Shown in pieces: positions 1 to 64,000 of a stretch of 64,000 bases of DNA (position 1 is its first letter; every line of letters starts with the position of its first letter). The stretch comes from Cymodocea nodosa. Lineage: Eukaryota > Streptophyta > Magnoliopsida > Alismatales > Cymodoceaceae. Below the pieces are notes generated by a model. The model had not been told where the DNA came from and searched no databases. It worked only from the letters and a program-made list of their open reading frames with translations. The position numbers and the translations under genes are program-made. The DNA lies in the NCBI GenBank assembly GCA_036874045.1, contig CM072341.1, positions 8,940,501 to 9,004,500 on the forward strand, in the 5' to 3' direction.

Positions 1-2
1 GT

Positions 3-1947
3 ACTTCTCAAGTTAAAGAGACTAAGATTAACATGTTAATTCATAAGTATGAACTCTTTAAGATGCATGAAGATGAAAGTATTTCTGAAATGTTTTCCAG
101 ATTCCTAGATATAATAAACTCTTTAAAATGCTTAGGAAAGAATTTTGAATAGAAGGATTTGGTGAGAAAAATTCTCAAATCCCTAAGTTCTAAATTGTAT
201 TAGAAAGTTACATCAATTGAGGAATCACGAGATTTAAATGTTTATACTATAAATGAACTTATAGGAAATTTAACTACTTATGAAGTTCAATTAAATGATT
301 CACTAAGTCACAACAAACTAAAAATGAAGAAAGAAATAGCCTTTGAAATTAATTCAGATTCTGAAATATCTACTGATTTTGATGAGGATTTGATTTTGCT
401 GACTAGGAAATTCAAGAAAGCATGGAAAGCTAGAAAACAGCAAAGGAATAGAAATAACAAACTCTCAACATCAAAGTCACTAAATGAAAAAAATTCTTCA
501 TCCAGAAAGTATGTATGTTACAACTGCAAGAAACCTGGACATCTTTCTCTAGATTGTCCTATAAGGAAAAATGAAAAGCAAAGTAGGACAAATCTAAAGA
601 AGTTGGCTTAGAAAACTTAGAAAAAGTTTTACAAGAAAAAGACTTTGAAGGTCACTTAGGATGATACGTTAGAAGAGTCTGAATTTAAGGAATTATCATT
701 AAAATCTTTACATTTAGAAGAAGAACAAGAGTTAGAAGTCGTTGCTCATGTGTGCTTCATGGCAGATGAATCTGAGGTAATATCTGATCTTGAAAGTCAT
801 TCAAATTTTAACTTTGATGAATTATTATGTGCTTATCATGCATTATTACAAAAACTTAAAGTTTGTAAACTAGAAAATAAGGATATTAGAAACTCTTTGT
901 CCATTTTGGAAGAAGAAAATTATTTCCTGTCTACTACTTTAGAGAAGTTTAAATGTGATAATGAAAATCATGCTAGAGATTTGCATAAATTTAGATTTAA
1001 TGAATGTATCTTGCATGAACAAATATAGAATATAAATGCTAAAAAATTAAAAATAGAATCTGAAAATGAAAAATTGAGAAACAATATAAATGATCTTGAG
1101 TTAAAGATTGATAGATTAAAATTGAGAGAGCTAGATTTAAATTCCACTATTAAGAAATGGAATTTAAGTCAAACTAAGTTAGATAAACTAACTAGTACCC
1201 CTGTGGTGTCATATAAATTTGGCTTAGGATTTGATTATCCTGAATATCCTGAATCTCAAGCCAACAAAGGATTTATTAGTTGCAGTTCAAGTAAATCTAA
1301 GACTAAAATTCCTTTTATCATGAAACAAAGTAATAAATATGTAGAAGTAGGTACTTTAAGAGATGAATCATGCAGTAATAATATAAAACAATGTGATTTA
1401 TCTAAATGTACTTCTAACATGACTATCAATGTTTCTAAAAATCTTATTTATTGTTCTGGAAATTCAGTTACTAATGTTTCTAAAATTTCAGACAATCGTA
1501 GTAAATTGAAAATTTAGAAACCAGAGCATGAAATTCAAAACACTAGTATTAGACCAATTACTTGTTCTACATGTTCTTTATTTGAAAATTCATGTGCAGA
1601 AAAAGATATTGTATGTATTGAAAATTTAAATACGAGTACAAAATCTTAGTATGAACTTGCTGAAATGTATGAGCATGACTAAAATAAATTAACATCTGAT
1701 AAAAATAGGTTTGGTCTTGGTTATACTACATCTGAACATAAATAGAATGTTTATAAGAGCAATAATTCTATAAGTAAGTATGAAGCTAATGATGAATCAA
1801 TAGTACTTACAACTAATAAGAATGTAAATGATAATGTTAAGCTATTTTTAAATAAAAAGAGGAAATATGCTTTTAATGAACTTGGTCCTTAAAGACATTG
1901 GGTACCAAGAAATAGTTCTTCGTAATTTGTTTTGTAGGAGGAAACAA
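3..1947 (+). pseudogene. gag: SIRE-type gag, decayed, 5' end outside window
   Basis: Nucleocapsid/capsid polyprotein of a copia retroelement. The frame starting at base 3 enters gag in its C-terminal capsid part (motif KINMLIHKYELFKMHEDE). A complete CX2CX4HX4C zinc knuckle lies at 516-557 (Cys codons 516, 525 and 555, His codon 540). A long Glu/Lys/Asn-rich, probably coiled-coil stretch follows, typical of the extended SIRE gag. In-frame stops occur at 150, 201, 609, 618, 657, 1026, 1515, 1647, 1680, 1743, 1890, 1923 and 1935. Compared with the 45464-46825 copy, most fall where that copy has Gln or Trp. No frameshift was seen, so decay is by point mutation. Not functional. Confidence 0.85.
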
Positions 1948-1949
1948 CA

Positions 1950-3461
1950 TTAAAATGGATTTTAGATAGTGGAGCATCAAGTCACATGACCGGACAGAAA
2001 AGTCTACTGAAAAATTTTACAAATACCAAGAAAGGAAGTGTAATATTTGGAAGCAAAAGCAAGGATTAAATCATAGGTATGGGCAATGTTCAAACAACTC
2101 CTACTTGTGTTATTTCAAATGTACTATATGTAGAAAACCTAGGATTTAATTTGCTGAGTGTTATAAAACTAATTGATAATGGATACTATGTATTGTTTGA
2201 AAATAATATATACAAAATTATTGATAAAATTACAAATGAACTTAAGTTTATTGCTAAAAGAAAAGGTTCTATATGTATTTTATCTTTACCTTCTAGTGCA
2301 GTTGATTTAAATTCATGCTTGCTAGTTGAAACTAGTGATGCATATCTTTGGCATAGAAGGATCAGGTATATAAATATGAAACTGTTGCATAAATTGTCTA
2401 GAAAAAATTTAGTGAGAGGTTTACCAAAGAATAAATACTCAAAGGATTTCATATGTGATGCATGTGAGTTAGGTAAACTTCATAAAAACTCTTTTAAATC
2501 TAAAACTGATATATCAAGCAAGAGAGTCTTAGAACTTATACATATGGATTTATTTGGACCAACAAGAATCATGAGTCTTGGTGGTAAACGGTATGTGTTT
2601 GTTTTAGTAGATGACTTCTCTAGATACACTTGGGTATATTTTCTAGCAACTAAGACAGAAGTTTTTGAAACGTTTAAAATGTATTGCAATCTTATTCAAA
2701 ATGAACTAAGTGTTTCTGTTCAAAAACTTAGGAGTGATCATGGTACTAAATTTGAAAATGATCAAATGGATAATTACTGTAAAGATCATGGCATTGATCA
2801 TAGATATTCTTTTCCAAGAGCACATTCTCAAAATGGTGTTGTTGAGCGAAAGAATCGATCATTTCAGGAAATGGCTAGAACTATGTTAAATGAACATAAT
2901 TTACCTCAAAATCTTTGGGTTGAAGTAGTGAATACAACTTGTTATATTATTAACAGAAGTCACCTAAGACCTCTTGTTAATAAAACTCCTTTTGAAATTA
3001 TGTTTGATAGGGTTCCAAAAATTTCCTATATAAAACCATTTGGCTATAAGTGTTTTATCCTTAACACTAAGGATAAAAGGGATAAATTTCAAGCCAAAGC
3101 GGATGAAGGAATTTTTGTAGGTTACTCAACTAGAAGTAAAGCCTATAGAGTTTATAATAAGACTTCTAGAACCATTGAAGAAACCCTCTATGTAAGCTTC
3201 AATGAAAATTCTTTTAGAAAATCTCAATCTAAAGTTGATAATGATGATATGATCAATTTCCCAAAAGAATTAGAGATCAATAGAGAAATTGAAGATTTAT
3301 CTGAGAAAATTAAAAATATGAACTTAAATGATCAAACTAATGATCAAAGTGATGTATCTTCAGATGTTGGTGAGAATATTAAGGAGAATCATAGAAATTG
3401 GCGTTATTCTTCATCACATCCCATCACTCAAGTCATTGGTAATATTAATGAGGGTGTTTGG
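1950..3461 (+). pseudogene. pol: SIRE-type pol: protease and integrase, truncated
   Basis: Continues the gag frame. The aspartic protease motif DSGASSHM starts at 1965. The frame is broken by a TAA at 2067, where the sister copy has Lys, and is then open from 2079 to 3469. The integrase zinc-binding region starts with WHRRI near 2350; its second His is Tyr here (RYINM, against GHINM in the sister copy), a C-to-T change. CDAC follows near 2454. The D,D,E catalytic core is visible as IHMDLFGP, LRSDHGT and NGVVERKNRS. The typical FVGYSTRSKAYRVYN end of the core is present. The frame ends in foreign DNA at the element A insertion, so RT/RNase H are missing. Confidence 0.85.
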
Positions 3462-3516
3462 TTGCTTTAGGCGGCACTAGAGAACTTGTTTGGTTCCCAA
3501 GCAACTACACCAAATA

Positions 3517-4366
3517 ACTTGTATTTGTTAACTTCTACTTTTAACTTGGTTAATTTGTCTTTATGCTTATATCAATAATTTCTTTTTAGAAGTAAACAAA
3601 CAACCTTTCACACAAATTAGATATTAATTCTAATTTATTTTTTAACTGCAAGTGCACAGTGTATATTGTATTTGTGTGCAAGTACAGGTCGATCCCATAG
3701 AGAATTGAGTAAGAATTGTGTACTGCTCCATTTTTTTATATTATACTTAATGTGTTCAGTAATCACTTCGTTGAGTTATAGTTAACACAACGGATTAAGT
3801 TCGTAGAGTTGTGGTTAACTCAATGGACTAATCTCGTGGACTTAAGTTAACTTTACGAGCCTATCTTTCCAGTTTAATACTGTTATTTATAGAGGAATTC
3901 GACCAACCATTGGGCGATTCCATAGATTGTAAATAACATCAATTAAGCCCTTTAATGCTAGTTAATATTAGATTTATCATTAAGCAATACTAACATTCAA
4001 ATATTTCAAACCGTAACCATTAAAATCTTTAAGTATCTGGAATGAATCAATTTCAATAAACTGTAATACTATGTTCTATTTTTTGAATCAAACAAACATA
4101 AAACATTCACAATATTGACAATGATAACTTTAATCATGATACAAAACAAACAATACAACACTTAAATACTAAATATAAACACAGATAAGTTGTTATTTTT
4201 GGTATTTTTGTTTTGAGATGTTCATGAAAATGGGCGAAAGGTGAAATGTAAAAATCTCTATCGATAGTAAATACTTCTGTCACTACATGCTACGTGATTA
4301 CACCACTAAAAACTTAATCACTTACAATTCTGCCTCCTCTCCTTATAGAATCGCGAGTCTAGAATT
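3517..4366. repeat. 850-bp tandem repeat, copy 1
   Basis: This segment of the element A LTR is repeated immediately downstream. It covers the LTR end signature and the hairpin-rich stretch around 3770-3865. By eye only two differences from copy 2 were found, near 3689 and 3725, so the duplication is much younger than the LTR. Confidence 0.95.
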
Positions 4367-5216
4367 ACTTGTATTTGTTAACTTCTACTTTTAACTTGGT
4401 TAATTTGTCTTTATGCTTATATCAATAATTTCTTTTTAGAAGTAAACAAACAACCTTTCACACAAATTAGATATTAATTCTAATTTATTTTTTAACTGCA
4501 AGTGCACAGTGTATATTGTATTTGTGTGCAAGTACAAGTCGATCCCATAGAGAATTGAGTAAGAATTGTGTACTGTTCCATTTTTTTATATTATACTTAA
4601 TGTGTTCAGTAATCACTTCGTTGAGTTATAGTTAACACAACGGATTAAGTTCGTAGAGTTGTGGTTAACTCAATGGACTAATCTCGTGGACTTAAGTTAA
4701 CTTTACGAGCCTATCTTTCCAGTTTAATACTGTTATTTATAGAGGAATTCGACCAACCATTGGGCGATTCCATAGATTGTAAATAACATCAATTAAGCCC
4801 TTTAATGCTAGTTAATATTAGATTTATCATTAAGCAATACTAACATTCAAATATTTCAAACCGTAACCATTAAAATCTTTAAGTATCTGGAATGAATCAA
4901 TTTCAATAAACTGTAATACTATGTTCTATTTTTTGAATCAAACAAACATAAAACATTCACAATATTGACAATGATAACTTTAATCATGATACAAAACAAA
5001 CAATACAACACTTAAATACTAAATATAAACACAGATAAGTTGTTATTTTTGGTATTTTTGTTTTGAGATGTTCATGAAAATGGGCGAAAGGTGAAATGTA
5101 AAAATCTCTATCGATAGTAAATACTTCTGTCACTACATGCTACGTGATTACACCACTAAAAACTTAATCACTTACAATTCTGCCTCCTCTCCTTATAGAA
5201 TCGCGAGTCTAGAATT
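4367..5216. repeat. 850-bp tandem repeat, copy 2
   Basis: Head-to-tail second copy of 3517-4366. The first and second copies share a short AC overlap at their junction (AGAATTAC|TT against AGAATTAC|AA), pointing to a simple local duplication rather than a transposition. Confidence 0.95.
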
Positions 5217-5577
5217 ACAAGATGATCTCCTCTTCAGTATACTGGCATCAACCCGAAACCAAGGCTAGAAGCTTTACGATCTCTTGAGATTTGAGTCGGT
5301 GCTTGGTGAAAATGGCTTCCTTTCCTGAGACGTGATCACTCTTCACAATAGTTGTCAGGCACGTGTTTGGCTCGGAATCGACCCGACATCAGGAAAGTAT
5401 CCTCACAGACCTCCGATGGTTGGTGATTATGGTAATGTTGGTGATGTTGGTGAATTGTTGGTGATGGTGTGGATGATTCAGTGAACTTCCGACGTTGCCT
5501 GTAGTTAGCGCGGTCCTCCACCTTTACACACACTGCCATACACCACCAACCACACCTTCTTCATTTTTTCTCCTCTT

Positions 5578-5585
5578 CTTTTATA
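5578..5585 (-). promoter_or_regulatory. TATA box of element A LTR
   Basis: TATAAAAG on the - strand inside the conserved context AAATATAAAAGAA. The same box stands at the matching place in both LTRs of element B (10085 and 23843), so it is the likely RNA polymerase II promoter marking U3/R. Confidence 0.6.
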
Positions 5586-5839
5586 TTTCTTCAGTAGTAA
5601 TTGCTTCTGCTTTAGATGATCAGTTGAATTTCCTTCGTTCAGATCAACGATGGTGATTTCTTCTCCCTTCCACAAATGAATTCCTACGTGATACGTGCAA
5701 TCGTGGTTTTCCTTTGAATGTCCTGTTTCTGTAACGGCTATAATGGCATATTAGAAATTAAATGGTCCGTGGAGTTACAGATAACTCAATGGACTTACTT
5801 TGTTGATTTAACTATAAAACACATGCAATAAAGAAATAA

Positions 5840-6065
5840 GCTGCTAAGATAACGAGTTAAACATGTGTATCTCACGTGATATACTAAAGCATTTAAATTC
5901 AACATGTACATAATTCTAACTTAACGAGTTTAGATATATAACTTACAATTTTCACTTACTAACTTAACGAGTTCTCACGTGATCTTTTTATACCTTTAAA
6001 CCTATAACTCAATGAGTGGCACATGATCTTTTAATAAAAAGAACACTAACTCAATGAGTTGTTAC
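5840..6065 (-). promoter_or_regulatory. U3 cassette with repeated AACGAGTT and CACGTGA motifs
   Basis: Repeats of AACTTAACGAGTT (degenerate AACTCAATGAGT) alternate with CACGTGA or CACATGA cores, which resemble plant G-box/ABRE sites. The cassette lies in U3 upstream of the TATA box. It replaces the ATAGTTA-type array found at the same place in element B and resembles the cassette in the copia LTR at 39390-39620. Confidence 0.55.
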
Positions 6066-6355
6066 TATTCACTTAAATATTCTTTTAGCATTTAAAACAT
6101 AACTGTCTAGTACATGCAATATAACTCTCCGAAATAACAGAAACAGATACTAAAGAATAAAAAAACCAGCAACTTACCGATAGTTCAGAAATGTACTAAA
6201 TTAACGCTAATTCTTTGAAATTATGCAGATTCTTTCATTAAAGCATATAACAGTGCAATTATAACATAATGGCTTAATTCTCATATGATAAGCTAAATAT
6301 TATGCAATTAACCATCATTTAACCATTAATATTATGCACTTTTTCATTCTAAACA

Positions 6356-6367
6356 CTTCCCCCACAC
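6356..6367 (-). other. Polypurine tract of element A
   Basis: Purine-rich tract, GTGTGGGGGAAG on the - strand, directly next to the LTR start. It is preceded by the CTAGCAAAATTTAAG context usual for Athila-type elements. It primes plus-strand DNA synthesis. The same arrangement stands at 22837-22847 in B. Confidence 0.8.
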
Positions 6368-8106
6368 TTAAATTTTGCTAGTCCCTTAGCAAACTAAGAT
6401 CTAATTAGTTGATCTTTCTAAAGTGCTAGAATTAATTCTTCACCTAGTTCTTCTTCAAAATAATAAATTAGATTACTATATAGATTTTCTGTATGTTTCA
6501 GTAATCTATTTTAACTTTGTTTTCTCTTCTTCAACCTGCAAATATACTTAGAATATATGTAAATTACATACAAAATATATAAGCATCACATAGGTGTTAA
6601 TTATATTATCATTTGTTCTTCTTTTCAACATCTGCCATCCTAAATTTTCCGATATGATTTCCAGAATAAATTTCAAGTACATACGAATCAAAACACAATC
6701 CAATTTAATATGATTAAGACAAGTAGAATAAAGAATTGTATCTCAAATAAACAACTTCAAAAGTCTATTCTAGATTCATACTTCAGCAATTTTAGATAAT
6801 AGAACATATACTCAATTTAAAAGATATTTGTATTTCACAAAACACTTGTATCTTTTCAAAACAGTATATGCATATTTGTACTTTAAAAGTTAATTTGACA
6901 AGCTTGAATCATACAAGAGCTTTCTAGTGTACCCATGTATTGAGCTTTCAGTCAACAATCCCATATCTAATCAGGATCTTAGGTTGCTAGATTTAAAGAG
7001 TTCTTTTTCAGGTCAACAATCCTTACATACCTATCTGCTCAAGTACAAAAGGCTCGTGATCAAACAAGTCAATAAACTCTCAAAGTTTTTCTTTTTTATT
7101 TATTTATTTTAAACACAGTATATGTATGTATTTCATTAATACAGATGCAATAAAACACAAATTTCATATAGTCCTACTTCTATTAGTTACTGAAAATATG
7201 AATCTATGTCAATAAGCTCATACTTTTTCTATAGTTTAATAAGCTCTACACATAAATCATTCTACAAGTTTAATCAATCAAATTAAATGTATCCTTGATC
7301 ATATGTATTTAATTTAATCCAAAAATCAACATTTCAGCTCTTTCAGGATTTCAGATAATTTACTGAGTTTCAGTTAAGCATTCTGATTTCATTTTAAAAT
7401 CATGAAATTGTTAAACTCATAAAATTCAGCAACAACATAAGATACTATATCTAGATTTGTATGAATAATAAAATTTGTAGCATCTTATATAAGATTATAA
7501 ATATAACATTCAAGCAGTTATAGTTCTTAAAAAATTTACAATTTCAAATATCAGATAGTTACAGCAAATTCTTGATCAAAAAATTTTCAATTTCCACATA
7601 CAGAACTTTTATAGTACCATTCTAATTCCTCTAATTAACAAAAGTACATGGCTGTTACTTTAATTACCTCTCCCCCATACTTACATTTTGTATTGTCATC
7701 AATGTAAAAGATTTTACAATAAATACAATAATTATAGCAGGCATGAATATTATTTCGTTGACTTAGCATCTAACTCAACGAACTTAGTTGAAATGTAAAT
7801 TCAGGATAAGTAATCAATTACATACCTCGTCCTTTTGTATCTCCTTCAATATCTTTCGATTTTTGATTCTGAAAAACTTTTCATTCACACATAAAAGCAA
7901 AGTATATAACAACATAACAATTTAACTTGTTAAATCAGTGTCTTGTGTGGAACCCAGGCTCCTATGCCTTTGGTGGCTCACAAGCAAGTCAGTTGGTTTC
8001 CCAGAACAGATACCAACAAACTGGATTAATATTTTTTTTTTAGAATAAAACTAAAACTAAAAAAAATATGCAGAATACACACAACATTAAAAGCATAGAT
8101 CATAGT
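6368..8106 (-). other. Non-coding spacer of element A with second PPT-like tract
   Basis: No open frame of substance. It aligns with 21091-22836 of element B. A second PPT-like tract (GTATGGGGGAGAGG on the - strand) lies at 7667-7680, in the GACAATACAAAATGTAAG context that resembles the real PPT context. The stretch at about 6590-7020 also matches a module in the SIRE-type element at 43080-43534. At 7930-8030 is the conserved 3' flank of the F-box gene. Confidence 0.7.
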
Positions 8107-9057
8107 TTAAAAACATGATTGAAAAGTAGTAACAAATGGAATAAACGTGTTAGTCCATGCAAACTTTTTAGGCATAATTCTTTTTGCTATTAATTCTGTT
8201 TTAATGCAATTTGTTTTCCATTTTAGCTTGTAAACTTGCAGTATGTTATCAATACTAAATATAAGTGTATTACCATTAATGAAATGAAATGTAGAAAGGG
8301 ATCCTCTTGTGTTCCAAGATAATGTAGCTGTTTCTATTTCTATATCTATTTCAATATATTCTTCTTCCCACTTCCATTCATTTAGGTCTTTCATAATCCA
8401 TATTTGAAATTTCTTCAATTTATCCCACCATCTTATCAGACATAAAGTAGCATCATCATATTCATTATACCACATCCCCAATTGAATTTGATCGTATTCT
8501 GAAGTCGGTGGTTTAGCTATATCACTCGGTATAGGTAATATTTCTATAAAATCATCATAACTGTCTGTACTTACTATGTATAAATCAGATCTAAATGCAA
8601 TTGATATATTTGTGACTAGATATATATATCCATCAAGTATGACATGCATGCTGTTAAGTAATGATTTCTATCCTAGATATATCATAGTATTTTCAGTCCA
8701 AGATCTATTCAGAAAATTATACACACTTAAGCATAAATCTTCATCCCAATTTCTAGTTGGTCTCCAATAATATAATTTTTCAAGAATGGCCAGATTTTTA
8801 TCAGAAAATATTAAAGCTAACCCATAATTTTCAGTTGGTACTTCATATCTATTAGGCCTTCCTATATTCCATTCTTGTCTTGTGATAGGATTTCTAATCA
8901 AAATGTTGGGTAACAGAATTGCATACCTTGGTTTATAATTAATCCTTCATCCATTCCCATAATATGATCTATTCCTTTTAATGTATTGGGTGGAATTCCA
9001 GCAGTTTCTTCCATATTCAGATATTCATAGCAGATTGAATTACGATTAAATGACTTC
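8107..9057 (-). pseudogene. F-box-associated-domain gene, 3' part, cut by element B
   Basis: Carboxy-terminal part of an F-box protein, the substrate-binding half in SCF ubiquitin ligases of this family. It aligns codon by codon with the B copy from about codon 61 (base 20132) to the stop at 8107. Visible FBA-like motifs are RNPIT.EWNIGRPNR, LYYWRP, LCLIRWWD and FQIWIM. One in-frame TAG lies at about 8665, where B has CAG (Gln), and there is one frameshift near 8905-8945. The F-box itself is absent: element B's LTR begins at 9058 inside the gene, and about 240 bp of the family sequence upstream are missing at 24480. Pseudogene. Confidence 0.75.
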
Positions 9058-9279
9058 TGTTTAGAATGAAAAAGTGCATATTATTAACGGTTAAATGATA
9101 GTTAATTGCATAATATTTAGCTTATCATATAAGAATTAAGCCATTATGTTATAATTGCACTGTTATATACTTTAATTAGAATTACTACTTAATTTTGGGG
9201 AATTAATGTCAATTTAGTATATTTCTGAACTGTCGGTAAGTTGCAGGCTGTGAAATTCTTAAGTATCTGAATTTTCTGA

Positions 9280-9870
9280 TAATTCGGACAGTTATGTTTA
9301 ACATACTGAACATATTCGGATAGTTATGTTTAACAAACTAAACATATTCAGATAGTTATGTTTAACAGACCGAACATGTATTGGATAGTTATGTTTAAAT
9401 TGCCGACCAGTTATGTTTTGAAAGAATATTTTATTATTTCCTGAAGTACATGTGTCGAAACCATAATGCATGACTTAAGTGAACTTTCGGTGAGTTATCT
9501 ATAACTATCCGAAATTACAGTTGGGCATCGGATAGTTATATGTATAACTCTTCGAAATCTCTTTTTATTTATAAAATAGCTGAGGACACGTGTCATATTC
9601 TGGGAAAGTGACTTAAGTGGATTTTCGGTGAGTTATCTCTAATTATCTGAAATGCATCTAAGCATCGAATTGTTAGCTCTGTAACTCTCCGAAATATTAT
9701 TTTATGATTAAATTGCTGTTGACACGTGTCGAGATTTGGTAGATTTACTTAAGTTATATATCGGTGAGTTATCTGTAACTATTTGAAATGCATCTGAGCA
9801 TTGGATAGTTAAGTTTGTAAGTATCCGAAATGCACCTGAGTATCGGATAGTTAAATTTATGCACGTGTTT
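9280..9870 (+). promoter_or_regulatory. U3 array of GGATAGTTA/GTGAGTTA repeats with CACGTGTC boxes
   Basis: A degenerate tandem array with a period of roughly 130-145 bp. Each unit has CACGTGTC (or ATGTGTC), ACTTAAGT, then TCGGTGAGTTA and TAACTATCCGAAA in inverted order, able to form hairpins. CACGTGTC at about 9590 and 9723 is a perfect G-box core. The same motifs occur in the copia LTRs at 36160-36910 and 39110-39260. Likely enhancer sequence; function is inferred. Confidence 0.6.
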
Positions 9871-10084
9871 TATAGTTAAGTCAATGAAGAAAGTCTGTTG
9901 AGTTATCTGTAACTCCACAGACTATTTATTTTCTAATATGCCACTGTAGTGGTTGCAGAAACAGGATAGTTCGAAGAAAAACCACGATTGCATGTATTGC
10001 GTAGGGAGAAGAAATCATTGCCATTGATATGAATGAAGGAAATCCAACCGACCATTCAAGCAGAAGCAGTTACTATTGAAGAAA

Positions 10085-10092
10085 TATAAAAG
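10085..10092 (+). promoter_or_regulatory. TATA box of element B 5' LTR
   Basis: TATAAAAG, conserved at the same place in all three LTRs of this family in the window (5578 on the - strand, 23843 on the + strand). Confidence 0.6.
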
Positions 10093-11343
10093 AAAAGAAG
10101 AAAAAGAAGTAAAGGGTGCGTGTGTGATCGATGAACAGCTAGTGTATACAGAGGAGGAGCATTGAGCTTTCTGTAGACAGTATCAGCGATTCTCTGAAGT
10201 ATCACACCAACCATCGTTACCACCACCATATCCACCATAATCACCAACCATCAGAGGTCTGTGAGAATACTTTCTAGATGTCAGGTCGATTCCGAGCCAA
10301 ACATAGTGCTTGACAACCACTGTGAGGAGTGATCGCGTCGCGGGAAGGGAAGCCATTTTCACCAAGCGCCGACTCATATTTCAGGAGATCGTAAAGCTTT
10401 TAGCTTTGGCTTCGGGTTGATGCTTGTATGTTGAAGAGGAGATCATCTTGCAATTCTGGACTCGCGATTCTATAGGGAGAGGAGACAAAATTGTAAGTGG
10501 TTTAATTTTCAGTGGTGTAATCGCGTTGCAAGTAGTGTTGGAAGTATTTACTGTCAAGTGAGATTACTTTACATTTCACCTTTCACCCATTTCCATGTTC
10601 ATATTAAAACAAAAATACCAAAAACAATTTATCTATGTTTGTATGTTGTATTTGAGTATTGTATTGTTTGTATTGTATCGTGATTAATGTTATCTTTATC
10701 AGTGTTGTGATTGTTTTATGTTTGTTTTAGTTTTATAGTTTACTGAAATTGGTTCGTTCAAAAGACTTAAAAATTTTGATGGTTACTGTTTGAATTATCT
10801 GAATGTTAGTATTGCTTAATGATAAATCCAGTGTTTACTAACATTAAAGAGCTTAATTGATGCTATTTACAATCTGTGGAAAAGCTCAATGGTTGGCCGA
10901 ATTCCTCTGTAAATAGCAATATTAAAAAGAAAAGACAGGCTCGTGGAGTTAACTTAAGTCTATGAGGTTAGTCCATTGAGTTAGCTATAACTCAACGAAC
11001 TTTATCCGTTGAGTTAACTGTAATTCAACGGAGAGCTTATTGAATATATAAATTTGATTGTTAACAAACGGACAGTTCTAAATTCTTTAGCAATTCCCTG
11101 TGAGATCGACCTGTACTTGCACACTGATACAATAGACACTGTGCACTTGCAGTTAAAGTACAAATTGGAATTAATATCTAAATTGTATTAAAGGTTGTTT
11201 GTTTACTTCTAAAAGAAAGAATAGGCATAAAGATAAATTAACTAAGTAAAAATAGAAGTAACAAATCCAAGTTTTTCTAGTACGTTATTGGAGATCTAAT
11301 CAGTTTTTCTGGTGTAGTGCTGGGAAAAAACAAACAAGTTTTA

Positions 11344-11361
11344 TGGTGCCGTTGTCGGGGA
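11344..11361 (+). other. Primer binding site of element B
   Basis: TGGTGCCGTTGTCGGGGA closely resembles the PBS usual in Athila-type elements (TGGCGCCGTTGCCGGGGA), thought to pair with tRNA-Asp. The two differences are both C to T. It stands a few bases after the LTR end, as expected. Confidence 0.85.
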
Positions 11362-11400
11362 ATTGAATTGAATTGAATTGACTAGAATTGAATTGAATTA
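11362..11400 (+). repeat. (AATTG)n microsatellite after the PBS
   Basis: Pentanucleotide repeat of AATTG units, interrupted once by ACTAG, directly downstream of the PBS in the untranslated leader of element B. Confidence 0.9.
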
Positions 11401-11472
11401 ATATAAGCAACTGTTAGAGCTATTTTGTTTTAATAGCCAGAGTGTTGTGTGTTTTCTTTTGTAATTGAGAAT

Positions 11473-12336
11473 ATGGCATATGCTTATGCTCAAAGATTTT
11501 TGAAACCTGTAATTAGCATATGTGAATTCTACAATTCTAAAGGACATGACATTTCTAACTGTTTGAAACTGAGACATTTATAGATGGTTAGATCCTATGA
11601 ACAACAAATGAATTATCCTCAATATAATAGAGCCAAGTATGAGAATTCTATAATTTACCCAACTAATGGTCAGTATAGAATGTGTAATATGTTGAGAGAC
11701 ACGGAAGTTTGGGATAGGTATGACAGACTGGAGCGTAGTATAGAGCAAAACCTGGACAAACTAGAATACTTTATGTGTCAGTAATAAGAAGTCAACCAAT
11801 TAAATTATAAGGAAGCATATTCAGAACCTAAAAAGGATATAATTTACGAAACTGAAAAAACCATAATGAAAATTGATCAAAAATTGAATGCAATGAAATT
11901 AGATGATCTACAAAGAAAACTAAAAGCATTAGATGAATATACAATGAAAATACAAGTTATGCAACAGGACAATGAAAATTATAATGTTATAAACCAGCAT
12001 AATTTGCAAAATATACAGCAAACAGAAAATATTAATGCAAGAGAATTTAAAGAATGCACTTTAAAACTAAAAACAATTGAAGATCATAATCACGAAAATG
12101 ATATACAAAAACATCATGAGAGTAACGAAAATCTGGAAGATGTATGTGTAACATTAAGATCTGGAACTGATATACCACCAAGAACTCAAAATGAAAATGA
12201 TATGAAGGTGGATAAGAGTAAAAATCAAAATGATAATGAAAATGTAATAGCTGAAAATCTAGAAATCACTGAAGAACAATCTAAATCTGCTAATGAAGCT
12301 AAAAATGATCAAACAAATCAAACGAAAGAAAAATAA
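11473..12336 (+). pseudogene. gag: gag C-terminal part: altered zinc knuckle and coiled coil
   Basis: ATG at 11473 opens a frame that runs, with stops at 11581, 11782 and 11785, into 12336 and on into protease. The first 36 codons hold a zinc-knuckle-like motif, CEFYNSKGHDISNC, spaced CX2YX4HX4C, so the second Cys is Tyr. A Lys/Glu/Asn-rich, probably coiled-coil segment follows, then VTLRSG, which precedes protease in Athila-type polyproteins. The capsid domain that should stand upstream of the knuckle is absent here; it is found instead at 18418-19761. Whether the short 5' frame is translated is unknown. Confidence 0.7.
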
Positions 12337-13070
12337 TCTTTTAAATCAAAATCTTTAGCACCCTATCTTGAAAGATTACAACAAACAATACTTGAAAACC
12401 AAGAAAAAATCAGAGAAATTTTTGAAAAAGTACAAGTTAACATTCCTTTGTTAGATCTATTGCAGAAAATGCCATGTGCTAAATTTCTAAAGGATTGGTG
12501 TACTAGGAAAAGAGAGCGAAAAGTTCTTAGAAATGTCTTTTTAGCTGAGCAAAGTAGTTCCTTATTTCTGCCACAAATTCCTAAAAAGTTATCTGATCTT
12601 GGAATCCCTGTTATATCATGCACCATAGGAAATACCATTCTAGAAAGAACCTTAATAGACTTAGGTGCAAGTATAAATGTTATGCCAAGTGATATATTTG
12701 CATTCATAGGATTAGAAGGCTTAACTCCTACTAGTATGGTTATTCAATTAGCTGATAGAAGTATAAGATACCCTAGAGGAAAAATAGAGGATGTCTTAAT
12801 TAAAATCAAAAATTTTATATATCCTATTGATATTGTAATTTTGGATTCCCAACAAATTAAGCATAAAAATAGTGATACATCTTTAATTTTGGGAAGGCCA
12901 TTTTTAGCAACATCAGGGGCTGTTATAAATTGTAAAACTGGAGTAATGAAATTAGTATATGGTAATGATGATACTCAATTAAATATTTTTAAACCAGAAA
13001 GGTTTGAGGAGTTAGAAATGTCCTTACATACCATAGACTTTTTAGAGGATGAAGGAGATATGTTAGATTA
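12337..13070 (+). pseudogene. pol: Athila-type aspartic protease region
   Basis: In frame with the gag part after a TAA at 12334 and open to 13071. The stretch around INIPLLDLLQKMPCAKFLKD matches the conserved region before protease in Athila elements. The active site is DLGAS, with Asp codon 12658; DLGAS is the usual form in this lineage. LADRS, YPRGKIEDV and LILGRPFLATSGA complete the retropepsin-like fold. At about 13062-13077 the frame shifts by one base into RT, either programmed or decay. The protease itself looks intact. Confidence 0.85.
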
Positions 13071-14870
13071 GATGATGTGATTCAAGAAGAATTAAATAGG
13101 CAAATCAATTATGAAACTTTAGAGGAAAGTGAAAGCATAAATATAGAAGGAGATCAGGAAGAAACTTATTTAGAAAATGATGATGTTCAATTAGAAGCTC
13201 TAGCTTCTTATAGGCAACATTTAGAATTAAAACCTTTTCCTCCTGAATTAACCTATATATTTCTGGAAGAGAAACGAACCTGTCCAATCATTATTACTTC
13301 AGATTTAAAAGAGGACCAAATAGCTAAATTAAAAGATGTAGTAAAAAGTTATAAAGAAGCGATAGGATGGACTATGACTGATATAAAAGGGTTAAGTTCA
13401 ACTTTATGCTGTCACCACATATATTTAGAAGAGAATGCTAAACCTGTTAGAATTCCTGAGAGGAGATTAAATCCAAACCTTAAAGAAGTAGTCAAGAATG
13501 AAATAGTGAAATGGTTAGATAATGACATAATTTATCTGATTTCTGATAGCTCGTGGGTTAGCCCAATCCATGTAGTTCCCAAGAAATCAGGATTAACAGT
13601 TATTAGGAATGAAAGTCAAGACTTGATACCTACTAGAATTCAATCAAGCTGGAGAGTATGTATAGACTATAGAAAGCTGAATGTTGTGACTAGGAAAGAT
13701 CATTTTCCCTTACCTTTTATAGATCAAATGTTGGAAAGATTAGTAGGGTAAGAATATTTTTGTTTCCTAGACGTGTATTCAGGTTATAATCAAATTCCAG
13801 TAACATTTGAGGATCAAGAGAAAACAACGTTCACCTGTCCTAATGGAACTTATGCTTTTAAGAGAATGCCATTCGGATTATGTAATGCACCAGCTACCTT
13901 TCAAAGGTGTATGTAGGGCATATTTACTGGAATGATTGAAGATTTCTTAGAAATATTTATGGATGATTTTACTGTATATGGCAACTCATATGAAGTTTGT
14001 TTAAGCAATTTAGACCAAATATTAAAATGCTGTGTGGAAAAAAATCTGGTTTTAAATTGGGAAAAATGTTACTTCATGGTTAAACAAGAAATAGTCTTAG
14101 GGCATGTTGTTTCTAAGAAAGGGTTGGAAGTAGATAAAGCTAAAATAGAAGTAATTTCTAATCTACCAGAACCTAAATCAGTAAAAGATATTAGATCATT
14201 TCTAGGACATGGTTTTTATAGAAGATTTATTAAAGACTTTAGAAAGATAGCTAGACCTTTAACTAATCTATTGAAAGATGTCCCATTTAACTTTGATAAA
14301 AATTGCAAGGAAGCATTTTTCAGACTTAAGACTAGTTTAATTTCAACTCCTATAATTCAAGCACTTGATTGGAACCATCCATTTGAATTAATGTGCGATG
14401 CATCTGATTTTGCTGTAGGAGCAGTGTTGGGACAGAAAATAGAAAAATCTCTTAGAATGATTTATTATGCAAGCAAAACCTTAAATGATGCTCAAGTTAA
14501 TTACACAACTACTGAAAAAGAACTATTAGTTGTAAGAGAAAAAGCTTATTCGAAGATTGTAAGAGAAAAAGAAAAAATTAAATTCTGGCATGATAGAAAA
14601 ATTATTCCAAAAAGCTTTGAAATAGGACAAGAAGTATATCTTTATATGGCTAGACTCCATAACCATCTAGGAAAATTAAGATCTAGATGGGTAGGACCTT
14701 ACATAGTTCGAAATATTTATCCTTATGGAGCTATTGAAATTGAAAATCCTAAAAATCAGAATATATTTAAAGTAAATGGACAAAGACTGAAACTTATTTT
14801 GAAAACATCAAAAAGCTCCTTTGGAATTATAGAAGAAGTTAGAGTAGAGGACTACTCGAGCTTTACTTAG
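13071..14870 (+). pseudogene. pol: Athila-type RT and RNase H fused to integrase C-terminus
   Basis: Reverse transcriptase and RNase H of a Ty3/gypsy element. RT motifs in order: WVSPIHVVPKK, CIDYRKLN, HFPLPFIDQML, YSGYNQIPV, GLCNAPATFQRCM and FMDDF (Asp codons 13962 and 13965). Stops at 13749 (TAA) and 13914 (TAG) break RT. RNase H shows CDASDFAVGAVLGQ (Asp codon 14397) and TTEKEL. At about 14535 the RNase H is joined in frame to the end of integrase (KFWHDRKI, RWVGPYIV, FKVNGQRL), so the rest of RNase H and the whole HHCC and DDE core of integrase are deleted. This copy is integration-defective. Confidence 0.9.
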
Positions 14871-15422
14871 TAAGAAATTAGTTTTTATGTTTATACATTT
14901 AAAAAAAAAATATAAAATATAAAAATCATTGCAGTTCAACTGACTAGATCCATCGGTATGACTGGAACATAAAAAATATGTACATTAATTTTCAGAAAAA
15001 ATGTTGGTTTTACTGAAACATAGTATCGGTTCAATTAGAAAAAATATTTAGGTCTAACCGAAACATAGTATCGATTAAACCAATAAAAAAATAGAAAAAC
15101 TATTATTTGTAGTATTTTTATTATTATATCTGTTTGTAAGGAGAGTCCGTTGAGTTATGCTTAACTCAACGAGCTTACTCCGTTGAGTCTTGAGTTAGTC
15201 AACGAGCTTATTCCGTTGAGTTAACTGTAACTCAACAGAGTACTATAGTTAAGACCGCAGATGATATAGTAATAGTTGGTTCGGGAAATGACCCGATTAC
15301 CCGCCTAAACTTAGGGCTTATTTAAACTAAAACCTAGGGTTTTAGGGGCATTATCCGGCAAATCATTTAGAATCTAGAATAGTAGAAATCAGAGCGATTC
15401 CGTGCTATTGAGTAACTCCACG
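14871..15422 (+). other. Spacer between pol and ORF3 with hairpin repeats
   Basis: No coding potential seen. Around 14950-15080 a short motif with GAAACATAGTATCG is repeated. At 15146-15240 lie hairpin-forming repeats, CCGTTGAGTTA-N-TAACTCAACG type, the same class as in the LTR and between the downstream genes. Confidence 0.7.
15146..15240. repeat. GTTGAGTTA/TAACTCAAC hairpin repeats, spacer 1
   Basis: Inverted pairs TCCGTTGAGTTA..TTAACTCAACGAG at 15146-15173 and CCGTTGAGTTA..TAACTCAACAG at 15213-15240, with a degraded unit between them. Stems are about 9-10 bp with a short loop. Confidence 0.8.
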
Positions 15423-17649
15423 ATGAGGAAGATGACACTTGAATTCTGGGAAGAGGCTGTTGATACATCAAAATTACTGAAGGAATCAGAAGAATGGCAC
15501 ACGCGGTAGAAGATCAGAAATATGACGAGAGAAAAAAAGTTACAGAAGGTAGAATCTGAACTTTTTAGATTAAGAAGAATATTAGTAGATTGTGGTATAT
15601 AAATACCCCAGATAATGGAGACATGAATTAGAGTAGCAATAGAAATTGCAGTTAGTAAAGAAAGAAAAATCAGGCCGAACAATGAAGTAGCCCTAGAGCT
15701 AATCCAGTGCAAGGCCAGATTATGGTTCAAAAGGCGCATTGTTGGTTGTGGAAGTTGGGAAATATGGCGGCAGGAACAACAAGAGGAAGAACAGGAGGAG
15801 CCGACTGCTAAAAGACTTGTTCCTGAGGAACAACAGCCAGGACCTTCAGTTCCACCATTTAAGCCGTTGGCACGAGCAGAAATGATGGGGCCTTCGACTA
15901 AAGAAGAGTTAAAGGAATTTCAAGCACTAGTTCAAGTTGGGAAAAACCAAGGAGAATCAAAAGATTTGGTAGTGGCTAAAGCACACCTAGTGTTTGATGC
16001 ACTTTACAAAAAGAGGGTTGCAGAAAAGTTGAAAGCCCAATATAAAATCAAAATGGAACAACATCAAGAAGCTACTACTAAACCTGCTGCAAAAGGAGAT
16101 GAAGCTGGTCCTTCGAGACCAGTAATTATAGAAAAAGTTAAATAGGAAAAGGCAGTACCTGTGGCTCGAAGGCTTGCAGAGCTTACTTTTGTAGATTTAA
16201 TCTCAAAAGAAGAAGAGGAAGAACAGACACAATTAATCAGAAAAAGGAAAGGAAAAGAGATAATGCTTGACTATCAAGAAGAAATTAAATCTGAAGCATC
16301 AATAGCAGCAGGGCCTATGGAGCCAATTTTTATAAACCTGCTATCCGATTCTAAGGAGGAGTAGGAGGAGCTGCAACAGCAGGAGCAAAGAAAAGAAGAA
16401 AATTAGGCTGAAATTAGTTTGCAGCCTGTACAAGAAGAAACAGAAATTAGGGCAAAGACTGAGTTGCTCGTGACTCCATCCCAATCTGTTACAGAATCAG
16501 AGAGAACAGTAACAGAACAGATTGGTAGTCAAGAGGAAGAAGAAAGAGCAGAAAATGAAGAGGCTGAAAGAAGCCATTTGGACAAAAATAACTTCATAGA
16601 TTCCTTTGAAGAGCAAAAAACTCTTCAGCAATTTATGGAAAGAATTTAAGACAGAGTGGAGAGTTCTGCCGGCTCACTACCACAAATAGAAATTTAGGAA
16701 TCTGTAGAGAATGTTCAAATGCAGCCTATAGAAGAGGAAGAGCAAGAACAAACCCCTCTAAAACAACAAAGTCACCTTCCTGACCTAGCTAAAATAATAA
16801 TTTTAAATGAAGTACATTTTTGTAGTCAGGAAGCTTATACCAAATACCAAGAAATAAGGGGTTACAATATTATTTACAGTAGACCAGTAAATTGGGTTGG
16901 AATGCAAGAAATCAAAGATTTATTTGAATTCCAAGGTCTACTGCAATTCATTTCTCAAGAAAGAGGGCATGTAGTATATGAGAATTTAGGGCCCTGTTTT
17001 TATGCAAATTTAAGAGAAGGAGAAGGAGGATTAATTTCCAACGTGGAGGAAGCTGATGTACAGATAACACCAGAGCCTCTCCACAACATTTTTGGATTGA
17101 AGAATGAAGGACTAAAAATTTTGGAAGACAACTGCCGTCGAGTGGACTGAACAGCAAATTAAGGATTGTTTAGCTATCAATCCTGGTGTGCCTTTATTAA
17201 ACAGATTGAAGCATTTAAGTGGTAAAGCACACATGGTAGCTAACATTCTAATTAAAAATGTCTATCAATGACAGGGCCATGACATAGAATTAAGTCAATT
17301 TGTCAAATGGGCCACATATGCAGTTGTAAACAGGGTTCAAATAAATTGGTCTGTAGTTTTTATCTCCAAGTTGAAAGTAGTAAAGAAAAAATTGTTTTAT
17401 GGAGATTTGATTCCACTGCTGATGGTGGATTGTATTGATTTCACGAAATGGACATAAAAAAGGATCAGATCAAGAACCATTTTAGTGAAGGAATACAAAA
17501 ATTTTGTAGCTACAGAGATAGCTGTACCTTCTAGAGGCATTATAGGAGTTGTAGAAAGAATTAATCAATTAGAATTTCAATTAGAAAAACTCCAGAAGAA
17601 AGTAGATGAACTTAGGCATAGAGATGAAATTGTATTGTTCGTCTACTAG
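15423..17649 (+). pseudogene. ORF3, plant 'transposon protein'-like gene of element B
   Basis: A frame of about 740 codons starting at ATG 15423, broken by in-frame stops in its first 250 codons, near 16143, 16362, 16405, 16647 and 16693, and by one frameshift near 17135. The first half is Glu-rich and low in complexity. The second half has a conserved domain: QEIKDLFEFQGLLQF, YENLGPCFYANL, ITPEPLHNIFGLKNEG, then VNRVQINW and KKLFYGD after the frameshift. It ends with a probable coiled coil (INQLEFQLEKLQKKVDELR). This resembles the family annotated as 'putative plant transposon protein', seen in other plant retroelements as an extra gene. Function is unknown. No membrane segment was seen, so an Env role is not supported. 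The same gene stands in element A and in the SIRE-type element. Confidence 0.7.
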
Positions 17650-18151
17650 TGTAAAATTGTATGAAATTATATGATGTACTTGTAATGTAATTGATTCATA
17701 TTAATGAATATAATTTTTCAGATGCAATTTTCATACATGTCTTGGATGTGAAATGAATGGAATTTATTGAATATTATGTAATTTGTGGAACTTTATGAAT
17801 GAATATGTAACAGATTTACAATTTGCTGAATGACAGGATAAATGCATCTAGACAACGAAGTAAGTCCGTTGAGTTAAACGTAACTCCACGAGGTCAGTAA
17901 TATAATATAAGGTCACTCCGTTGAGTTATCTGTAACTCAACGAAGTTAGTTCGTGGAGTTAGCAACAGTAACCGACTTTGTTCTGTTGAGTTATCTATAA
18001 CTCAACGAGGTTAGTTCGTCGAGTTAGCAACAGTAACCGACTTTGTTCCGTTGAGTTATCTATAATTCAATGAGGTTAGTTCATGGATTAAGCAGAATAG
18101 TTATTCTTTTAACCACGAACGAAACTTCGTCGGCTTAGTAGTTACTAAAAT
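17650..18151 (+). other. Spacer between ORF3 and capsid gag
   Basis: AT-rich, non-coding. It carries the 66-bp hairpin minisatellite at 17864-18085. The 3' part is conserved with element A (rc of 26250-26309 and 27946-28560), where a solo LTR has been inserted. Confidence 0.7.
17864..18085. repeat. 66-bp minisatellite of hairpin repeats, spacer 2
   Basis: CCGTTGAGTTATCTGTAACTCAACGA-type palindromes begin at about 17918, 17982 and 18048, so the period is 64-66 bp, with a half unit at 17864. Between them stands GTTAGTTCGTGGAGTTAGC followed by AACAGTAACCGAC. Each palindrome has a stem of about 10 bp and a 4-base loop. Confidence 0.85.
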
Positions 18152-18252
18152 TTGAAATTAATAGTGGTACACGTACCCATAAAAATAGGAACCACGATGC
18201 ACGTTGCAAGACACGTTCTTGCAATGAGATTTATTCACTTTATGGATGTGCA

Positions 18253-18264
18253 GTATATATATAA
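18253..18264 (+). promoter_or_regulatory. Possible internal promoter before capsid gag
   Basis: TATATATAAAAC lies about 155 bp before the gag ATG and is preceded by ACGT-core motifs (TACACGTACC, GCACGTTGC, GACACGTTC at 18170-18215). Element A keeps the same layout on the - strand (TATAAATATAG near 26160 with the same ACGT motifs upstream). Conservation in both copies supports a function, but transcription is not shown. Confidence 0.4.
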
Positions 18265-18388
18265 AACAATTTACGAGTTACTAGCACTTTTAAAAGAAAG
18301 GAGAATGCGTTGGAGGAACTGGAAGGAGAAGCAGCTGATTCAACTTCATCTGACAATAAATATTTATTGAATGGAAAGCTTCAGACTG

Positions 18389-18394
18389 GTATGT
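18389..18394 (+). promoter_or_regulatory. Possible 5' splice site before capsid gag
   Basis: CTG|GTATGT is a good plant donor and stands 29 bases before the gag ATG. The motif GGTATGTAA is also present in element A, in the same place. Together with the acceptor-like site at 19941 it could remove gag and join the leader to the F-box gene. Confidence 0.35.
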
Positions 18395-18417
18395 AATTAA
18401 TCTTCTGCTATTTATTT

Positions 18418-19761
18418 ATGAGCAGATGGACCCATTCTCTAAGCACTAAACGATTAGTAAGAACACCTACCTAGGAATTTTCATTGCAAAGGAGTACTGA
18501 AAAATTTTCTGAACTGAACTTTAACGAAATTCTTTGGGGTGTAGCTAACCTTTCTTTAAAAGAGAACGTAGAGATGACTGCTCTAGTAGAAAAATCATTA
18601 GGAGAGATTCTGTATCCTGAATTAGTTGATGAACCTTCTTGTATTCGATTTCCAAACTTTGAGGGAGATAGGTTTGAACTGAAATCTAATTATATTAGTC
18701 AATTGCCACATTTTCATGGATTAGAAAGAGAGGATGCCTATTATTTCTTTAGAGAATTTAATGAAGTTTGTCAAATGATGAAAATGCCGAACATGAGTAT
18801 AGATGCTATTAAACTTAGATATATCCCTTTTTCTTTAAAAGACACAACTAAGAGATGGTTATATACTCTGTCGCTTGATTCAATTTCTACATGGACTGAA
18901 TTTTACTTTGTTTTTTTGGAAAAATATTATCCAACACATCAAACGATTAAAAAGAAGAAGGAAATATTAATGTGTAGCCAAAAATAGGGTGAATCATTCT
19001 GGAAATATTTTGAAAGATTTAAAGATTTACTGACTCAATGTCTACATCATGCAATGAGTAAAGCACAATTAATAGGTATAATTTATGAAGGCATAGATGT
19101 TTCAACGAAATCTTTATTAGAATCTACTTGTCAAAATGGATTTTTAAAGTTATGTAGTGAAGAAGCATGGGCATATTTAGAAAACTTTACAAAAAGAACT
19201 AGACAGTGGGAAAATTTGGTTGAAGCTATTGCAGATAAAAAAATATTGCCAAGAGGAATGCATGAAATAGATTCAAGTACAATGCTTGAGGTGAAATTAA
19301 ATGAATTAACAAAGAAAATAGAAGAGTTATCATTAAATCAAAAGCTAGCAGAAAAGAATGCAAACATAACTGATTTAGATATTATTTATGCTAGAAACCA
19401 GAGAGATAACTTGGGAAATTCTTATAATCCTAATTGGAGAAATCACTCGAATTTATCTTGGAGAAACAACAATTTTTAGGGAGGAGAAAATATAAATGAG
19501 AAGAACATAAGTTATGAAGCATTAATTGAACAAGGATCTAGAATAGAGAAATTAGAAAAGATAATCTAACAATTAAACAATCGTCTAGATTTTGTATTTG
19601 GAAATGCTACAATTCAAAATCAGAATAGAAATATACCACTTAGATAGAAGGAACCAATGGAAGGTAGACCTATTGGAGGATTGCCAATACAAGCAATACC
19701 TAATCCTATCAATAAAACGGTTAATGAAATTGATACCCCTTCTGGGAGGATAGTTGAATGA
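18418..19761 (+). pseudogene. gag: Athila-type gag capsid gene, displaced downstream of pol
   Basis: Structural capsid protein of a Ty3/gypsy element. Starts at ATG 18418, aligned with ATG 25986 of element A (MSTWIRS there). The Retrotrans_gag-type core is clear: LPHFHGLEREDAYYFFREFNEVC, LRYIPFSLKDTTKRWL, STWTEF and FLEKYYPTHQTIKKKKEI, then FERFKDLLTQC and SEEAWAYLENF. A coiled segment and NPNWRNHSNLSW follow, as in Athila gag after its zinc knuckle. The knuckle itself is missing here and lies at 11505-11560. In-frame stops are at 18472, 18985, 19477, 19567 and 19645, mostly TAG. It stands after ORF3 and before the F-box gene, a most unusual place for gag. Confidence 0.85.
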
Positions 19762-19950
19762 AGCAGCATATCTGAAGCAACTATCTGTGTATATATATGT
19801 TTTTATTTATAGTTAATAGTATCGTAGAGTCAGTCCTTAACTCAACGAACTTATTCTGTTGAGTTATGCCTTAACTTCACTAGGGTGTGCAGTAGTTATG
19901 TTAATTTTTGTCTCTGCTAAATTTTTGTTTGTGTTATATAGAATCGACAA
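19762..19950 (+). other. Spacer between capsid gag and F-box gene
   Basis: Contains a hairpin repeat at 19823-19880 (CCTTAACTCAACGAAC and CTGTTGAGTTATGCC). It ends in a splice-acceptor-like stretch: CTAAATTTTTGTTTGTG then TTATATAG at 19941, ten bases before the F-box ATG. In element A the part up to position 19890 is conserved, and there an LTR was inserted at GGTGT. Confidence 0.6.
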
Positions 19951-21090
19951 ATGGAATTGATGCAATTACCATTGGATGCACTAAGGGAAGTACTGAGTAA
20001 CTTGTCAGCTAAAGATCTGTGCAGGCTGTGTTGTGTATTAAAGGAAATTAAAGACTGTATTGAAGAAAAATATTTTCAAGGACTACAAGCTGCAAAAATG
20101 ACTAAGATTAGAGATGGATTCATATGGAGGTCATTTAATCGTAGTTCAATTAATCATGAATATCTGGCTATGGAAGAAACTACTGGAATTCCACCCAATA
20201 CATTAGAAGGAATAAATCATATTATGGGGATAGATGAAAGATTAATCATATACAATATGAGACCAAAGTATGCAAGTTTATTATTACCTGATATTTTGAT
20301 AAGAAATCCTATAACAGGAGAAGAATGGAATATAGGAAGACCTAATAGATTTGAAGTACCAATTGTAAATTGTGGATCGGCTTTAATATTTTCTGATAAA
20401 AATTCTGCAATTCCTGAAAATTTATATTATTGGAGACCTATAGGAAAATTGGGGTGAAGATTTACGCTTAAGTGTGTATAACTTTCTGAATAGATCTTGG
20501 AATGAAATATTATAATATATCTAGGACAGAAATCATTAATTAACCAAACACATGTCATACTAGATGGATATATATATCTTGTTACAGATATATCAATAGC
20601 ATTTGGATCTGATTTATACATAGTGAGTATAGATAGTTATGATGAATATATAGAAATTTTACCTATACCGAGTGATATAGCTAAACCACCATTTACAGAA
20701 TTTAATAAAATTCAAATAGGAATGTGGTATAATGAAGAAGATGATTCTACTTTATGTCTGATAAGATGGTGGGATGAACTGATGAAATTTCAAATATGGA
20801 TTATGGAAGACATAAATGAATGGAAGTGGGAAGATGAGTATATTGAAATAGATGTAGAAATAGAAATTGCTACATTACCTTGGAACCAAAAAGGATCCCT
20901 TTTTGCATTTCATATCATTAATGGTAATACACTTCTATTTAGAATTTATAATATATTACACGTTTACAAATTAAGAAGGAACAAGAACTGCATGAAAACA
21001 GAATTAATAATAAGAAGAACTATGCCTAAAAAGTTTGCTTGGATTGATACATTTATTCCATTTGTTCCTACTTTTCAATCATGTTCTTAA
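19951..21090 (+). pseudogene. F-box protein gene carried by element B
   Basis: F-box proteins recruit substrates to SCF ubiquitin ligases. ATG 19951 opens a gene of about 380 codons. The F-box lies at residues 4-45 (LPLDALREVLSNLSAKDLC, with LCCVLKEIKDCI after it). An F-box-associated-like domain follows: IRNPITGEEWNIG, LYYWRP, LCLIRWWDELMKFQIWIMED, ending FIPFVPTFQSC. The frame is broken twice, by an extra base near 20447 and a lost base near 20504, which restores the frame. Between them lie stops, about 57 bp in all. Otherwise it is free of stops for 500 bp on one side and 580 bp on the other. The gene stands between the capsid gag and the PPT, and a copy is in element A, so it belongs to the family. 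It is intronless, so retro-capture of a host mRNA is plausible. Host origin is inferred. Confidence 0.75.
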
Positions 21091-22836
21091 TCTGTGATTT
21101 TGTGTGTTTAATGTTTTGTGTATTATATGTTTATTTTTAGAAAAATTTTAGTTTTCAAGTTTATTTTATAAAAGAAAAAAACAAAAACAAAATATCAATC
21201 CAGTTTGTTGGTATCTGTTCTAGGAAACCAACTGGCTTGCTTGTGAGCCACTAGAGGCATAGGAGCCTAGGTTCCACACAAGACACTGATTTATTAATAT
21301 CTATTAAGTGTTATTTTGTTTTATATTTTGCTTTTATCTGTGAATGAAAAGTTTTTCAAAATTAAAAATCAAAATATGTAGAAGGAGATACAAATGGAAC
21401 AAGGTATGCAACCAATTACTTACCCTGAATTTTAAATCAAACAAAACTGTATTCATGCCTACTACAATTACTGTACTTATTGTCAAATCTTTTACATTGA
21501 GGACAATGCAAAATGTAGGTATGGGGGGGAGGTAATTAAAGTAATAGCCATGTAAGTTTGTTAATTAAAGGAATTAGAATGGTACTGCAAAGTTGTGGAA
21601 ATTGAAAATTTTTATGAATTTGCTGTAACTATCCGATAATTGAGACTGTAAAATTTATATAAACTATAACTGCTTGAATGTTATATTTAGAAGGCTATAT
21701 AAGATGCTATAGAATTTACTATTTATGCAAATCTAGATATAGTATCTTATGTTTTTTCTGAATTTCATGAGTTTAACAATTTCACGATTTTAAAATGAAA
21801 TCAGAATGCTTAATGAAAAATCAGTAAATTATTTGAAGTCCTGAAGGAGCTGAAATGTGAATTCTAGATTAAATGAAACATATATGATGAAAGATACATT
21901 TAATTTGACTGATTGAACTTGTAGAATGATTTATGTGTAGATCTTATTAACTATAGAAAAAGTATAAGCTTATTGTTATGGATTCATATTTACAGTAAAT
22001 GATAGAAGCAGGACTATATGAGATTAGTGATTACTGCATCTGTATTAATGAAATACATACATATACAGTATGTGATTAATGTTTTGTTTTATGTTTGTAT
22101 TTAAAAAAAGAAAAAAAGAAAAAAAGAAAAATTTGAGAGTTTATTGACTTGTTTGATCACGAGCCTTTTGTACTTGAGCAGATAGGTATGTAAGGATTGT
22201 TGACCTAAAAAAGGACTCTTGAAATCTAGCAACCTAAGATCCTGATCAGACTAGGATTGTTGACTGAAATCTCGTTACATGGGTACATTAGAAAGCTCTT
22301 GTATGATTCAAGCTTGTCAAATTAACTTTTAAAGTATGAAAAAAAGAAAAGAAAAAAAAAACATATACTGTTCTGAAAAGATACAAGTGTTTTGTGAAAT
22401 ACAGATATCTTATGAATCGAGTATATTTTCTGTTATCTAGAATTGCTATAATATGAATCTAGAATTGACTTTTGAAGTTGTTTAATGGAGGTATAATTCT
22501 TTATTCTACTTGTCTTAATCATATTGAATTGGATTGTATTTTGATTTGTATGTTGTTGAAATTTCTTCAAGAAATCTTATTGGAAAATTCAGGATGGTAG
22601 ATGATGAAAAGAAGAACAAACGATAATATAATTAACACCTATGTGATGATGATATACTTTGTATGTAATTGATATATATTCTAAGTATATTTGCAGGTTG
22701 ATTACTGAAACAGACAGAATATATTCTTATGCTGAACAGAAGAAGAAATAGAAAAAAGAGGAAGAATTAATTCTAGTACGTTTTGAAAGACCAATTAATT
22801 AGATCTTAGTTTGCTAAGGGATTAGCAAAATTTAGG
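21091..22836 (+). other. Non-coding spacer of element B with internal PPT-like tract
   Basis: No coding frame of note. GAGGACAATGCAAAATG then GTATGGGGGGGAGG at 21519-21533 is a PPT-like tract some 1.3 kb before the true PPT; the context resembles that before the terminal PPT. The part at about 22140-22700 matches element A (6590-7020) and the SIRE-type spacer module (43080-43534). Confidence 0.7.
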
Positions 22837-22847
22837 TATGGGGGAAG
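22837..22847 (+). other. Polypurine tract of element B
   Basis: TATGGGGGAAG directly before the 3' LTR start, in the context TTAGCAAAATTTAGG usual for Athila-type elements. It primes plus-strand synthesis. Confidence 0.85.
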
Positions 22848-24087
22848 TGTTTAGAATGAAAAAGTGCATATTATTAACGGTTAAATGATGGTTAATTGCA
22901 TAATATTTAGCTTATCATATAAGAATTAAGCTATTATGTTATAATTGCACTGTTATATGCTTTAATTAGAATTACTGCTTAATTTTGGGGAATTAATGTC
23001 AATTTAGTACATTTCTGAACTATTAGTAAGTTGCAGGCTGTGAAATTCTTAAGTATCCAAATTTTCTAATAATTCAGACAGTTATGTTTAACATACCGAA
23101 CATATTCGGACAATTATGTTTAATAGACCGTACATGTATCAGATAGTTATATTTAAATTGCCAAATAGTTATGTTTTGAAAGAATATTTTATTATTTCCT
23201 GAAGTACACGTGTCGAAACCATAATGCATGACTTAAGTGAACTTTCGGTGAGTTATCTATAACTATCTAAAATTGCAGTTGGGCATCGGACAGTTATATG
23301 TATAACTCTCCAAAATCTCTTTTTATTTATAAAATAGTTGAGGACACGTGTCATGTTCTGAGAAAGTGACTTAAGTGGATTTTCGGTGAGTTATCTTTAA
23401 CTATTCGAAATGCATCTAAGCATCGGATAGTTAGCTCTGTAACTCTTTAAAATGTTATTTTATGATTAAATTGCTGTTGACACGTGTCGAGATTTGGTAG
23501 ATTTACTTAAGTTATATATCGGTGAGTTATCTATAACTATCCGAAATGCATTTGAGCATCGGATAGTTAAGTTTGTAAGTATTCGAAATGTACCTAAGCA
23601 TCAGATAGTTAAATTTATGCATGTGTTTTATAGTTAAGTCAATGAAGAAAGTCTGTTGAGTTATCTGTAACTCCACAGACTATTTATTTTCTAATATGCC
23701 ACTATAGCGGTTGCAGAAACAAGACAGTTGGAAGAAAAATCACGATTGCATGTATTGCCCAGGGAGAAGAAATCATCGCCGTTGATATGAATGAAGGAAA
23801 TCCAACCGACCATTCAAGCAGAAGCAGTTACTATTGAAGAAATATAAAAGAAAAGAAGAAAAAGAAGTAAAGGGTGTGTGTGTGATCAATGGACGGCCAG
23901 TGTATACAGAGGAGGAGCAACGAGCTTTCTATAGACAGTATCGGCGATTCTTCGAAGTATCACACCAACCATCGTTACCACCACCATATCCACCATAATC
24001 ACCAACCATCGGAGGTTTGTGAGAATACTTTCTAGATGTCGGGTCGATTCCAAGCCAAACACAGTGCCTGACAACCACTGTGAGGAG
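22848..24087 (+). repeat. 3' LTR of element B, truncated
   Basis: Starts TGTTTAGAATG and follows the 5' LTR closely to the equivalent of 10329, so about 1.24 of 2.28 kb remain. It shares the U3 array (23040-23620), though the array has lost part of a unit compared with 9280-9450, and the TATA box at 23843-23850. It ends in GGAG, shared with the LTR fragment that follows: a deletion junction with 4-bp microhomology. Confidence 0.85.
23843..23850 (+). promoter_or_regulatory. TATA box of element B 3' LTR
   Basis: TATAAAAG at the position equivalent to 10085 in the 5' LTR. Confidence 0.55.
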
Positions 24088-24474
24088 GTGGAAAACAAAA
24101 ACTCCAAGAGAGAAGACCTAGACGTGCATCACTCTCTTTTATAGAGAGAGTTTCCAAGTTTAGAGATCCATATTTGATTCAACGATTGGGATTAAATCCC
24201 ACTTGATTTTCTTTCTCCAATCTTCAATTTCTATGATCTTCAATTGAATTATAAACTTTTCACAACAATAAATACATCAAAATATCAAGTCATCCATAAA
24301 ATTCATAAATGATGCATGTTTGAAATAATTTCCTACTTTTAACTATATAAAATGGGGATTGGTTCTTATTGGTTAAATAATGAAATAAATGCATAATATG
24401 ACTTTAATAAATCTCATGTAAATATATTTAACCAATAAGATCCTATAAAAATATGCAACATTTTAATCCAAACA
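24084..24474 (-). repeat. LTR fragment of a second Athila-like family
   Basis: Reverse complement of the first 390 bp of the solo LTR at 26315-27940; it ends CCAAACA at 24474, the LTR start. The bases ACACC at 24475-24479 fit as one copy of its 5-bp target-site duplication, since element B has GGTGT at the same place (near 19890). The other end was lost in the deletion that also truncated element B. Confidence 0.85.
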
Positions 24475-24480
24475 ACACCC

Positions 24481-24540
24481 TTGTGGAGTTAGGTCATAAC
24501 TCAACAGACTAAGTTCGTTGAGTTAAGTAATAACTCTACG
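24481..24540. repeat. Hairpin repeat in element A, gag/F-box spacer
   Basis: GGTCATAACTCAACAGAC and TTCGTTGAGTTAAGT pairs, matching spacer 3 of element B (19823-19880) in reverse complement. Confidence 0.75.
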
Positions 24541-24636
24541 ATACTACTAACTATAATTAAACTTACATTTTTTCTTTTTATATTTTTATGTTTTTCTGCT
24601 TACTATATTATACATAATTACTTCAGTTATACTGTT

Positions 24637-25986
24637 TCATTTAACTACCCTCCTAGAGGAGGTATCAATTTCATTAATAGTTCTATTGATAGGATTAGGT
24701 ATTGCTTGCATTGGCAATCCTCCAGTAGGTCTAACTTTCATTGATTCTTTCTATCTAAGGGGTATATTTCTATTTATATTTTGATTTTGAATTGCAGCAT
24801 TTCCAAATACAAGATCTAGATGATTGTTTAATTGTTGGATTATCTTTTCTAATTTCTCTATTCTAGATCCTTGTTCAATTAAAGCTTCATAACTTATATT
24901 TTTGTCATTTATATTTTCTCCTCCCTAAAAATTGTTGTTTCTCTAAGATAAATTCAGGTGATTTCTCCAATTAAGGTTATAAGAATTTCCAAAGTTATCT
25001 TTCTGGTTTCTAGCATAAATAATAGCTAAATCATTAACGTTTGCATTCTTTTCTGCTAGCTTTTGATTTAATGATAACTCTTCTATTTTCTTTGTTAATT
25101 TAGTTAATTTAACTTCAAGCATAGTGCTTGAATCTATTTCATGCATTCCCCTTGGCAATATTCTTTTATCTACAATAGCTTCAGTTGAGTTTTCCCATTG
25201 TGTAGTTCTTTTTGCAAAGTTTTCTAAATATGCCCATGCTTCTTCACTACACAGTTTTAAAAATCCATTATAACAAGTAGATTCTAATAAAGATTTCGTT
25301 GAAACATCTATGCCTTCATAAATTATACCTATTAATTGTGCTTTACTCATTGCATGATGTGGACATTGAGTTAGAAAATCTTTAAATCTTTCAAAATATT
25401 TTCAGAATGATTCTCCCTATTTTTGGCTACACATTAATATTTCTTTCTTCTTTTTAATCGTTTGATGTGTTGGATAATATTTTTCTAGAAAAATAGAGCA
25501 AAATTCAGTCCATGTAGAAATTGAATCAGGTGATAGAGTCTATAACCATCTCTTAGTTGTGTCTTTTAAAGCAAAATGGATATATCTAAGTTTAATAACA
25601 TCAATACTCATGTTTGGTATTTTCATCATTTGACAAACATCGTTAAATTCTCTAAAGAAATAATAGGCATCCTCTCTTTCTAATCCATGAAAATGTGGCA
25701 ATTGACTAATATAATTAGATTTTAGTTCAAACCTATCTACCTCAAAGTTTGGCAATCGAATACATGAAGGTTCATCAACTAATTCAGGATACAGAATTTC
25801 CCCTAATGGTTTCTCTACTGGAGTAGTCATATCTTCGTTCTCTTTTAAAGAAAGGTTAGCTACATTCCTAAGGATTTCGTTAAAGTCTAATTCAGAAAAT
25901 ACTTTAGTATGTCTCTGTGTTGAAGAATCCTGTGTAAGTGTTCTTACTAATCTTTTAGTGCTAGGAGAACGAATCCATGTGCTCAT
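24637..25986 (-). pseudogene. gag: Capsid gag of element A
   Basis: Second copy of the displaced capsid gene. ATG at 25986 (MSTWIRSPSTKRLVR). The first block is open to 25540 and has LPHFHGLEREDAYYFF and KDTTKRWL. A stop follows the RWL motif at about 25537, then further stops near 25410 and 24940, with an open block at 24943-25350. All are in one frame, down to the TGA at 24637. As in element B there is no zinc knuckle. It stands between ORF3 and the F-box remnant, so the odd gene order is older than the separation of A and B. Confidence 0.85.
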
Positions 25987-26049
25987 AAACTCTTAACATA
26001 AAGTAAACTAACAGAAGATTAGTTACATACCAGTTTGAAGCTTTATACT

Positions 26050-26309
26050 CAGTAAATAGTTGTTGATGGATGAAGTTGAATCAGCTGCTTCTCCTTCTAG
26101 TTCCCCAACGAAGTTCCTTTTCTTTCAAAAGTGCTGGTAACTTGTAAATAACATTCTGTTCTATATTTATAATGCACGTCCATAAAGTAAATGAATCTCG
26201 TTGCAAGAACGTGTCTTGTAACGTGCAGTGTGGTTCCTATTTTTATGGGTACGTGTGTCATTTCTAATTTCAAATTTTAATAATTGCTAGATCTACAAAG
26301 TTTCGTTTG
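26050..26309 (-). promoter_or_regulatory. Leader/possible promoter of capsid gag in element A
   Basis: Matches 18145-18400 of element B: ACGT-core motifs (near 26180-26260), a TATAAATATAG box near 26160, and the GGTATGTAA donor-like site near 26030. Element B has the same parts in the same order. Confidence 0.35.
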
Positions 26310-26314
26310 TGGCT
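26310..26314 (+). other. Target-site duplication TGGCT, left copy
   Basis: TGGCT directly before the TGTTTGG start of the solo LTR; repeated at 27941-27945. Confidence 0.85.
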
Positions 26315-27940
26315 TGTTTGGATTAAAATGTTGCATATTTTTATAGGATCTTATTGGTTAAATAGATTTACATGAGATTTATTAAAGTCATATTATACAT
26401 TTATTTCATTATTTAACCAAAAAGAACCAATCCCCATTTTATATAGTTAAAAGTAAGAAATTATTTCAAATATGCATCATTTATGAATTTTATGGATGAC
26501 TTGATACTTTGATGTATTTATTGTTATGAAAAGTTTATAATTCAATAGAAGATCATGGAAATTGAAGATTGGAGAAAGAAAATCAAGTGGGATTTAATCC
26601 CAATCATTGAATCAAAGATGGATCTCCAAACATGGAAACACTCCTTATAAAAGGAGTGGTGCACGTCTAGGGCTCTCTCTCTTGGAGTTTTTGTTTTCCA
26701 CCTCCAACACCACCAGCCGTCACCCCCTCTTGGAGCTCCACATCTTGAAGCAAGGAAGGAGAACGCTGGTCATTCCACCACCCCTCTTCAACTCGGATCT
26801 CATCATCTTCATTCCTCAAGTCATCTCCAACGTGAAAGCCTTCATTCCACATCTTGGAGGAGGGACATCTACCTTCATAAGGGTTCTCTTCTTCATTTGT
26901 GAGATTCCACAAATCATTTCTCCACTTTCCCCTCTTCTTTGGCTTCAGATGTATCACATTTTATTATGTTTCACGTAGGTAGTTATTTATGTTCTTAGTT
27001 TTCATTGTAATAGGGTAAAAGTAGAAAGCAGATTCGTTTTTATTTGTATGTTCCTTTTTGAATCCGTGAATCTTTGTTATTTTCATCTGAAAATCATAAA
27101 AATAGGTGCTGTTATTGATATATATTCATATATTGTTGTTTGTTGATGTTGAAATCTGGATATTACATTCTGTTATGCATGAAACAACATAGAATTCGTT
27201 GAAGTTTGTGCATGTTGTTTGCAGATTTGCAGTTTTGTTGATCTATTTTTATTCTGAGAATTCATATGTGTTTTGGAGCATTTATGTTTGACTGAAAATT
27301 ATGAACAAATTCATAATCATGCTATTATAAGTCTCCTGTGATACTCTAAAATTTCATAGCAATCCGAAAAGATTTGATGCCATTTTGAAGCTATAACTTT
27401 ATCAAGCACAGAATTCAGTCTAAGACTCTTTTGTCGTGATTGTAACGTACTTTTCTCACAACTCAGATTGCGAAAAAATTCAAATAAATATTTCATTAAT
27501 ATCTACATTCTGTCTATTTTGCAACGCATTTGATTTTGGAATTTTTAGTTGAGTGATTCAGGATTTATAAGTTTTTAAGATACTGTTGTTAATGCACAAA
27601 AGTTTCCAATTTTATGCATCATTTTCAATTTCTGAATTTTCAGTCATAACATTCGTGCGTTTTTAAGTGTGAAAATTTTTATCTGAAGTCCACATTAATA
27701 GATCTGATTGAGATTAAATTTTTAGTCTAATCTATTAATTGGTCGATAAATTAAAAATCCGTGGACTTACCATTTTTGTAGTTTAATCTATTTTTGGAAG
27801 GTATTTGCTTGCCATATTCTTGTAATTAGAATCCTAGATTATCCCCATTTCCCTGTGGTTCGACCCATACTTGCCGACGTACTTCATTGGACACCGTGCA
27901 CTTGCAATTTAAAAATTTAAAACTTCAAATAATTCAAACA
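26315..27940 (+). repeat. Solo LTR of second Athila-like family
   Basis: 1,626 bp, starting TGTTTGG and ending CAAACA, flanked by 5-bp duplications TGGCT. Near the end it has CCCTGTGGTTCGACCC, ACTTGCCGACG and GTGCACTTGCAA, typical of Athila/Tat LTRs. It lies in the spacer between ORF3 and gag of element A. The match to element B is interrupted exactly at the TSD. A solo LTR is what LTR-LTR recombination leaves. Long frames inside it (for example 26607-26978) are not taken as genes. Confidence 0.9.
26646..26653 (+). promoter_or_regulatory. TATA box of solo LTR
   Basis: TATAAAAG flanked by CTCCT and GAGTGG. In the inverted fragment at 24084-24474 the matching place reads TCTCTTTTATAGAGA. Confidence 0.55.
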
Positions 27941-27945
27941 TGGCT
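27941..27945 (+). other. Target-site duplication TGGCT, right copy
   Basis: Second copy of the 5-bp duplication flanking the solo LTR. Confidence 0.85.
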
Positions 27946-27980
27946 AAAAGAATAACCATTTAGCTTAATCCATGAACTAA

Positions 27981-28155
27981 CCTCGTTGAGTTATAGTTAA
28001 CTCAACGGACAAGCTTCAATTACTGTTGCTAACTCCACGGATTAACTTTGTTGAGTTATAGATAACTCAACGGAGTAACCTTATATTATATTATATTATT
28101 CACCTCGTGGAGTTAAGGTTAACTCAACGAACTTACTTCGTTGAGTTAACACTTA
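27981..28155. repeat. Hairpin repeats in element A, ORF3/gag spacer
   Basis: Palindromes CCTCGTTGAGTTATAGTTAACTCAACGG-like at 27981, 28047 and 28103, equivalent to the 66-bp minisatellite of element B at 17864-18085. A (TTATA)n run at 28081-28098 separates them. Confidence 0.8.
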
Positions 28156-28566
28156 GCAACCTCTAAAAGCTTACTTCTCGTATTAACTTATATATTTTTC
28201 TCTCCTACATTCTATTAACTTAAATAAAGTTAAATACATGTCATTAAACTTATTTGAATCTGAACATTATATAAATATTTAACTTACAGTTCATTTCATA
28301 TTATGTAGAATTTATATTTTACTCTGCAGCATGCAGATATTTTCAGCATTAACCGGTTATTTTGAATTTAATCCTGTCATTCAGCAAATTTGTATATATT
28401 TTAAACAATCTTGCATCTTATTCAAACAATTATAAAATATTCAAGATAATTCATCCATTACATCATTCTCCAATACTAATGCAAAAACATCTGAAAAACA
28501 TACATTCATTTAGATGAATAATTTACATTACAATCAATCAGATATTTTTTATACAAATATATACAA
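28156..28566 (-). other. Spacer downstream of ORF3 in element A
   Basis: AT-rich, no coding frame. It corresponds to 17650-17860 of element B with some added sequence. Confidence 0.6.
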
Positions 28567-29817
28567 GTAGACGAATAATACAATTTAATCATTTCTCCTA
28601 AGTTCATCTACTTCCTTCTGGAGTTTTTCTGCTTGTTGCTCTAATTGGTTAATCCTTTCTACAGCTCCTGTAACTCTTCCAAAAGGTTCAACAATCTCTG
28701 CAGCTACATAATTTCTGTACTCTTTTACTGAAATGGTTCTAGATCTTATCCTTTTTGATGCCTATTTAGTGAAATCGATACAATCCACCATCAACAGTAG
28801 AATCAGATCTCCATAAAATAATTTCTTCTTCACTATTCTCAACTTGGAGATAAAAACTACAGACTAATTTATCTGAATTCTGTTCATAACTGCATATGTG
28901 GCCCATTTGACAAATTGACTCAGTTCTATATCATGACCTTGTCGTTGGTAGACATTCTTAATCAAAATGTTAGCTATCATGTGTGCTTTATCATTTAATT
29001 GCTTTAGTCTATTTAATAATGACACACCAGGATTGATAGCTAAACAATCCTTTATGGTATGTTCTGTCTACTCGACTGTAGTTGTGCTTTCCAGAATTTC
29101 TAGTCCTTCATTTTTCAATCCTAGAATGTTGTGGAGAAACTTTGGTGTTATCTGTACATCAGCTTCCTCCACGTTGGAAATTAATCCTCCTCCTTCTCTT
29201 AAGTTTGCATAAAAGTAGGGCACTAGATTTTCATATACTACATGCCCTCTTTGTTGAGAAATAAACTGCAGTAGACCTTGGAACTCAAATAAATCTTTGA
29301 TTTCTTGCATTCCGTCCCAATTTACTAGTTTACTATAAATGATATCACAACCCCTTATCTCTTGGTATTTATTATAAGCTTCCTAACTCCAAAAGTATAC
29401 TTCATTTATAACTGTTGTTTCAATCAGGTCAGAAATGTGAATTTGTTGCTCTAGATGGGTTTGTTCTTGAACTTCCTCTTGCATATGCTGAACTTGAACT
29501 GAATGAAAATGCTCCGCAAATTCCTGTATTTTTGGTTCTGCTTTTGTTTGTGGAGGTGAGCTGGCAGAACTCTCCACTCTATCATGAATACTGTCCAAAA
29601 TTTGCTGAAGAGTTCTTTACTCTTTAGTGGAATCTGTCGAGTCATCTCTTTCCATATATAATTGTTCAGCTTTTTGTTCATTTTCTTCTTTTTCTTCTTC
29701 CTCCTGACTTCCAATCTGCAATGTCACTGTTCTTTCTGATTCTGTGGCAGATTGGGATGGAGTTACGGGCAAATCAGCTTCTGCCCTAATTTCTGTTTCT
29801 TCTGCTTGTACAAGCTG
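28567..29817 (-). pseudogene. ORF3 of element A, 5' end cut
   Basis: Second copy of ORF3, aligned with 16421-17649 of element B. QEIKDLFEFQGLLQF, YFYANLREG, NVEEADVQITP and ILGLKNEGLEIL are readable at 29310-29068; the Glu/Gln-rich part is at 29383-29714. Several stops and frame changes are present. The final coiled-coil segment is conserved near 28580-28660, but the stop codon of B is not kept. At 29818 the gene is cut by a SIRE-type LTR. Confidence 0.7.
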
Positions 29818-31030
29818 TGTTAGGTATTTAATTTTGATGATATATGCTTTATTAACATTTTTAAATAAGTCTACATAATATTTTCTAAGTATATTTCTCT
29901 AAGTATACTAGTTAACAGATTATCGGAAAGTTTCATTTTTATGTCGGATAAATTAATGATTTCTGAAGAGTTAGATTTGCAATAGTTAAACTTTCGGATA
30001 GTTAACGTTTCATTTTTGTCGAATACTTTATATTAAAAACTCGTATAGTTAAGTTATCTGCACGTGTGTTTTTAATGTTTTAAGTTGTCAAGTATTTTCC
30101 ATGTGCGTTTGGTAATGAAAAGTCGAATAGTTAGATAACTGTTCAAGTTTTTATACACATGGATAGATAACTATTCGAGTTTTATAAAAGGACTAATGAA
30201 CAGATAAGTTTCCTTGTTTAGTCACGTGTTATGTAGGTGCAAAAACTCGAAGAGTTACCGATAAGTGTTCGAGTTTTTACAAGACTTAAAGGATAAATGT
30301 TCGACTAAATTGAAGACTTAGAAGATATTCTACAAGACTCTAGGAAGATAAAAGTTTTGATGTATCTACGAGTGGAGATCGTGGAAATTCAAAATGATTG
30401 TGGAGAAAGTGGAAACTCAAAAAGATAGTAATTTGGATTAAAGAAAAAATTAGTACGTGGATTATGGATTGTGGATTAAGTGGATGAACATGCTGAACGT
30501 GAAAGACAACAGAGTTCGACTACAAATAGAGAGTACGAGCTACATTACAAAAGGGGATCCCAATTTCAAAAACCAAGTCTGAATATTCAATCTAGATCCC
30601 TAACTGAAAAGTTAAGTTTGAATATTCATATTCTGAAAAATTCTCCAACATCAGAAGAAGTTCGAAATTCCAAACAATTTCAAAAAGGAGCTGTAAACGC
30701 AAGATGTATGGAAATTTGACAACTGGAGAAGAAGAAATACAGAAGCTGAGCAAAGAGAAAGAAAGAAGCTGTGTGCATAAAGATCAGGTTTTATACAATT
30801 TAAAATTAGTTTTGAATAAGAGCTTTGTTTTTCTATTTGAATTATATATCAAACATTACTGTATCAAAACCTTCAAGAAGGGAATTGAGCTGAAAAGATA
30901 TTGTAAATTCTGTCTTTAAATAAAGAATAGAATTTCAATCACAAGTGTTTTGTGCTCTTGTTTTATCCGCTAGTATTTAATTACTAAAGACACAATTCAC
31001 CCCCCCTCTTGTGATACAGACGATCCTACA
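29818..31030 (+). repeat. 5' LTR of SIRE-type element C
   Basis: 1,213 bp from TGTTAGGTATTTAATTTTG to GATCCTACA, directly before the PBS. The start resembles the - strand SIRE LTR start (TGTTAAGTATTTTTG at 39892), and the CACCCCCCCTCTTGTG stretch near the end is typical. It contains GGATAGTTA-type and CGAATAGTTA-type repeats (29935-30290) and a TATA box at 30183. Confidence 0.85.
30183..30190 (+). promoter_or_regulatory. TATA box of element C LTR
   Basis: TATAAAAG followed by GACTAATG, downstream of the CGAGTT/ATAGTTA repeat array. Probable U3/R boundary. Confidence 0.55.
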
Positions 31031-31032
31031 AC

Positions 31033-31044
31033 TGGTATCAGAGC
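31033..31044 (+). other. Primer binding site of element C
   Basis: TGGTATCAGAGC, the standard copia PBS pairing with initiator tRNA-Met, two bases after the LTR end. Confidence 0.95.
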
Positions 31045-31126
31045 ATTATTATCATAATTAAGAGCTTTTATTTCTCTATTTAGGAATCAGTTTTTCCTAT
31101 CATTTTCTTAGGATTATCTATTTAAA

Positions 31127-32751
31127 ATGGATAATACTAAAATCTTAGTTATGACTGAAGGACAGACCACTAATCGTCCTCCTATGTTTGAAGGTAGTAA
31201 TTATGGCTACTGGAAATATAGGATGAAAGTATTCTTTCAGTCAATCGATTTCAAATTATGGCATATAATTAGCAATCCTATAGTGTTAGTTATGACTCCA
31301 TATGATACTTGGACTTTTGATGAAAAGGAGCAAATGACACTAAATGCTAAAGGCTTAAACATCTTGTTTTGTGCTTTATCTCATGATCAATTTAATAAAG
31401 TTTCTACATATCAAACTGCATATGAGATATGACATGCATTAGAAGTTGCCAACGAAGGTACTAACCAGGTCAAGGAATCTAAGATTAATATGTTAGTACA
31501 TAAATATGAGCTTTTTAAAATACACGAAAATGAATGTATCTCAGACATGTTTTCTCGTTTTCTTGAGATTGTAAATTCATTAAAATCTTTAGGCAAGAAA
31601 TTCGAGGAAAAAGACTTGGTAAGAAAGATCCTTAGATCTTTAACTAAAATTTGGGCTCAAAAGACAACATCTATTGAAGAGTTCAAAGATTTAAATACAT
31701 ATACTCTCGATGATCTCATAGGAAATCTAACAGCCTATGAAGTACAACATTTAGATCCAAAAGGGAAAAATCCTAGAAGGGATCTAGCTTTTGAGGCTGA
31801 TAAAGTCTTAGAAGTCACTAGTGATTCTAACAATGATTTACTGTTGTTGACTAGAAAATTTAGAAATCTGTTAAAGAAATGCAGGAACTTCAGGTTAGCA
31901 AAGACATCTGGAGATATGGAGAAGAAGTCATTCACGAAAGACAAAATCATATGCTACAAGTGCAATAGACTGGGTCACTTTCAAACTGATTGTCTGCTCA
32001 ACAAAGATAAGAAGAATTCGAGGAGGAATTTTAGGAGTAAGAAATTCAGAAAGAGAAGGGCACTTAAAGTGACATGGGATGACTCTTCAACTTCACAAAG
32101 TGAAGAAACAAAGGATTCAACATCAGACAATGAATCCTCAACATCAGATTCAGAAGAAAATTTGGCAAACGTATGCTTCATGGAAAAATCCAGTGAGGTA
32201 TCGTCTAATCAAAATGCTAACTTTGATAGTTTTGATGGATTACTTGTTGAATACAATAGATTGGCCAAAAAATATAAGAAAGTAAAAATAAAAGGAAAGA
32301 ACATTAGGAAAATGCTAGATGAATCTGAAAATAAGGTTGATTTTCAGAACTCTATATTGAATAAATTTAAAGAAGAAAATCAAAGGCATGCACAGGAAAT
32401 TTTAAAGTTTATTGCAATAGAAAGAAAATTGCATGCTAATTGTGAAAATTTAATTGCTGATAAGAAGAAAATGATCTATGAAATTGAAAAACTGGAACTG
32501 ACTATTACTGATTTAAGTTCAGAAATTGATATGCTAAAGATTAAGATCTGCGATCAAAAGGCTATATTAAGTAAATGGAATAATAGTCAAACTATAACAA
32601 ATGAACTTAGTAGTAAAATATCAAATATAGAAAAACATGGTATTGGTTTACAGGATGCATCTTCTGAAAATTATTTATTGCATGATGGTATTGCTAAAAA
32701 TAATGTCTTTATTTCTAGTACTAAGAATAGTAAGAGAAAAACTATTCCGTG
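31127..32751 (+). pseudogene. gag: SIRE-type gag of element C, cut by Tork element
   Basis: Capsid/nucleocapsid protein. ATG 31127 is the first start after the PBS. The capsid begins RPPMFEGSNYGYWKYRMK, with LNILFCALS and KINMLVHKYELFKIHE later. A single stop, TGA at 31430, stands where related copies have Trp (EVWHALEV). The rest is open for more than 430 codons. The zinc knuckle CYKCNRLGHFQTDC is at 31952-31993 and intact, followed by a basic stretch (RRNFRSKKFRKRRALK), an acidic Ser-rich stretch and a long coiled coil. The true gag ends near 32751; downstream the frame reads into the Tork LTR up to 33085. It is less decayed than the other SIRE gag copies. Confidence 0.85.
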
Positions 32752-33119
32752 TGTGATGCGTGTCTTCCATCAAGTATATGTATATGTCATTGTATATGGT
32801 TGTATTTCTTTAGTAATTTGTATAGGGGCAAACTTGTCTTTTGGGTATCACCAATCGTTGCCCCTATATAAGGGGTCATCTTCGTCTAAGGGAGGCCAAC
32901 AAGCCAAATCCCTAGATTTTGTTCACCCCCTTCTTTGTACCAGCAACCATACAGCAAGGAATCACGATAGATTGATCACCTGTGGACGTAACCGTGTTGG
33001 GGAACCACATAAATTTGTTGTTCTTCCAAATTCTCCACTCACATTCCTCTCATCCACGTTGATCTCTTCTCCACGCCACCCCTAGATGCTCCTCGTTTGT
33101 TTGATCTTTCTACACAACA
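32752..33119 (+). repeat. 5' LTR of Tork-type element D
   Basis: About 368 bp from TGTGATGCGTG (start uncertain by 2 bp) to ACAACA, just before the PBS. Short, as usual for Tork/Tnt1 elements. TATA box at 32865. Confidence 0.8.
32865..32871 (+). promoter_or_regulatory. TATA box of Tork-type LTR
   Basis: TATATAA within CCCCTATATAAGGGG, a clear core promoter about 250 bp before the LTR end. Confidence 0.65.
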
Positions 33120-33121
33120 AC

Positions 33122-33133
33122 TGGTATCAGAGC
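33122..33133 (+). other. Primer binding site of element D
   Basis: TGGTATCAGAGC, initiator tRNA-Met type, two bases after the LTR. Confidence 0.95.
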
Positions 33134-33684
33134 GAGGTTGGACATCTCTGAGTTTGCATCTGAAGTTTCGCAGAGTTTCATCAAGGTTCAAGCCATTTCC
33201 GCAAGGAATTCCTCCATTGCCGCAATTGTCGTCATCGCCGATGCCAGTCTGCACACTCCGACGCCAACTTGTGCGCCTTCCTTGTCCGTGCTCCGTGGCA
33301 TCTCAAATTTTGAGGACGTGTTGTAAGCTTCTTGAACTTCCTTCCTTTAAAATTTTGTGGTGAGAAGTTTCGTATTTAGAGAGATACATCAAGAGGTGTT
33401 TGGCTAGGGCACAGCAGTTTTCTAGACGAGAGACTCTTTGATTGTCAGATTTTGGGCATCTTGTGATTGTGGTTTTGTGCTTGGTTTGTGCGAGTATTTG
33501 CTACTGTTTTGTGCTAAGTAGTGTGCTTGGCTTGTGGCTGATTGCATTTCATTGAAATCAGTAGTTTCAGTAGTATATTGTTGTTGACATATTGCTTGCT
33601 ATTGTGTACCTTGCCGCAGAATTGTGTTTGTTGAAATCAGACTGTATATCGTGTGTATTGTTGGTTGTTTGTTGATTTGAAAAC
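33134..33684 (+). other. Untranslated leader of element D
   Basis: About 550 bp between PBS and gag ATG. Short frames occur but resemble nothing I recognise. GT-rich towards the end. Confidence 0.6.
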
Positions 33685-34425
33685 ATGAATACTTCGGGGT
33701 TGAAGATAGAAAAGTTTGATGGTAAGAATAGCTTCAGCTTATGGCAAATTAAGATGAAAGCACTTCTAAAACAACAAGGTATTTGGGCTCCTTTAAATAA
33801 GGAAACTACTTTGAACAGAAATTCGCTTGAGTTTGAATTGCAGGAGGAGAAAGCTCACTCCACCATCTTGTTGTGTTTGTCTGATGAAGTTATAATAGAA
33901 GTTGCTGATGAATGTACCTCTTTAGGTCTTTGGCAGAAACTTGAGTCATTGTATATGACTAAGTCTTTAACAAACAAATTGTTGTTAAAGCAAAGACTGT
34001 TCTCTTTAAAGATGATAGAAGGTGTACCTCTCAAGCAGCATTTAGATCAGCTAAATGCTATTCTGATGGAACTCAAGAATATTGGAGTAATCATAGAAGA
34101 TGAAGATGTAACTCTTATCTTGCTTTGTTCACTCCCATTGAGTTATGAAAGCTTTGTCCAGTCTTGTGTAGTTCGAAGAGATTCAATTACACTGGAGGAA
34201 GTGAGGTCCAGCCTTCATTCTAAGGAGCTCAAGCACATGGTGCATGGTAGAAATGAGGCAAGTGGTGTTGGTCTCTCAGCTTAGGAACAAGAGAACAAGG
34301 GAAGAAGCTAGAGACAAGGTGGAGGGAAGAATAGAAGCAGAAGCAAGTCGAAGGGCAAGTACTCTAGGGATACTTGCCATTACTGTAAGGAGAAAGGACA
34401 CTGGAAATCACATTGTTCCAAGCTT
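33685..34425 (+). pseudogene. gag: Tork-type gag
   Basis: ATG 33685, with LKIEKFDGKNSFSLWQIKMK at the start, the usual Tnt1-like capsid. LSDEVIIEV, LWQKLESLYMTKSL and LLLKQRLFSLKM follow. The frame is open for 199 codons to a TAG at 34282. A further TAG near 34309 precedes a basic region and an intact zinc knuckle CHYCKEKGHWKSHC at 34375-34416. The frame then runs on into protease. Only point mutations, no frameshift. Confidence 0.85.
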
Positions 34426-35957
34426 ATGAACAAAGGAAAGGCTGTTATGGCAGAAACTAGTTCTGCGTCAGGTGATGACTTTTCTCTTACAGCTTGTTGT
34501 AGTGTCTATTCTGTTGATCAGTGGATTATGGACTTAGGTGCTTCACATCATATGACTCCTACTAGGGAGTATTTTGACACCTACGAGCAGGTGGAGGGTG
34601 GTCAAGTGACCTTGGCCAATGATGATGTGCGTTCTAGAGTTGGTGTGGGCACTATAAAATTTAAACTACATGATGACATAGTTAGAATTCTAGAGAACGC
34701 TTGGCACGTCCCAAAGCTTGGAAAAAGTCTGATCTCACTGATGGCCCTTGATGCTAAGGGTTATAGATATACAGGTGGTGATGGGAAGATCAGCATATTA
34801 AAAGGCTCATTAGTTGTTATGAAGGGAACCAAATCTAGTCCCTTATACATTCTACAGGGCACTCCAATTGTTGGCGCAGCTACATCAACTATATCTGGAC
34901 AGTAGGATTTTTCTGTCATGTGGCACTCAAGGATGGGTCATTTGGGGCAGAAAGGAATGCAGAAACTGAGTAGTCTGGGCAAGTTTGATGGACACAAGGT
35001 TGCTTGTATTGACATGTGCAAGCATTGTGTTTTTGGCAAACAGAAAAGAGTGTCATTTGCACGTAGTCAGCACAGCTCCAAGGGAGTTCTTGATTATATT
35101 CATGCTGATTGTTGGGGGCCTTCACGTCAGCCTTCTATTGCAGGTTCCAGATATTTTCTTTCTATCATTGACTGTCATTCAAGGATGAACTGGGTTTTCT
35201 TTTTGACACACAAAAGTGAAGCTTTTTCTTGCTTCAAGCATTGTAAGAAGGAGGTAGAAAATCAAACAGATAGAAAGGTAAAATATCTTAGAACTGATAA
35301 TGGTCTTGAGTTTTGTTCTCAAGAATTTGATAACTTTTGTAAAGATGAAGGCATTACACGACATAACATCATTGGGTATACCCCTCAGCAAAATGGAGTG
35401 GCTGAAAGATTGAACAGAACACTCCTAGAAAAGGCACGTTGTATGCTGTCTCATGCAAGTTTGAGCAAGAAGTTTTGGGTAGAGGCCGCTAACACAGCTT
35501 CCTATTTGGTGAACAGGTCCCCTTCTAGTGCCTTAGATGGGAAGATGCCTCTTGAGGTATAGTTGAAAAGATCTGCTAGTTATTCAAAGCTTAGAATTTT
35601 TGGATGTCTAGCTTACTATCATGTGAATAATGGCAAGCTGGAACCACGTGCCAAGAAAGACATATTTGTGGGCTATGGTGTTGGTGTAAAGGGATACAGG
35701 ATATATGATATTGAGTCTCACAAAGTAATATATAGCCGTGATGTTATTTTTGATGAGAATTCTCTTTTGCAGGCAATAGATAGACTAGCAGGTGAAAGAC
35801 CAGAAATTGAGCACACCCTTCCTGAATAGATGGAGATAAATGATGCACAGCAACCGCTTATCACTGATCAAGTTGAAATTAGAGAAACTTCATCTGAAAC
35901 TCAAGAAAATGAAATTGAGGAGGAAGAGGTGGGGCAACCACGACCAAGAACCATTGG
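34426..35957 (+). pseudogene. pol: Tork-type protease and integrase
   Basis: In frame with gag. The protease active site reads DLGASHHMTP (near 34531) where D-[ST]-G is expected, so Ser/Thr has become Leu, a single C-to-T change, and protease is probably dead. The integrase zinc-binding part is WHSRMGHLG and CKHCVFGKQ. The catalytic D,D,E is in HADCWGPS, LRTDNGLEF and PQQNGVAERLNRTL. FVGYGVGVKGYRIYD ends the core. Stops at 34903, 35560 (TAG at a place where Trp is usual) and 35827. The frame enters the Glu-rich linker before RT and is split at 35962 by a solo LTR. Confidence 0.85.
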
Positions 35958-35962
35958 CAAAG
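35958..35962 (+). other. Target-site duplication CAAAG, left copy
   Basis: CAAAG directly before the LTR start TGAAAGG; repeated at 37488-37492. Confidence 0.85.
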
Positions 35963-37487
35963 TGAAAGGACCTCTAGATTTTGATAATGCAAAAATTAAT
36001 GTAAGGTTTTGAATTGTATTTATCAAGATTAGTCTATACAGCAAAAAGATCAGAAGACAGACAAATCGAAGCAGCAAATAGGTTGTAGTAAATCTCAGAA
36101 TATGCTGCTGTAGAAAATCGAACAGTTAAGAATTGTATTTCTCAAGATAAGGAGGATTGAATGATCGGATAGTTAAGGAGTTAACTATCCGGAAGCTTAA
36201 AGGACTTTTCGGAAAGTTACAGGTATAACTATTCGAAAGTTAAGTCATTCAATAAATCACGTGTAGAAATATAGAACGGAAGCTTAAAGGACTTGTCGGA
36301 GAGTTAAATAACTATCTGAGTTTTCTTTTCGGAGAGTTAGATAACTATTCGAGTTTTTCGGTAAGTTACAGGTATAACTTTCCAGAACTTAAGTCATCCT
36401 ATTACGCACGTGTAGAATTCCAAAAAGAAGTTCAAATATGTTTTCGTAGAGTTAGAAAGATAACTATCCAAAATCCTGAAGCGTTTCGGTGAGTTACAGG
36501 GATAACCATCCAAAACTTAAGTCATTGAATTTCCCATGTGCAGAATTCCAGAAAGAAGCTCAAATATATTTTCAGAGAGTTAGAAAGATAACTATCCGAA
36601 ATCCTGAAGCGTTTCGGTGAGTTACAAGGATAACCATTCGAAACTTAAGTCAGCCTTTTATGCACGTGCTGAATTGAAGCAATCGGAAAGTTAACAGAGA
36701 GTTACTATAGCCAACTATCCGACAGTTATATAACTGTTCAGTAAGTTACAGTTATAATCATCTGATTGAATGTCAGCTCGCAGTAAATATTCTGGAATCC
36801 TACCTAGCAGAAAGGTTTAAGTGATCTTTCGGTGAGTTACAAATATTCTTCGGAGAGTTACATAGCTAACTATCCGAAATGTTAGGAAAATCGGTAAGAC
36901 ATCTTGAAATAACTTTTTGAACGATAACTTACCATATTTGGGACTGGAGTCTAATCAAGTACAGTAGAATACATCCATTGGAAGAGAATATGATCGTTAC
37001 ACATGTTAGGTATATATACAAGATAAAGACAACAGATTTAAGTAGCGCTTTGCTCATACATATACTTACACCAAGCTCAACAGAAGAAAAGCTTTTAGAG
37101 ATCAAATCATCTTCAACACTTACAGACTAAATTTCAGAAGCTCATCACGCATTCAACTCTGCTGTTCACAAGATAGTGTTTACTGAAGTACACGGATTAA
37201 AACTTCAGAGAAAGGATTGATTGAAGCTTCGACAAAGAAGCTCAAGTGAATGGTTAGTTGGTTCTTGCTTAAACCTTAAAGTAAGTGATTGTAAGTTTGC
37301 AAGAGTTTAGTGAAGCCCAAGTATCCCTTGGGGGTAGACTAGCGGTTAGTGGTGAACCACCTAAAAATCTTTGTGTAATTTCCTTTATTGTATGCTTGCT
37401 ATCACTTTACATTAATCTACTTCTAAAAGGTTAAGAAACGAATTTTTACCATTCACCCCCCCTCTGGTAAGCCTTAAGGTCCTAACA
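35963..37487 (+). repeat. Solo SIRE-like LTR in Tork pol
   Basis: 1,525 bp from TGAAAGGACC to CCTAACA, flanked by CAAAG. LTR plus one TSD is 1,530 bp, a multiple of three, so the Tork frame is the same on both sides. At 36160-36910 it holds many AGAGTTA/TAACTATCC inverted pairs and CACGTG boxes, and near the end the CACCCCCCCTCTGG stretch like that of element C. TATATATAC at 37011 is a possible TATA box. It carries stop codons in the Tork frame, the first at 36010. Confidence 0.85.
36160..36910 (+). promoter_or_regulatory. U3 array of inverted GAGTTA/TAACTATCC repeats with ACGTG boxes
   Basis: Units of roughly 110-130 bp: TTCGGTGAGTTAC, GATAACTATCC, ACTTAAGTCA, then CACGTG or CATGTG. Very like the array in the gypsy LTR at 9280-9870, although the two elements belong to different superfamilies. 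Confidence 0.6.
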
Positions 37488-37492
37488 CAAAG
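37488..37492 (+). other. Target-site duplication CAAAG, right copy
   Basis: Second copy of the 5-bp duplication at the end of the solo LTR. Confidence 0.85.
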
Positions 37493-38190
37493 ATCATCCT
37501 AGAAGAGACGTTAGACCTCCGATTAGATATGGCTACGATAGTTTAGTTGCTTTTGCCTTACAAGTAGTAGTTGAGGTGGAGGATTCTATTGATCCACCTA
37601 CATATGAAGTTGCAATGAAAGATTCAGAAGCTGGTCTTTGGATGTCTGCTATGGAGGAGGAATTCCAATCTCTCCATAAGAACAAGACTTGGGAACTGGT
37701 GAAACGTCCAAAGAACACAAATATTGTTGGTTGCAAATGGGTCTATAAGAAGAAGATCGGGACTCAAGGCAACGTAGGTGTGCAGCACAAGGCAAGATTA
37801 GTTGCCAAAGGTTATTCACAACGAGAAGGAGTTGACTTCAATGAGGTATTTGCTCCTATTGTACGTCATACATCTATTAGAATTTTGTTATCTATTGCTG
37901 CAGCACATAATTTAGAATTGGAACAGCTAGATGTAAAGACGACCTTCTTGCATGGTGAGTTAGAAGAAGATATTTGGATGGAACAACCAACAGGGTTTGT
38001 GGTGAAAGGTAAATTTGATTGAGTGTGCAAATTAAATAAGTCATTGTATGGACTTAAATAGTCACCACACCAATGGTACAAGAGGTTTGATGCCTTTATA
38101 GTTAAAGTTGATTTTAGATGCAGCAACTATGATTCATGTGTATATGTTAAAACACTTGATAAGAATACACAAGTTTATTTGTTATTGTAT
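37493..38190 (+). pseudogene. pol: Tork-type reverse transcriptase, N-terminal part
   Basis: Copia-type RT (RVT_2). Continues the Tork frame after the solo LTR. PPTYEVAMKD, MEEEFQSLHKNKTWELV, GCKWVYKKKIG, ARLVAKGYSQREGVDFNE, LDVKTTFLHGELEEDIWMEQP and KLNKSLYGLK are the usual motifs in order. Stops: TGA at about 38020 (FD*VCKL, Trp expected) and TAG at 38057 (GLK*SPHQW, Gln expected). At 38190 the SIRE LTR cuts the gene at VYLLLY, just before the expected YVDD active site. The possible TSD half is TGTAT (38186-38190). Confidence 0.85.
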
Positions 38191-38697
38191 TGTAGGATCG
38201 TATGGCTACACAAGAGGGAGGTGAATTGTGTATTTTTAATATTTTCTGAAATATAATTGAAACTTTAAAGCTCAAAAACAAGTCGAGACATTGTTTTCAT
38301 AAAATCATTTTTATTCAAGGTTTCAATTATAATATACAATTCAATTCTCCTCAAAAATTGTAGATGCAATTATAACTCGATACCATGTATCATCTAAACA
38401 ATTTCATAACTACAAACAGAGAAAACTAATTTACGGAATTTAAAACTTTTCTCCCTGTTTGAGATCTTTCTTTTTCTTCTTCAGCAATTCTTTAGTGACG
38501 AATATCTTGTCTTTCTCTACTTCACCAAATTTGCTTTCACTTGATACTTCAAATCTTCAGCGACATAAATTTAACCTTTTCTACTTCACTGAATTTTCTT
38601 CCACTTGAGAGATTTTGCCCGAAGAGGTGTTTTTGATCCCTGAAAAAGATTTTTCTTTTGGTGTGCAGGGATGGTTTGATCAACGAGAATTCTATGC

Positions 38698-38705
38698 CTT
38701 TTATA
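38698..38705 (-). promoter_or_regulatory. TATA box of element E LTR
   Basis: TATAAAAG on the - strand (followed by GCATAG), in the usual place about 500 bp before the LTR end. Confidence 0.55.
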
Positions 38706-39389
38706 CTGTATCTTCATTTCATGCATATCCTTCACGTTTAACCACTACCAGTTTTCCACTTCTCCACGTTTTTTTTTTTTCCTTCATCGAAACACACACG
38801 TTCTAACCCACGTTTATATTTCGAATTTTCTTTAATCATCAGTCCTGGATCTCTGAAAAATTTCCTGCAAAATAAACTTTCTCGTCCAAAAATTTTTCAT
38901 CAGTGTAATAAGAAGTCGTTACTTTAATGTTAACTAAATGAGTAACACAAGTATATATATATAACTTAATGTTTCTAACCTAACGAGTTCTTCATGTGCC
39001 ATTTCACGTGACAAGTACTGTAGCTAACTCAACGAACTAAGTCTGTGGTGTTATGCAAACTCAACGAACCAGCTTAACTTTTCATTTGGAAGGTTAAATG
39101 ATAACTCACTGAAAACAGTTTAAGTTTCGGATAGTTACGGATGTAAGTCACCGAAAAACTCTTTATATTATAAAACTAGTGAGACACGTGTCAAGACCTG
39201 AAAACATGACTTAAGTTACCTTTCGGATAGTTACGATTGTAAGTCTCCGAAAAAAACTTTAACTCATCGATTCAGTAATAAACAAATGTTTTTATAATAA
39301 GAATTTTACCACGTGCAAAAATAACAACTTAAGTTTATAAAGCTAACCTAATGCGTTGCCTTAGTGTTCAATATAGCAACTCAACACGT

Positions 39390-39620
39390 TTAGTTATGTT
39401 AACTTAACGAGTTAAACATGTGCACCTCACGTGATACAATACAACATTCGTAACTTATAATTTCACCACGTTTATAACACTAACTTAACGAGTTCGTCTC
39501 TTCTTTTACTCACTAACTTAACGAGTTATCACGTGACCTATTTTAACCTTTAAGCCTCTAACTTAACGAGTTCTCATGTGACCTCTATACAAACAAAACT
39601 CTAACTTAACGAGTTGTCTA
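39390..39620 (-). promoter_or_regulatory. U3 cassette of AACTTAACGAGTT and CACGTGA repeats
   Basis: Five or so AACTTAACGAGTT units alternate with CACGTGA, CATGTGA or ACGTGC. The string TAACTTAACGAGTT followed by TCACGTGA or CTCACGTGA occurs here and at 5930-5985 in the gypsy LTR of element A, in the same relative orientation. Confidence 0.6.
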
Positions 39621-39892
39621 AACGTGCACTGTTCATGATATAAAAGATATAACTTTAAAACATATCATGCTTTTCAATAAAAACACACGTTAACTTAACG
39701 TTTAGCTAAATGAGAAATTAATGCAACGAAACGACTAGTTATTAACTTTAGATCCAATACAGACAAGTATTTATATCAGTTAGCTTTTTCTGTATTAATT
39801 GATGATTTTAATTTCTTTTTACAAGGAATAGTAATTGAGCAAATATGATTATTTTCATTCAACACACATCATCAAAACAAAAATACTTAACA

Positions 39893-39907
39893 ATCTCCCC
39901 CTTTTTG
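39893..39907 (-). other. Polypurine tract of element E, copy 1
   Basis: AAAAAGGGGGAGAT on the - strand directly before the LTR start TGTTAAG, the classic SIRE/Maximus PPT context (TCATCAAAAAGGGGGAGATTG). Confidence 0.9.
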
Positions 39908-40311
39908 ATGATGACAAAACCATATTAAATCAATTATGACTTAAGCTTATTTCTATTGTTTGTGTAAATTTTACCTCTTAGAACTAAAACTCTTAGATGT
40001 CAATAATTATATAAGTATCAGTTTTCTAATTATCATCTGTCAGATTACAATAACCATTTAAATAGCATCTCCTTTTATAATATATATATGCAATTAAGAT
40101 CATAATCATCTTTTTATATATTTCTCCCCCTTTTTATCATTAATCAAAAAGATAATTACAAAGAATATATATATATATAAAAGAGAATTACAACAACTCA
40201 TTTTGTAAACAAGAATAATAATTGAACACATTTACAGAAAAATGTATTGTTCAATGAATCAAACAAGCAATACAAACATTACATTTTGTATTCAGAAACA
40301 AACAAAAACAG
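39908..40311 (-). other. Spacer between ORF3 and PPT in element E
   Basis: AT-rich, non-coding, with a second CTCCCCCTTTT tract at about 40123 (GGGGGAG on the - strand) and TA-dinucleotide runs near 40085 and 40165. Confidence 0.65.
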
Positions 40312-42543
40312 TTATCGACCCCTCCTAAGTATATCACTTATAGCATTACATATTTTATCTCCTAGATGCCTAATATCATTTCTGATGTCGTTAAACACTG
40401 CATCTAAGTCAAGAGGTAGCTGGGTTTGCTGTTCTGCTTGAACTGAAAAACTTTGTTGTTGTTGTTGTTGAGGTTTATGCATGACCTGGAATTTTTGCAA
40501 ATCTTTGACACTAAATGCTCTCATGCCTTTAGTTTCAGAGGGCCAATCAGATAAAGTCAATTGGCTTGCAAGGATTCTACATACAGCATCACCATAAAAT
40601 AACTTTGAACTCATATGCTGTAGTTGAGACAAAAAAACATCAAACCAGTTTATTTGAATTCTATTCAGCAGGCCATAAGTTGCATATAAACAGCTTCTGC
40701 TGACTTCCAAATTGTGTCCAACTCTCTGAAATAAATTTGCATGTAATATATTTACAATAAACCTTGCCTCTATATTCAGATTTTCCATTAATCTTATTTC
40801 AGAATATACATTTGGCATTTTTGATAAAGACTGAATGTTCCATTCCAGCTGTCTTATCATGTCAAATCTGTTTGTAACAACAACACTTTCATTCTTTAAT
40901 CCTAAAACTTCAAAAATTAACTCAGGAGACAATATAAACTCCTATTTATTTATTTCAGTTTTTAGAAAATTTCCATTCTTGACCAGATTGCTATAAAAAG
41001 CTGCAATAAGATTTGTGTATTGCTTCCATTTCGTTCCTCCTAGCAAGAATTTAATGAGGCCTTGAAACTCAAACAGATCTCTTATTTCCATCAAATTTCT
41101 GAATTTTATTGGACAAGCATGTAGAATCTGACATGTAATCAGATTATTGTATTTCTGCAATGCTTCTTTAGATCTAAAATGAATTGTATTACCTCGAATT
41201 TTTAATATTGTACACAAAGAAGGTGATACCTGAAGCCGTGATTAAGAGTTTAATTCATCTTCAGGAACCTCTTCTTCAAAATGAATGTCATGTTGTTCCT
41301 CTTCCAAAATATTATCTTGAAGCTACTCAGGTAAGCTCGATTCTTCAGCTTCAACAGTGTTAGGAACATTGTCAATATGCTCAACATTCATCTGTTCAGT
41401 CTCTATAGAATGTTCAGAGTTCAATTTTTCCACAAATTCTACAGCTGGTGTATCTGTCTATAATTGTTCATTTTGTTCAACAGATAATTCCATTGATTCA
41501 TGCTGTGAATTCTCAGACTCTGCTTCTATAGATTCTGTAGAAGGCTAATTAACTTTTAGCTATTCTAGAGTCTTAACATTTTCAATATCTGCTACTCTAG
41601 ACAATTTAGCCTGTGAACTAGTTACTGCTTCAACATTGTTAATTATATCTGCAATAACTTGTTCAATGTCAGGTGCCTGATGCTCTGATTTGTCAATTTC
41701 TACATCATCAGGACTTGTACTAATAGAAAAACTTGAGCTCATATTTGACTTATATTTCTTCTCAAGCTTTCTAGCAAGGGAAAATAAAGTCTCATTATCT
41801 TCATCAGTTTCAATGTGTTTGGAACTGATGAGTTTATCAGATGCACAATAAGGTACAATGTCTAGACATACATTGTCCTTTGGAAATAAATTTTCATCTG
41901 ATTTTCCTTTTTCAATAGACTTTATTTCCTTAGACATAATTTTTCTAACTTTCCTTCTTCTATAAGATTTTTGTTTCTCCTTTTCAAGTATTGCTGTTTT
42001 CTTTTCAAATTGCTCCATAAAAGTTTTCTACTTTAATTCTTCTAAGGCACTTTCTATTGCAACGACCTTTCAAAGACTGTCAACTTTTGTTTTGTCTACA
42101 GCAATATCTGATTCTACTTGTTTTGAATATAAAGGAGTAGGGATAGCTGATTCATGCTCTTCCTCAAATGCATGTAGTCTTGTACCGTTTATAGGAGTTT
42201 GAGGAGTTCTATGTGATGAACCTACACCTTTTTCCAAACATTTTGCATACTGTTCCAAAAATGCAATCTCAACACATTTCATTCTGTATTCTCTATCAAA
42301 TTTACTACGAATACCCATGTATGTAATATTTGCATCAGTATGTTGAAGTTCTTGTCTAACTTCATCTATTATACCCTGTGGAAAGAAGTAATCTCTATAA
42401 ATTTCTGCTAACCTTTTGTCCACTCGAAAAATTTTCTTGAACCAAGTACGTGGAACTTCATCATTCTCTTTTTCTTTTCCTTTTGCATCTCTTCTGCTTT
42501 AGCCTTTTCCTCTACCACGACTTTTGTAGAACTTGGAGACCAT
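40312..42543 (-). pseudogene. ORF3 of SIRE-type element E, copy 1
   Basis: One frame of 743 codons, from ATG 42543 (MVSKFYKSRGRGKG) to the stop at 40312, with about nine in-frame stops but no frameshift seen. The first half is Glu/Ser-rich and charged. The conserved domain is EIRDLFEFQGLIKF, LIAAFYSNLV, LSPELIFEVLGLKNES, then LLNRIQINWFDVF and KLFYGDAVC, followed by a Gln run and a helical end. It matches ORF3 of the gypsy elements (15423-17649, also about 740 codons) over the same motifs in the same order. It sits in the position of the env-like gene of SIRE1, but I see no signal peptide or membrane segment. Function unknown; 'putative plant transposon protein'-like. Confidence 0.75.
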
Positions 42544-43060
42544 CGTTGTAGGTTGTAATAGCAACAAGTGGGAAATATTTTCTTGAGAAAGTTTACAAAT
42601 AACCTAAGTGCCCATGTAATAAGTGTTTAAATAGGGTTTTTAGGCGTATAACCCAACGTGAAGAGAAGTCGGGTTTAGAAATTAAATAAATATTGAATAA
42701 AGTTTATTCAATCAAGGTACCCGAAATATTCAAGTATAACTCCTTGAGTTAACTAACCTAACGAGTAAAACGTTGTCTAGAGGCAGTTTTACACGTTACC
42801 TTATCTAACATAACATCTAGTTAGTACACTTAAAACAATTTTCAAATGCTTCCAACTGAAACGTTCCAAAAACAACACACATGCTAAACTTAACATTATC
42901 TTGAGAACATTGTAAACTATTTGAACATTTTGTCCTTTGAATCTAAAATAGTTTATTTGTCTTTTTAAATTATTTCATCAAGATTTTAAGAAAACATTAA
43001 TTCATATTAACTAAGATTTGTATTCTAAATTATATTAATCTGTTTTTGACAATGTTAATC
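42544..43060 (-). other. Spacer upstream of ORF3 in element E
   Basis: Non-coding. It has a weak hairpin repeat near 42740-42775 (CTCCTTGAGTTAACTAACC.. AACGAG). Confidence 0.6.
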
Positions 43061-43534
43061 CTCCCCCTACAAATATACTTCAAATATATTCAATCAAAAT
43101 ACAAAATATACTTGTAGTGACAATAGATGTTAAGTATAACTATACTTTTAAATTTTCTTTTCAGAGACTTCCGTTGTCTTAACATCATCAAAAATGATTT
43201 CCAGAATCAATTCCTATTGTATATGAATCAAAACACAACTTTGAACTCAATGTGATTAATTCAAGGAGAATAAAAGAATTTATCTCAAATAAATGTTTTC
43301 AAAAGTACTAATGTTGATTCAATAAATCAATAGTCATATTGGTAGAAACTATATGCGATTCAAAGATATCTGTAGTTAATGAAACAACTTTTTCTTTTCA
43401 AAATAGTAAATATTGATAATTTTCTTTAAAAGTTAGTTTGAAAAGCTTGAATCATACAAGAGCTTTTTAATGTACCTGTGTAATGAGCTTTCAGTCAACA
43501 ATCCCAGATCTGATTAGGACCTTAGGTTGCCAGA
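43061..43534 (-). other. Spacer module shared with gypsy elements, with PPT-like tract
   Basis: From the integrase breakpoint to the GTAGGGGGAG tract at 43071-43080 this stretch aligns with the pre-PPT spacer of elements A (6590-7020) and B (22140-22700). Shared strings are AAGCTTGAATCATACAAGAG, TGAGCTTTCAGTCAACAATC and GATTTCCAGAAT. Relative orientation is the same in all three. Confidence 0.8.
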
Positions 43535-44570
43535 TCTGTTAATAACATAACAAGCTGTATTTACTACTTCAGCCCAAAGATTTTGAGGTAACTTATGTTC
43601 ATTCAACATAGTTCTGGCCATTTCTTGAAGTGATCTATTCTTTCTCTCAACAACACCATTTTGATACGGTGCTTTTGGAAAAGAAAATCTGTGATCAATG
43701 CCATGCTCATTACAATAGTTATCCATTTGATCATTATCAAATTCAGTTCCATGATCACTCCTAAGTTTTTGAATAGAGACACTTTGCTCATTTTGAACAA
43801 AATTGCAAAACATTTTAAATTTTTCAAAAACTTCTATCTTAGATGCTAGAAAATATACCTAAGTGTATCTAGAGAAGTCATCTACTAAAATAAATACATG
43901 CCGTTTACCACCAAGACTCATGATTCTTGTTGGTCCAAGTAGATCCATATGTATAAGTTCTAAGACTCTCTTGCTTGAAATATCAGTTTTGGATTTAAAA
44001 GAGTTTTTGCGAAGTTTACCTAACTCACATGCATTACACATAAAGTCCTTTGAGTATTTAATCTTTAGTAAACCTCTCACTAAATGTTTTCTAGATAGTT
44101 TATGTAACAGTTTCATATTTATATGTCCAATCCTTCTATGCCATAGATATGCATCACTAGTTTCAACTAGCAAACATGAATTTAAATCAACTGCACTAGA
44201 AGGTAAAGATAAAATACATACAGAACCTTTTCTTTTAGCAATAAACTTAATTTCATCTGTATTTTTATCAATTATTTTGCATACATTATCTTCAAACACT
44301 ACATAATATCCATTTTCAGTTAATTTTATGACACTCAACAAATTAAATCCTAGGTTTTCTACATATAGTACATTCAAAATAACACAAGTAGGAGTTATTT
44401 GAACATTGCCCATACCTATGATTTTATCTTTGCTTTTGTTTCCAAATGTTACACTTCCTTTCATGGTATTTGTAAAATTTTGTAATAGACTTTTCTGTCT
44501 GGTCATGTGACTTGACGCTCCACTGTCCAAGATCTATTTTGATGTTGTTTCCTCTTGCAACACAAATTAA
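43520..44570 (-). pseudogene. pol: SIRE-type protease and truncated integrase, copy 1
   Basis: Protease motif DSGASSHMT at 44527. The zinc-binding part WHRRIGHINM with CNACELGK is intact. The core holds HMDLLGPTRI, LRSDHGTEF and NGVVERKNRSLQE. One TAG near 43860 lies in RYT*VYFLA, where Trp is expected. At about 43535, after YVINRS, the integrase stops being homologous to the copy at 2079-3470 and runs into the spacer module, ending at 43514. Everything downstream, including RT and RNase H, is gone, so the element is non-autonomous. Confidence 0.9.
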
Positions 44571-46825
44571 GAAAAACTTTTTTTTGGTACCCAATGTTGT
44601 TGAGGACCAAGTTCATTAAATGCATAATTCTTCTTTTTGTTTAAAAATAGTTTAACATTATCATTTATATTCTTATTAGTTGTAAGTACTATTGATTTAT
44701 CATTAGCTTCATACTCACATATAGCATTATTGCTTTTACAATCATTCTTTTTGTTTTCAGATGTAGTATAATCAAGACCAAATAGATTTTTATCAGATGT
44801 TAATTTATTTTGGTCATGGTCATACATTTCAGTAAGTTCATACCAAGATTTTGTACTTGTATTAACATTTTTCGTACATACAAAATCTTTTTCTGCACAA
44901 GAATTTTTAGTTTTATCACATGTAGAATGAGTAATTCGTCTAATACCAATGTATTGAATTACATGCTTAGGTTTTTGAATTTTCAGTTTATTACAATTGT
45001 CTGAAATTTTAGAAACATTAGAAACTAAATTTCCAAAACAAGAAACAAAATTTTTAGAAACATTTATAGTCATGTTAGAAGTACAATTTGACAAATCACA
45101 TTGATTTATATTATTACTGCATGATTCATCCCTTGAAGTGCCTACTTCTACATATTTATTACCTTGTTTCATAATAAAAGGAATTTTAGTCTTAGATTTA
45201 CTTGAACTGCAACTAATAAATCCTTTATTGGCTTGAGATTCAGGATATTTAAGATAATCAAATCCTAAGTCAAATTTATAAGACACCGCAGGGGTACTAG
45301 TTAGTTTGTCTAACTTAGTTGGACTTAAATTCCATTTCTCAATGGTAGAATTTAAATCTTGCTCTCTTAGTTTTAATTTATCTATCTCTAATTCAAGTTC
45401 ATTTTTATTGTTTCTCAACATTTCATTTTCAGATTCTATCTTTAATTTTTCAGCATTTATATTCTATATTTGTTCATGCAAGATACATTCATTAAATCTA
45501 AATTTTTGCAAATCTCTAGCATGATTTTCATTATCACATTTAAACTTTTCTAAAGTAGTAGACATGAAACAATTTTCTTCTTCCATAATGGATGAAGATT
45601 TTCTAATATTCTTATTTTCGAGTTTACATACTTTAAGTTTTTGTAATAATGCATGATAAGCACATAATAATTCATCAAAGTTGAAATCTGAATGACTTTC
45701 AGGATCAGATATTACCTTAGACTCATCTACCATGAAGCACACATGAGCAACGTCTTCTAACTCTTGTTCTCCTTTTGAATGTGGAGATTTTGATGCTGAT
45801 TCCTTAGATTCAAACTCTTCAGACGTGTCATCCCAAGTGACCTTCAAAGCCTTTTTCTTGTAAAACTTTTTTTGAGTTTTCTGAGTCGTCTTCTTCTCAT
45901 TTGTCCTACTTTGCTTTTCATTTTTCCTCATAGGACAATTTGGAGAAAGATGTCCAGGTTTCTTACAATTGTAACATACATACTTTTTGGATGAAGAATT
46001 CTTGTTATTCAGTGATTTTGACGTTGAGGGTTTATCATTTTTGTTCCTTTGTTGTTTCCTAGCTTTCCATGCTTTCTTGAATTTCCTAGTCAGCAAAATC
46101 AAATCCTCGTTAGAATCAGTAGATATATCAGAATCTGAATTAATTTCGAAGGCTATTTCTTTCTTCATTTTTCATTTGTTGTGACTCAGTAATTCATTTA
46201 ATTGAACTTCATAAGCTGTTAAATTTCCTATAAGTTCATTCATAGTATAAACATTTAAATCTCGTGATTCCTCAATAGATGTTACTTTCTGAGACCATTT
46301 AGAAATTAGGGATCTAAGAATTTTCCTCACCAAATCCTTCTGTTCAAAATTCTTTCCTAAACATTTTAAAGAGTTTATGATATCAAGAAATCTGGAAAAC
46401 ATCTCAGAAACATTTTCGTCTTCATGCATCTTAAAGAGTTCATACTTTTGAATCAACATGTTTATTTTAGTCTCTTTAACTTGAGAAGTACCTTTATGTG
46501 AAACTTCTAATGCATGCCACACCTCATAAGCAGATTTATATGCCGACACTTTACTGAACTGTTCATAACTCAATGCACAAAATAAAATATTTAAGCCCTT
46601 AGCATTCAGAGTTTCATTTTCTTTTTCAGTAATTGTCTAAGTATTATAAGGAGTAGTTAATGGAGTATATGGTTTAGAAATCATGAACCACAACTTATGA
46701 TCTATACTTTGAAGAAAAATAGTCGTCCTATATTTCCAATATTCAAAATGTATTCCATCAAATAAAGGAGGACGATTAAGATTTTGGGCTTCATATAAAG
46801 AAAAATTACCATTTCCAATAGCCAT
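44571..46825 (-). pseudogene. gag: SIRE-type gag, copy 1
   Basis: ATG 46825 (MAIGNGNFSLYEAQN), 15-20 bases after a leader of about 180 bp. Capsid motifs: RPPLFDGIHFEYWKYR, LNILFCALSYEQF, KINMLIQKYELFKMHEDE and LVRKILRSL. The zinc knuckle CYNCKKPGHLSPNC is at 45935-45976. A basic stretch and a coiled coil with many Lys/Glu follow. The frame is constant; stops lie near 46637, 46169, 45464, 44567 and 44533. From family comparison these are mostly Gln or Trp positions. Much better preserved than the 1-1947 copy. Confidence 0.9.
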
Positions 46826-47009
46826 CTTAGCTTAGATTTTTCAACCTATTTGATTTTAAACAGTCTATAAGCTTTAAAAAAACTTGAGCCTTAAATCAAG
46901 AAAGTTAAATGCATGCTTAGATATGAATGTCTGTTTAAAAACAAGGAAGGCAAAATAAGCAATGATATTAAATAAGTTGGTATCGATTTTATATCAAAGA
47001 TTATTAACA

Positions 47010-47023
47010 AAGTTGTAATACCA
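47010..47023 (-). other. Degenerate primer binding site of element E
   Basis: TGGTATTACAACTT on the - strand, two bases after the LTR end. The first six bases fit the copia consensus TGGTATCAGAGC; the rest does not. Confidence 0.6.
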
Positions 47024-47025
47024 CT

Positions 47026-47981
47026 TGTAGGATCGTATGGCTACACAAGAGGGGGGTGAATTGTGTATTTTTAATATTTCCTGAAATATAATTGAAACTT
47101 TAAAACTCAAAAACAAGTCGAGACATTGTTTTCATAAAATCATTTTTATTCAAGATTTCAATTACAATATACAATTCAATTCTCCGCAGAAATTGTAGAT
47201 GCAATTATAACTTGATACCATGTATCATCTAAACAATTTCATAACTACAAATAGAGAAAACTAATTTAAGGAATTTAAAACTTTTCTCCCTGTTTGAGAT
47301 CTTTCTTTTTCTTCTTTTTCTTCTTCAACAATTCTTTAGTGACGAATATCTTGTCTTTCTCTACTTCACCGAATTTGCTTTCACTTGATACTTCAAATCT
47401 TCAGCGACATAAATTTAACCTTTTCTACTTCACTAAATTTTCTTCCACTTGAGAGATTTTGCCCGAAGAGGTGTTTTTGATTTGAAAAAGATTTTTCTTT
47501 TGGTGTGTAGGGATGGTTTGATCAACGAGAATTCTCTGCCTTTTATACTGTATCTTTATTTCATGCATATCCTTCACGTTTAACCACTACTAGTTTTCCA
47601 CTTTTCCATGTCTTTTCTTTTTCCTTCATTGAAACACACATGTTCTAACCCATGTTTATATTTCAAATTTTCTTTAATCATCAGTCCTGGATCTCTGAAA
47701 AATTTCTTGCAAAATAAACTTTCTCGTTCAAAAACTTTTCATCAGTGTAATAAGAAGTCATTACTTTAATGTTAACTAAACAAGTAATACAAGTATATAT
47801 ATATAACTTAACGTTTCTAACTTAACAAGTTCCTCATGTGCCATTTCACGTGACAAGTACTGTAGCTAACTCAACGAACTAGCTTAACCTTTCTTTTGGA
47901 AGGTTAAACGATAACTCATCGAAAATAGTTTAAGTTTCAGATAGTTACGGATGTAAGTCACCGAAAAACTCTTTATATTAT
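47026..47981 (-). repeat. 5' LTR of element E, truncated, copy 1
   Basis: 956 bp matching the PBS-proximal part of the 3' LTR (38191-39178) with a few percent difference. Broken at 47981 by the tandem junction to the Tork pol linker. Confidence 0.9.
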
Positions 47982-47998
47982 AAGAACCATTGGCAAAG

Positions 47999-49523
47999 TG
48001 AAAGGACCTCTAGATTTTGATAATGCAAAAATTAATGTAAGGTTTTGAATTGTATTTATCAAGATTAGTCTATACAGCAAAAAGATCAGAAGACAGACAA
48101 ATCGAAGCAGCAAATAGGTTGTAGTAAATCTCAGAATATGCTGCTGTAGAAAATCGAACAGTTAAGAATTGTATTTCTCAAGATAAGGAGGATTGAATGA
48201 TCGGATAGTTAAGGAGTTAACTATCCGGAAGCTTAAAGGACTTTTCGGAAAGTTACAGGTATAACTATTCGAAAGTTAAGTCATTCAATAAATCACGTGC
48301 AGAAATATAGAACGGAAGCTTAAAGGACTTGTCGGAGAGTTAAATAACTATCTGAGTTTTCTTTTCGGAGAGTTAGATAACTATTCGAGTTTTTCGGTAA
48401 GTTACAGGTATAACTTTCCAGAACTTAAGTCATCCTATTACGCACGTGTAGAATTCCAAAAAGAAGTTCAAATATGTTTTCGTAGAGTTAGAAAGATAAC
48501 TATCCAAAATCCTGAAGCGTTTCGGTGAGTTACAGGGATAACCATCCAAAACTTAAGTCATTGAATTTCCCATGTGCAGAATTTCAGAAAGAAGCTCAAA
48601 TATATTTTCAGAGAGTTAGAAAGATAACTATCCGAAATCCTGAAGCGTTTCGGTGAGTTACAAGGATAACCATTCGAAACTTAAGTCAGCCTTTTATGCA
48701 CGTGCTGAATTGAAGCAATCGGAAAGTTAACAGAGAGTTACTATAGCCAACTATCCGACAGTTATATAACTGTTCAGTAAGTTACAGTTATAATCATCTG
48801 ATTGAATGTCAGCTCGCAGTAAATATTCTGGAATCCTACCTAGCAGAAAGGTTTAAGTGATCTTTCGGTGAGTTACAAATATTCTTCGGAGAGTTACATA
48901 GCTAACTATCCGAAATGTTAGGAAAATCGGTAAGACATCTTGAAATAACTTTTTGAACGATAACTTACCATATTTGGGACTGGAGTCTAATCAAGTACAG
49001 TAGAATACATCCATTGGAAGAGAATATGATCGTTACACATGTTAGGTATATATACAAGATAAAGACAACAGATTTAAGTAGCGCTTTGCTCATACATATA
49101 CTTACACCAAGCTCAACAGAAGAAAAGCTTTTAGAGATCAAATCATCTTCAACACTTACAGACTAAATTTCAGAAGCTCATCACGCATTCAACTCTGCTG
49201 TTCACAAGATAGTGTTTACTGAAGTACACGGATTAAAACTTCAGAGAAAGGATTGATTGAAGCTTCGACAAGGAAGCTCAAGTGAATGGTTAGTTGGTTC
49301 TTGCTTAAACCTTAAAGTAAGTGATTGTAAGTTTGCAAGAGTTTAGTGAAGCCCAAGTATCCCTTGGGGGTAGACTAGCGGTTAGTGGTGAACCACCTAA
49401 AAATCTTTGTGTAATTTCCTTTATTGTATGCTTGCTATCACTTTACATTAATCTACTTCTAAAAGGTTAAGAAACGAATTTTTACCATTCACCCCCCCTC
49501 TGGTAAGCCTTAAGGTCCTAACA
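47999..49523 (+). repeat. Solo SIRE-like LTR, copy 2
   Basis: Copy of 35963-37487 with three substitutions seen. Flanking CAAAG at 47994-47998 and 49524-49528. Confidence 0.9.
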
Positions 49524-49528
49524 CAAAG

Positions 49529-50226
49529 ATCATCCTAGAAGAGACGTTAGACCTCCGATTAGATATGGCTACGATAGTTTAGTTGCTTTTGCCTTACAAG
49601 TAGTAGTTGAGGTGGAGGATTCTATTGATCCACCTACATATGAAGTTGCAATGAAAGATTCAGAAGCTGGTCTTTGGATGTCTGCTATGGAGGAGGAATT
49701 CCAATCTCTCCATAAGAACAAGACTTGGGAACTGGTGAAACGTCCAAAGAACACAAATATTGTTGGTTGCAAATGGGTCTATAAGAAGAAGATCGGGACT
49801 CAAGGCAACGTAGGTGTGCAGCACAAGGCAAGATTAGTTGCCAAAGGTTATTCACAACGAGAAGGAGTTGACTTCAATGAGGTATTTGCTCCTATTGTAC
49901 GTCATACATCTATTAGAATTTTGTTATCTATTGCTGCAGCACATAATTTAGAATTGGAACAGCTAGATGTAAAGACGACCTTCTTGCATGGTGAGTTAGA
50001 AGAAGATATTTGGATGGAACAACCAACAGGGTTTGTGGTGAAAGGTAAATTTGATTGAGTGTGCAAATTAAATAAGTCATTGTATGGACTTAAATAGTCA
50101 CCACACCAATGGTACAAGAGGTTTGATGCCTTTATAGTTAAAGTTGATTTTAGATGCAGCAACTATGATTCATGTGTATATGTTAAAACACTTGATAAGA
50201 ATACACAAGTTTATTTGTTATTGTAT
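49529..50226 (+). pseudogene. pol: Tork RT piece, copy 2
   Basis: Copy of 37493-38190 with the same stops; the rest of the Tork element is absent on both sides, so this is an orphan RT fragment produced by the duplication. Confidence 0.9.
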
Positions 50227-51928
50227 TGTAGGATCGTATGGCTACACAAGAGGGAGGTGAATTGTGTATTTTTAATATTTTCTGAAATATAATTGAAACT
50301 TTAAAGCTCAAAAACAAGTCGAGACATTGTTTTCATAAAATCATTTTTATTCAAGGTTTCAATTATAATATACAATTCAATTCTCCTCAAAAATTGTAGA
50401 TGCAATTATAACTCGATACCATGTATCATCTAAACAATTTCATAACTACAAACAGAGAAAACTAATTTACGGAATTTAAAACTTTTCTCCCTGTTTGAGA
50501 TCTTTCTTTTTCTTCTTCAGCAATTCTTTAGTGACGAATATCTTGTCTTTCTCTACTTCACCAAATTTGCTTTCACTTGATACTTCAAATCTTCAGCGAC
50601 ATAAATTTAACCTTTTCTACTTCACTGAATTTTCTTCCACTTGAGAGATTTTGCCCGAAGAGGTGTTTTTGATCCCTGAAAAAGATTTTTCTTTTGGTGT
50701 GCAGGGATGGTTTGATCAACGAGAATTCTATGCCTTTTATACTGTATCTTCATTTCATGCATATCCTTCACGTTTAACCACTACCAGTTTTCCACTTCTC
50801 CACGTTTTTTTTTTTTCCTTCATCGAAACACACACGTTCTAACCCACGTTTATATTTCGAATTTTCTTTAATCATCAGTCCTGGATCTCTGAAAAATTTC
50901 CTGCAAAATAAACTTTCTCGTCCAAAAATTTTTCATCAGTGTAATAAGAAGTCGTTACTTTAATGTTAACTAAATGAGTAACACAAGTATATATATATAA
51001 CTTAATGTTTCTAACCTAACGAGTTCTTCATGTGCCATTTCACGTGACAAGTACTGTAGCTAACTCAACGAACTAAGTCTGTGGTGTTATGCAAACTCAA
51101 CGAACCAGCTTAACTTTTCATTTGGAAGGTTAAATGATAACTCACTGAAAACAGTTTAAGTTTCGGATAGTTACGGATGTAAGTCACCGAAAAACTCTTT
51201 ATATTATAAAACTAGTGAGACACGTGTCAAGACCTGAAAACATGACTTAAGTTACCTTTCGGATAGTTACGATTGTAAGTCTCCGAAAAAAACTTTAACT
51301 CATCGATTCAGTAATAAACAAATGTTTTTATAATAAGAATTTTACCACGTGCAAAAATAACAACTTAAGTTTATAAAGCTAACCTAATGCGTTGCCTTAG
51401 TGTTCAATATAGCAACTCAACGCGTTTAGTTATGTTAACTTAACGAGTTAAACATGTGCACCTCACGTGATACAATACAACATTCGTAACTTATAATTTC
51501 ACCACGTTTATAACACTAACTTAACGAGTTCGTCTCTTCTTTTACTCACTAACTTAACGAGTTATCACGTGACCTATTTTAACCTTTAAGCCTCTAACTT
51601 AACGAGTTCTCATGTGACCTCTATACAAACAAAACTCTAACTTAACGAGTTGTCTAAACGTGCACTGTTCATGATATAAAAGATATAACTTTAAAACATA
51701 TCATGCTTTTCAATAAAAACACACGTTAACTTAACGTTTAGCTAAATGAGAAATTAATGCAACGAAACGACTAGTTATTAACTTTAGATCCAATACAGAC
51801 AAGTATTTATATCAGTTAGCTTTTTCTGTATTAATTGATGATTTTAATTTCTTTTTACAAGGAATAGTAATTGAGCAAATATGATTATTTTCATTCAACA
51901 CACATCATCAAAACAAAAATACTTAACA
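50227..51928 (-). repeat. 3' LTR of element E, copy 2
   Basis: Copy of 38191-39892, including the TATA box (50734-50741) and both U3 cassettes; one difference seen at 51422. Confidence 0.9.
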
Positions 51929-51943
51929 ATCTCCCCCTTTTTG
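51929..51943 (-). other. Polypurine tract of element E, copy 2
   Basis: Same as 39893-39907. A spacer without genes (51944-52347) follows, as in copy 1. Confidence 0.9.
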
Positions 51944-52347
51944 ATGATGACAAAACCATATTAAATCAATTATGACTTAAGCTTATTTCTATTGTTTGTG
52001 TAAATTTTACCTCTTAGAACTAAAACTCTTAGATGTCAATAATTATATAAGTATCAGTTTTCTAATTATCATCTGTCAGATTACAATAACCATTTAAATA
52101 GCATCTCCTTTTATAATATATATATGCAATTAAGATCATAATCATCTTTTTATATATTTCTCCCCCTTTTTATCATTAATCAAAAAGATAATTACAAAGA
52201 ATATATATATATATAAAAGAGAATTACAACAACTCATTTTGTAAACAAGAATAATAATTGAACACATTTACAGAAAAATGTATTGTTCAATGAATCAAAC
52301 AAGCAATACAAACATTACATTTTGTATTCAGAAACAAACAAAAACAG

Positions 52348-54579
52348 TTATCGACCCCTCCTAAGTATATCACTTATAGCATTACATATTTTATCTCCTA
52401 GATGCCTAATATCATTTCTGATGTCGTTAAACACTGCATCTAAGTCAAGAGGTAGCTGGGTTTGCTGTTCTGCTTGAACTGAAAAACTTTGTTGTTGTTG
52501 TTGTTGAGGTTTATGCATGACCTGGAATTTTTGCAAATCTTTGACACTAAATGCTCTCATGCCTTTAGTTTCAGAGGGCCAATCAGATAAAGTCAATTGG
52601 CTTGCAAGGATTCTACATACAGCATCACCATAAAATAACTTTGAACTCATATGCTGTAGTTGAGACAAAAAAACATCAAACCAGTTTATTTGAATTCTAT
52701 TCAGCAGGCCATAAGTTGCATATAAACAGCTTCTGCTGACTTCCAAATTGTGTCCAACTCTCTGAAATAAATTTGCATGTAATATATTTACAATAAACCT
52801 TGCCTCTATATTCAGATTTTCCATTAATCTTATTTCAGAATATACATTTGGCATTTTTGATAAAGACTGAATGTTCCATTCCAGCTGTCTTATCATGTCA
52901 AATCTGTTTGTAACAACAACACTTTCATTCTTTAATCCTAAAACTTCAAAAATTAACTCAGGAGACAATATAAACTCCTATTTATTTATTTCAGTTTTTA
53001 GAAAATTTCCATTCTTGACCAGATTGCTATAAAAAGCTGCAATAAGATTTGTGTATTGCTTCCATTTCGTTCCTCCTAGCAAGAATTTAATGAGGCCTTG
53101 AAACTCAAACAGATCTCTTATTTCCATCAAATTTCTGAATTTTATTGGACAAGCATGTAGAATCTGACATGTAATCAGATTATTGTATTTCTGCAATGCT
53201 TCTTTAGATCTAAAATGAATTGTATTACCTCGAATTTTTAATATTGTACACAAAGAAGGTGATACCTGAAGCCGTGATTAAGAGTTTAATTCATCTTCAG
53301 GAACCTCTTCTTCAAAATGAATGTCATGTTGTTCCTCTTCCAAAATATTATCTTGAAGCTACTCAGGTAAGCTCGATTCTTCAGCTTCAACAGTGTTAGG
53401 AACATTGTCAATATGCTCAACATTCATCTGTTCAGTCTCTATAGAATGTTCAGAGTTCAATTTTTCCACAAATTCTACAGCTGGTGTATCTGTCTATAAT
53501 TGTTCATTTTGTTCAACAGATAATTCCATTGATTCATGCTGTGAATTCTCAGACTCTGCTTCTATAGATTCTGTAGAAGGCTAATTAACTTTTAGCTATT
53601 CTAGAGTCTTAACATTTTCAATATCTGCTACTCTAGACAATTTAGCCTGTGAACTAGTTACTGCTTCAACATTGTTAATTATATCTGCAATAACTTGTTC
53701 AATGTCAGGTGCCTGATGCTCTGATTTGTCAATTTCTACATCATCAGGACTTGTACTAATAGAAAAACTTGAGCTCATATTTGACTTATATTTCTTCTCA
53801 AGCTTTCTAGCAAGGGAAAATAAAGTCTCATTATCTTCATCAGTTTCAATGTGTTTGGAACTGATGAGTTTATCAGATGCACAATAAGGTACAATGTCTA
53901 GACATACATTGTCCTTTGGAAATAAATTTTCATCTGATTTTCCTTTTTCAATAGACTTTATTTCCTTAGACATAATTTTTCTAACTTTCCTTCTTCTATA
54001 AGATTTTTGTTTCTCCTTTTCAAGTATTGCTGTTTTCTTTTCAAATTGCTCCATAAAAGTTTTCTACTTTAATTCTTCTAAGGCACTTTCTATTGCAACG
54101 ACCTTTCAAAGACTGTCAACTTTTGTTTTGTCTACAGCAATATCTGATTCTACTTGTTTTGAATATAAAGGAGTAGGGATAGCTGATTCATGCTCTTCCT
54201 CAAATGCATGTAGTCTTGTACCGTTTATAGGAGTTTGAGGAGTTCTATGTGATGAACCTACACCTTTTTCCAAACATTTTGCATACTGTTCCAAAAATGC
54301 AATCTCAACACATTTCATTCTGTATTCTCTATCAAATTTACTACGAATACCCATGTATGTAATATTTGCATCAGTATGTTGAAGTTCTTGTCTAACTTCA
54401 TCTATTATACCCTGTGGAAAGAAGTAATCTCTATAAATTTCTGCTAACCTTTTGTCCACTCGAAAAATTTTCTTGAACCAAGTACGTGGAACTTCATCAT
54501 TCTCTTTTTCTTTTCCTTTTGCATCTCTTCTGCTTTAGCCTTTTCCTCTACCACGACTTTTGTAGAACTTGGAGACCAT
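52348..54579 (-). pseudogene. ORF3 of element E, copy 2
   Basis: Copy of 40312-42543 with the same in-frame stops and identical open blocks. Spacer 54580-55096 follows. Confidence 0.8.
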
Positions 54580-55096
54580 CGTTGTAGGTTGTAATAGCAA
54601 CAAGTGGGAAATATTTTCTTGAGAAAGTTTACAAATAACCTAAGTGCCCATGTAATAAGTGTTTAAATAGGGTTTTTAGGCGTATAACCCAACGTGAAGA
54701 GAAGTTGGGTTTAGAAATTAAATAAATATTGAATAAAGTTTATTCAATCAAGGTACCCGAAATATTCAAGTATAACTCCTTGAGTTAACTAACCTAACGA
54801 GTAAAACGTTGTCTAGAGGCAGTTTTACACGTTACCTTATCTAACATAACATCTAGTTAGTACACTTAAAACAATTTTCAAATGCTTCCAACTGAAACGT
54901 TCCAAAAACAACACACATGCTAAACTTAACATTATCTTGAGAACATTGTAAACTATTTGAACATTTTGTCCTTTGAATCTAAAATAGTTTATTTGTCTTT
55001 TTAAATTATTTCATCAAGATTTTAAGAAAACATTAATTCATATTAACTAAGATTTGTATTCTAAATTATATTAATCTGTTTTTGACAATGTTAATC

Positions 55097-55570
55097 CTCC
55101 CCCTACAAATATACTTCAAATATATTCAATCAAAATACAAAATATACTTGTAGTGACAATAGATGTTAAGTATAACTATACTTTTAAATTTTCTTTTCAG
55201 AGACTTCCGTTGTCTTAACATCATCAAAAATGATTTCCAGAATCAATTCCTATTGTATATGAATCAAAACACAACTTTGAACTCAATGTGATTAATTCAA
55301 GGAGAATAAAAGAATTTATCTCAAATAAATGTTTTCAAAAGTACTAATGTTGATTCAATAAATCAATAGTCATATTGGTAGAAACTATATGCGATTCAAA
55401 GATATCTGTAGTTAATGAAACAACTTTTTCTTTTCAAAATAGTAAATATTGATAATTTTCTTTAAAAGTTAGTTTGAAAAGCTTGAATCATACAAGAGCT
55501 TTTTAATGTACCTGTGTAATGAGCTTTCAGTCAACAATCCCAGATCTGATTAGGACCTTAGGTTGCCAGA
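55097..55570 (-). other. Shared spacer module, copy 2
   Basis: Copy of 43061-43534. Confidence 0.85.
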
Positions 55571-56606
55571 TCTGTTAATAACATAACAAGCTGTATTTAC
55601 TACTTCAGCCCAAAGATTTTGAGGTAACTTATGTTCATTCAACATAGTTCTGGCCATTTCTTGAAGTGATCTATTCTTTCTCTCAACAACACCATTTTGA
55701 TACGGTGCTTTTGGAAAAGAAAATCTGTGATCAATGCCATGCTCATTACAATAGTTATCCATTTGATCATTATCAAATTCAGTTCCATGATCACTCCTAA
55801 GTTTTTGAATAGAGACACTTTGCTCATTTTGAACAAAATTGCAAAACATTTTAAATTTTTCAAAAACTTCTATCTTAGATGCTAGAAAATATACCTAAGT
55901 GTATCTAGAGAAGTCATCTACTAAAATAAATACATGCCGTTTACCACCAAGACTCATGATTCTTGTTGGTCCAAGTAGATCCATATGTATAAGTTCTAAG
56001 ACTCTCTTGCTTGAAATATCAGTTTTGGATTTAAAAGAGTTTTTGCGAAGTTTACCTAACTCACATGCATTACACATAAAGTCCTTTGAGTATTTAATCT
56101 TTAGTAAACCTCTCACTAAATGTTTTCTAGATAGTTTATGTAACAGTTTCATATTTATATGTCCAATCCTTCTATGCCATAGATATGCATCACTAGTTTC
56201 AACTAGCAAACATGAATTTAAATCAACTGCACTAGAAGGTAAAGATAAAATACATACAGAACCTTTTCTTTTAGCAATAAACTTAATTTCATCTGTATTT
56301 TTATCAATTATTTTGCATACATTATCTTCAAACACTACATAATATCCATTTTCAGTTAATTTTATGACACTCAACAAATTAAATCCTAGGTTTTCTACAT
56401 ATAGTACATTCAAAATAACACAAGTAGGAGTTATTTGAACATTGCCCATACCTATGATTTTATCTTTGCTTTTGTTTCCAAATGTTACACTTCCTTTCAT
56501 GGTATTTGTAAAATTTTGTAATAGACTTTTCTGTCTGGTCATGTGACTTGACGCTCCACTGTCCAAGATCTATTTTGATGTTGTTTCCTCTTGCAACACA
56601 AATTAA
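55556..56606 (-). pseudogene. pol: SIRE-type protease and truncated integrase, copy 2
   Basis: Copy of 43520-44570 with the same TAG and the same loss of RT and RNase H. Confidence 0.9.
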
Positions 56607-58861
56607 GAAAAACTTTTTTTTGGTACCCAATGTTGTTGAGGACCAAGTTCATTAAATGCATAATTCTTCTTTTTGTTTAAAAATAGTTTAACATTATCAT
56701 TTATATTCTTATTAGTTGTAAGTACTATTGATTTATCATTAGCTTCATACTCACATATAGCATTATTGCTTTTACAATCATTCTTTTTGTTTTCAGATGT
56801 AGTATAATCAAGACCAAATAGATTTTTATCAGATGTTAATTTATTTTGGTCATGGTCATACATTTCAGTAAGTTCATACCAAGATTTTGTACTTGTATTA
56901 ACATTTTTCGTACATACAAAATCTTTTTCTGCACAAGAATTTTTAGTTTTATCACATGTAGAATGAGTAATTCGTCTAATACCAATGTATTGAATTACAT
57001 GCTTAGGTTTTTGAATTTTCAGTTTATTACAATTGTCTGAAATTTTAGAAACATTAGAAACTAAATTTCCAAAACAAGAAACAAAATTTTTAGAAACATT
57101 TATAGTCATGTTAGAAGTACAATTTGACAAATCACATTGATTTATATTATTACTGCATGATTCATCCCTTGAAGTGCCTACTTCTACATATTTATTACCT
57201 TGTTTCATAATAAAAGGAATTTTAGTCTTAGATTTACTTGAACTGCAACTAATAAATCCTTTATTGGCTTGAGATTCAGGATATTTAAGATAATCAAATC
57301 CTAAGTCAAATTTATAAGACACCGCAGGGGTACTAGTTAGTTTGTCTAACTTAGTTGGACTTAAATTCCATTTCTCAATGGTAGAATTTAAATCTTGCTC
57401 TCTTAGTTTTAATTTATCTATCTCTAATTCAAGTTCATTTTTATTGTTTCTCAACATTTCATTTTCAGATTCTATCTTTAATTTTTCAGCATTTATATTC
57501 TATATTTGTTCATGCAAGATACATTCATTAAATCTAAATTTTTGCAAATCTCTAGCATGATTTTCATTATCACATTTAAACTTTTCTAAAGTAGTAGACA
57601 TGAAACAATTTTCTTCTTCCATAATGGATGAAGATTTTCTAATATTCTTATTTTCGAGTTTACATACTTTAAGTTTTTGTAATAATGCATGATAAGCACA
57701 TAATAATTCATCAAAGTTGAAATCTGAATGACTTTCAGGATCAGATATTACCTTAGACTCATCTACCATGAAGCACACATGAGCAACGTCTTCTAACTCT
57801 TGTTCTCCTTTTGAATGTGGAGATTTTGATGCTGATTCCTTAGATTCAAACTCTTCAGACGTGTCATCCCAAGTGACCTTCAAAGCCTTTTTCTTGTAAA
57901 ACTTTTTTTGAGTTTTCTGAGTCGTCTTCTTCTCATTTGTCCTACTTTGCTTTTCATTTTTCCTCATAGGACAATTTGGAGAAAGATGTCCAGGTTTCTT
58001 ACAATTGTAACATACATACTTTTTGGATGAAGAATTCTTGTTATTCAGTGATTTTGACGTTGAGGGTTTATCATTTTTGTTCCTTTGTTGTTTCCTAGCT
58101 TTCCATGCTTTCTTGAATTTCCTAGTCAGCAAAATCAAATCCTCGTTAGAATCAGTAGATATATCAGAATCTGAATTAATTTCGAAGGCTATTTCTTTCT
58201 TCATTTTTCATTTGTTGTGACTCAGTAATTCATTTAATTGAACTTCATAAGCTGTTAAATTTCCTATAAGTTCATTCATAGTATAAACATTTAAATCTCG
58301 TGATTCCTCAATAGATGTTACTTTCTGAGACCATTTAGAAATTAGGGATCTAAGAATTTTCCTCACCAAATCCTTCTGTTCAAAATTCTTTCCTAAACAT
58401 TTTAAAGAGTTTATGATATCAAGAAATCTGGAAAACATCTCAGAAACATTTTCGTCTTCATGCATCTTAAAGAGTTCATACTTTTGAATCAACATGTTTA
58501 TTTTAGTCTCTTTAACTTGAGAAGTACCTTTATGTGAAACTTCTAATGCATGCCACACCTCATAAGCAGATTTATATGCCGACACTTTACTGAACTGTTC
58601 ATAACTCAATGCACAAAATAAAATATTTAAGCCCTTAGCATTCAGAGTTTCATTTTCTTTTTCAGTAATTGTCTAAGTATTATAAGGAGTAGTTAATGGA
58701 GTATATGGTTTAGAAATCATGAACCACAACTTATGATCTATACTTTGAAGAAAAATAGTCGTCCTATATTTCCAATATTCAAAATGTATTCCATCAAATA
58801 AAGGAGGACGATTAAGATTTTGGGCTTCATATAAAGAAAAATTACCATTTCCAATAGCCAT
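56607..58861 (-). pseudogene. gag: SIRE-type gag, copy 2
   Basis: Copy of 44571-46825 with the same stops; zinc knuckle at 57971-58012. Confidence 0.9.
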
Positions 58862-59045
58862 CTTAGCTTAGATTTTTCAACCTATTTGATTTTAAACAGT
58901 CTATAAGCTTTAAAAAAACTTGAGCCTTAAATCAAGAAAGTTAAATGCATGCTTAGATATGAATGTCTGTTTAAAAACAAGGAAGGCAAAATAAGCAATG
59001 ATATTAAATAAGTTGGTATCGATTTTATATCAAAGATTATTAACA

Positions 59046-59059
59046 AAGTTGTAATACCA
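59046..59059 (-). other. Degenerate primer binding site, copy 2
   Basis: Copy of 47010-47023. Confidence 0.6.
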
Positions 59060-59061
59060 CT

Positions 59062-60017
59062 TGTAGGATCGTATGGCTACACAAGAGGGGGGTGAATTGT
59101 GTATTTTTAATATTTCCTGAAATATAATTGAAACTTTAAAACTCAAAAACAAGTCGAGACATTGTTTTCATAAAATCATTTTTATTCAAGATTTCAATTA
59201 CAATATACAATTCAATTCTCCGCAGAAATTGTAGATGCAATTATAACTTGATACCATGTATCATCTAAACAATTTCATAACTACAAATAGAGAAAACTAA
59301 TTTAAGGAATTTAAAACTTTTCTCCCTGTTTGAGATCTTTCTTTTTCTTCTTTTTCTTCTTCAACAATTCTTTAGTGACGAATATCTTGTCTTTCTCTAC
59401 TTCACCGAATTTGCTTTCACTTGATACTTCAAATCTTCAGCGACATAAATTTAACCTTTTCTACTTCACTAAATTTTCTTCCACTTGAGAGATTTTGCCC
59501 GAAGAGGTGTTTTTGATTTGAAAAAGATTTTTCTTTTGGTGTGTAGGGATGGTTTGATCAACGAGAATTCTCTGCCTTTTATACTGTATCTTTATTTCAT
59601 GCATATCCTTCACGTTTAACCACTACTAGTTTTCCACTTTTCCATGTCTTTTCTTTTTCCTTCATTGAAACACACATGTTCTAACCCATGTTTATATTTC
59701 AAATTTTCTTTAATCATCAGTCCTGGATCTCTGAAAAATTTCTTGCAAAATAAACTTTCTCGTTCAAAAACTTTTCATCAGTGTAATAAGAAGTCATTAC
59801 TTTAATGTTAACTAAACAAGTAATACAAGTATATATATATAACTTAACGTTTCTAACTTAACAAGTTCCTCATGTGCCATTTCACGTGACAAGTACTGTA
59901 GCTAACTCAACGAACTAGCTTAACCTTTCTTTTGGAAGGTTAAACGATAACTCATCGAAAATAGTTTAAGTTTCAGATAGTTACGGATGTAAGTCACCGA
60001 AAAACTCTTTATATTAT
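59062..60017 (-). repeat. 5' LTR of element E, truncated, copy 2
   Basis: Copy of 47026-47981, ending at the second tandem junction, which has the same sequence as the first. Confidence 0.9.
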
Positions 60018-60034
60018 AAGAACCATTGGCAAAG

Positions 60035-61559
60035 TGAAAGGACCTCTAGATTTTGATAATGCAAAAATTAATGTAAGGTTTTGAATTGTATTTATCAAGA
60101 TTAGTCTATACAGCAAAAAGATCAGAAGACAGACAAATCGAAGCAGCAAATAGGTTGTAGTAAATCTCAGAATATGCTGCTGTAGAAAATCGAACAGTTA
60201 AGAATTGTATTTCTCAAGATAAGGAGGATTGAATGATCGGATAGTTAAGGAGTTAACTATCCGGAAGCTTAAAGGACTTTTCGGAAAGTTACAGGTATAA
60301 CTATTCGAAAGTTAAGTCATTCAATAAATCACGTGCAGAAATATAGAACGGAAGCTTAAAGGACTTGTCGGAGAGTTAAATAACTATCTGAGTTTTCTTT
60401 TCGGAGAGTTAGATAACTATTCGAGTTTTTCGGTAAGTTACAGGTATAACTTTCCAGAACTTAAGTCATCCTATTACGCACGTGTAGAATTCCAAAAAGA
60501 AGTTCAAATATGTTTTCGTAGAGTTAGAAAGATAACTATCCAAAATCCTGAAGCGTTTCGGTGAGTTACAGGGATAACCATCCAAAACTTAAGTCATTGA
60601 ATTTCCCATGTGCAGAATTTCAGAAAGAAGCTCAAATATATTTTCAGAGAGTTAGAAAGATAACTATCCGAAATCCTGAAGCGTTTCGGTGAGTTACAAG
60701 GATAACCATTCGAAACTTAAGTCAGCCTTTTATGCACGTGCTGAATTGAAGCAATCGGAAAGTTAACAGAGAGTTACTATAGCCAACTATCCGACAGTTA
60801 TATAACTGTTCAGTAAGTTACAGTTATAATCATCTGATTGAATGTCAGCTCGCAGTAAATATTCTGGAATCCTACCTAGCAGAAAGGTTTAAGTGATCTT
60901 TCGGTGAGTTACAAATATTCTTCGGAGAGTTACATAGCTAACTATCCGAAATGTTAGGAAAATCGGTAAGACATCTTGAAATAACTTTTTGAACGATAAC
61001 TTACCATATTTGGGACTGGAGTCTAATCAAGTACAGTAGAATACATCCATTGGAAGAGAATATGATCGTTACACATGTTAGGTATATATACAAGATAAAG
61101 ACAACAGATTTAAGTAGCGCTTTGCTCATACATATACTTACACCAAGCTCAACAGAAGAAAAGCTTTTAGAGATCAAATCATCTTCAACACTTACAGACT
61201 AAATTTCAGAAGCTCATCACGCATTCAACTCTGCTGTTCACAAGATAGTGTTTACTGAAGTACACGGATTAAAACTTCAGAGAAAGGATTGATTGAAGCT
61301 TCGACAAGGAAGCTCAAGTGAATGGTTAGTTGGTTCTTGCTTAAACCTTAAAGTAAGTGATTGTAAGTTTGCAAGAGTTTAGTGAAGCCCAAGTATCCCT
61401 TGGGGGTAGACTAGCGGTTAGTGGTGAACCACCTAAAAATCTTTGTGTAATTTCCTTTATTGTATGCTTGCTATCACTTTACATTAATCTACTTCTAAAA
61501 GGTTAAGAAACGAATTTTTACCATTCACCCCCCCTCTGGTAAGCCTTAAGGTCCTAACA
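60035..61559 (+). repeat. Solo SIRE-like LTR, copy 3
   Basis: Copy of 35963-37487, with the copy 2 variants. Confidence 0.9.
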
Positions 61560-61564
61560 CAAAG

Positions 61565-62262
61565 ATCATCCTAGAAGAGACGTTAGACCTCCGATTAGAT
61601 ATGGCTACGATAGTTTAGTTGCTTTTGCCTTACAAGTAGTAGTTGAGGTGGAGGATTCTATTGATCCACCTACATATGAAGTTGCAATGAAAGATTCAGA
61701 AGCTGGTCTTTGGATGTCTGCTATGGAGGAGGAATTCCAATCTCTCCATAAGAACAAGACTTGGGAACTGGTGAAACGTCCAAAGAACACAAATATTGTT
61801 GGTTGCAAATGGGTCTATAAGAAGAAGATCGGGACTCAAGGCAACGTAGGTGTGCAGCACAAGGCAAGATTAGTTGCCAAAGGTTATTCACAACGAGAAG
61901 GAGTTGACTTCAATGAGGTATTTGCTCCTATTGTACGTCATACATCTATTAGAATTTTGTTATCTATTGCTGCAGCACATAATTTAGAATTGGAACAGCT
62001 AGATGTAAAGACGACCTTCTTGCATGGTGAGTTAGAAGAAGATATTTGGATGGAACAACCAACAGGGTTTGTGGTGAAAGGTAAATTTGATTGAGTGTGC
62101 AAATTAAATAAGTCATTGTATGGACTTAAATAGTCACCACACCAATGGTACAAGAGGTTTGATGCCTTTATAGTTAAAGTTGATTTTAGATGCAGCAACT
62201 ATGATTCATGTGTATATGTTAAAACACTTGATAAGAATACACAAGTTTATTTGTTATTGTAT
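61565..62262 (+). pseudogene. pol: Tork RT piece, copy 3
   Basis: Copy of 37493-38190 with the same stops. Confidence 0.9.
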
Positions 62263-63964
62263 TGTAGGATCGTATGGCTACACAAGAGGGAGGTGAATTG
62301 TGTATTTTTAATATTTTCTGAAATATAATTGAAACTTTAAAGCTCAAAAACAAGTCGAGACATTGTTTTCATAAAATCATTTTTATTCAAGGTTTCAATT
62401 ATAATATACAATTCAATTCTCCTCAAAAATTGTAGATGCAATTATAACTCGATACCATGTATCATCTAAACAATTTCATAACTACAAACAGAGAAAACTA
62501 ATTTACGGAATTTAAAACTTTTCTCCCTGTTTGAGATCTTTCTTTTTCTTCTTCAGCAATTCTTTAGTGACGAATATCTTGTCTTTCTCTACTTCACCAA
62601 ATTTGCTTTCACTTGATACTTCAAATCTTCAGCGACATAAATTTAACCTTTTCTACTTCACTGAATTTTCTTCCACTTGAGAGATTTTGCCCGAAGAGGT
62701 GTTTTTGATCCCTGAAAAAGATTTTTCTTTTGGTGTGCAGGGATGGTTTGATCAACGAGAATTCTATGCCTTTTATACTGTATCTTCATTTCATGCATAT
62801 CCTTCACGTTTAACCACTACCAGTTTTCCACTTCTCCACGTTTTTTTTTTTTCCTTCATCGAAACACACACGTTCTAACCCACGTTTATATTTCGAATTT
62901 TCTTTAATCATCAGTCCTGGATCTCTGAAAAATTTCCTGCAAAATAAACTTTCTCGTCCAAAAATTTTTCATCAGTGTAATAAGAAGTCGTTACTTTAAT
63001 GTTAACTAAATGAGTAACACAAGTATATATATATAACTTAATGTTTCTAACCTAACGAGTTCTTCATGTGCCATTTCACGTGACAAGTACTGTAGCTAAC
63101 TCAACGAACTAAGTCTGTGGTGTTATGCAAACTCAACGAACCAGCTTAACTTTTCATTTGGAAGGTTAAATGATAACTCACTGAAAACAGTTTAAGTTTC
63201 GGATAGTTACGGATGTAAGTCACCGAAAAACTCTTTATATTATAAAACTAGTGAGACACGTGTCAAGACCTGAAAACATGACTTAAGTTACCTTTCGGAT
63301 AGTTACGATTGTAAGTCTCCGAAAAAAACTTTAACTCATCGATTCAGTAATAAACAAATGTTTTTATAATAAGAATTTTACCACGTGCAAAAATAACAAC
63401 TTAAGTTTATAAAGCTAACCTAATGCGTTGCCTTAGTGTTCAATATAGCAACTCAACGCGTTTAGTTATGTTAACTTAACGAGTTAAACATGTGCACCTC
63501 ACGTGATACAATACAACATTCGTAACTTATAATTTCACCACGTTTATAACACTAACTTAACGAGTTCGTCTCTTCTTTTACTCACTAACTTAACGAGTTA
63601 TCACGTGACCTATTTTAACCTTTAAGCCTCTAACTTAACGAGTTCTCATGTGACCTCTATACAAACAAAACTCTAACTTAACGAGTTGTCTAAACGTGCA
63701 CTGTTCATGATATAAAAGATATAACTTTAAAACATATCATGCTTTTCAATAAAAACACACGTTAACTTAACGTTTAGCTAAATGAGAAATTAATGCAACG
63801 AAACGACTAGTTATTAACTTTAGATCCAATACAGACAAGTATTTATATCAGTTAGCTTTTTCTGTATTAATTGATGATTTTAATTTCTTTTTACAAGGAA
63901 TAGTAATTGAGCAAATATGATTATTTTCATTCAACACACATCATCAAAACAAAAATACTTAACA
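62263..63964 (-). repeat. 3' LTR of element E, copy 3
   Basis: Copy of 38191-39892, followed by the PPT at 63965-63979. ORF3 of this copy would start right of the window. Confidence 0.9.
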
Positions 63965-64000
63965 ATCTCCCCCTTTTTGATGATGACAAAACCATATTAA

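What the first reader, a model, noticed from the sequence alone, without database searches (positions are those of the whole stretch)
11473..19761. Gag split in two: zinc knuckle before protease, capsid after pol and ORF3
Element B has a knuckle-like motif and VTLRSG before protease, as in Athila, but no capsid domain there. A full capsid domain, lacking the knuckle, lies at 18418-19761 downstream of ORF3. Element A has ORF3 then capsid gag in the same order. Gag downstream of pol is not the known order of Ty3/gypsy elements. It could come from circular permutation, or from an F-box-PPT-LTR block landing inside gag, and would require a separate way to express capsid.
Basis: partly seen in the sequence, partly recalled or inferred. 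Interest (0 to 1): 0.9.

Follow-up and report, generated by a model that had tools for sequence, protein, structure and literature searches.

The report
Retrotransposons with capsid gene after polymerase
This plant genome carries an abundant family of virus-like jumping genes whose shell-protein gene sits at the far end, behind the polymerase gene instead of in front of it, and four related families share that order, which suggests it is an inherited design and not a damaged copy.

Summary
Element B (9058-24087) runs 5' LTR, tRNA-Asp-type PBS, ~130-nt leader, ATG, knuckle, LRSG, protease, RT, RNase H, ORF3, capsid gag, F-box, PPT, 3' LTR, with no capsid domain at its 5' end. In the window's own 375-Mb genome the order recurs: five other copies, chosen among those with ORF3 before gag, show it on both sides (5 of 5 upstream, 5 of 5 downstream); four have LTR pairs 94.3-95.9% identical, one a near-perfect 5-bp target duplication. 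In 6 of 6 nearby same-strand pairs (B included) gag lies 6.7-8.2 kb downstream of the Pol N-terminus. The 3' gag aligns with canonical Athila gags, lacking only the knuckle, and shows a signature of purifying selection. A canonical gag used as query found four further families; all 6 copies inspected read integrase (or its C-terminus) then gag. The 5 gags read there keep a knuckle, and two families also carry a second knuckle at the start of Pol. Best reading: an inherited pol-first clade that duplicated the gag 3' half and moved gag; B's family then lost the knuckle from gag. How gag is expressed is inferred, not shown.

The parts
9058..11336 (+). 5' LTR of element B (starts TG, ends ACA); palindromic repeats 10943-11030 just before a TATA-like box at 11045
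11344..11365 (+). primer binding site, tRNA-Asp type
   Evidence: similar motif in L031-L033; the tRNA-Asp assignment follows the Diaspora paper (passages)
11473..12336 (+). N-terminal part of Pol: knuckle-like motif (one Cys lost in B), linker, VTLRSG; no capsid domain
12337..13071 (+). protease (PF13650, just under its cutoff)
   Evidence: 1456 homologous proteins
13053..14870 (+). RT and RNase H, fused by an internal deletion to the integrase C-terminus
   Evidence: full integrase in L032 and L033
14871..15460 (+). spacer 1 with palindromic repeats (15149-15240)
15461..17660 (+). ORF3, limits approximate (weak PF20167, below its cutoff, in A and L032)
17661..18422 (+). spacer 2: palindromic repeats (17868-18070), TATA-like run from 18254, then the gag start
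18423..19761 (+). capsid gag gene, complete except for the knuckle, broken by in-frame stops in this copy; own terminator
19762..19950 (+). spacer 3 with palindromic repeats
19951..21090 (+). F-box gene (PF00646), broken in this copy; 386 aa open in copy L040
22224..22847 (+). 3' untranslated segment ending in the PPT (GGGGGAAG)
22848..24087 (+). 3' LTR of B, truncated at a junction with a DNA-transposon fragment
24475..29817 (-). element A: ORF3 (29817-28363) then capsid gag (26312-24475), same order, interrupted by an insert 26314-27940
3470..9057 (-). element A continued on the other side of nested B: F-box, PPT, LTR (6355 to about 3487, with an 850-bp tandem duplication) and a PBS stub

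Best explanation
B and A belong to an inherited clade of Athila-type LTR retrotransposons with a pol-first gene order: LTR, PBS, [zinc knuckle-LRSG-protease-RT-RNase H-integrase], optional ORF3, gag, optional F-box, PPT, LTR. Inferred working: full-length RNA is translated into Pol, which carries its own nucleocapsid-like knuckle and so could reach the RNA in the particle without being fused to Gag. Capsid is made from a separate, shorter mRNA. For the clade I favour splicing into the region just upstream of the gag start (about 0.5); an internal promoter in the spacer is next (about 0.35) and is better supported in B's family. Inferred origin: gag was duplicated, the 5' copy kept only its 3' half (knuckle and LRSG) on Pol, and the complete copy came to lie behind pol. 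In B's family the 3' gag then lost its knuckle, dividing the work between the two pieces. Shown: the order in five families, the two knuckles in two of them, a selection signature on the 3' gag of B's family. Inferred: expression, packaging, direction of events.
For: Order: 5/5 upstream and 5/5 downstream stretches of copies chosen among loci with ORF3 before gag; 4 LTR pairs 94.3-95.9% identical over 1129-2038 bp, K2P 0.042-0.061; 5-bp target duplication CACTC/TACTC, one mismatch; 6/6 same-strand gag/PolN pairs within 20 kb, B included (150 gag and 149 of 150 PolN places). Abundance: 5792 first-look candidates for gag, 5485 for PolN, 150 of each scored. Other families: 6/6 loci with integrase or its C-terminus, then gag; knuckle in 5 of 5 gags read there and in the Pol N-termini of the two families whose 5' side was fetched; six sequences of four of the five families form one clade in a gag tree, support 0.96, close to gags of other plants that include a gag-protease fusion, P0126. 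No scored gag hit has an open frame above 498 aa (0 of 83) or above 454 aa (0 of 150), as a stand-alone gag predicts; PolN frames reach 1069 aa. Selection: A versus B, N/S 0.56 of neutral, P 0.001, off frames 0.97 and 1.20; across 31 rows, singletons 148 N/46 S versus repeated variants 63 N/51 S, p 2e-4, off frames 0.11 and 0.58. Expression hints: TAG 3-4 nt before the gag ATG in 4 of 6 spacers of the other families (read by eye); palindromes in the LTR before its TATA and in all three spacers of B, none in B's coding parts.
Against: No RNA was available, so both expression routes are guesses. The TAG before the gag ATG is absent in L061 and L056 and in B's family, and was not tested against chance. 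In the selection test one off-frame ORF3 control also gave p 0.0075, the ORF3 frame itself 0.11 and the F-box 0.69, so the test has noise. The conserved TATA-like run in spacer 2 lies among related copies, in stretches no better conserved than their surroundings. The palindrome also occurs in the rest of the LTR (5 hits) and once each in pol and ORF3 of L031. Homology of the 3' gag tail to the LRSG region is collinear, but its E-values are no better than for shuffled sequence. L056 is not in the tree, and the node joining the clade to P0126 has no support value. Many copies carry stops.
Confidence: 0.8

Rival explanations
1. Chance nesting: the capsid is a separate insertion or a fragment of another element lying behind ORF3.
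For: The window is full of nested elements, and A's gag is flanked by inverted transposon copies.
Against: The same junctions recur in 5/5 other copies inside matched LTRs, and integrase-then-gag in four further families.
Confidence: 0.01
2. A non-autonomous lineage: pol-first copies are mobilised by Gag from canonical elements elsewhere, and the 3' gag is a relic.
For: Arabidopsis Athila families without pol are thought to be mobilised in trans (PMC2410132, passages); many copies carry stops; the whole genome was not searched for gag-first elements with a general gag model.
Against: The 3' gag shows a selection signature, no indel against B in 22 of 30 other rows and a conserved terminator (28 of 30 rows). 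None of 83 + 150 scored gag hits had the long frame of a Gag-Pol fusion.
Confidence: 0.08
3. Circular permutation: a one-LTR circle or tandem array fused ORF3 to the leader and gag of the next unit, and this was re-captured between LTRs long ago.
For: Spacers share LTR palindromes. A's LTR is followed by a PBS stub, as in tandem elements.
Against: LTR similarity in the B-family gag-upstream spacer is confined to short palindrome units, and no PBS-like motif lies in the six spacers of the other families. Circular permutation alone does not give two knuckles.
Confidence: 0.12
4. Internal promoter instead of splicing: each downstream gene has an LTR-like promoter cassette of palindromes plus TATA.
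For: B: motif hits 5, 6, 9 and 2 in the LTR core promoter and spacers 1-3, zero in pol, ORF3, gag, F-box; 4-6 and 7-8 in spacers 1 and 2 of four other copies; TATA-like runs in each spacer. Maize Grande's gene23 has its own promoter (PMC7264820, passages).
Against: Distances between palindromes and TATA differ between spacers. The other families were not tested for the motif. The repeat could act as RNA.
Confidence: 0.35

Closest known systems
Athila lineage of Ty3/gypsy (Athila, Calypso, Cyclops, Diaspora)
   Same: tRNA-Asp-type PBS, long LTR, protease, RT, RNase H and integrase, ORF3 between pol and the 3' LTR, gag of the same protein family
   Different: Gag behind integrase/ORF3 instead of in front; Pol starts with its own knuckle; F-box gene at the 3' end
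Recombinant and pol-less Athila families of Arabidopsis (PMC2410132, passages seen)
   Same: Shuffling of gag, pol and env blocks; selection on gag in families thought to be mobilised in trans
   Different: In the passages I saw none has gag behind pol
Foamy viruses (recalled, no call)
   Same: Works like: Pol made apart from Gag and packaged through RNA binding
   Different: Gag is still the first gene; no relationship claimed
Maize Grande gene23 and other extra ORFs behind pol (PMC7264820, passages seen)
   Same: An extra gene between pol and 3' LTR with its own expression
   Different: Antisense accessory gene, not gag

Membership tests
Athila lineage | tRNA-Asp-type PBS near the LTR end | tested here: met
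   B 11344 and copies; L066 of another family; type per PMC1142308 (passages)
Athila lineage | Pol domain similarity to Athila | tested here: inconclusive
   Protease finds 1456 homologous proteins; the named ones among the 120 listed are from plants. That these are Athila is recalled; no RT tree was built
Athila lineage | ORF3 downstream of pol | tested here: met
   with only a weak PF20167 match; ORF3 missing or reduced in 7 of 30 loci, and absent between integrase and gag in the four other families
Athila lineage / Ty3-gypsy | Domain order GAG-PROT-RT-RH-INT (PMC6317226, passages) | tested here: not met
   PROT-RT-RH-INT is kept; GAG comes after INT
Ty3/gypsy superfamily | PROT-RT-RH-INT order within pol | tested here: met
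Foamy-virus-like strategy | Pol translated apart from Gag | not testable with these tools
   The layout demands it, but there are no protein or RNA data

The most novel reading that the evidence does not exclude
An ancient clade of LTR retrotransposons has abandoned the Gag-Pol fusion. Genomic RNA encodes only Pol, which carries its own zinc knuckle to enter particles by binding RNA; capsid comes from a separate, spliced or internally promoted 3' gene; and one family has completed the division by removing the knuckle from Gag. Surveys miss such elements because unexpected domain orders are discarded.
Probability: 0.55. Interest if true: 0.92.

Novelty: new variant of a known kind. Interest (0 to 1): 0.87.

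Why it matters
The gag-first, Gag-Pol-fusion layout is treated as a rule for LTR retrotransposons. The reference survey of plant elements removed every element with domains in unexpected order as likely mispredicted; it also could not identify GAG in 159 Ty3/gypsy elements, which its authors put down to divergence and decay (PMC6317226, passages). A thriving pol-first clade shows that the rule can be broken and makes testable how Pol is packaged and how the Gag:Pol ratio is set without a fusion. My nine paper searches listed no paper whose title or abstract start reports this order; the library holds open-licence papers only.

Tried and rejected
Programmed readthrough: A and B share three in-frame stops inside gag, which looked like recoding. 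At those sites 21-25 of 30 other rows have a sense codon, and stops recur at further sites in separate copies, so recurrent mutation explains it better. Rejected.

A transposon-borne capsid: A's gag is flanked by 95% inverted repeats (24084-24475, 26314-26705). These are a DNA-transposon-like insert and a fragment left at B's truncated LTR. Rejected.

Relatives in viral contigs and prokaryote genome contigs, and PDB sequences: nothing. F-box model too poor to search (pLDDT 37). The promoter/terminator scan tool was not run.

Rows dropped: of 33 database gags, five (P0151, P0152, P0154-P0156) and two more with under 130 aligned capsid residues are not in the tree, nor are P0001-P0003; three of 30 loci left out of the F-box test and eight of 30 out of the ORF3 test; one of 150 PolN places lost when the list was typed over. 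One search stopped with an error after printing the gag and ORF3 indels; one search did the rest.

Not done for want of the tool: PF03732 across the genome (did not complete).
Full report
What is there. B is a + strand Athila-type element, 9058-24087, nested in the minus-strand element A. BLAST of the window against itself gives the LTRs. B's 3' LTR is cut off at 24087 against a transposon fragment, so the true LTR is read from its 5' copy: 9058 to 11336, with the PBS at 11344. From there a leader of ~130 nt leads to ATG 11473, a knuckle-like motif, VTLRSG, protease, RT and RNase H. B has lost most of integrase; ORF3, gag and F-box follow. The Pfam evidence for capsid is PF03732 on both sides of a stop in B and E 6e-20 in an open copy.

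Is it one odd copy? No. The window lies in a 374.6-Mb genome. B's gag has 5792 first-look candidates and its Pol N-terminus 5485; 150 of each were scored. Of 30 gag loci (L001 is B itself), 23 have ORF3 sequence upstream (L030 only its last 123 bp within the stretch) and 7 lack it or keep only its last ~122 bp; 29 have F-box sequence after gag (40 bp in L030), L011 being cut by another element. From the loci with ORF3 I took 10 kb upstream of five: all five read LTR, Pol N-terminus, RT/RNase H, an integrase interval, ORF3, spacer and gag start, with deletions in the protease of L033 and from PolN into RT in L035; integrase was confirmed by Pfam in L032 and L033. Their 3' sides all read gag, spacer, F-box, PPT region, LTR; in L036 the LTR is interrupted. 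Four LTR pairs are 94.3-95.9% identical (K2P 0.042-0.061). L035/L040 is bounded by CACTC and TACTC. Fifteen more 5' stretches gave 9 clean LTR-leader-PolN, 2 rearranged, 4 without PolN, and no gag match.

Orientation genome-wide. Comparing the 150 gag places with 149 of the 150 PolN places, six same-strand pairs lie within 20 kb (one is B), and in six of six gag is 6.7-8.2 kb downstream. Four opposite-strand pairs, 13-18 kb apart, I take to be different insertions.

What the two pieces are. Aligned with gags of other plants, B-family gag runs collinearly from the N-terminus through capsid and the NPNWRNHPNLSW segment, with a gap exactly over the knuckle. Thirty of thirty loci have no CCHC motif in gag. 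The Pol N-terminus of 4 of 5 copies has an intact CCHC motif starting at residue 17. So in B's family capsid and knuckle are in different genes.

Older than the family. Searching the genome with a canonical poppy gag, P0136, gave 83 scored hits of 6484 first-look candidates. Contexts of six copies (L056-L061) show integrase, or its C-terminus (L058), followed by gag, with no ORF3 and no PBS-like motif in the spacer. They fall into four families by sequence: C17/C15, C8/C16, C12 and C1. Capsid identity between families with an open gag frame, B's included, is 43-52%; L056 was compared only by tblastx (58% to B's gag). The five gags read there (L056, L057, L062, L063, L064) keep a CCHC knuckle, and the two families whose 5' side I fetched also have a knuckle plus LRSG at the start of Pol (L065, L066), L066 with a PBS just upstream; the 5' ends of the C12 and C1 families were not fetched. 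L056 also has an F-box gene after gag. In a FastTree of capsid regions the six pol-first sequences (four families, without L056) form one clade (0.96) near P0126, a Tasmannia protein with gag and protease in one chain. Duplication of the gag 3' half and relocation of gag, once, fits this; later loss of the knuckle from B's gag completes the split. That order of events is inference.

Is the 3' gag functional? Between A and B the gag is 91% identical against 84% and 81% in its flanks, with a single 6-bp indel. N/S is 0.56 of the neutral expectation (P 0.001), off frames 0.97 and 1.20. Among 31 rows, variants seen once look neutral (148 N, 46 S) while variants seen more than once are depleted in N (63 N, 51 S; p 2e-4). 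That is what selection before insertion and decay afterwards would give. Against this, one ORF3 off-frame control gave p 0.0075, the ORF3 frame itself 0.11, and the F-box no signal (0.69), though the A-B comparison hinted at constraint on it (0.53 and 0.69 of neutral, P 0.01 and 0.04) and its frame is open for 386 aa in L040.

How it might work. Pol comes first after the leader, so full-length RNA should yield Pol without Gag; a knuckle on Pol offers an RNA-based way into particles. Gag needs another mRNA. In four of the six spacers of other families (three of four families) TAG sits 3-4 nt before the gag ATG, and in L059 and L061, of one family, a CTAACATGCAGG block and GTAAGTGT recur in otherwise diverged spacers. 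In B's family a GTATGTAA donor-like site precedes gag in 23 of 30 loci, but no acceptor sits before the ATG; the spacer instead carries the palindrome GTTGAGTTA...TAACTCAAC: five hits just before the LTR TATA-like box, six, nine and two in the three spacers, none in B's pol, ORF3, gag or F-box, and five in the rest of the LTR. Splicing and an internal promoter both remain open.

Compared with what is known. The Ty3/gypsy order is GAG-PROT-RT-RH-INT, and the reference survey removed elements with unexpected orders (PMC6317226, passages). Diaspora, an Athila relative, carries gag in front (PMC1142308, passages). Arabidopsis Athila families recombine and may be mobilised in trans (PMC2410132, passages). 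No listing from my nine searches describes gag behind pol.

Verdict. The finding is right and larger than stated. Probability that the order is real and inherited: about 0.97. Probability that the 3' gag served as the working capsid gene: about 0.85. Expression route open.

Noticed in passing
35946-64000: Two full and one partial tandem copies of a 12,036-bp unit (99.9% identical or more), each with a Copia gag-pol fragment joined at 43535 (first unit) to an Athila-like ORF3 piece, between Copia-type LTRs.
   Followed up: partly
19951-21090; L036-L040; L056:3069-4229: An F-box gene rides behind gag in this family and in one other family. A role against host silencing, like that recalled for polerovirus P0, is a guess.
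   Followed up: partly
3470-6355: A's LTR is followed by a few bases and a PBS stub, then Copia coding sequence, as if it sat between two internal regions.
   Followed up: no
26314-27940 and 24084-24475: A DNA-transposon-like insert and an inverted 95% fragment flank A's gag; the ends resemble PIF/Harbinger ends (recalled).
   Followed up: no
L009: A deletion copy with LTR, PBS, spacer pieces, gag and F-box, without pol and ORF3.
   Followed up: no
L002-L030: Stops in gag recur at the same codons in separate copies, a possible trace of cytosine methylation.
   Followed up: partly
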